From contig CALGZA010000048.1 in assembly GCA_937934595.1 (NCBI GenBank), forward strand, positions 1 to 35,935: DNA of 35,935 nucleotides, given 5' to 3'. Source of the stretch: an uncultured Verrucomicrobiales bacterium (lineage in GTDB: Bacteria; Verrucomicrobiota; Verrucomicrobiia; Verrucomicrobiales; Akkermansiaceae). Below are positions 1 through 35,935 of this stretch, in pieces (the stretch's first letter is position 1; every line of letters starts with the position of its first letter). Position numbers and translations under genes: made by a program. The notes under the pieces were generated by a model. It was not told the DNA's origin, searched no databases, and worked only from the letters and a program-made list of their open reading frames with translations.

Positions 1-196
1 AGCTTTTATACTTTGGGGAAATTTGCGTGAATAATTGATTGCATTTGGGTTTCTAGGCATTCGTTCATCATGCTTATGTAAATACATTGTACAAGCCTTA
101 ATTGTTGAAAGCTTAATTTTTCCCGAATGTAGTCCCCCTGCTTTCTCCCACTCCTTACGACTTGCCACACCACCACCCCTCTGTCATAAAGTCTCC

Positions 197-1744
197 ATGG
201 CAGGCTCCATTGACTTACACAAAATATCCAGATTCGCAAACCTCGCTATCCCCTCCACCGCCGCCCTAGCATTCCTAGGTGGACACTTCGTGAGCTTCTA
301 CTTCCACTTCCTAACCGTCACATTCCTCCTACTCACCATAATCAATATCTTCTACCTATTCATCCAGAAAAAACACACCATCCTCCGTAACTTCGGAATC
401 CTCGGCCAAGCTCGCTACATCATCGAAAGCATCGGCCCAGAAATGCGCCAATACCTCTTCGCCAATGACACCGAAGAAAGACCATTCAACCGCATCGAAC
501 GATCAGAAATCTACCGCAAATCAAAAGGAATCGACTCCGCATCATCATTCGGATCACAACTCAACTTCGACAACGCAGAAATAAAAATCCGCCACTCCAT
601 GTACCCCATAGACCGCGAAAACATCAAACAATACGCACTCACATTCGGTGAAGAACGCGGCGTCAAAGAACCCTACACCATCCATAAACCATACATCATC
701 AGCGCCATGAGCTACGGTGCACTCGGAGAAAACGCCATCCGCGCACTCAGCAGAGGAGCTCGCCTAGCAGGTATCGCCATGAACACAGGTGAAGGAGGCA
801 TCCCCAAATACCACATGGCAGAAGGTGGCGAACTCATCTTCCAAATGGGAACCGCCAAATTCGGCGTCAGAAATGACGACAGCTCACTCAACACAGAAAA
901 ACTCAAAAAACTCTGCGCCGAACCAACCATAAAAATGGTAGAAATCAAACTCTCACAAGGAGCCAAACCAGGAAAAGGAGGACTCCTACCAAAAGAAAAA
1001 ATCACCCCAGAAATCTCCACACTCCGCGGCGTCCCCATGGGACAAGACGTCGTCTCACCCGCTCACCACATCGAATGCACCTGTAAAAAAACCACCGTAG
1101 CATTCATCAAAAACGTCCAAGACGCCTGCACCATCCCAGTCGGAATCAAACTCTGCCTCGGAAAAATCTCAGACTTCCACGAAATCGTCCTCGAAATGAA
1201 AGCCCAAGACACATTCCCAGACTTCATCGCCATAGACGGAGCAGAAGGCGGAACAGGAGCCGCCCCTAAAGCATTCATGGACGGATACGGAATGCCCCTC
1301 ATGCCATCACTCTACGCCGTAAATGACATCCTCGTCCGCGAAGGAGTCAGAAACAAACTCAAAATCATCGCCGCAGGTAAACTCATCAACTCCAGTAAAC
1401 AATTCATCGCACTAGCACTCGGTGCAGACGCCATCTACTCAGCCAGAGGATTCATGCTATCCATCGGATGCATCCAAGCCATGCTCTGCGGAAACAACAC
1501 CTGCCCAGTCGGCATCACCACACACGACCCATCACTACAAAAAGGACTCATCGTCCAAGAAAAAGCAAAACGCGTCGCCAACTACGTCCACGGACTAGAA
1601 CACGACTTCTACGAAATGCTAGCCGCAGCAGGAATCAAAGACACAAAAAACATCAACATCAACCAGCTCTACATCCCCAAAGACACCGCACTCGCAGGCC
1701 AAATCAACGAACTACAACAAAAAGCACCCACACCCTCAGCATGA
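197..1744 (+). CDS. FMN-binding glutamate synthase-family protein
   Basis: This 515-residue protein has the FMN-dependent TIM barrel of the glutamate synthase central/FMN domain but no amidotransferase domain. Visible family features are 'SAMSYGALG', 'KLSQGAKPGKGG', the phosphate-binding 'IDGAEGGTGAAP' and a cysteine cluster, 'GCIQAMLCGNNTCPVGI', matching the 3Fe-4S ligand region. About 60 N-terminal residues hold one or two hydrophobic segments, so it is probably membrane anchored. The frame is open from 35, but I chose the ATG at 197 because residues before it do not look like the family and the hydrophobic segment starts soon after. Its stop overlaps the next ATG by four bases (ATGA). The true substrate of these stand-alone barrels is not settled, so a glutamate synthase role should not be assumed. 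Confidence 0.88.
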   Translation: MAGSIDLHKISRFANLAIPSTAALAFLGGHFVSFYFHFLTVTFLLLTIINIFYLFIQKKHTILRNFGILGQARYIIESIGPEMRQYLFANDTEERPFNRIERSEIYRKSKGIDSASSFGSQLNFDNAEIKIRHSMYPIDRENIKQYALTFGEERGVKEPYTIHKPYIISAMSYGALGENAIRALSRGARLAGIAMNTGEGGIPKYHMAEGGELIFQMGTAKFGVRNDDSSLNTEKLKKLCAEPTIKMVEIKLSQGAKPGKGGLLPKEKITPEISTLRGVPMGQDVVSPAHHIECTCKKTTVAFIKNVQDACTIPVGIKLCLGKISDFHEIVLEMKAQDTFPDFIAIDGAEGGTGAAPKAFMDGYGMPLMPSLYAVNDILVREGVRNKLKIIAAGKLINSSKQFIALALGADAIYSARGFMLSIGCIQAMLCGNNTCPVGITTHDPSLQKGLIVQEKAKRVANYVHGLEHDFYEMLAAAGIKDTKNININQLYIPKDTALAGQINELQQKAPTPSA

Positions 1745-2118
1745 AACCCACAGCACAAATCATCAGCTGGATCCTACAGCTAACCATCATCACACTCCTC
1801 GCACCCGCAGCCTACGCCAAACTAACAGCCCACCCAGACGCAGTCGCCCTATTCACCACCCTAGAAATGGAACCCGCAGGACGCTACATCATCGGCTTCC
1901 TAGAAGCCGCCACATGCGCACTACTGCTAAATCCAAACTCAGCAGTCCACGGAGCCATACTCAGCCTCGGCATCATGATCGGAGCACTCATCGCACACCT
2001 CAGCAAAATCGGATTCGATAACATGTTCTACTTCTCCCTCATCCTCATCATCACCTCATCCGCCATCATCTACCTCAGAAGAAAGCAAATCAAAAGCATC
2101 GCCCGCATGCTAAACTAA
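1741..2118 (+). CDS. DoxX-like small membrane protein
   Basis: A 125-residue protein with about four hydrophobic helices, the first starting at residue 6. The pattern 'HPDAVALFTTLEMEPAGRYIIGFLEA', with acidic and glycine residues between helices 1 and 2, is that of DoxX/DoxX_2 proteins, which sit in the inner membrane; some belong to redox complexes. The start overlaps the previous stop (ATGA), which suggests translational coupling to the FMN protein. The frame extends upstream to 1468, but that part lies inside the FMN gene and is not protein-like. The family is fairly sure; the function is unknown. Confidence 0.75.
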   Translation: MKPTAQIISWILQLTIITLLAPAAYAKLTAHPDAVALFTTLEMEPAGRYIIGFLEAATCALLLNPNSAVHGAILSLGIMIGALIAHLSKIGFDNMFYFSLILIITSSAIIYLRRKQIKSIARMLN

Positions 2119-2144
2119 TTAGCTAACAAATCCAGCCACAAACC

Positions 2145-2765
2145 ATGCACCCAGCAACACATCACAACACACGCCTCGGCATGCTCCTCCTCGTATCAGG
2201 CCCATCAGGATCCGGTAAAACCACACTCTGCCGCCGCGCCGCAAAAGCAGGCATCGCCAACTACGCCATCTCCTGCACCACACGTCCCCCAAGACCCGGA
2301 GAAACCAACGGAACAGACTACTTCTTCCTAACCATCGAAGAATTCAAACAAAAAATCGCCAACAACGAACTCCTCGAACACGCCGAAGTCCACGGCAACC
2401 ACTACGGCACACTAAAATCAGAAATCTTCACCCACATCCAAGCCGGGCGAGACGTCGTCATGGACATCGATGTCCAAGGCGCAGAACACATCAGAAACAA
2501 CACAGACCCCCAGATCCAGCGCGCACTCGTACAGCTCTTCGTCATGCCAGAATCAGAAGCAGAACTCCGCACCCGCCTAACAGGCAGAGGCACAGACAGC
2601 CAACAAATCATCGAAACCAGAATGCAAAACTCACTAGAAGAAATGCAACACTGGCAGAAATACACCTACTGCCTCCTCTCAACCGACCGAGAAACAGACT
2701 ACCAAAAATTCCAAGCCATCCTAACCACAGAAAGCCTCAACACCAACAGAATTAACCCCGTATAG
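2145..2765 (+). CDS. gmk: guanylate kinase
   Basis: A 206-residue ATP:GMP phosphotransferase that makes GDP. The P-loop 'GPSGSGKT' is at residues 19-26, followed by the GMP-binding 'SCTTRPPRPGE' and 'DYFFLTIEEF', then 'VMDIDVQGA' and the lid arginines in 'RLTGRG'. Length fits the family. The usual C-terminal 'vvNddle' segment reads 'YCLLSTDRETDY', a mild divergence. An internal Met at residue 13 sits directly before the P-loop strand, but the 'RLGMLLLVSGPSG' spacing favours the upstream start at 2145. It follows the DoxX-like gene by 26 bases on the same strand and is followed by a candidate terminator. Confidence 0.95.
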   Translation: MHPATHHNTRLGMLLLVSGPSGSGKTTLCRRAAKAGIANYAISCTTRPPRPGETNGTDYFFLTIEEFKQKIANNELLEHAEVHGNHYGTLKSEIFTHIQAGRDVVMDIDVQGAEHIRNNTDPQIQRALVQLFVMPESEAELRTRLTGRGTDSQQIIETRMQNSLEEMQHWQKYTYCLLSTDRETDYQKFQAILTTESLNTNRINPV

Positions 2766-2856
2766 CTACAACAACACACCTCAAAAACACCATTCAAAGC
2801 CACAGCTTCACCCCAAAATCACTACCACAACAAACACAACCCAAATACAACCAGAT

Positions 2857-2883
2857 CCCCAATTTTAACAATTGGAATTGGGG
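2857..2883 (+). terminator. candidate intrinsic terminator after gmk
   Basis: A perfect 8-bp inverted repeat (CCCCAATT / AATTGGGG) with an 11-base loop is followed by TTGTTTCTC. It lies about 90 bases past the gmk stop and before a convergent gene. The T-tract is interrupted, so strength is uncertain. I see nothing else in 2766-3014. Confidence 0.5.
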
Positions 2884-3014
2884 TTGTTTCTCTAAATGCT
2901 GTCTCTCTAATAAGACTTGTTGAGATAATGTGATTCCTCGTTATTTTTGGAAGTGTCCCTCAGATCGTTAAACTCAGCTAAGGTTAATTATAATATCATT
3001 TGTTAGAAGATATA

Positions 3015-3221
3015 CTAACTAGTCCCTTTAACTCTTAATACCCCAGACTTCCCTCCGCCAAAAGAAGAGCGTTTAGCCCACGATTGTAATGAAACATAAT
3101 CAGTAAACCCATTCTCAGGTAGCAGATCTGCTTCAACAACCTTCCTCGCATTATCCGCCGTGAGCGATAATGATAACGAGAAAAACAGAAATAGTTTAAG
3201 ATGAAATTTCAATATAATCAC
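3015..3221 (-). CDS. small secreted protein translationally coupled to dioxygenase
   Basis: A 68-residue protein that I do not recognise. Residues 1-22 form a signal-like hydrophobic stretch, 'LKLFLFFSLSLSL', followed by a short polar mature part ending '...FGGGKSGVLRVKGTS'. It begins with GTG at 3221, overlapping the upstream gene's TGA stop by four bases (GTGA), the arrangement of translationally coupled genes. That overlap and the signal-like N-terminus are the main reasons to accept it. It could instead be a decayed or chance frame. Confidence 0.45.
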   Translation of the reverse strand: MIILKFHLKLFLFFSLSLSLTADNARKVVEADLLPENGFTDYVSLQSWAKRSSFGGGKSGVLRVKGTS

Positions 3222-3949
3222 TTCTTCCTCACAGCCTCAAACAAATCACCTTTCCCCTTATACCCATCAGAATCAACCTCATACCAGTTACTATCAGCGA
3301 TCCGCTTCTTATCATAAGGCGGTGCAAAAATATCCACCAACTGAGTAAACTCTTTCGCTGCTACCCGGTGAATATTCCTCTCCTTTGAAGTAAGCGTAGA
3401 AACATTCCCCTTAGAAAGCATCGCATGGCTAGTCTGCTTCAAAAGAACATCTCTCTTATTCGCCTTCTCAGCAAACAAATCATAATTCCAAACCTCAACC
3501 TCACCCGTAGCACAAAGTAAAACTCCCGTCATCTCAGGATGATCATGGTGCATGATCTGCTCATTCTTTTCAAACTGAACCAAAGTAACATGATAGTCGA
3601 TCTGCTTTTCTAGCCCAGAAAAATCCACGCGCTTATTACCCACCCCCTTCGCTTTCGTCTCCTTAAAAGCCTTCACCAAGCTTGGATCCCGCAGGTCGAG
3701 ACGCGCCGCAATAGCAGAAGCCTTCTTAACATACTCCAGCTCATTCCAGCTATCCAAATGCTGCTTCTTAGCCTCCACCTCAATAGCAGATAAAAACGCA
3801 TCCCAATTAATGGAACCATCCTCCTTCAATCTCCCCTGATAAGCATTCGCCCTCGTCGCAAAAGCAGTAATGGCAGGTAAAGCCATAGAAATCCCCAGAA
3901 AACCAGGTATCGAGGTCTTAATAAAATGCCTCCTGTCATAATCATCCAT
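3218..3949 (-). CDS. Tat-exported cysteamine/cysteine dioxygenase-like (PCO/ADO) cupin
   Basis: A 243-residue protein with a twin-arginine signal: 'DRRHFIK' at residues 5-11, a hydrophobic stretch to about 30, and a likely AxA cleavage at 'RANA'. From about residue 118 it resembles the PCO/ADO thiol dioxygenase fold (PF07847). 'HHDHPEMTGVLLCATGEVEV' at 134-153 gives H135 and H137 as iron ligands, H194 in 'NIHRV' fits the third, and the family's 'PPY' C-terminal motif is present in 'IFAPPYDKKR'. Residues 40-115 form a helical region not typical of the core. Family members oxidise N-terminal cysteine or cysteamine thiols in the cytoplasm, so an exported, folded-state Tat substrate is unusual. 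An AGGG lies just upstream of the start. The substrate is unknown. Confidence 0.72.
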   Translation of the reverse strand: MDDYDRRHFIKTSIPGFLGISMALPAITAFATRANAYQGRLKEDGSINWDAFLSAIEVEAKKQHLDSWNELEYVKKASAIAARLDLRDPSLVKAFKETKAKGVGNKRVDFSGLEKQIDYHVTLVQFEKNEQIMHHDHPEMTGVLLCATGEVEVWNYDLFAEKANKRDVLLKQTSHAMLSKGNVSTLTSKERNIHRVAAKEFTQLVDIFAPPYDKKRIADSNWYEVDSDGYKGKGDLFEAVRKK

Positions 3950-4038
3950 ACAAGAACCCTACTCGATAAAGCCAACCATCACAAGCCAGGAAACAACCCA
4001 ACCAGTAACAAGAATTCCAATTAATGAATACCTCAGAC

Positions 4039-5124
4039 CTAAATCCCAAAACTACGCTTCACAGCAGCCCGCTTCAGCCCCAGCTCACGCCACTCATTCA
4101 CCAGCCGTGATGCCTCTATCACACCACACCCAGACGGAACCGAAATATCATCACCATCCCAGTGCACACCACGTATCGTTACCACAGCATGAAACTCACC
4201 CTCATCATAAACACCAAAAGGAGCACCAAAATAACCAGGACACCCCAATCTCTCGCGCCAACCTATCAAATCCTCCATAGTCTGCTGCGTCCTTGGTAAA
4301 GGCCCCAAAGCAGGAGTCGGGTGTAACCTCTTAATCAAATCATCAATATTCTTATCCCCATACAAAAACACCTCAATAGGCGTATGAAAATGCACCAGAG
4401 CCCCTAAATCCAAAATACTACGCTCACGCTTCGTAACCATCCCAATATCAGACAACTTAGATACCAACGTCTGAGCCACAAACTCATGCTCCCGGATCTC
4501 CTTCTCATCAAAAGCAAAAACCTCCTGCTCATCAGCCTTAGCAGTCCCCGCCAATGCCATCGTATTCAACCTGCCCTTCCTAAAATTAAATAAAACCTCC
4601 GGCGTCAAACCACAAAAACCACTATCACCACTCACCCACGCATAAGGAAAAAAAGCCTTCTCCTTGGTATTCAACTTCTCCAAAATGCAAGCAACCCCAC
4701 CACCTGAAATCTTCCCCCTCTCAGTAGCCACAGGCACAGACTTATCAATCTCACCTTTAATAATCGCCTGATTAATCTCAGAAAAAACCTGGGCAAAGCC
4801 ACCCACACTCAGATCATCCCAATCCACATCCAACCCACCAGAACAACCAGGAACCCTATCTAAAACCCTCACAGAACTAGGCACCTTCCACGGCTTCGCG
4901 TCACTAAGCGCAAAGTCATTCACATAAAAAGCCACACCATCACCAGGCTGAGGGCAACTCTCCTGCGCAGTAAAAGGACCCTCACCATACAGCACCTTTC
5001 CATCCGCCTTCTTCAGCAGAGCAAACTCTCTCGCTACTTCATTCATCAACCACAGAATAAACCGCATCACACCCCTATCACCAAGCACAAAATCAATCCC
5101 TCCAAACTCTAAAAAACAAACCAC
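4039..5124 (-). CDS. isochorismate synthase-like chorismate-binding enzyme
   Basis: A protein of up to 361 residues from the MenF/EntC/PabB/TrpE chorismate-binding family. Visible motifs are 'ALAGTA' at 190-195, 'EHEFV' at 212-216, 'LHPTPALGPLPR' at 267-278 and a C-terminal 'GVIEASRLVNEW...LGLKRAAV'. The HPTPA motif and short length favour isochorismate synthase (menaquinone or siderophore entry) over anthranilate or aminodeoxychorismate synthase. The usual 'RGxYaGxvG' segment reads 'GCPGYFGAPFGVYDEG', a divergence near the active site. The start is uncertain: ATG 5067 has AGGGG just upstream and would remove 19 poorly conserved residues. No other menaquinone genes are in the window. Confidence 0.75.
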   Translation of the reverse strand: MVCFLEFGGIDFVLGDRGVMRFILWLMNEVAREFALLKKADGKVLYGEGPFTAQESCPQPGDGVAFYVNDFALSDAKPWKVPSSVRVLDRVPGCSGGLDVDWDDLSVGGFAQVFSEINQAIIKGEIDKSVPVATERGKISGGGVACILEKLNTKEKAFFPYAWVSGDSGFCGLTPEVLFNFRKGRLNTMALAGTAKADEQEVFAFDEKEIREHEFVAQTLVSKLSDIGMVTKRERSILDLGALVHFHTPIEVFLYGDKNIDDLIKRLHPTPALGPLPRTQQTMEDLIGWRERLGCPGYFGAPFGVYDEGEFHAVVTIRGVHWDGDDISVPSGCGVIEASRLVNEWRELGLKRAAVKRSFGI

Positions 5125-5243
5125 CCACCCAAAAAATCAACCCCTAAAAAACAATAACTAGTTGATCATCACAAAATCCATGCTAAATAAATAACACTGT
5201 TCTTAACAAGAGCAGCCGAAAATAAAATTTTCACCCATCAAAT

Positions 5244-5601
5244 GGGGGCGTTTTGGTTTCGACTGGATGTTGGAGGGAAAAGTAGCATGTAGAGGTTGAT
5301 CGGTTGGCCTCTTAAAAAAGCCGTTCAAAAAAATAATTGCAGACTCTAACGAGCTAGCACTTGCTGCTTAATTGACAGCGACGCCGCCGCCTGATCGTTC
5401 ACGTAGGGCCGCCGCGCAAAATTAGTGAACTGGCTATGAATCCGGGCTTCCGGGATGATTAGTAAGACTAAACAGGAAAATCGAGCGAGAGTCAGTGGTT
5501 AGCAAGCGTCCTCTCCTCTAAAAAAAAGTTGCTAACTAAACATGTAGAAACTTACTTAGAAGACATTTAGGACAGGGGTTCAACTCCCCTCGCCTCCACC
5601 A
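5244..5601 (+). ncRNA. ssrA: transfer-messenger RNA
   Basis: One-piece tmRNA. The 5' end GGGGGCG pairs with CGCCTCC (5591-5597, one G-U pair) to form the acceptor stem, followed by discriminator A and an encoded CCA. The T-arm 'CAGGGGTTCAACTCCCCT' is present, and the 5' part carries the diagnostic 'TTTGGTTTCGACTGG'. The tag reading frame runs from GCA at 5339 to TAA at 5369-5371 and encodes ADSNELALAA. It rescues stalled ribosomes with SmpB, tagging products for proteolysis. It is transcribed opposite to the flanking genes. Confidence 0.97.
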
Positions 5602-5608
5602 ATTTTTA

Positions 5609-5644
5609 AGCCGTTATGAACCAATCAATAAATTCATAACGGCT
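5609..5644 (+). terminator. ssrA intrinsic terminator
   Basis: A perfect 12-bp inverted repeat (AGCCGTTATGAA / TTCATAACGGCT) with a 12-base loop is followed by TTTTT, seven bases past the tmRNA 3' end. It also separates ssrA from the convergent fusion gene. Confidence 0.9.
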
Positions 5645-5678
5645 TTTTAATTTCTAATCCCTCCTCACTCTCTAAAAA

Positions 5679-8666
5679 TCATAAATTAGAAATCCACACA
5701 CACCCATAAGGCGCCAGTTCTATATGAGTATCATCCTGAGCCTTATACCTTTTACCACTCAACACATCTGTCCAAGTCTCTGTCGCTATCAGATTCAACT
5801 CAACCAGAGCTATACTCTGTGACTTGTCAGAAATATTATGCACAGCAAATATAGACTGAGACCTGCTCAAGCTCTCTCTCCAAAAACCAACAATCTGATC
5901 CCCTAAATGCAATGTATATTGAGTAGCATTCGGATGAAATGCTTCCTGTTCCTTTCGGATTTTAATTCTACGCCGTAACTCATCAAAAAGAACCTTATGA
6001 TGAAGCGCATCATCCCCAAGAGCAGATGATAGCTCCTCAGCATCCCATTTATAGCGGTTTATAGCACGCGCCTCCCCTGTATTTGCCATCCCCTGTGTAT
6101 TATTCTCCGTGCCCAAAAGACTATGAATATAAAACGCAGGTAAACCCTCTAATGCCAACATAATCGTATGCGCAGCAATAAAACGCTCGCCATTCAAATC
6201 ATCTTTCCCAGACTGAATCGTCCCAGCCATCGCACTATATAATGAAATATTAGCCTCATAAGGAGTCAAATCCCCCTCCGGTGTTCGCCGCATAGAAATC
6301 TCCCCACCAAACGATCGCAACGTACCAATAAGATCATCCCGCTCCCTCTCAGACAGAAGACCCTCAGCAGGTCGTAACCCTATCCCATCATGAGACGCTA
6401 TGAAATTTAAATACGCCCTTCCCCGCCGCGCTGGCGGCATTGAAACTATCCACTTCGTCAGATGCTTTGCATCACCACTAAGCATCGTATGCAGTAACAA
6501 CGGTGGTAAAGAAAAATTATAAATCAAATGAGCTTCATTCCCATTACCAAAATAACTCAAGTTCTCCTTATTCGGAACATTCGTCTCAGTAATGAGAATA
6601 GCAGATGGTTCCAAGCTCTCCACGATCAACCTTAACAACTTTATAACCTCATGAGTCTCATTCCTATGAATACAGTTCGTCCCATCCTCTTTCCACAGAA
6701 AAGCTACCGCATCTAAACGAAATATAGATATACCCTTATCCAAATAAAACTGAATAATCCGAATAAACTCTAACAAAACCTCAGGATTCGCATAGTTCAA
6801 ATCAACCTGATCAGCACTGAAAGTACACCACACCTGCTTCTCTCCAGAAACCGTCTCCACAGATGTCAACAATGGTGAACTTCGCGGCCGCACAACCTTA
6901 GTAAGATCCTCAAAATCAGATCCATCAATAAAATAATCCTTCCCAGGTGACTTCTCTAACAAATAATTTTTAAACCACTCAGACTCCCTAGAACAATGAT
7001 TAAGAACAAGGTCAGCCATAATGTTGAAATGCTTAATAATAGGCTCAATATCGGACCAATCTCCATGATCATCATTAATCTCCATGTAATCGATTACTGA
7101 AAAACCCTCATCAGAACTTGCCGGATTAAATGGCAAAATATGAACATTATTAACGTAAGGCTTTAACTCACGCTTCAAAAAATCATACAGAGTCCTCAGC
7201 GGTGCCTCATCCACCCTCCTCACAGAATCAGCATAAGTTATCAACATAACATCCTTCTCATCCCACTTATTAAGTTCAGGACTTGACTCAATAGCCCTCC
7301 TCGCCAAAGGCACAGTCTTGAAAATCTGCTCCGTAATCGCTTTCGCCTCAGACTCTCCATATATATTACGCACCCTCTCCGCCACCCCCTGCCTTACCTG
7401 CATCACCTTCGGATGAGTCATTATATCATAGCTAGATTGTGTTCCAAACTCAGCTCTATCTCCTTCCACTGCATCAAGTAACATATCCATAATATCCGGA
7501 ACTGCAGATATCACACGTTTCCAACCCGGCATAAACGGGGTCTCCATCGACAACTCAGGATTCAAGAAATCATTACCCGCCTGCATTATATTCTCTGCAA
7601 ACACCTCAATCGCATGCCCCTCAGTATGCATATCATAGTTCAACCCATTTATCGCAGCATCACTCTGGTAGCTATCCACTAAATCCAATGCTATTCGATA
7701 ATAAGTAGCCTTTATCGTCCTAATCCTCTCCTGTGTAAACACCTCCCCCTGAGTAGCCATCTTACGTATGAGCGACTTCGTAATATCCAAACTCATCTTT
7801 GATAATCCCTTCGTCTTATCACCCAAAGATAAATCCTGATGCTTGTGGTCATAAGTCTCAGCTATATCCACCTGACAAATCTGATTCGTTGCATAATTAC
7901 GCTGCATCTCAGACAATGTACCCATCTCAAGCCCCCAATCAGATGGTATCCGGATATCCTCTATAACATCACGAGATAAAGAAAACTCTCCAGCCAAAGG
8001 ATACCGAAAACTATCCATGAAATCCAAATACTCATTCGGCCCACAAATCTTCTTCAACGCCCTCAACAACGGAGTCACCAGTAAACGACAAGCCCGCCCA
8101 TTCATTGCATTATTAGCTATCCTCGCATAATAACCCTTACAGAACTTATAACTCAAATTAGGATTAGCTACCGGATAAATAAGCCTAGCCAATAAATCAC
8201 GCTCATAAGTAAGAATATCACAGTCATGAATAGCCACAGTATCCACCTTCCCAGAGGCCAAAATATAACCAAACATATACCATACATTCCTCCCCTTACC
8301 CGCCTGCTGAGGAGCCAAACCCTTCTCATGGAGTAACTTATCTATCCTCCTAAGACGCGGCCCATCATTCCATAAAACATCCGGATTCTGTGGTAAACGC
8401 TCAAAAAACTTGAGCGCCTTCTTAAACTGAGACTCATCAGCCATATCAAGCCCCACCACTACCTGATCCAAATACGGCACTTTAGAAATCTCATCCACAA
8501 TAGAACTCAAAGCAGGCCCCTCTAACTCAGAATAAAGCGAAGGAAGAATAAGCCCCATAGGCTTCTTCTTTCTGAACTCCAGCAGCTCCTCCTCTAAATC
8601 CTCCAGCGGCCTATTATTCAGTTGATGAAGCGTCGTAATCGTGCCGAATTGATGAAAGTCTCCCAT
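5679..8666 (-). CDS. GT81 glucosyl-3-phosphoglycerate synthase fused to GH13 glucosylglycerate/sucrose phosphorylase-like domain
   Basis: A 995-residue two-enzyme fusion. Residues 1 to about 400 resemble glucosyl-3-phosphoglycerate synthase (GT81): 'LILPSLYSELEGPA' at 39-52, 'LWNDGPR' at 98-104, 'AGKGRNVW', the metal-binding 'HDCD' at 147-150, 'FRYPLAGEFS' at 220-229, 'DWGLEMG' and 'YDHKHQDLS' at 272-280. Residues from about 470 to the end form a GH13 barrel of the sucrose-phosphorylase subgroup (GH13_18): 'NPASSDEGFSVIDY', 'LVLNH', nucleophile D652 in 'FRLDAV', acid/base E694 in 'TETNVP', and D760 in 'ASHDG'. GpgS joins NDP-glucose to 3-phosphoglycerate. The GH13_18 group includes glucosylglycerate phosphorylase, which would release Glc-1-P and glycerate. 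The two upstream operon genes supply phosphatase and glycerate kinase, supporting that substrate; sucrose or glucosylglycerol specificity cannot be excluded. Confidence 0.88.
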   Translation of the reverse strand: MGDFHQFGTITTLHQLNNRPLEDLEEELLEFRKKKPMGLILPSLYSELEGPALSSIVDEISKVPYLDQVVVGLDMADESQFKKALKFFERLPQNPDVLWNDGPRLRRIDKLLHEKGLAPQQAGKGRNVWYMFGYILASGKVDTVAIHDCDILTYERDLLARLIYPVANPNLSYKFCKGYYARIANNAMNGRACRLLVTPLLRALKKICGPNEYLDFMDSFRYPLAGEFSLSRDVIEDIRIPSDWGLEMGTLSEMQRNYATNQICQVDIAETYDHKHQDLSLGDKTKGLSKMSLDITKSLIRKMATQGEVFTQERIRTIKATYYRIALDLVDSYQSDAAINGLNYDMHTEGHAIEVFAENIMQAGNDFLNPELSMETPFMPGWKRVISAVPDIMDMLLDAVEGDRAEFGTQSSYDIMTHPKVMQVRQGVAERVRNIYGESEAKAITEQIFKTVPLARRAIESSPELNKWDEKDVMLITYADSVRRVDEAPLRTLYDFLKRELKPYVNNVHILPFNPASSDEGFSVIDYMEINDDHGDWSDIEPIIKHFNIMADLVLNHCSRESEWFKNYLLEKSPGKDYFIDGSDFEDLTKVVRPRSSPLLTSVETVSGEKQVWCTFSADQVDLNYANPEVLLEFIRIIQFYLDKGISIFRLDAVAFLWKEDGTNCIHRNETHEVIKLLRLIVESLEPSAILITETNVPNKENLSYFGNGNEAHLIYNFSLPPLLLHTMLSGDAKHLTKWIVSMPPARRGRAYLNFIASHDGIGLRPAEGLLSERERDDLIGTLRSFGGEISMRRTPEGDLTPYEANISLYSAMAGTIQSGKDDLNGERFIAAHTIMLALEGLPAFYIHSLLGTENNTQGMANTGEARAINRYKWDAEELSSALGDDALHHKVLFDELRRRIKIRKEQEAFHPNATQYTLHLGDQIVGFWRESLSRSQSIFAVHNISDKSQSIALVELNLIATETWTDVLSGKRYKAQDDTHIELAPYGCVWISNL

Positions 8667-8690
8667 AGTAATAAATAATAGTTAAAATGT

Positions 8691-9521
8691 TTAATGTGAT
8701 GTTAAAAGATCAAGAACAGAATCATTCCACCCTCTAGAAGATAGATCAGAAGCATAAATAATATGACCTCCATCAGGCTTAATCCTAGGCCCACCCTCAT
8801 GAGGAATCACTATACCTATATCTGCCTCCTCAAGCATAGACTTATCGTTAGCACTGTCACCTAAAGCTACAGTAACCCAGTCTAAATCCGGACTTTGTTT
8901 CTCATAGAGCCCCTTAACTACCCTTAGTCCATCAGCCTTATCTGACGGCCCCATCAAATGAACAAACTTCCCACCACGCAATGTCCGTATCTCATACTCA
9001 GACATCTCAGCCTTAAATTTCAACCACCGCTCCTCAGTATCATTCCAAAGGATCGGCTCAGATACATGACGGCGTTTAGCCAAACTCGCCGCATCTATGC
9101 TAAGCCCCGTCATATCAGATAACTTCTGACTGCTCCAATCACTAAACCCCTCAAAATCATACTCATTCTCATCCCTAAGTCTATGAGCCTGCTCCAAGAT
9201 AAAGCCTCGGGATAATCCAGTAATCAAATGCATAGACCCTTGCTCATCGTGCCAATTCTCACCACCCGCACTCATACAATAAGCAGTAAGCTCAGAGCCC
9301 GCAGGCACAGAAACCACACCACCATTTTCCGCTATCATTGGAGTCTTCAAATTTAATTCATGCGCCAAAAACTCACACTCACTTAATGTTTTACTCGAAT
9401 TAAATACCAATGGCACCCCTAAATCCTTAATCCTCTCCACAGCATCTATAGCCAACCTATACTCATACTTCTCATCTATAAAACTAGCATCGAGGTCTGT
9501 TATGATAAGAAATTTTTTCAT
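8691..9521 (-). CDS. HAD phosphatase of the mannosyl/glucosyl-3-phosphoglycerate phosphatase family
   Basis: A 276-residue HAD-IIB phosphatase. Motif I is 'TDLDASF' with nucleophile D9 and acid/base D11; motif II is 'NSSKT' at 41-45, the lysine is in 'GPSDKADG' at 191-198, and the final motif is 'GDSANDKSMLEEAD' at 221-234. 'MIAENGG' at 62-68 is also typical of the MpgP/GpgP/YedP family. It probably removes phosphate from the fusion protein's product to give glucosylglycerate; genomic context is the main support for this substrate. Motif I has Ala-Ser where Gly-Thr is usual. Its ATG overlaps the kinase stop by four bases, and the fusion gene follows after 24 bases. Confidence 0.87.
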   Translation of the reverse strand: MKKFLIITDLDASFIDEKYEYRLAIDAVERIKDLGVPLVFNSSKTLSECEFLAHELNLKTPMIAENGGVVSVPAGSELTAYCMSAGGENWHDEQGSMHLITGLSRGFILEQAHRLRDENEYDFEGFSDWSSQKLSDMTGLSIDAASLAKRRHVSEPILWNDTEERWLKFKAEMSEYEIRTLRGGKFVHLMGPSDKADGLRVVKGLYEKQSPDLDWVTVALGDSANDKSMLEEADIGIVIPHEGGPRIKPDGGHIIYASDLSSRGWNDSVLDLLTSH

Positions 9522-10429
9522 TGTAGTGTAGTAGATGAATCAGAATATTGATTTCTAACAATATGATGATCACGATCAAGTTCAAGTAAACAATCAACAC
9601 GCCCCGGCATTTCTTCAAACATCCAGCGCGTCAGCCGCTCATAATGCATAATAAAACGCTTAATCTGTCCATCATCCATCAGCTTACTACACTTCTCATC
9701 CAGCACCTTAGCTCGCAACTTCTCCTCCTGAACACTCCTCCATTCATACACACTTTCAAAATCAGGTGCTTTCAACATCACCAACTTATCCAAAAGACCA
9801 AACAGCTCCCTGTATTCAACAGCCAGCTTCTGATTGCAAAAAGCACGCCATTCACCACTAGTATCCTCAGTCTCCTCAAGCATATTACATGGAATAACAA
9901 GATCCTCCTCAGACTGAGCCTCAGCCCCCACACACCAACCCTCAAATAAAATCACATCAACCCGCTCATCGTAAATCAACCAGTCACTCTCAGGAGCCCT
10001 ATCATCAATAGACTTATCAAATACAGGTAAACTAACAGACTTCCCACACTTCATAGCCTCCAAGAGACCCACACCAAAAGCCACATCATGAGTCCCCGGT
10101 ACTCCCCTCGTCACTAACAAAGGATGAACTTCTTCAGCCAGAGCCTCACGCTCAGACTTCATAAGATATATATCATCAATCGATAATACAGCACAACGCA
10201 ACTGATGACTATGATGTAGAGCCAATTGAAGCACCTCACACATAGTAGATTTACCCGTCCCCTGTGCACCATTCACCCCAACCAAAAGTGGACTACCACC
10301 ACTATCCTCTGCCCATTCTACTATCCTATTCGCCAAAGGAATATAATAATCAACGGCTAACTTCCCAAAGTCAGCAGGAAGCAATTCACGTTCGAGAAAT
10401 AATCTTAGCCAATCAGGTAATAGGTTCAT
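9518..10429 (-). CDS. D-glycerate 3-kinase (GLYK-type P-loop kinase)
   Basis: A 303-residue P-loop kinase with 'GAQGTGKST' at 54-62, 'LSIDDIYL' (phosphoacceptor-site acidic pair), 'VTRGVPGTHDV' and 'LFEGWCVG'. These are the signatures of plant GLYK and related D-glycerate 3-kinases rather than the GarK/GckA families. The product, 3-phosphoglycerate, is exactly the acceptor used by the GT81 domain two genes downstream, and D-glycerate is what a glucosylglycerate phosphorylase would release. It is the first gene of the operon. The 195 bases upstream carry a motif shared with the SASA esterase promoter region. Uridine-kinase-like activity is a less likely alternative. Confidence 0.85.
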   Translation of the reverse strand: MNLLPDWLRLFLERELLPADFGKLAVDYYIPLANRIVEWAEDSGGSPLLVGVNGAQGTGKSTMCEVLQLALHHSHQLRCAVLSIDDIYLMKSEREALAEEVHPLLVTRGVPGTHDVAFGVGLLEAMKCGKSVSLPVFDKSIDDRAPESDWLIYDERVDVILFEGWCVGAEAQSEEDLVIPCNMLEETEDTSGEWRAFCNQKLAVEYRELFGLLDKLVMLKAPDFESVYEWRSVQEEKLRAKVLDEKCSKLMDDGQIKRFIMHYERLTRWMFEEMPGRVDCLLELDRDHHIVRNQYSDSSTTLQ

Positions 10430-10575
10430 TAAGAGTGAGTTTGTATATCAAAATGCACATCTGTAAACGTCAGACGCTAAATACATAGAAATACCAAAGC
10501 ACACACCATGCCAAAATAAACAAAAAAACACCCCAAATCTATAACCCCATCACTACAAAAGAGACGGATAACAAA

Positions 10576-10598
10576 TCATAAAAATCTAGATCTGAAAT
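10576..10598. promoter_or_regulatory. shared 23-bp motif, copy upstream of glycerate kinase
   Basis: This 23-base stretch with a central TCTAGA matches 13276-13298 at 20 of 23 positions in the same orientation. Its CTAG core lies about 160 bases before the glycerate kinase start; the other copy lies about 97 bases before the SASA esterase start. A 7-bp inverted repeat (GACGGAT 10563-10569, ATCCGTC 10597-10603) brackets it. A shared operator or a flanking direct repeat are both possible. Confidence 0.35.
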
Positions 10599-10624
10599 CC
10601 GTCCAATAAAAAAATGCCCTCGCC

Positions 10625-13186
10625 CTATGGTTTAGTAACTCTCACTCGGAAAAACATCTGAACCTTCTGAGGCCCCGTAACAGTAGCCTCTACAGCCACC
10701 GTTTCATAACCAGCCTCTGGACCAGCAATTACCGATTTCTCTATCATATCAACCGTATTAGCTCCATCAGTAGAAAAACCATCTCCCCCAAACCATCCAA
10801 TGAGCTTGTTAGACCACTGATATATATCCGTAACACCCCTCCGGTCAATAGGCCTTAAATGAGTAAATTCAAAAACACTAGATCCAGTTTTCACAGGATT
10901 TAGGATCTGTCGCTGATCACCAGCAAAATACCACTCTAAACCATTAGACACACCATCATTATCATCGTCTCCACTAAAACCACCATTTATTCCATTTGCG
11001 CCAGCCCATATGTCAAAAGGTGTATCCATATCTAACAGTGTCTTCATCTCGCCAGCCATAGAATCACCTATCAAATAATAAGATCCAGCATTCCTATTCC
11101 AGTGAAACCCTTCATCCCTTGGTGAATCCGCAACGGGAAAATTAAATAGCTTCGTATCAACCACTCCCACATTATCCCTAAAATCCGGGTAATCACCAAA
11201 GTTCTTCATCTGTAACTGCGCTAACTCAATTTGAGTGAAATTTCCATTATCAACCATTCCCGAAGTAGCGATTACAAAAGGTAATTTCGGAGCACCTAAT
11301 GACAACCTCACATCCTTAATAAACTTCTCCATATTAGATTCATACTCAGCTGAAAATGCCTGAGTCACCCTATCATTCCACCCCTGATGCCAACCAAAGC
11401 CCACTAACTCACAACCATCGGCTGGATTATAACCCGGAAAATCATTCGCTATATTAGACCCCGCTTCCACTATAAGATCTAACATCTGCTTGTAGTAAAA
11501 ACCCTGGTCTCCCTCAGAAACTGGAGTGTCACGGTTCCATCCAGCACTCGGAGGACGGAAATCTGCACCCAGACTCTTACCACCCCATGCTACTTTTATA
11601 ATTAATACCTTCTCATTATAATGATCAGCCATCGCATGACCAAACTGTAATTCCGGCCCTATCCTAGCAGGGTTAGATCCAAAACCAGTCGATACACCGC
11701 CTTTCACCAAGTCAGTTCCCTGTCGCTTAAACCATATCCACGCATCATCACGCACCCTCCATGAACCTCCAGTCTTCAGATGACCATAGGTCGCAGTATC
11801 ATTAGCATAAATAGTCTCTAATGTCCCAGGAGTCCCTAGTGGTAACATCTCACCCTGTCCCTCAGTGTTAGATTGACCAGCTAGTATGAAAATTTTCATC
11901 TTATTATTGCTGCTGGTAGGCGTCTTGAAAGACCAAACATCTCCAGTCATAGTTCCCTGACCATTCACTTGGTCAACACGCCAATAATAAGTAGTTCCAG
12001 CCGTAAGCGCCCCTATGCTCATCGTATTCCCAGCCACACTACCCTTAAACTCCGTATTATCAGGTGTCGGGTCTGTTCCAAAATAGACCTGACTACTAGA
12101 TGCTGTTGCAGATGCTCCTTTTTCCCACTTCAATACTCCTGCATTGGTCGCAACCAAAGGCATTCCATCATAAGGCATTGGCCTAAATGCCTTAGCCGGT
12201 GAACCCACCTGAAAACTCCAAACCACTCCAGTAGTCACACCATCACCATTTACCTCGTCAACTCGCCAGAAATAGGTCCCATTGCCTAAACTCCCCGGAT
12301 TAAAAGTATTACCTGTCTGGTTCCCCCTGAACTCACTATTGTCAGGAGACGGATCAGTCCCAAAATATACATTACGGGTAGTTCCATCAACTCCCGCAGT
12401 CCAACTCAGAGTTACATTAGAGGGCAAACCCAATAAATTGGTAGCAGGCGTAGGATTAGAAGCTTGCCCCGGAGGAACCACGCCACTCGTATCCTCTATA
12501 ATCTGAAATCCACTTGGTCCAATATGATTAAAGCCATTCCCCCACACTTGTAACGAGAGATTACTGCTTCTTAACTTAGTAAAAACTATATAATTTCCAG
12601 GAGTAGTATCGTTAGTAATTTCAATAAAATTACTAAATCTACCCGCTGGAAGAGTAAAACCCTGCTCTACTCCATCATTAACTACTATTTTACCCTTACC
12701 GTCTGCAAACTGATCTCTATTAGCTCCTATATAAACTACTAACGTATAAAGATTGTAGGGTATATTGGTCACATCCATATCAAACTTATTTGAACCATCA
12801 CCAGGATCTTCAGTAGCATTACAGTGACCATCCATCAGATCTCCATTACCATTATCTGGCACCGGCGGTGTATGAGCTATATCACTCCGATAAGGCCCAC
12901 CATTCCGCAAATCATTCAGAATCATCGTAGCTGCATTACCCTGAACACTCGTGATCGTCACCGGTGCCTGAGGTGCTATTGGACTCCAGGGAGTCAAATA
13001 GTTATTCCAGCCACTAGTATTAAAAGCCCCAACCCCAGCAGATTCATTAGCCTCAAGTGTCACCTTGTCCCGATCCGCTACTGGCAAATTACTATAAGCG
13101 TAAAAGCTCACACTAATCTTATCCTGAGCACCTGAAACTAGATAACTCAGCAGAAAAGCACTAAGAACAAATAAGGTTTTCTTCAT
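10625..13186 (-). CDS. secreted SASA-type (sialate O-acetylesterase-like) esterase with Fn3-like repeats
   Basis: An 853-residue secreted protein. A classic signal peptide, 'MKKTLFVLSAFLLSYLVSGA', starts at 13186, which I prefer over the in-frame ATG at 13213. A beta-rich N-terminal domain spans about 22-235. Two tandem fibronectin-like repeats (about 245-330 and 335-422) share 'YFGTDP(S/T)PDN(S/T)EF' and 'YxWRVDxVNG'. An SGNH/SASA esterase domain begins near 428 with 'LAGQSNTEGQG' (nucleophile Ser about 439) and ends with 'DEGFHWN', carrying the catalytic His. The C-terminus has a Ca-binding 'DDDNDGVSNGLEW' and ends '...FRVRV'. It probably removes acetyl groups from polysaccharide; the substrate is unknown. 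GC skew is nearly absent here, unlike neighbours, and similar 23-bp elements lie on both sides. Confidence 0.85.
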   Translation of the reverse strand: MKKTLFVLSAFLLSYLVSGAQDKISVSFYAYSNLPVADRDKVTLEANESAGVGAFNTSGWNNYLTPWSPIAPQAPVTITSVQGNAATMILNDLRNGGPYRSDIAHTPPVPDNGNGDLMDGHCNATEDPGDGSNKFDMDVTNIPYNLYTLVVYIGANRDQFADGKGKIVVNDGVEQGFTLPAGRFSNFIEITNDTTPGNYIVFTKLRSSNLSLQVWGNGFNHIGPSGFQIIEDTSGVVPPGQASNPTPATNLLGLPSNVTLSWTAGVDGTTRNVYFGTDPSPDNSEFRGNQTGNTFNPGSLGNGTYFWRVDEVNGDGVTTGVVWSFQVGSPAKAFRPMPYDGMPLVATNAGVLKWEKGASATASSSQVYFGTDPTPDNTEFKGSVAGNTMSIGALTAGTTYYWRVDQVNGQGTMTGDVWSFKTPTSSNNKMKIFILAGQSNTEGQGEMLPLGTPGTLETIYANDTATYGHLKTGGSWRVRDDAWIWFKRQGTDLVKGGVSTGFGSNPARIGPELQFGHAMADHYNEKVLIIKVAWGGKSLGADFRPPSAGWNRDTPVSEGDQGFYYKQMLDLIVEAGSNIANDFPGYNPADGCELVGFGWHQGWNDRVTQAFSAEYESNMEKFIKDVRLSLGAPKLPFVIATSGMVDNGNFTQIELAQLQMKNFGDYPDFRDNVGVVDTKLFNFPVADSPRDEGFHWNRNAGSYYLIGDSMAGEMKTLLDMDTPFDIWAGANGINGGFSGDDDNDGVSNGLEWYFAGDQRQILNPVKTGSSVFEFTHLRPIDRRGVTDIYQWSNKLIGWFGGDGFSTDGANTVDMIEKSVIAGPEAGYETVAVEATVTGPQKVQMFFRVRVTKP

Positions 13187-13543
13187 TCTATCTAAGGGAT
13201 TTATGAAATACATAACAACTTAATTAACCTAAAATTTGCATCTATCAAGTATATTCATCAAATAATAAATAGTACTCATCAAAATCTAGACCTAAAATAG
13301 ATCAAATCTAGTATACCATAAAACAAAACAAAGAACACATAATGCCTACCTATTGCGCGCTTTCCAGCAAGGAACACCTGAGAGAATCATGACATATTCA
13401 TCACTGAAATCCTATTCATCCCAGAACAGCGATAAGGTCGTTATAAAATAAATCTCAGCCCCAGAGAAAACATCAAAAGCACTACTCTCCATATCCCTAT
13501 ATCAAATCATCAAAATAAACCCCCAAAGCCGAAACCAATCACT
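13187..13543. other. 357-base intergenic region with repeated CTAG motif
   Basis: This AT-rich gap precedes the SASA esterase gene. It holds the second copy of the 23-bp motif (13276-13298) and a shorter ATCAAATCTAG (13301-13311), placing two CTAG cores 22 bp apart, about two helical turns, as in paired operator sites. At its right edge GCCGAA (13528-13533) can pair with TTCGGC (13547-13552), which overlaps the end of the next gene and could be a weak terminator for it. No gene was seen. Confidence 0.35.
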
Positions 13544-15790
13544 CTATTCGGCACTTTTACGAACCATCTTCTCGTATAGCTCCTTATCTAACTCCTCAAG
13601 TTCGATGATTCCATTAAGTAAACTAGTAGAAACCCAACCTACCCAGCTCCGGTTCACACCCACCCCTCGCGACGGCGCCAAACTATAATGCTCCTGTTTC
13701 CAGCCAGCACCCCTTAAATCATAATCCCTGCCCGGCATCGCAAGCATAGACTTAGTATTGTGCAGTAAAATCATCGCAACATCATAATAATGCCTATCTC
13801 CCGTCTTCAAATAAAGCTCAGCAAACTCATCCACATCATAAGCCATATACTGATCCACTAAACTATGCCCAGTCGCTATCAACTGTAACCCAACAGTGCT
13901 AACTCCCTTTTTCCAGTCCAGATCCTTATCGTCAACATCCTCAGGCATCGGAACATCCCAAATATAAATCCAAGTCTCAGCAAAATGAGCAGCAACCTTC
14001 GCCCTAGTCAACCACTTCTTATCACCCGTATGCGCATACAATGCCAAATAAGCTTCTAATGAAATAGTACCCGCCTCCTTATCAATCACATCAGGATTAT
14101 CAGAAGTGCCACCCACAAATATCCCCCTCGAATGAGAATTCCTCCAACAAAAATCTCCAGCCCTCATAGCAGCAACACCATATTTCTTCTCACCCGTAAG
14201 TCGCTCCAATAAAACCAAAAAACCAATCACATTATAACTAGAATGCGGAGACCCATCCAGCACCTTGCCAGTCTTATGCTCCCACACCCTCGGAAAACCA
14301 CCCTCCTCAGATTGCTGTGGTATCAACCAGTCAGCAAATGATCGAGACCAAGCCACCCACGCATCACGCTTCACACCATACTTCTTCTCCCGCTGCACAG
14401 ACTTAAGTAGTTCCTTATGTCCATCAGTAAGCGAGCGTAAATAAACCCTCCCCTTTTTAGTAAATGGTGCACCACCAGCAGATATTCCCTCACCCTCAGG
14501 TGGAGACATCCCTAACTTTAAAAAAGATCGTATCGCAGACTCACCCAGCACCTTATACTTACTCTCACCCTGACTCCCCTCACGTCGAGCACTCTCTAAC
14601 AAATAACCAGCTCCCTCCAGCGCCCGGCCCGCAAACCCCATACGTGAATTAAACCAAGCATTCTTCCCATCCTTCTTTAGAGCAGACACCCCCATCTGTA
14701 AGCCCGTTGCACCTTTTCTCGTCCATGTCATCTCAGCCAAAACAGCAGTTACATGCCGCCTAACAGAATCAATATCATGATAGGCTACCTGAGGCTTCAG
14801 TCTCTCCCAAGCCCAGCGCCAAGCATTAGAATAATAATCAGCAAAATTCTCATCAAAACTAACCCTGAATGAAACCTCATAACTCTGCTTGTTTCCCTTA
14901 TCTACAGCATGATAACGCCTCGACCACTCCTTCAATTGACCATGAGGATACGTTCTTCCCTTATAGGTTATACCCCCCTCAGAACCCGGAAACCAATAAC
15001 CAAATGACGATTTACCATCTATAAAATCAACTCCCACAGCGCCAAACAATAACCCATCAGACACTACCACATTAGACTTCGGCGCCTTCGAATCCATACC
15101 TATCGTCCGCCCATCAGGCTTCGTATTTAGAACGGTTATAGACATCCCACCTCCAAATCGCCCACCTATCATAGGTGCAGGTAACCTATCCTCCCTTATA
15201 CGTATATAATCTGTGCAATCACTGCCACCTATTGCAGCCTTCGTTAAACTCCCCGTTCCACCATATATCATCCCAGGCGCAAAAAGCTCCACAGAATCAC
15301 GGGATGCCTTAGCATGTGATAAAAGCGTAACTCCACTCATAAAACCATGCAGCTTATTAACTCCCAAACCCTCAATAACTTCCAACTTACGAGCTAGCTT
15401 CAAACACCCCCCATCAACCTTCCAATGGTCAACAACCTCAAAACGAGCTTCCTCATATCTCATCAAACTCCTTCCCACATACCCATCTCCCACAACCTCC
15501 AAAACATCATACCCAGAACGCAACCTACCAGAAACTTTATCCCCCACAAATACCTCAATAGAAATCGGCTCAGGATTAGCAAAAAGAAACTTACCATTCC
15601 GCTCAAGAATAAGCCCCCATTTACCTCCCTCACCTTTACCAAAAAAAGGAACAACCTCACCCTTCATCACAGGCAAACTCTGCCGAGCCTGACTTGTATC
15701 AAAAGAAAATAAAAAGAGGCAAATAAATAGCTTAACCAATATCAATACAGGGTAGCCCCTCAAACATAAATGATGAACTTGTAAACTCAT
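13544..15790 (-). CDS. secreted protein with beta-sandwich plus alpha/alpha-toroid fold, function unknown
   Basis: A 748-residue protein that I cannot assign to a named family. The N-terminus has a signal-like segment, 'LVKLFICLFLFSFDTSQA' (about 19-35). Residues 40-330 look beta-rich, with many G/V/D turns and 'SFGYWFPGSEGG'. From about 340 it is helical, with repeated helix-hairpin features such as 'AWRWAWERLKP', 'GFLVLLERLTGEKKYGVAAMRAGDFCW', 'ISLEAYLALYAHTGDKKWLTRA' and 'ELYLKTGDRHYYDVAMILL', like the (alpha/alpha)6-7 toroids of glycoside hydrolases and polysaccharide lyases. Its neighbours are also secreted carbohydrate-related proteins. A role in glycan breakdown is inference; no catalytic residues could be named. 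Confidence 0.65.
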   Translation of the reverse strand: MSLQVHHLCLRGYPVLILVKLFICLFLFSFDTSQARQSLPVMKGEVVPFFGKGEGGKWGLILERNGKFLFANPEPISIEVFVGDKVSGRLRSGYDVLEVVGDGYVGRSLMRYEEARFEVVDHWKVDGGCLKLARKLEVIEGLGVNKLHGFMSGVTLLSHAKASRDSVELFAPGMIYGGTGSLTKAAIGGSDCTDYIRIREDRLPAPMIGGRFGGGMSITVLNTKPDGRTIGMDSKAPKSNVVVSDGLLFGAVGVDFIDGKSSFGYWFPGSEGGITYKGRTYPHGQLKEWSRRYHAVDKGNKQSYEVSFRVSFDENFADYYSNAWRWAWERLKPQVAYHDIDSVRRHVTAVLAEMTWTRKGATGLQMGVSALKKDGKNAWFNSRMGFAGRALEGAGYLLESARREGSQGESKYKVLGESAIRSFLKLGMSPPEGEGISAGGAPFTKKGRVYLRSLTDGHKELLKSVQREKKYGVKRDAWVAWSRSFADWLIPQQSEEGGFPRVWEHKTGKVLDGSPHSSYNVIGFLVLLERLTGEKKYGVAAMRAGDFCWRNSHSRGIFVGGTSDNPDVIDKEAGTISLEAYLALYAHTGDKKWLTRAKVAAHFAETWIYIWDVPMPEDVDDKDLDWKKGVSTVGLQLIATGHSLVDQYMAYDVDEFAELYLKTGDRHYYDVAMILLHNTKSMLAMPGRDYDLRGAGWKQEHYSLAPSRGVGVNRSWVGWVSTSLLNGIIELEELDKELYEKMVRKSAE

Positions 15791-15839
15791 ACCCTATCTA
15801 TACTTTGTTTATAAAATATCTGCCTCCTATTAAGAAAAA

Positions 15840-16685
15840 CTAATCTTCAATCTCCTGTATCCATATATTACGGAACTTCACAGGATTACCGTGATCCTGC
15901 ATCTTCAAGAACCCCTTGTCATCATGCTTCTTATATTCAGCTGCAGAATGAGGCCCTCTCCAGCCCGTAGCTCCCGTTAACTCAACATTATCATGAATCA
16001 CGATCCCATTGTGCACCACATGAAACTTAGCTCGCCTGGTTACCTCACCTTTTTCATTAAACTTCGGTCGGTGAAAAGTAATGTCATATGTCTGCCACTC
16101 TCCAGGCTTGCGACTAGCATTCACAAGCGGAACGGCACGGCCATAAAGTGCACCACACTGACCATCAGGATAAGTCACATTGTTATAACTATCAAGAACC
16201 TGAACCTCATACTGACCCATCAAAAACACACCACTATTACCACGGCCCTGCCCCTCTCCCTTCACATCCTTAGGTGTCGCAAATTCTATATGCAAACGAC
16301 AAGAACCAAACTTCTCTTTACTCTGAATATAACCAGCCCTTCGAACTGACTCCATAGCTCCATCTACAAGCTTCCATTTAGTCTGACCACCTTTCCTATC
16401 TGTCCAGTTCTTAAACGTTGCCTCCGTACCATCAAAAAGTATCTTTGCATTCGCAGGTGCCTTCGCAGCCTCAGCATCATAAGCCTTAGGCGTCACCACC
16501 TTAGGCTGTGGCTGCTTAGCTGGATCAGTCTCATGAACCTTGATCCCATCAATGAACATATACTCTACCTTCTTACCATTCTCCTCACGTATCTCTTTTG
16601 TCACAACAGGATTAGCTGATACAGATAGAGTTAAACTACCTGCAAATGCCATCATTGCCGATGTATATAATGTCTTTTTTTTCAT
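15840..16685 (-). CDS. secreted 3-keto-disaccharide hydrolase (DUF1080) family protein
   Basis: A 281-residue protein with signal peptide 'MKKKTLYTSAMMAFAGSLTLSVSA'. The start at 16685 is preferred because it gives a normal signal, while the open frame begins at 16712. From about residue 75 it matches the DUF1080/3-keto-disaccharide hydrolase domain (PF06439, a concanavalin-like sandwich): 'ILFDGTEATFKNW', 'EFATP', 'GRGNSGVFLMGQYEVQVLDSY', 'GALYGR', 'GEWQTYDI' and terminal 'PVKFRNIWIQEI'. Family members cleave 3-keto-glycosides made by FAD/NAD oxidoreductases or bind glycans; no oxidoreductase partner is in the window. It is transcribed divergently from the large PDZ/toroid protein. Confidence 0.88.
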   Translation of the reverse strand: MKKKTLYTSAMMAFAGSLTLSVSANPVVTKEIREENGKKVEYMFIDGIKVHETDPAKQPQPKVVTPKAYDAEAAKAPANAKILFDGTEATFKNWTDRKGGQTKWKLVDGAMESVRRAGYIQSKEKFGSCRLHIEFATPKDVKGEGQGRGNSGVFLMGQYEVQVLDSYNNVTYPDGQCGALYGRAVPLVNASRKPGEWQTYDITFHRPKFNEKGEVTRRAKFHVVHNGIVIHDNVELTGATGWRGPHSAAEYKKHDDKGFLKMQDHGNPVKFRNIWIQEIED

Positions 16686-16800
16686 AATTCTTATTTGTAT
16701 TGATTGAGTCATATTCTCTCAGACAACTAAAATGACAGAATGACCTCATAATTAAAGTTAATTGTGAACTCCAGTTAAGCCCCTCATAAATTCTCTATAC

Positions 16801-16815
16801 GATAATCAAATTATC
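16801..16815. promoter_or_regulatory. palindromic site in divergent promoter region
   Basis: GATAAT-caa-ATTATC is a perfect 6-3-6 inverted repeat. It lies in the 175-base gap between the divergent DUF1080 and 1136-residue genes, 46 bases before the latter's first ATG. It could be a shared operator, but AT-rich palindromes of this size also arise by chance. Confidence 0.3.
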
Positions 16816-16860
16816 ACTCTATCAAGCTCCATACCTGCATACAAACCATAACCAGAAAAC

Positions 16861-19800
16861 ATGAAACACCAACCTACAAAAAAAATTGGCATCAACACTT
16901 ATTTATGTCATAAACCACAAATGTGTTTAAATGCTTTAAAAAAAATCACTCATAAATCAGCTTACTTAGCGCTCCTCACCCTATCAGTGTTTCAATTCAC
17001 TCATGCAGCCAATCCTGACTTAACAGCCACAGGCATCATCAATCAATTGAAAAACGATACCGAAGAAACATTCTTCCCTCGCTACATCGACACCTTCAAC
17101 CTCGGCCCCACTGGCCTCCGCGGATGGTTCCCTCTAGAAGACACTGATAACCCTGGAGCAAACAGACACTCACACATCAGCCGCCAAATCCTAGTTACCC
17201 ATGTCGGAGACAACACTCCCGCCGCCACTATATTTCAAGTAGATGACGTTATCCTTGGCGTATCTTGGGGAAATAATACGAGCGTCACTAACTTTACCAA
17301 AGACGCCAGAGTCTCCTTCGGTGAAGCCATCGGAGAAGCAGAAAAAAACGCTAATGGAGGCATCCTCAGAATCAAACGCTGGCGTGCAGGTAACACCTCT
17401 ACTGTCCAGCTCACTCTCCCCATCATGGGCGAATACGCTACAACCGCACCATACAACTGCCCAAAGTCTGCAAACATCCTCCAAAAAGCATACAATATCA
17501 TCGATGCCCTACCCGCTAGAAACGGATGGACCGGAGCCATCGAAGGACTCGCCATGCTTTCCACTGGCGAAAATCGCTTTAATGAAAAAATCAAAGCAAT
17601 AGCATCCATCATCTCCCAAGAACAAATAGCTTTAGAAGACGGATTCTCTACATGGGATGCCGCCTATGAACTCCTTTTCCTCTCAGAATACTATCTCATC
17701 ACATCGGACGCAGCCGTTCTTCCCGCCATCAAGCGCTACACCACAGCTCTCAGTAATGCACAAGGAATCAACGGAACATACGGCCACAACAGTTCACTTC
17801 CAAACGACGACGGCTCCCCAAACGGACCAGTCCCATGGTACGGACCGATGAACAATGCCGGCATAATTGCAAACTTGTCACTAGTCGTCAGCAAAAAAGC
17901 TATCGAAGCCAGCGGCGAAACCGTCAACAAAATAGTCACAGACGCCATCAAAAGAGGTAACGACTTTTTCCGCTCCTACGTTAACAAAGGAAGCATCCCA
18001 TACGGTGAACATGAACCCCATCACGGGCGCGACAACAACGGCAAGCAAGGCTCTGCTGCCGTGTTCTATGCCCTCCTTGGAAACCAAAAAGAAGCCCAAG
18101 AAGCATACGCCAGATGGTGCATATCTACATTTATTTACGAAGAAAAAGGACACACCGGCTTCGCATTCAGCTACATCTGGACCATGCTCGGCGCCCATAC
18201 CGCTGGCGATGCCGCAGGATCAAGTTACTTCAATGAAGTCAAATGGAATAGAGACATATCACGCAGACCAGATGGATCATTCTCCTATGATGAAGTCGAA
18301 AATGAACAACTAGCAGATCACACTCCAGCCGATGGCAGCCTAAACTACTGGGAAAAACTTCGCTACTACGACCTAGACGCCACAGCTATGTTCATTCTCC
18401 AATATGCCGCCCCTAAGAAAAAACTCCTCATCACAGGAAGAAATGGCTTTAACGGATCTACAATAGACGCCAACAAAATCGCAAACTCACTTTGGGCTGC
18501 TACTTCCCCATACCTCATGGAATCCGCAACCACAACAGAACTTCTAGACCATCTTAATGACTTCGATCCCTTGGTCCGCCAAGGAGCCGCCGCAGAATTA
18601 GGTGAGAGAACTTCAGAGCATCTCACCATTAAAGACTCTCTTATCAGCATGTCAAAAAACATGAACGACACCAATGCCCGTGCCGGCGCATGTTCAGCAC
18701 TTGCTTTCATCGGTCGTAACGATGCCGCAGCAGCTCTAGGAGAACGCCTTCAAGACCAAGACCCATGGGTAAGAACAATGGCAGCAAAAGCCCTATCCAC
18801 TATGGCTAAAGAAGGACATACCCAGCAAGCAAGCTCCCAAATATCAGCCCTTGCTAACGCCCTCATCAATAACATCCCAGCCAACGGCCAACCCCTCACA
18901 AACGACCCCCTTCAGTTCTCTAACGCAAAAATCGCCGAAACCCTATTCGCCACCATCGAATTCCGTGACGATATTAAAGCACTGCCTAAAAACATCTACC
19001 ACCAAGCACTTAAAACAGCACTGCAATTACCAGCGGGCGGACAACTTTATAAAATCGCACCCTTCATCAGAAATCAATTAACCCTAGCAGACACAAAACA
19101 AATCGCCCCAGACCTAGTCAAAGTAATTAAAAATAGAACATCTTCAGATCAATTCTTCAGCGTTCATATTCGTAGAGCAGGTCTAGCAGCTCTGGCAAAA
19201 TACCGCATTGAAGAAGGCATCCCACTCGCTCTTCTCCTTCAAGAACAAACCTGGGACTTAATGACAGATAACCCATTCACATTCGATGAAAACTCTCCAT
19301 ACTTCGAATTAGACAACTACATAGAACCTATAGCCATCCTCAGAGATCAATACGGCACTTCAGCTAAAGACACCATTCCCACTCTAGAAAAATGGCTAGC
19401 AGTCGATAACTTCGACCTCGCAGACAATGAAATAAATTCTGTCAAAACTCACATCAATGCCGCCCTTGCAGTCCTCAGAGGTAACTCGCCTTCTCCAAAT
19501 CTAGAATTCTTCAAAACAGTCTCCATCCAGTCAATCATTCCTACAGGAGCAAACTCAGCTAAACTAACCGCGCAATCAAACGATCTTGACGCCGGCTCAC
19601 ACCGCTACATTTGGAAAAAAATCAACGGCCCAGGAAATATCACTTTCTCATCAAACAATAACCCCAACAGCAAAATCACAACGGCTCAATTCAGCAAACC
19701 TGGAACCTACACCATCGAAGTAGGCGTAGTAGACAATGATATCCTTAACAAATCCGTATGGACTGATACGCAGCTCGGATACATAGACTTCAAAACCTAT

Positions 19801-20271
19801 GAAAGCAACATAGGCATGGTCAAATCAGCCCCAAAAACCATTACCTTCAACACTTCTGCATATCAGTCATGGGCTACAGACCCCACTCTAGGACTCACCT
19901 CAGGCATCAATGATGGGTTCCAGCAAGACCCTGATGGAGACGGCGTTCCAAATCTCATCGAATTCGCTACCGGAAACTCCCCTATAAGCCCTTCAAACCA
20001 AATCCTAACATTCTCTGTAGTAGACTCAACTACCGCTTCAGTAGAATTCAAAAGAAACCCAGAAGCCGTATCTAACGACTTCTCCATCATACTAGAACAC
20101 AGCAACGATTTAGAAAGCTGGAGCCAAATACCCATCCCACCAACAACCCTTGAACCAGTCGAAATCACAACCGGAACCAGCATTGACACTATCAAAGTAT
20201 CCATACCCCATAACGGCATAAAGAGCTTCGCCAGATTAAGAGTCACATCTAACAATATATCATCTAACTAA
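16861..20271 (+). CDS. large secreted PDZ-like / alpha-toroid / HEAT / PKD-like protein (DUF6288-like)
   Basis: A secreted protein of up to 1136 residues. The signal ends near 'FQFTHA' at about 49; starting at Met21 (16921) would give a more normal signal length. After 'NLGPTGLRGWF' (80-90) comes a PDZ-like domain (about 108-190) with 'QILVTHVGDNTPAA...FQVDDVILGV'. About 200-530 is an alpha/alpha-toroid-like region with 'GWTGAIEGLAML' and 'HHGRDNNGKQGSAAVFYALLG'. HEAT-type repeats follow (about 545-700; 'DPLVRQGAAAELGER', 'DPWVRTMAAKALSTM'), then a PKD-like domain (about 890-975) and a C-terminal module with 'DPDGDGVPNLIEF' near 1023 and 'SFARLRV'. The first part resembles Verrucomicrobia/Planctomycetes DUF6288 proteins from memory. 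Catalytic function is unknown. Strand skew is weaker than in neighbours. Confidence 0.75.
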   Translation: MKHQPTKKIGINTYLCHKPQMCLNALKKITHKSAYLALLTLSVFQFTHAANPDLTATGIINQLKNDTEETFFPRYIDTFNLGPTGLRGWFPLEDTDNPGANRHSHISRQILVTHVGDNTPAATIFQVDDVILGVSWGNNTSVTNFTKDARVSFGEAIGEAEKNANGGILRIKRWRAGNTSTVQLTLPIMGEYATTAPYNCPKSANILQKAYNIIDALPARNGWTGAIEGLAMLSTGENRFNEKIKAIASIISQEQIALEDGFSTWDAAYELLFLSEYYLITSDAAVLPAIKRYTTALSNAQGINGTYGHNSSLPNDDGSPNGPVPWYGPMNNAGIIANLSLVVSKKAIEASGETVNKIVTDAIKRGNDFFRSYVNKGSIPYGEHEPHHGRDNNGKQGSAAVFYALLGNQKEAQEAYARWCISTFIYEEKGHTGFAFSYIWTMLGAHTAGDAAGSSYFNEVKWNRDISRRPDGSFSYDEVENEQLADHTPADGSLNYWEKLRYYDLDATAMFILQYAAPKKKLLITGRNGFNGSTIDANKIANSLWAATSPYLMESATTTELLDHLNDFDPLVRQGAAAELGERTSEHLTIKDSLISMSKNMNDTNARAGACSALAFIGRNDAAAALGERLQDQDPWVRTMAAKALSTMAKEGHTQQASSQISALANALINNIPANGQPLTNDPLQFSNAKIAETLFATIEFRDDIKALPKNIYHQALKTALQLPAGGQLYKIAPFIRNQLTLADTKQIAPDLVKVIKNRTSSDQFFSVHIRRAGLAALAKYRIEEGIPLALLLQEQTWDLMTDNPFTFDENSPYFELDNYIEPIAILRDQYGTSAKDTIPTLEKWLAVDNFDLADNEINSVKTHINAALAVLRGNSPSPNLEFFKTVSIQSIIPTGANSAKLTAQSNDLDAGSHRYIWKKINGPGNITFSSNNNPNSKITTAQFSKPGTYTIEVGVVDNDILNKSVWTDTQLGYIDFKTYESNIGMVKSAPKTITFNTSAYQSWATDPTLGLTSGINDGFQQDPDGDGVPNLIEFATGNSPISPSNQILTFSVVDSTTASVEFKRNPEAVSNDFSIILEHSNDLESWSQIPIPPTTLEPVEITTGTSIDTIKVSIPHNGIKSFARLRVTSNNISSN

Positions 20272-20298
20272 AAAAAACCTAATAACAGCACAAAAATA

Positions 20299-21765
20299 CT
20301 AGTCGTTCTGGGACCTCTTTAAACACCGCCCACGTGGCTCATCCCCCTGGTGTAGCACAACATCCGAATGCAGAAATCGTGCAGCCTCTGCACTATCTCT
20401 CACCTTAACCGCACTACGCGCTAACATCCCCACTTCAAAATCCCTCAGCACACAGCCCCTCAACCCCCTCTCCCTCCACTCTACCCCTGGAGCACACCCC
20501 TTAGTTATCCCACGTGCCAAAGCCAATGCATCCAACAGCGCCTGATTCGCACCCTGCCCCTTAAATGGACTCATCGGGTGCGCAGCATCACCAATAAGCG
20601 TCACATCACCACCACTCTCTAACATCTCAGGATCCAATAGCTCCCTATCATAAACAGGATATCCAGTTATATCATCAGGATGAGTTGCTACCATAATAGC
20701 AGGAACCGGATCATGCCACCTAGTCCTCCGGCAAGCCTCCTCTCGTAGCGCTTCAGCACCCTCAGAACTCAGAGCCTTAGCATCTTCCTCAGACATTGGA
20801 AAACTCAACTGCCACATCACAGAATCAGCATCATAAGGCATCATATAAATCCTCTCATGCCCATTCACCGTCTGAAATACTGTGGCTGAATCTAATAAAT
20901 CACTCTCCACGCCAACTAAACGCTCTAAAGGACATATCCCTAAAATAACTATACAACCAAGATATTTCAGTGGAGACACCTCCTCACCTATCAGACCCCT
21001 CCTCACCACACTACGTATCCCATCAGCACCAACCAGTAAATCAGCATCAAAATGCTTCACCTCACCACCCACCTCGAAACGTAAATTCATCCCACCACTC
21101 TCCAATCTCTCATACCCTAAAAACTGATGCCCCCACTTCACCTCGTCATGCCCTCCTAACTGCTCTAAAACAGACATACGCAAAGACTGCCTCGCTATAT
21201 GAACATTCGTCCTCTTTGGAGGACTCTTGTCATTCGATCTTAACCATTTTCTTATTCCCCACTCACCTATCACATTCCCATCAGTCGTATGCACAATATG
21301 ACGCGTAGAAATAACTCCACCCTCTAAAGAATACACACCCAAGCCCTCTATTGCCTTACTAGCCTGCTGCAATGTCAGCCCATAACCCTGCGACCGTGCA
21401 GCAAACCCCTCATCTCGCTCAAATAATCGAAACGGTATTCCGCGGTGAAAACACGCAACAGCCAAAGCCATCCCCCCTATACCCCCACCAATTATGGCCA
21501 CCATTGGATACATAGCACTATCCACCTCAGGATAACTTTCTGCACGCCTTAACCCAGATCCATCACAGCTCATACATGGATCCATATGCAGAAGCGGTGG
21601 GTTCGGAGCCACAGCACACTCATCCTCACTATTTTCAAATGCCACCATCGCTCGCTCATAACGGACCCTAACCTTCTTTGACAGCCCCCTACTCTTCCGC
21701 CCCTGCCCACGACAATCCAGACAGGTCGACCAATATACTTTTTCAGCGTTATACTCTTCCTCCAC
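20299..21765 (-). CDS. FAD-dependent monooxygenase with N-terminal DnaJ-like zinc-ribbon motif
   Basis: A 488-residue protein. Residues 88-488 form an aromatic-ring-hydroxylase-type FAD monooxygenase, with the Rossmann 'IGGGIGGMALA' at 92-102, 'LVGADGIRSVVRR' (FAD/NADPH-binding DG motif) and 'LIGDAAHPMSPFKGQGANQALLDAL'. The first 80 residues are unusual: two CxxCxGxG-type motifs, 'CLDCRGQG' (C15, C18) and 'CMSCDGSG' (C64, C67), as in DnaJ cysteine-rich domains, could form one zinc site. An internal Met at residue 85 could start a plain monooxygenase, but the Cys motifs are too regular to be chance and share the reading frame. The substrate is unknown. It stands alone, convergent with the large secreted protein gene. 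Confidence 0.82.
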   Translation of the reverse strand: MEEEYNAEKVYWSTCLDCRGQGRKSRGLSKKVRVRYERAMVAFENSEDECAVAPNPPLLHMDPCMSCDGSGLRRAESYPEVDSAMYPMVAIIGGGIGGMALAVACFHRGIPFRLFERDEGFAARSQGYGLTLQQASKAIEGLGVYSLEGGVISTRHIVHTTDGNVIGEWGIRKWLRSNDKSPPKRTNVHIARQSLRMSVLEQLGGHDEVKWGHQFLGYERLESGGMNLRFEVGGEVKHFDADLLVGADGIRSVVRRGLIGEEVSPLKYLGCIVILGICPLERLVGVESDLLDSATVFQTVNGHERIYMMPYDADSVMWQLSFPMSEEDAKALSSEGAEALREEACRRTRWHDPVPAIMVATHPDDITGYPVYDRELLDPEMLESGGDVTLIGDAAHPMSPFKGQGANQALLDALALARGITKGCAPGVEWRERGLRGCVLRDFEVGMLARSAVKVRDSAEAARFLHSDVVLHQGDEPRGRCLKRSQND

Positions 21766-21823
21766 TTCAGTTTAGTATCATATATAAAACCCAACTACAC
21801 ACTAATAACCAACATGATAGAGC

Positions 21824-21898
21824 TGGTAGGCTCACTAGGGATCGAACCTAGATCTACGGTTCCGGAAACCGTCGTTCTATCCATTGAACTATGAACCC
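21824..21898 (-). tRNA. tRNA-Arg(CCG)
   Basis: A 75-base cloverleaf on the minus strand. The acceptor GGGTTCA pairs with TGAGCCT (two G-U pairs), followed by discriminator A and an encoded CCA. The D stem is GTTC/GAAC, the anticodon stem ACGGT/ACCGT encloses loop TTCCGGA with anticodon CCG, and the T arm is CTAGG-TTCGATC-CCTAG. Confidence 0.95.
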
Positions 21899-21935
21899 AT
21901 TATTAGCGTTGCGCTGTCACAAAGAACCTTTAGCA

Positions 21936-23066
21936 CTAATGTTTAGATTTTGCCACCTTAGAAACAAATTTATTCATCTCCTCCTCCCTCGCCTCTATAC
22001 ACTCAACAAGTTTCAACTGTGTTCGGCATCGCACCAAGTTATGATCATCATACTCAGTCTTAAAATAAACATCTCCCTCAAGGTAATCCGTTAAAAATCG
22101 AATCCCCACCTCCAACGTCATCAACTTACCTCCAGTAACCAAATTATCTATCTCCAATGGCGTCAAACAATCACATCCATCAATATAACCCTCAGCAATA
22201 GCCTCAAACATAGACATCCGCATCTCTACCTTACTCAAATCCTTCTCATCCTCCTCAGCAGGTGAGGTCGCTGTCCTTACCAAATCACCAAAATCATACA
22301 ACGACAACCCAGGCATCACTGTATCCAGATCAATCACACAGACAGCCTCATCCGTCTCAGAATCCATCATCACATTATTAAGCTTAGTATCATTATGCGT
22401 CACTCGCATAGGAAGCTTCCCAGCTTGAGCCAACTTCACCAAATGATTACACAACCCCTCTCGCTTCCTAATAAAATCAACCTCAGCTGAAACATTACTC
22501 AACCTACCCTGCGGATCCTCACTCACCACCTCCATCAACCTCGCATAACGCTTCGGCGTATTATGAAAGTCAGGAATCGTCTCCGTCACCTCCTCAATAG
22601 GTAAATCCTCTACCAAGTCCTGAAAAGAACCAAACGCCTTTGCCGCCTGATACGCCTGCCTACTATTTTCCACCACATCATAAGTATGGCAGTTCTCTAT
22701 ATAATTGTAACAACGCCACACCCCACCATCCCCATCATAAGCAAATGATCTCCCACCTCTAGCCGGATATATATTCAACGTCTGACCACCCAAGTCCTTC
22801 TTAACACGTAATACCTTCCAGTTAATATGACGCGTCACCGCCTCCACATTTCGCATCACCTGTAACGGATCCTTAAAAACATACTCATTTATCCGCTGTA
22901 AAATATAACGTGAACGCTTTCCACTCTTAGACTCATACACAGCCATATACGTATTATTAATATGACCACTGTTAATCTCTATCCCCTCAACAAATTCACC
23001 AGCAATAGCAAATTCATGGCTGATTGCCTTTATCATCTCTTGGTTCTGTTCACTGGGATAGGTCAT
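21936..23066 (-). CDS. APH-fold sugar kinase, N-acetylhexosamine 1-kinase-like
   Basis: A 376-residue aminoglycoside-phosphotransferase-fold kinase. The catalytic 'THNDTKLNNVMMD' at 223-235 (base D226) and metal-binding 'VIDLDTVMPG' at 244-253 followed by 'YDFGD' match NahK-type N-acetylhexosamine 1-kinases and the 'mucin desulfatase' group. The N-terminal 'SGHINNTY' at 33-40 is the ATP-binding strand-turn, and 'YILQRIN' at 54-60 also fits. It probably makes a sugar 1-phosphate from HexNAc, which would suit glycan scavenging, but other small substrates are possible. It lies 128 bases downstream of the SufR-like regulator on the same strand. Confidence 0.78.
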   Translation of the reverse strand: MTYPSEQNQEMIKAISHEFAIAGEFVEGIEINSGHINNTYMAVYESKSGKRSRYILQRINEYVFKDPLQVMRNVEAVTRHINWKVLRVKKDLGGQTLNIYPARGGRSFAYDGDGGVWRCYNYIENCHTYDVVENSRQAYQAAKAFGSFQDLVEDLPIEEVTETIPDFHNTPKRYARLMEVVSEDPQGRLSNVSAEVDFIRKREGLCNHLVKLAQAGKLPMRVTHNDTKLNNVMMDSETDEAVCVIDLDTVMPGLSLYDFGDLVRTATSPAEEDEKDLSKVEMRMSMFEAIAEGYIDGCDCLTPLEIDNLVTGGKLMTLEVGIRFLTDYLEGDVYFKTEYDDHNLVRCRTQLKLVECIEAREEEMNKFVSKVAKSKH

Positions 23067-23194
23067 AGATTCTTTAGTTAAATAAATTCGCTTAAAAGCA
23101 GTTAAAAATTTTGTTTAGATATATGAACTAACATACAAAATCCAATAGGCAAACCGGAAATTGACTAATAATCTAACACCTATCTAAAAACACT

Positions 23195-23848
23195 CTACCC
23201 CAATGTCCCTATCTGATAAATAACCATCGTCCCACCCTTTTCCAACTCCACCTCCTGACGCTTCACTTTACTACCTAACAGCTGCTCCATCATCCGTATC
23301 TCCTGAGTGATCAAATTAGGATACTTCGCAAAAAGATCATCAAACGGGTTGTGATACTCCTCTATCCGGAAACCATAATCCACATCATATTTACAACGAC
23401 TAAAACAACCAGACTTATCCCTTAAATCAGCCAACCTCGTCGCCTTCTCCACCAAGGACTTACCCTTATTTATAGCAACCGCCCACTCATCTCTCTGCTT
23501 CTCAAAATGATGAAAAAAAATCTTCTCCGGAGAACTCTCACCAAAAAACTCCTGCATCCCCTCCAATACATTCAAAATCAACCCAGACCCAGGCTGCGGA
23601 AATAAACCATCACACTTAGACGTCAGCATATACAGCTTCTCTGGCCTCCCCACACCACCCCGAGGAACTCGCCATGTCTTAAGGTAACCCATCACCTCTA
23701 ACTTCTGGCAGTGCTGCTTCACACCCATATAGCTCATCTCAAGCTCACGCGCTAAATCAGCCACAGCCACACCACGAGACTTCTTTATCGCCTCTATAAT
23801 ATTAAGTAACTGCGGCTTCGAAAGCTCTCTAAATGCCTCATCAAACAT
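23195..23848 (-). CDS. SufR-like winged-helix regulator lacking canonical cluster cysteines
   Basis: A 217-residue regulator with an N-terminal winged helix ('GVAVADLARELEMSYMGVKQHCQKLEVMGYL' region, about 26-56, then 'RGGVGRPEKLYMLT'). This is the DeoR/ArsR-like arrangement of SufR family repressors. The C-terminal part, 'FRIEEYHNPFDDLFAKYPNL...EIRMMEQLLG' (160-192), aligns by eye with the SufR Fe-S region. However, His/Asn stand where the 'NCP' cysteine is expected, and 'GGTMVIYQIG' lacks the late cysteine; only C148 and C152 are nearby. It may bind another ligand or no cluster. It lies 27 bases after purH and is probably cotranscribed with it. Confidence 0.68.
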   Translation of the reverse strand: MFDEAFRELSKPQLLNIIEAIKKSRGVAVADLARELEMSYMGVKQHCQKLEVMGYLKTWRVPRGGVGRPEKLYMLTSKCDGLFPQPGSGLILNVLEGMQEFFGESSPEKIFFHHFEKQRDEWAVAINKGKSLVEKATRLADLRDKSGCFSRCKYDVDYGFRIEEYHNPFDDLFAKYPNLITQEIRMMEQLLGSKVKRQEVELEKGGTMVIYQIGTLG

Positions 23849-23875
23849 AGCCTATTAAGCAACAAAAATCACCCA

Positions 23876-25420
23876 CTAATGCCTAAAATGCCTATGTCCC
23901 GTAAAGACCATCGCTATTCCAGCTGCATCAGCAGCCGCTATCACCTCTTCATCTCGTATAGAGCCACCAGGCTGAATGCAAGCCGTTGCTCCAGCTTTAA
24001 TAGCCGCATCAAGACCATCAGCAAATGGGAACAAACCATCAGATGCCAAAACACTTCCCTCCAGCGAAAGCCCAGCCTCATCAGCCTTCCATACAGCCAG
24101 CTTAGATGAATCAACTCGACTCATCTGCCCAGCACCAATGCCCAATGTCCTATCAGCCTTAGCATACACAATCGCATTAGACTTCACGTGCTTCACTACT
24201 CTCCAAGCAAATCTCATCGCCCTCATCTCCTCCTCAGTTGGTGGACGCTTAGTCACCACCTTAGACTCTAAATCATCCAGACCCAATGCCGTATGATCCC
24301 TATCCATCACCATTATACCACCCGGAGCAGACTTCAATACAGGCTGCTGCTTCTCTATCGTATATTTCTCCACGTTCATCGTTATCAAACGCAAGTTTTT
24401 CTTCTTCTGCAAGATAGCTCTGGCCTCAGCCTCATACGAAGGCGCAATAATTACATCGGTAAAAATCTCACTAATAACACGCGCCAAGTTCTCAGATAAA
24501 GGCCTATTACAAACTATCACTCCTCCAAACGGAGCCTGAGTATCTGTCTCAAATGCATTGTTCCATGCCTTCCTCAAACACTCATCATCCTGACCTATCC
24601 CACACGGATTGGTGTGCTTCAAAATAGCCACTGTCGGCCGAGCAAAATCAAAAATTATATCTGCAGCCGCCTCTATATCTAATATATTCGTATAACTCAG
24701 CTCCTTACCCTGTAACTGACTAAAGCACTCATCAAAGTTCCCATACAAAGTCGCCGCCTGATGCGGATTATCTCCATAACGTAGATTACGCTCAAACGGT
24801 AAAGTCAAAGAAAGCGATGACCTGGAACACTCCGATGCCTGACTCAAATAATTATTGATCGCCCCATCATAAGTCGAAGTTCTAAGAAACACCTTTATCG
24901 CACAAGCCTCCCTAAGCTGAATCGTCGTATCTCCACCATTCGCTGACATCTCCTCTAATACTAGTGAATAATCATTCACATCCACCACAACAGTCACACT
25001 CTTATAATTCTTCGCTGCTGATCTAAGCATCGAAGGCCCTCCTATATCTATATTCTCAATAGCCTCTTCCAAAGTCACTCCTGCCTTAGCTATCGTATCT
25101 TCAAATGGATACAAATTCACCACCACCAAATCAATCTCAGGAATATCATTATCCTTAGCCTGCTGCTGATGATCCTCACTATCCCTCCGCTGTAACAAAC
25201 CACCATGAACCTTCGGATGCAATGTCTTCACCCTACCATCAAAAAGCTCAGGTGCCTCAGTATAAGCAGAAACATCAATCACAGGCAAATCAGCCTCCCT
25301 TAATGCCTTAGCAGTCCCACCAGTCGAAAGTAACTCCACTCCCATCTCATGAAGCCCTGATGCGAAATCAACCAAACCGGTCTTATCTGATACTGAGAGT
25401 AATGCGCGCTTAATAGCCAT
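23876..25420 (-). CDS. purH: bifunctional AICAR transformylase / IMP cyclohydrolase
   Basis: A 514-residue enzyme of full family length that performs the last two steps of IMP synthesis. The cyclohydrolase domain shows 'SDKTGL' at 11-16, 'LSTGGTAKAL' at 31-40, 'DGRVKTLHPKVHGG' at 61-74 and 'IGGPSMLRSAAKN' at 127-138. The transformylase domain shows 'RYGDNPHQ' at 214-221 and 'KHTNPCG' at 268-274 with the catalytic Lys-His pair. The end, 'GGSIRDEEVIAAADAAGIAMVFTGHRHFRH', is typical. No other pur genes are adjacent. Confidence 0.97.
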   Translation of the reverse strand: MAIKRALLSVSDKTGLVDFASGLHEMGVELLSTGGTAKALREADLPVIDVSAYTEAPELFDGRVKTLHPKVHGGLLQRRDSEDHQQQAKDNDIPEIDLVVVNLYPFEDTIAKAGVTLEEAIENIDIGGPSMLRSAAKNYKSVTVVVDVNDYSLVLEEMSANGGDTTIQLREACAIKVFLRTSTYDGAINNYLSQASECSRSSLSLTLPFERNLRYGDNPHQAATLYGNFDECFSQLQGKELSYTNILDIEAAADIIFDFARPTVAILKHTNPCGIGQDDECLRKAWNNAFETDTQAPFGGVIVCNRPLSENLARVISEIFTDVIIAPSYEAEARAILQKKKNLRLITMNVEKYTIEKQQPVLKSAPGGIMVMDRDHTALGLDDLESKVVTKRPPTEEEMRAMRFAWRVVKHVKSNAIVYAKADRTLGIGAGQMSRVDSSKLAVWKADEAGLSLEGSVLASDGLFPFADGLDAAIKAGATACIQPGGSIRDEEVIAAADAAGIAMVFTGHRHFRH

Positions 25421-25572
25421 AATAATGTGTATATAATTTAGTAATGATTGATAATTGAACTGTAACTCTTTGAACCCCCATAAAAATAATCTCTAATGAA
25501 CAAGATCACCCTTCGAGACGATTCTTCGTAGACTGCAGAGTCAGAATGTCTAGCATTGTTTTAAAATAAATA

Positions 25573-27201
25573 TCATCTAATGGAACCCTTCCCCTTCTTC
25601 TTCTCCCACTTTTTAAAACCTTGCCCAGAACGCTCCTTCCCCATCTTTCCACCCTTCTTCCCTCGAGAAAATCCACCATCTCCCTCTCTATCAGCATCTA
25701 ACACAACAGCAACAGGCCGCTCAGAAAACAACACCGCCTTCTTAATAACATCACCAGCTCCATTCCCCTTAGACTTCATAGACTCAAAATTCTTAAATAT
25801 TGAAGCCGGATCCAATAACAAACCAGCCTCACCATTCTTCATACTTACCACACCACTAATATGAACCGAAGTTCCTTCCCCCTGCACCACCACACCAGAC
25901 AAAACATTCCCACTGCCAGAAACGCGCTCTAATCGAACACTAGCTCCACTACTTATAAATAATCCACACTGCCTATTTTTATCAGCCTTCACTCCCTCTA
26001 ACTTTACATCCACCCCCTCACCCATAGCCACCACTCCACTCCCCATATTCCTCATTACCTTACTGTCAGCTACCAAGCCACTAGCACCATCCCAAAAATC
26101 CACACCATGATCGTAATTCCCAGATACATCACAGCCTCTCAACTCAGCCACACTACCCTTACCCATCACACTCAAACCATCCCAAGAATTCTCAACCAGT
26201 TCACAACCCTCCATCATCAACTTACCAGAAACCACTGCCACACCATGACCAGAACCACGCCTAACCGTCACATTCTTCATCCTCAAGTCACCTCCAGATG
26301 TCACCAATGCAAAACGTTCAGCAGCTACATCCTCCAAACCCACTCCACTAATCGTCATGCCTGACAGCTCATAAGACTCACCTGATCCCAAAAACGTAAA
26401 TGCAGAACTCTTTAGCGTGTCACACTCTATAAAAGTAACTCCCTGCCCCTGACCCACCACCTTGATACTCTTATCAAAAACTACCGATATCTCATGAACG
26501 CCACTACCCAATATAGCAGTATCACCAGCCCGTAACAACACCACAGCCTCAGCCAAAGTAGCAACATCATCAGGTATCCTCAAAGAATAAGGCAAAGACT
26601 TCATCTTATCTCGCAAGCCCTCACACTCTTCATGCCCAGGATAAATAACTAATCCCTGATTAATCAAACCCTCCACCTCAGGAGAATACTTATCCAGCCC
26701 TATCTCACGTGCAGATTCCAATATCGCATTAACCTCCGCCAAAGCCACCCGCTCTCGTGCCTCACCATCACTTACATTACCCAGAAACTCCACAACACCC
26801 TCCTCAGAATAACCATCAGCCTCTAACAAACCCACCTGAGTCCTCGCCTTCTCCCAGTCCTTTGCTACCAGTGCCCTATTAAAAATAACCTCATTCTCAA
26901 CCAAACGCTCTAACCTCTTTGCCTCCCTAAGCTCCGCTAATAACCTCTGCTCCTCTAACCTCCTGCGCTCTAACTCCTGTTCAATAATAGACTTCTCCCC
27001 AGCCTCTATACCACCATCACCATCTAACTCCGCAATAGGCTCACTCCTCACCGGCAACAAATTATTATAATCCAAAACCAACCAAGCAACAAACGATACA
27101 ACTATCCCCACCAAAAGAAATAACCCAATGTTAGCAGACACCCCACCGCGTGGAAAAACCAACCAGGATACATCTCTAACTCTCTTGGATCGTAAAATCA
27201 T
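25573..27201 (-). CDS. membrane-anchored coiled-coil / right-handed beta-helix protein
   Basis: A 542-residue protein with one N-terminal membrane helix (about 23-43, 'NIGLFLLVGIVVSFVAWLVL'), a charged coiled-coil stretch (about 68-105, 'QELERRRLEEQRLLAELREA'), and a parallel beta-helix (about 220-455) of short repeats such as 'GHGVAVVSGKLMMEGCELVENSWDGLSVMG' with the pectate-lyase/NosD-like 'GDTAILGSGVHEI' entry. The last 40 residues are strongly basic and Gly/Lys-rich. The beta-helix domain probably faces the periplasm. No catalytic residues were identified; a binding or structural role is as likely as a lyase. It is the last gene of the tyrA-aroA-cmk-plsC string, 17 bases after plsC. Confidence 0.72.
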   Translation of the reverse strand: MILRSKRVRDVSWLVFPRGGVSANIGLFLLVGIVVSFVAWLVLDYNNLLPVRSEPIAELDGDGGIEAGEKSIIEQELERRRLEEQRLLAELREAKRLERLVENEVIFNRALVAKDWEKARTQVGLLEADGYSEEGVVEFLGNVSDGEARERVALAEVNAILESAREIGLDKYSPEVEGLINQGLVIYPGHEECEGLRDKMKSLPYSLRIPDDVATLAEAVVLLRAGDTAILGSGVHEISVVFDKSIKVVGQGQGVTFIECDTLKSSAFTFLGSGESYELSGMTISGVGLEDVAAERFALVTSGGDLRMKNVTVRRGSGHGVAVVSGKLMMEGCELVENSWDGLSVMGKGSVAELRGCDVSGNYDHGVDFWDGASGLVADSKVMRNMGSGVVAMGEGVDVKLEGVKADKNRQCGLFISSGASVRLERVSGSGNVLSGVVVQGEGTSVHISGVVSMKNGEAGLLLDPASIFKNFESMKSKGNGAGDVIKKAVLFSERPVAVVLDADREGDGGFSRGKKGGKMGKERSGQGFKKWEKKKGKGSIR

Positions 27202-27218
27202 AACCTCTTTAAAAAAAA

Positions 27219-27836
27219 TTAACGAGGATCCTCTAAATCACTGATCGCCTGCATCACCAAATCCGCTATCGCCTGGTAACCTTCCTTACCCTTATATCCA
27301 GACAACTTCTTCTTATTAAAATAAATAGGATCACCCACCACCACAGATATCTGAGCCATCCGCATCTTGCCAGATCCCCTCGGAAGCGCCTCTCGCGCAC
27401 CAAAAATACGCATCGGCTGCACCGTAGCCTGTGACTTAGCTATAATTAATCCCAAACCCGGCAAAGCCACCCCTAACTCACCCGTCATCGTCCGCTCACC
27501 CTCAGGGAACATCACCACCTTCTTACCAGTCTTTAGTGCCTTAATAATCTTCTTCAACCCAGTCATATCAGGATTATCCTGATCCACAGGAATAGCATCC
27601 CACTTCGTATAAAGCCACTTACTCAAGCCAGTAAACAATGTCTTCCGCGCCAAATAAGTCACATTCTCAGGATGAGAAATACCAATCAATGGCGGATCCA
27701 GAAAACTCTCATGATTCGCAGCCATCATAACCCCTCCATCCCTCACTAACTTATCTCCATTCACCAGATTCAAATTATAAAAAGCCCTACCCGCACTTCG
27801 GAAAAACTGATACCCTATCCAATAAATCGTCTTCAT
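27219..27836 (-). CDS. plsC: 1-acylglycerol-3-phosphate O-acyltransferase (PlsC family)
   Basis: A 205-residue lysophosphatidate acyltransferase-family protein that would make phosphatidic acid at the membrane. The catalytic HX4D motif is 'NHESFLD' (H42, D47), and the acceptor-binding motif is 'FPEGERT' at 110-116. Length fits bacterial PlsC-like enzymes. It starts 12 bases after cmk, an arrangement also known in other bacteria. The exact acyl acceptor is inferred from the family only. Confidence 0.88.
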   Translation of the reverse strand: MKTIYWIGYQFFRSAGRAFYNLNLVNGDKLVRDGGVMMAANHESFLDPPLIGISHPENVTYLARKTLFTGLSKWLYTKWDAIPVDQDNPDMTGLKKIIKALKTGKKVVMFPEGERTMTGELGVALPGLGLIIAKSQATVQPMRIFGAREALPRGSGKMRMAQISVVVGDPIYFNKKKLSGYKGKEGYQAIADLVMQAISDLEDPR

Positions 27837-27848
27837 ATCCTTATTCTT

Positions 27849-28529
27849 CTATTTATCGGCACCTAAAACCTCCGCCGGAGCACCACGCTCACGTAAAACC
27901 TCAAGAGCAGCAGAAACAACCTCATCTATACTCATCTCACTTGAATCTATAACCACCGCTCCATCAGCCACCACCAACGGCGAAACCTTACGCTTGCTAT
28001 CCTCCGCATCACGCTTCGCCACGGCATCAGCAAGACCCTCCGCAGAACGCCTCGCTAACCTAACCTCCTCAGAAGCATCAATATATATCTTAAACGGAGT
28101 ATCAGGAAACACCACACTACCTATATCCCTACCCTCCATAACCACACTACCTAACTCCAAATAATCTCGCTGCTTAGCCACCAATAACTCCCTAACCTCA
28201 GGAATCGCAGCCACCCTCGAAACACGCTGATTCACAGCATCCTGCCTCAACTCCTCACCAGGATAAAACCCATCCACCAAAATAGTAGAAACCCCATCCT
28301 CCACACCACAACTAAAATCTACCTCCCCCAGCATACCCACCACCCCTCTCACATCATCAGGATCCACAGATTCTCGTATTGTCGCCCACGCCACAGCCCT
28401 ATACATAGCACCAGTATTAACCATAATCAATCCCATCCGCCTTGCCAAGGTCTTAGCTACCGTACTCTTCCCAGAAGCAGCCGGACCATCTATCGCAATC
28501 GCTATATTTTCACCACCGATCATGCCCAA
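27849..28529 (-). CDS. cmk: cytidylate kinase
   Basis: A 226-residue (d)CMP kinase. It has 'IAIDGPAASGKSTVAKTLA' (P-loop 15-22), 'VNTGAMYRA' at 37-45, and 'VMEGRDIGSVVFPDTPFKIYIDAS' in the CMP-binding and lid-preceding region. An internal Met at residue 3 is an equally possible start. The aroA-cmk order is common in bacteria; here it continues into plsC rather than rpsA. Confidence 0.95.
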   Translation of the reverse strand: MGMIGGENIAIAIDGPAASGKSTVAKTLARRMGLIMVNTGAMYRAVAWATIRESVDPDDVRGVVGMLGEVDFSCGVEDGVSTILVDGFYPGEELRQDAVNQRVSRVAAIPEVRELLVAKQRDYLELGSVVMEGRDIGSVVFPDTPFKIYIDASEEVRLARRSAEGLADAVAKRDAEDSKRKVSPLVVADGAVVIDSSEMSIDEVVSAALEVLRERGAPAEVLGADK

Positions 28530-28560
28530 ACCCTAACCTAATACATACAAATGAAAAGCA

Positions 28561-29850
28561 CTAACCTCGGCAAATACTGGCAAACTTCGTGAAATAATCA
28601 GGAAACGTTTTAGACGTGCACCCAGGATCATTTATAATCACCCCAGTCTCTCCTAAAGCCACCAGCGAAAAACACATAGCCACCCTATGATCATCATACG
28701 TATCTATCGCACAAAACTGTATATCAGATAATGGAATCGGAGTAATCTCAATAAAATCATCACCCTCAATCACCTCAGCACCTAACTTCCGTAACTCAGT
28801 CGCCATCGCAAATAACCGATCCGTCTCCTTCACACGCCAATTATAAATATTCCTTATCCTCGTCGTACCCTCAGCAAAAAGCGCAGTCGTCGCTATCGTC
28901 ATAGCTGCATCAGGAATATGATTCATATCCTGGTCCACACCCACTAACCTCCCAGACCTTACAGAAATATAATCCTCACCCCACTCAACATCAGCACCCA
29001 TATCCTCCAAAACATTCGCAAACTGAACATCACCCTGCACACTAGACTTACCCACCCCAGTCACCTTCACCTCACCACCCTTAATCGCCGCAGCAGCCAT
29101 GAAATAAGAAGCAGATGACGCATCACCCTCAACCATAAAATCACCAGGCGAACGATAAACCTGTCCACCACGCACCCTAAACACCCTATAATCATCATGC
29201 TCTACCTCCACACCAAACTTAGACATAATATCTAAAGTAATCAAAATATAAGGCTTAGACACCAACTCCCCAACAATCGTAATCTCACTATCCTCATCAG
29301 CCATCGGAGCAGCCATCAGCAAAGCCGTCAAAAACTGACTAGAAATCCGCCCATCAATAGAAATCTTCCCACCACGCATACCAGATGCAACTATCCTCAA
29401 AGGTGGATATCCCTCCTCCTTCATACACTCCACCTCACAACCCGCCACCCTTAAAGCATCTAACAAAGCATCTATAGGACGCTCCTCCATCCGCGGCTCA
29501 CCCGTCAAAACATACTCACCACGCCCCAAACACAACGCCGCACACAACGGCCGCATAGCCGTACCAGCATTCCCCAAAAATAACTCAATCAACCCATCAT
29601 TCTCAAAAGCCCCACCATTTCCAGTCACCCTGCATACCGTCTTATCCTCAGATAACTCATAACATACCCCCACCTTTCCCAGCGCAGTCAACATATGACG
29701 TATATCATCACTATCTAACAAATTACGTATCTCCGTCACCCCATCAGCCATCGCAGCCAATAACAACGCACGGTTAGACAAACTCTTCGACCCCGGCAAA
29801 TGAATCTCACCATCTACCCTAGCAATCGGCTCTAATCTTATACTCTCCAT
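28561..29850 (-). CDS. aroA: 3-phosphoshikimate 1-carboxyvinyltransferase (EPSP synthase)
   Basis: A 429-residue enzyme of the shikimate pathway, joining PEP to shikimate 3-phosphate. Signatures include '[11 protein letters not shown]' at 18-28, 'GNAGTAMR' at 93-100, '[10 protein letters not shown]', '[22 protein letters not shown]' (the second family signature) and '[12 protein letters not shown]'. It lies 12 bases after tyrA and 31 bases before cmk, consistent with one transcript. Confidence 0.97.
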
Positions 29851-29862
29851 AATAAATAAAAA

Positions 29863-30708
29863 CTAAATCAAATCTCTCCGCCTCTTCGCCTCCCTCAGAT
29901 AATCTAACATCCCCCCCTCATCATTCCCCCTCAAAACATCCTGTAATACCCTCAACTCCCCAATACTCTCAGACAAAGACCGCTGCAATGCATCCCTATT
30001 CTCTAACAAAATCTCAGCCCATAACTCCGGATCCCCAGCCGCCACCCGCGTTGTATCCTTCAGACCACCACCAGCAAGCTCACCTATATCCTCAAATGAC
30101 AAACCCACTCGAGCTACCATACTCGCCACCAAATGCGGAAAATGACTCACCCTCGCCACAGCATAGTCATGATCCTCCGGACTCAACCTCCTTATCCTAC
30201 AACCAAGTGAACACCAAAAAGACGCTAACACATCCATCTCACCACACACACCATCCATATCATCACTCGTTAAAATACAAGCCGCACCATCTAACAAACC
30301 AGCATACGCAGCCCCAAAACCCTTCTTCTCAGATCCCGCCATCGGATGACTACCCACATAAGTCACACCCGTCCCCTCCACCAGCGGCTCTATCTCCTCA
30401 TGAGTCAGCCTCTTCACACTCCCCACATCAGTTAACAGAAACCTCTCACCCACACGCAGATCTAACACATCCCTTACCAATCCAGACATAACCCCCACAG
30501 GAGTCGCTAAAATAACCAAATCCGCACCCCTCACAACCTCACCTAATTCACAAGAAACAAAATCAACACCACGCCCCAAAGCCTCATCCACTAATCCCTC
30601 ATCCCTTGCCCACAGCGCCACATCCACACCACGTAACTTCTCCATCACAGAAATTGCCACAGAACCACCTAACAGCCCCGCCCCCAATATTGCCACTCGC
30701 TTAAACAT
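29863..30708 (-). CDS. tyrA: prephenate dehydrogenase
   Basis: A 281-residue NAD(P)-dependent dehydrogenase for tyrosine synthesis. The nucleotide-binding 'GAGLLGGS' is at 9-16, 'DVGSVKR' at 94-100, and the substrate-binding 'GSHPMAGSEKKG' at 119-130. 'ARVSHFPHLVAS' carries the conserved His. No ACT domain or chorismate mutase fusion is present. An arogenate preference cannot be excluded. It is the first gene of the tyrA-aroA-cmk-plsC string. Confidence 0.93.
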   Translation of the reverse strand: MFKRVAILGAGLLGGSVAISVMEKLRGVDVALWARDEGLVDEALGRGVDFVSCELGEVVRGADLVILATPVGVMSGLVRDVLDLRVGERFLLTDVGSVKRLTHEEIEPLVEGTGVTYVGSHPMAGSEKKGFGAAYAGLLDGAACILTSDDMDGVCGEMDVLASFWCSLGCRIRRLSPEDHDYAVARVSHFPHLVASMVARVGLSFEDIGELAGGGLKDTTRVAAGDPELWAEILLENRDALQRSLSESIGELRVLQDVLRGNDEGGMLDYLREAKRRRDLI

Positions 30709-30724
30709 TACACCCAGAAACTAA

Positions 30725-30757
30725 TACACCGAGCCCTGACTAGCAAGACTCGGTGTA
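30725..30757 (-). terminator. candidate terminator between lipoprotein gene and tyrA
   Basis: A perfect 9-bp inverted repeat (TACACCGAG / CTCGGTGTA) with a 15-base loop lies 35 bases after the lipoprotein stop and 17 bases before the tyrA start. On the minus strand it is followed by TTAGTTTC, a weak T-tract. It could terminate the lipoprotein transcript. Confidence 0.5.
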
Positions 30758-30791
30758 ACTAAAAAAATACTAAACCCTGATAAAACTACCC

Positions 30792-31322
30792 CTAAGGCAC
30801 CTTAAACACATGAGCCGGATTAGAATCATGAGGATCTCTTACCTTAGTCCCACTTGGTATACCCCTTACATCTACCTGATTATGAGTATAAGGATTAAAC
30901 ACAAATCCAGGCTTATTAGGAACACCAGAAGCATATTTCACACTCTTAGGTAACACCACCTTCTTCGGCTTCGGCTTAGAAACCACCTTAGTTACAGGCT
31001 TCTTACTCACATACTTCTTCTCAGGCTTTACAGGCTTCTTACTTACATACTTCTTCTTATAAGCAGCAGCCTCCTTCTTCTCAGCATTGAGCCTATTCCT
31101 CTCTTCAAGCTCTAACCTATCCTTACTACGCTGAAGCGCAGTCTTCTTATAATTCTCAGCATCAGCCCTCTTCTTCGCAGCAGCCTTCAGCTCCTCAGGT
31201 GTCTTGACCCCATTCGGAAGACCAGACTTGATAGGTAAAATAGTATCCACAGGGTAGCAAGATACCAAGCCACTCAAGCACACCAAAGATAATAGAGTAT
31301 GATTCAATTTCGGAAGTTTCAT
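30792..31322 (-). CDS. lysine-rich putative lipoprotein with KYVSKKPV repeats
   Basis: A 176-residue putative lipoprotein that I do not recognise. The start at 31322 gives 'MKLPKLNHTLLSLVCLSGLVSC', a type II signal with lipobox L-V-S-C and lipidated C22; the open frame continues to 31430 without protein-like features. The middle is Lys/Ala-rich and probably helical, then contains two copies of 'KKYVSKKPV'. The tail, 'VFNPYTHNQVDVRGIPSGTKVRDPHDSNPAHVFKVP', looks folded and conserved. It is probably attached to the outer or inner membrane; the basic middle could contact peptidoglycan or other anionic polymers, which is only a guess. Confidence 0.7.
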   Translation of the reverse strand: MKLPKLNHTLLSLVCLSGLVSCYPVDTILPIKSGLPNGVKTPEELKAAAKKRADAENYKKTALQRSKDRLELEERNRLNAEKKEAAAYKKKYVSKKPVKPEKKYVSKKPVTKVVSKPKPKKVVLPKSVKYASGVPNKPGFVFNPYTHNQVDVRGIPSGTKVRDPHDSNPAHVFKVP

Positions 31323-31535
31323 TGTAGTCGTTGTTGTTGAAGTAATGACAATACAAACCTTGTATCTACATCGCCACTTGTCAAGCTCGTCTATCGTTTT
31401 ACTAAGAATAAATAATCCCCATCGCAACACCTCCAGACTTCTTCTTTACATTTTACTTCAGAACATTAGACAAAACAAAACCACTCAATGGTCACACACA
31501 TCATACAAAAAACCAACACCAAATCACCCACAACC

Positions 31536-32558
31536 ATGAACACAAGTGACTTACATCAAGAAATAAATAACACCATCCTAGCCACACCTAACCAAGCCAT
31601 CAACAAAACTCTCTTCCTCAAGCTCTTCCACCACCAATACCAACATAACACTCCTTACCAAAAATTCTGCAACGCAAGCACCACACAACCAATCACAACC
31701 ATCAACAACATAAACCAAATACCAGCCGTCCCCACAGACGCATTCAAAAGCAAATACAACCCCACACCACTAACCACATCACAAATCAACACCACATTCC
31801 TCACCTCCGGAACCACCACCGAAACCAAAGGCAAACACCACTTCCAAACAACCACCACCTACGAAAACTCAATCATCGCAGGATGGAAACACGCTCAGCT
31901 CCCACCCCTCCAACAAACCCTCATACTCACCCCACCTCCCACAGAAGCACCCCACTCATCACTCAGCCACATGATGGGAACCATCCAGCGTAAACTCTCA
32001 CCAAACGCCACATTCATCCTCAATGACAACAATCTCAACCACCAAACCATCATCAACGCAGCCAACAACAACTCCCCACTCACTCTCATAGGAACCGCCC
32101 TCGCATTCCTACAGCTATTCGAAACCCTCGCCACACTCCCACCCATCGCACTCCCACCCGGTAGCTGGGCACTAGAAACCGGCGGATACAAAGGAACCAA
32201 CAAATCACTCACCAAAAATCAACTCTACCAACTATTCCAAAAACACCTCAACATCAATCCTAACAACATCTGGAACGAATACTCCATGACCGAACTCAGC
32301 AGCCAGTTCTACACCAGCGGCATCGGTAATCCTCACCTAGCACCACCATGGACTCACATCAATGTCATCAACCCAGAAACCAACCTCCCCGTCAAACCAA
32401 ACGAAATCGGCTACCTCATCATCTACGACCTCGCAAACATAGACTCCGTCATCGGCATCAGAACCCAAGACCTAGCCATCTTTCATAACAACCAATCCTT
32501 CACACTAATAGGCAGAGACCCATCCGCACTCCCTCGCGGCTGCTCCAGATCACTCTAA
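31536..32558 (+). CDS. LuxE-like acyl-protein synthetase / adenylate-forming enzyme
   Basis: A 340-residue member of the LuxE/acyl-protein synthetase family, related to PaaK-type adenylating enzymes. 'FLTSGTTTETKGKH' (88-101) is the nucleotide-binding loop, 'NEYSMTELSSQFY' is the ANL-like A5 motif, and the end carries 'GRDPSALPRGCSRS', typical of LuxE. The frame is open from 31488; the ATG at 31536 is chosen because residues before it are low-complexity. LuxE normally activates fatty acids for the LuxC reductase, but no luxC or acyl carrier gene is near. Extreme N/T/Q/P/H content reflects the C- and A-rich strand. The pathway is unknown. Confidence 0.78.
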   Translation: MNTSDLHQEINNTILATPNQAINKTLFLKLFHHQYQHNTPYQKFCNASTTQPITTINNINQIPAVPTDAFKSKYNPTPLTTSQINTTFLTSGTTTETKGKHHFQTTTTYENSIIAGWKHAQLPPLQQTLILTPPPTEAPHSSLSHMMGTIQRKLSPNATFILNDNNLNHQTIINAANNNSPLTLIGTALAFLQLFETLATLPPIALPPGSWALETGGYKGTNKSLTKNQLYQLFQKHLNINPNNIWNEYSMTELSSQFYTSGIGNPHLAPPWTHINVINPETNLPVKPNEIGYLIIYDLANIDSVIGIRTQDLAIFHNNQSFTLIGRDPSALPRGCSRSL

Positions 32559-32589
32559 ACCACCTTATTGAGAATAGAATACAATAAAC

Positions 32590-32604
32590 TTAGAATAATT
32601 CTAA
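32590..32604. promoter_or_regulatory. 7-1-7 Fur/PerR-like operator
   Basis: TTAGAATAATTCTAA is a perfect 7-1-7 palindrome 45 bases before the Fur-family start. It resembles the PerR box consensus (TTATAATNATTATAA) and half-sites of Fur boxes. A partial GAGAATAGAAT lies just upstream. It probably allows autoregulation of the Fur-family gene and control of the suf genes downstream. Confidence 0.65.
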
Positions 32605-32649
32605 ATTAATACTTGATTCGTCACCCCGCATGACTACATTGCCGCCCAC

Positions 32650-33051
32650 ATGAAGGCACAAGACCACCATCTCCAAGTACCAGGAATGCGCATGACAAAA
32701 CAGCGCAAGGAAGTCTACCGCACACTCATGGAAAACCAAGACCACCCATCCGCCAGCGAGATCCATAACCTCATGAAGGACACAGAATCACCCATGTCGC
32801 TCGCAACCGTCTACAACTGCCTCGAAGCACTCGTAGAACACGGCGCAGTAAAACAAGTCAACATCGACCGCGAACCCACCAGATACTGCCAAAACTCCAC
32901 CCCTCACGCTCACTTTCACGACCAGTCCACTGGCACCATTCACGACATCACTTTCAAACCAGGAGCATCACTCACTGACCTAATCGAACTACCAAAAGGA
33001 ACAGAAGTCACTAACCTAGAAATCAGCATCAAAGGAACCATCCCATCATAA
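32650..33051 (+). CDS. Fur/PerR-family metalloregulator
   Basis: A 133-residue Fur-family regulator. The winged helix carries '[29 protein letters not shown]' and the recognition helix '[21 protein letters not shown]' (50-70), with 'EPTRYC' before the metal-binding 'HAHFHD' at 86-91. No CxxC pair is present (the only cysteines are C57 and C80), so the structural zinc site of typical Fur/PerR is absent. A downstream ATG (Met13) is an alternative start. Position directly before sufC, with a Fur/PerR-like palindrome upstream, suggests control of Fe-S cluster assembly in response to iron or peroxide. Confidence 0.85.
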
Positions 33052-33083
33052 ACAAAAATCTAAATCACACAATATACACAACC

Positions 33084-33830
33084 ATGTCCATCATCATAAA
33101 AGACCTCCACGCAAAAATCGGCGACACTGAAATCCTCAAAGGCGTAAACCTAGAAATCCCAAAAGGTGAAGTCCACGCCATCATGGGAATAAACGGATCA
33201 GGTAAATCCACCCTATCCAAAGTCATCGCAGGTCACGACGACTACCAAGTCACCAGCGGAACCATCGAAATGGACGGCCAAGACATCCTCGACATGGACG
33301 TAGACGAACGCTCACGAGAAGGCGTCTTCCTCGCATTCCAATACCCAATGGAAATCCCAGGAGTATCCAATGCCAACTTCATCCGCGCAGCTCTAAACGC
33401 TCGCCTACCAGAAGGAGAAGAACTAGACGCAGTCGCATACTACAAAGAACTCTACGCAAAAATGGACGGCCTAGAAATGGACCGTAAATTCACAGCACGC
33501 GCAGTCAACGAAGGATTCTCAGGTGGAGAAAAAAAACGCAACGAAATCCTACAAATGGCCATGCTAGAACCTAAATACTGCATCCTCGATGAAACAGACT
33601 CAGGACTCGACATCGATGCCCTAAAAATCGTCTCACGTGGAGTCAACTCCCTACGCACAGAAGACCGCGGATTCCTCATCATCACACACTACCAGCGCCT
33701 TCTAAACTACATCAAACCAGACGTAGTTCACGTCATGTACGACGGCCAAATCATCAAATCAGGTGGACCAGAACTAGCTCTCGAACTCGAAGAACAAGGA
33801 TACGAGCAGTTCAAGCCAGCCTCCGTCTAA
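33084..33830 (+). CDS. sufC: Fe-S cluster assembly ATPase SufC
   Basis: A 248-residue ABC-type ATPase of the SUF scaffold complex. Walker A is 'GINGSGKST' at 35-43, the signature '[10 protein letters not shown]' starts at 145, and Walker B is '[12 protein letters not shown]' with catalytic E170. The D-S-G-L-D-I-D pattern and '[15 protein letters not shown]' are SufC-specific. It lies 32 bases after the Fur-family gene and 54 bases before sufB. Confidence 0.97.
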
Positions 33831-33884
33831 CACCCACCGGCAGCATCAAACACCCTCCCCACAAATCACAATCTCATACAAACC

Positions 33885-35342
33885 ATGGAAATCGAAGACA
33901 TCTCAGCCACCACACCTGAACCACAAGAAATCGACCAAGAAACCCAAAACGCCATCGACATCGATCGCGCCACAGGCGACTTCCGAGTCCCAGAAAACCA
34001 CGAGTTCGATGCAGGCGTCGGCCTCACCCCAGAGACACTCGACTACATCTCCAGCGTCAAAAAAGAAAAAGACTGGATCCGTGAATTCCGCCACAAAGCA
34101 CTAAAAACCTTCGAATCCAAGCCAATGCCCACCAACTGGGCCACACAAGACCTTAACAACATCAAATTCGAAGAAATCCGCTACTACCTAGCAAACGGCC
34201 AAAAACCAACTCGCAGCTGGGATGATGTCCCCCCAGAAGTCATGGAAACATTCGAGCGCCTCGGTATTCCCCAACAAGAACGCGCATTCCTCGCAGGAGT
34301 CGAAGCTCAGTTCGACTCAGAAGCCGCCTACTCAAACGTCAAAGAAGAACTCACCAAACAAGGAGTCATCTTCGTAAACTCTACAGAAGGACTACGCGAA
34401 CACGAAGAAATATTCCGCCCATACTTCGGTAAAGTAATCCCCACAGGAGACAACAAATTCTCCGCACTAAACTCAGCAGTATTCTCCGGAGGATCATTCA
34501 TCTACATCCCTAAAGGCCTTAAACTAAAACAACCACTCCAAGCATACTTCCGTATCAACTCAGAAAACTTCGGCCAATTCGAGCGCACACTCATCATCGC
34601 TGACGAAGGCTCAGAAGTCATGTACATGGAAGGATGCACAGCACCCAAATTCGAAACCACCACACTCCACTCCGCAGTCGTCGAACTCGTCGCACTCAAA
34701 GGTGCCAAGATCCAATACGTCACCGTCCAGAACTGGTCAGCTAACGTCTTTAACCTCGTCACCAAACGCGGCGTCGCACACGAAAACGCAGAAATCCGCT
34801 GGATCGACTGTAACATCGGATCCAGACTCACCATGAAATACCCAGGTGTCGTCATGAAAGGAGAAGGCGCACGCGGAGAAGTCGTCTCCATCGCACTCGC
34901 TAACGACGGCCAACACCAAGACACAGGCGCTAAAATGATCCACGCCGCAGACAACACCACATCAAACGTCGTCTCAAAATCCATCTCAGTCGGAAAAGGC
35001 ATCTCTACATACCGCGGACAAGTTCACATCCCTAAACACCTCAAAGGATGCAAAAACAACACCGAATGTGACGCACTACTCATCAACGCAAACTCACAAA
35101 CAGACACCTACCCAGCCATCACAGTCAGAGGGAACAAACACGTCACACAGCACGAGGCTAGCGTATCACAAGTCTCACAAGAAATGCTCTTCTACATGCA
35201 ACAACGCGGACTCAGCGAAGCTCAAGCCATGTCACTCGCCGTCAACGGATTCGTTAACGACCTCGTCTCAGAATTCCCCATGGAATACTCAGCAGAACTC
35301 AAACGCCTCATCGACCTAGAAATGGAAGGATCCGTCGGATAA
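33885..35342 (+). CDS. sufB: Fe-S cluster assembly scaffold SufB
   Basis: A 485-residue SufB. The core beta-helix has '[23 protein letters not shown]' and '[28 protein letters not shown]'. Conserved C395 in 'TECDALLI' and H423-E424 in 'QHEASVS' match the cluster-assembly residues known in E. coli SufB. The order regulator-sufC-sufB-sufD is typical of several phyla. A 227-base gap separates it from sufD. Confidence 0.97.
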
Positions 35343-35569
35343 TACCTACCAAACTCTCTGCCAAATCAACACAAACAAAGAAAATGGTAAATCACCAGAC
35401 AAGCCTATAACCAAAACTCATACCATCTTCTTCAAAAGCAAGCTCAGCCATACACACCTGAAAACCAAATCACAGAAATCGAAAAACTCGCCACATCATG
35501 CTCTAAACAACTCAGAGCCATGATCTAACACCTCGACAACTCAGATTACCAATAACCCCATTTCTCACC
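35343..35569 (+). other. gap between sufB and sufD with no clear gene
   Basis: This is an A/C-rich 227-base gap, long for an operon. One frame ending in TAA at 35526-35528 runs about 45 codons and would encode a peptide containing 'EIEKLATSCSKQLRAMI', but it has no standard start after the preceding stop. It may be a remnant or chance. No terminator was found. Confidence 0.3.
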
Positions 35570-35935
35570 ATGACAACGTCATCCACAATCAACCAACCTG
35601 GCGAAGCCAGCACCCCATCACCCATCACCCATAACCAATCACCAATCATAACATCACCATCCTGGTTCTCAGAACTCCAGACAAACGCATGGCAGAAATA
35701 CCAAGACACCCCAACACCATCACGCAAAAACGAAACCTGGCGCTTCGGTGACCTCAAACAACTCAACCTAGACAACTTCCTACCCGCATCATCCATAGAC
35801 GCAGGGGAAATCGAACTAGAAATAGACGGCATCGAAAACGCATCCGCTAAATTCATCTTCGCTAACGACTCCACAGTCCACGCAGAATCTAACCTCCCAG
35901 ACTCCGTCATCTGCCTCCCACTAGAAGACGCACTC
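35570..35935 (+). CDS. sufD: Fe-S cluster assembly protein SufD, N-terminal part (cut by window end)
   Basis: The first 122 codons of a gene that runs off the window. The ATG at 35570 opens a frame that reaches the end without a stop. After a low-complexity Ser/Pro/Thr leader it reads 'WFSELQTNAWQKYQDTP' and 'ETWRFGDLKQL', the SufD N-terminal pattern (aromatic and 'W(R/K)xxxL' positions). Position after sufB supports SufD, which completes the SufBC2D scaffold. The antisense frame over this region is a skew artefact. Confidence 0.85.
   Translation, partial: MTTSSTINQPGEASTPSPITHNQSPIITSPSWFSELQTNAWQKYQDTPTPSRKNETWRFGDLKQLNLDNFLPASSIDAGEIELEIDGIENASAKFIFANDSTVHAESNLPDSVICLPLEDAL

Follow-up and report, generated by a model that had tools for sequence, protein, structure and literature searches.

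Predicted fusion of glucosyl-3-phosphoglycerate synthase and glucosylglycerate phosphorylase in marine Verrucomicrobia-type bacteria

In Synechococcus PCC 7002 the genes gpgS, ggaP and gpgP are clustered (A2021-A2023), i.e. the same enzymes are found there in relation to the same solute, glucosylglycerate (GGA), as in the locus presented here, but as separate proteins, whereas in our locus glucosyl-3-phosphoglycerate synthase (GpgS) and glucosylglycerate phosphorylase (GGaP) are fused (PMC10873239, accessible part). The gene neighbourhoods of GGaP contain a glycerate kinase, GpgS or GpgP, and its exact metabolic function is described as being without experimental confirmation (both from the accessible part of PMC7178133). 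The single enzymes that resemble our two halves are the stand-alone E. coli YcjM (GH13_18, EC 2.4.1.352), the gene of which lies beside a putative ABC transporter, and the M. tuberculosis GpgS (GT81), which is without a phosphorylase domain.

We analysed a stretch of 35,935 nucleotides (the window) from an uncultured Verrucomicrobiales bacterium. A first-pass annotation had claimed that one of its genes joins a synthase and a phosphorylase in a single polypeptide, and the unbroken frame of 995 residues together with the recurrence of the fusion in other genomes bears this out. Judged from sequence, the protein is very probably a bifunctional enzyme of GGA turnover, and three adjoining genes would encode a closed four-enzyme GGA cycle; this claim covers the identities and the cycle, and not a benefit of the fusion. 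The features are as follows.

5679..8666, minus strand: GpgS-GGaP fusion gene (995 aa, ATG start, single unbroken frame)
7443..8666, minus strand: predicted GpgS (GT81-type) domain, residues 1 to ~408 (NF040724, fold search)
8217..8225, minus strand: D148-C-D150 metal-binding motif, aligned to the DSD of mycobacterial GpgS
7404..7442, minus strand: linker, ~residues 409-421 (~13 residues), between the unfused GpgS C-termini and the unfused GGaP N-termini
5682..7403, minus strand: predicted GH13_18 GGaP domain, ~residues 422-995 including an N-terminal extension (TIGR03852, YcjM alignment, trees, motifs)
6711..6713, minus strand: D652, catalytic nucleophile (51/51 fused rows)
6579..6590, minus strand: TETN signature with acid/base E694, residues 693-696 (50/51 fused rows, the other a gap; same in YcjM)
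6387..6389, minus strand: D760, third catalytic carboxylate (50/51 fused rows, the other a gap)
6255..6257, minus strand: E804, loop-A Glu marking GGaP (50/51 fused rows, the other a gap; Gln in 8/8 sucrose-phosphorylase-like paralogues)
8691..9521, minus strand: predicted GpgP-type HAD-IIB phosphatase (276 aa; upstream of the fusion gene at a distance of 24 bp; TIGR01486)
9518..10429, minus strand: predicted D-glycerate 3-kinase, GLYK type (303 aa; 4-bp overlap, ATGA, with the phosphatase gene)

Identity of the two halves

In the case of the synthase half, the NCBIfam profile GpgS_Meth (NF040724) matches residues 3-406 over the whole length of the model (E 2e-104), with a score of 349.6 bits that stays below the equivalog cut-off of 700; since this model by its name describes methanogen proteins, the low score only lowers the certainty of exact equivalence. 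The best PDB match of the AlphaFold model of this domain (pLDDT 87.0, pTM 0.86) is M. tuberculosis GpgS (5jqx; Foldseek E 1e-10, target TM 0.73; ~19% identity), and the first 41 of the 50 matches listed are GpgS, the R. xylanophilus MpgS or unnamed mycobacterial homologues, a result that does not separate GpgS from MpgS, the identity to the top solved structures of the two being 16-21%. The claimed GT81 motifs HDCD, FRYPLAGEFS and YDHKHQ do start at residues 147, 220 and 272, and K124, D148, D150 and E247 align to the active-site residues K114, D134, D136 and E232 of mycobacterial GpgS (PMC2581804, accessible part), with H274/H276 near H258. The residue counts refer to 51 fused rows, from which seven apparent copies of the same genomes had been dropped by hand beforehand: D148 and D150 are each present in 50, the remaining row being a gap, and the active-site lysine, DxD, glutamate and metal-binding histidine show no substitution. 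The role as GpgS is a prediction, with either glucose or mannose conceivable as the sugar that is transferred.

In the case of the phosphorylase half, the sucrose phosphorylase model TIGR03852 matches residues 472-951 (E 2.5e-56, 191 bits); its cut-off of 334 bits is missed by this half and by YcjM (221 bits) alike, and among solved structures the closest to this half are sucrose and glucosylglycerol phosphorylases. The motifs RLDAVAF (650, with D652), TETN (693, with E694) and SHDGIG (758, with D760) lie where they had been placed, and the GH13 triad is free of substitutions in the 51 fused rows, so that both active sites are intact by sequence and neither half is decayed, as the first-pass annotation had held. 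Two published marks of GGaP, namely (T/S)ETN at strand 5 and a glutamate in loop A (PMC7178133, accessible part), occur in this half and in YcjM, the positive control, and are missing from 8/8 sucrose-phosphorylase-like paralogues, which have EVHE/EIHS and YQ at these places. A reading as sucrose phosphorylase was rejected on motifs: loop A is PYEANIS and not the N(L/V)D(I/L/V)YQ given for that enzyme (same source). The branch of the tree that separates the eight paralogues from YcjM and the window protein has a support of 100/100; the position of YcjM outside the window-type phosphorylases is weakly supported (65/44). YcjM also shares the N-terminal extension and is 38% identical in an alignment that spans residues 1-567 of the query half, which has 570 residues. 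Together, the two motifs, this identity and the gene context support the prediction that the half is a GGaP; its action on GGA, earlier put forward as a condition, is supported by the marks and by an operon that holds the phosphatase and the D-glycerate kinase.

The linker is a short stretch of variable sequence (pLDDT 68 for residues 411-420 in the AlphaFold model of the whole chain), on both sides of which fused and unfused ends match in the alignment, and comparison of these ends revealed no regulatory or other extra domain within it. An internal start that would yield a free phosphorylase was considered and rejected: as only 15/51 fused rows have a Met at 408-428, there is no conserved ATG for it. 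Because the whole-chain model (pTM 0.65) does not place the two domains relative to each other with confidence, their geometry was left unused. Searched with the whole chain, Foldseek puts amylosucrases on top by E-value, with longer alignments, and gives several GH13_18 enzymes a higher target TM (<=0.86); as the two orders differ, we derive no subfamily from them.

Gene context, conservation and origin

The predicted GpgP scores above the cut-off of TIGR01486 (173.3 versus 164.75 bits) and matches MPGP structures in the PDB as well. The predicted GLYK matches the D-glycerate 3-kinase 6ckg (E 7e-18) and the GLYK 7xpc (E 4e-17), and more weakly 1odf, an unnamed yeast-type protein (3e-12), and uridine-cytidine kinases (6e-8). 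GpgP lies directly upstream in 46/47 fused loci, and GLYK is not adjoining in 25 of the 41 that have enough upstream sequence. In four Lentisphaera/Pontiellaceae loci the glycerate kinase and the phosphatase are fused as well, which leaves two proteins, each with alternate steps.

GLYK and a GlxK-type kinase (PF02595) replace each other in the 24 fusion genomes: the former is present in 15, the latter in 10 and neither in none, and the only genome with both (G246) has its PF02595 gene in pieces with stops. Among 20 genomes without the fusion, GLYK occurs in none and PF02595 in 15. The value of 7.6e-7 for the kinase pattern is the reciprocal of the number of possible placements of nine genomes among 24, with the broken gene of G246 counted as absent and relatedness ignored; one genome (G421), in which just residues 800-994 were matched, at 64%, was left out of the 24.

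In total, 59 loci were compared, of which 47 have the same fusion, 10 have unfused tandem genes and two are cut by contig ends. The fusion recurs at 56-83% identity in genomes that include those of Rubritalea profundi, Rubritalea marina and Lentisphaera marina. Its carriers are marine Verrucomicrobia-type bacteria, and GGA is a salt-protecting sugar acid.

For the phosphorylase half, a single origin of the fusion is strongly supported, with the 53 fused domains forming one clade (SH-aLRT 98). For the synthase half it is not rejected: an unfused, long-branch GpgS (L019) branches within the fused clade, a topology constrained to keep the fused rows together has a p-AU of 0.344, and in a tree without L019 and the outgroup sequences L083 and L084, which have very long branches and do not lie on one side of a branch, the fused and cut rows form one clade (SH-aLRT 93). 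Among the loci examined we found no clear case of re-splitting; the homologue search gave no phosphorylase match in the genome of L019 (G025), which may thus have lost the phosphorylase.

The proposed cycle and its alternatives

In the cycle that we propose, the N-terminal GpgS would convert NDP-glucose and 3-phosphoglycerate into glucosyl-3-phosphoglycerate (step 1), from which the neighbouring GpgP would remove the phosphate to give the compatible solute GGA (step 2); the C-terminal GGaP would convert GGA and phosphate into glucose 1-phosphate and D-glycerate (step 3), and the neighbouring GLYK, or in other genomes a GlxK-type kinase encoded elsewhere, would turn D-glycerate and ATP into phosphoglycerate, thereby closing the cycle (step 4). 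The earlier claim that the maker and breaker of one osmolyte share a chain is supported by sequence, with a qualification: a GpgS and a GGaP-type half are joined, but the product of the synthase is glucosyl-3-phosphoglycerate and not the solute. As the phosphorylase half has no substrate until the separate GpgP has acted, there would be no direct hand-over between the two sites, and the polypeptide by itself does not both synthesize and phosphorolyse one solute. In the cell, step 3 would be breakdown, pulled by the kinase; since GpgP would drive synthesis and the kinase breakdown, the direction would be set by these two irreversible steps together with phosphate and ATP. The fusion would fix maker and breaker at 1:1 and in one place, which may allow a rapid resetting of the pool upon a drop in salinity.

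The phosphorylase half could instead be a second synthase, i.e. convert glucose 1-phosphate and D-glycerate into GGA and phosphate and so provide two routes to one solute, and GGaP is indeed reversible and binds D-glycerate well (KM 1-5 mM; PMC11009771, accessible part). The kinase of the operon, however, would compete for glycerate, and a glycerate kinase is present in 24/24 fusion genomes, which fits glycerate as a salvaged product. Cellular phosphate is usually far above glucose 1-phosphate, which also counts against a second synthase, and we regard it as improbable. Far less credible still is action on another glucoside (sucrose, sucrose 6-phosphate or glucosylglycerol), by which unrelated pathways would have been joined: the solved relatives and the name of TIGR03852 speak for it, but the TETN and the loop-A Glu are those of GGaP/YcjM, unlike the 8/8 paralogues, and the operon context is that of GpgS, GpgP and a glycerate kinase.

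Two further alternatives leave these identities aside and concern the fusion as such. An assembly or annotation error, which the first-pass annotation had named as its possible undoing, is refuted, as independently assembled genomes have the same fusion, at 56-83% identity; its recurrence across loci makes it neither chance nor misassembly. Quite conceivable, if somewhat short of probable, is that the fusion has no functional meaning, i.e. that one stop codon was lost between co-translated neighbours and the result inherited with its domains independent, an explanation that competes with a benefit and not with the identities. In loci L061 and L063 the two genes do share a reading frame and are separated by a single stop codon; the ATG comes straight after this stop in L063 and after one further codon in L061. 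The variable linker gained no domain. Against it stand the apparently single origin with retention in 47 loci and the further fusion of glycerate kinase and phosphatase in Lentisphaera and Pontiellaceae, both of which are also compatible with neutral drift.

Returning to the proposed cycle, the fusion (protein A, steps 1 and 3) and GLYK plus GpgP (protein B, steps 4 and 2) alternate around it, so that a complex of A and B would pass each product to the other partner. That the two form a physical cycle, in which the pool is set through continuous turnover in one assembly, as by a rheostat, rather than by switching separate enzymes, is a speculation that we consider rather unlikely. Protein B is encoded by two genes in the window and is a single polypeptide in Lentisphaera and Pontiellaceae.

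The conserved covalent link, with kinase and phosphatase adjoining, suggests that marine PVC bacteria treat making and breaking of the solute as one unit. The fusion offers a single testable protein for both, and with the double fusion of Lentisphaera/Pontiellaceae cyclic turnover of a bulk osmolyte becomes testable with two proteins.

Comparison with known systems

GGaP was reportedly defined in a paper from 2017, which lies outside the literature searched here. Within that literature, which includes the accessible parts of PMC7178133, PMC11009771, PMC10873239, PMC12057145, PMC13342039, PMC11046441, PMC3899277, PMC7522525 and PMC2874817, we found no description of a GpgS-GGaP fusion. The component enzymes are known singly; what appears new, within the parts of the literature covered, is the joining of synthase and phosphorylase.

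PFK-2/FBPase-2 and RelA/SpoT also hold a maker and a breaker in one chain, but act on signals, whereas the fusion in our window would concern a bulk solute and has a third enzyme between its two reactions. In the sister pathway, a bifunctional mannosyl-3-phosphoglycerate synthase/phosphatase (NCBIfam NF011072, by model name) joins two synthetic steps. The glucosylglycerol-phosphate phosphatase/synthase fusion ggpPS of Marinobacter, with an adjacent glucosylglycerol phosphorylase, is likewise an osmolyte fusion near a phosphorylase (PMC10873239, accessible part), but it joins two consecutive steps of synthesis, whereas the fusion in our window would join synthesis with breakdown.

The fusion gene and its operon

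The gene under study belongs to a cluster on the minus strand; its span was borne out, and the motifs and residue numbers of the first-pass annotation are each exact on the 995-aa protein.

5679-8666, minus: GpgS-phosphorylase fusion gene, a 995-aa single frame
8691-9521, minus: GpgP-type phosphatase gene, upstream of the fusion gene
9518-10429, minus: kinase gene, best solved relatives D-glycerate 3-kinases (6ckg, 7xpc), upstream of the phosphatase gene

The kinase and phosphatase genes share a 4 bp overlap. In profile searches the synthase half (glucosyl-3-phosphoglycerate synthase, GpgS) matched NF040724 (residues 3-406, E 2e-104) and the GH13_18 phosphorylase half matched TIGR03852 (residues 472-951, E 2.5e-56). 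Modelled by itself, the synthase half (pLDDT 87.0, pTM 0.86) had M. tuberculosis GpgS as its best match, and both sequence and fold establish the domain identities. In the whole-chain model the domains are well predicted singly (pLDDT 86.3), their arrangement being uncertain (pTM 0.65), and no extra domain able to give control was seen in the fused protein. At E 0.001 the fusion gene matches nothing but itself in its host's genome, which measures 3.15 Mb in 123 contigs and is 95.9% complete.

That both active sites are intact, as had been proposed, is upheld by the absence of any substitution at synthase positions K124, D148, D150, E247, H274 and H276 and phosphorylase positions D652, E694 and D760 in 51 aligned fused proteins (with a one-row gap at some sites). 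The synthase active-site residues align with K114, D134, D136 and E232 of mycobacterial GpgS, the roles of which are described in PMC2581804.

Downstream of the fusion lies an isochorismate-synthase-like gene (4039-5124, minus; TIGR00543, E 1e-39, under the cut-off), followed by a PCO_ADO domain gene (3218-3949). Elsewhere in the window a 748-aa protein (13544-16712, minus) with a weak GH127-like match only adjoins a 3-keto-disaccharide hydrolase domain protein, and a 1136-aa protein (16861-20271, plus) carries DUF6288, HEAT repeats and a weak PKD-like match.

Spread and origin of the fusion

An assembly error joining two genes had been considered. Among 59 loci from named bacterial genomes, scanned with peptides of the window protein so that distant forms are under-sampled, reading frames gave 47 fused, 10 unfused tandem and 2 cut loci (L064 and L065, where the contig ends just beyond the junction). 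The recurrence of the fusion in 47 loci rules out an artefact. Named strains carrying it include Rubritalea profundi, R. marina, Lentisphaera marina and Coraliomargarita sp., and a full-length fused match was present in 14 of 387 genomes sampled from the phylum of the window, the window's own genome counted. The window's genus has the fusion in 9 of 12 genomes, own counted (two of the nine cut by contig ends); in another genus of the family, 20 listed members gave no match to the fusion protein.

The unfused tandem loci (L061, L063, L069-L075 and L077) belong to Pseudomonadota, one Hydrogenedens-labelled cell and unclassified marine bacteria. In L061 and L063 the synthase and phosphorylase genes share a frame with one stop codon between them, so stop loss is a simple route to fusion; readthrough of that stop would yield a fused protein. 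The four genes of the window operon recur in unchanged order in L061 and L071, which implies that the gene order predates the fusion or was transferred. GpgP lies immediately upstream in 46 of the 47 fused loci, and the D-glycerate 3-kinase (GLYK) gene is present in 16 and absent in 25 of the 41 with at least 1.9 kb upstream. L055, with a fusion at 8001-10973, is the one fused locus lacking an adjoining GpgP gene; neither of the two genes upstream of it gave a Pfam or NCBIfam hit at the thresholds applied.

When the phosphorylase tree is rooted on E. coli YcjM, 53 fused sequences form a single clade (SH-aLRT 98). The synthase tree also unites the fused sequences except for L019, an unfused long branch; a single fused clade is not rejected there (p-AU 0.344), and appears at 93 once L019 and two long outgroup sequences are left out. 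Lentisphaerota, Kiritimatiellota, Planctomycetota and Hydrogenedentota sequences within the fused clade suggest transfer, some of the non-Verrucomicrobiota entries being metagenome bins that may be contaminated. Taken on its sequence, the fused protein is a real, conserved bifunctional enzyme of known parts. It is probably undescribed so far; the literature searched, a scope that excludes the 2017 paper defining the phosphorylase, contained no description of a GpgS-phosphorylase fusion.

The probable glucosylglycerate cycle and its kinases

The four enzymes would form a cycle from 3-phosphoglycerate via glucosyl-3-phosphoglycerate (1, GpgS), glucosylglycerate (2, GpgP) and glycerate (3, phosphorylase) back to 3-phosphoglycerate (4, kinase), in which the phosphatase would drive synthesis and the kinase breakdown, and the fused pair would fix the ratio of synthase to phosphorylase at 1:1. 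With the phosphatase step in between, product cannot be handed directly from one site of the fused protein to the other, and some control is expected, since four enzymes active at once would waste nucleotide triphosphates.

Kinase and phosphatase are themselves fused in a single frame at four loci, each adjoining the synthase-phosphorylase fusion.

L050, 430-2196: Pontiellaceae
L051, 6172-7965: Lentisphaera
L052, 1712-3442: Pontiellaceae
L053, 6259-7989: Pontiellaceae

In the L051 protein (594 aa) the kinase-type matches fall within residues 50-191, with the phosphatase at 331-585. The two fusions split the cycle into alternate steps, 1+3 and 4+2, neither joining consecutive ones. This is what a two-protein assembly round the cycle would show, and neutral joining of neighbours gives the same pattern, because the genes run in the order kinase, phosphatase, synthase, phosphorylase.

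Glycerate kinases were searched in 24 fusion genomes, among them G003 and G008, whose fusion gene runs off the contig; G421 was excluded, having no more than a fragment. GLYK occurs in 15 and the unrelated GlxK-type kinase, PF02595, in 10; none lacks both, and the third type, PF13660, is absent from all 24. Only G246 has the two together, and its PF02595 match is broken in two, with four stops in one of the pieces. One intact type accompanies the fusion in each genome, the operon kinase replacing the usual one, and the window's own genus has members on both sides of this split. In 20 genomes without the fusion, some of which contain a distant synthase or amylase-family match, PF02595 was found in 15 and GLYK in none, the latter search having no internal positive control, with a query that did find GLYK in fusion genomes. 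Because the genomes are related, exact odds for the swap do not constitute a test. The swap supports the view that D-glycerate is the product that is salvaged, and therefore that breakdown is the main direction of the phosphorylase half.

Comparison with known glucosylglycerate phosphorylases

According to PMC7178133, glucosylglycerate phosphorylases (GGaP) are marked by (T/S)ETN at strand 5 and by a loop-A Glu where most other clades show Gln, and gene neighbours coding for glycerate kinase, GpgS or GpgP were the basis on which their specificity was inferred; the window has all three gene types. At three other Verrucomicrobiota loci (L085, L086, L087) the same kind of phosphorylase lies no more than a few kb from a different synthase-like gene, with 24-25% identity to the window GpgS over about residues 120-317.

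In eight GH13_18-like controls from the window's phylum the triad is complete throughout, yet EVHE or EIHS and YQ stand in place of the two marks, and a tree splits them at 100/100 from YcjM and 21 window-type domains, among which YcjM branches first with weak support (65/44). The window phosphorylase, with TETN and the loop PYEANIS, differs from these controls in both marks and has TETN and the loop-A Glu in common with YcjM, the annotated glucosylglycerate phosphorylase of E. coli (TETN and PYEINVT).
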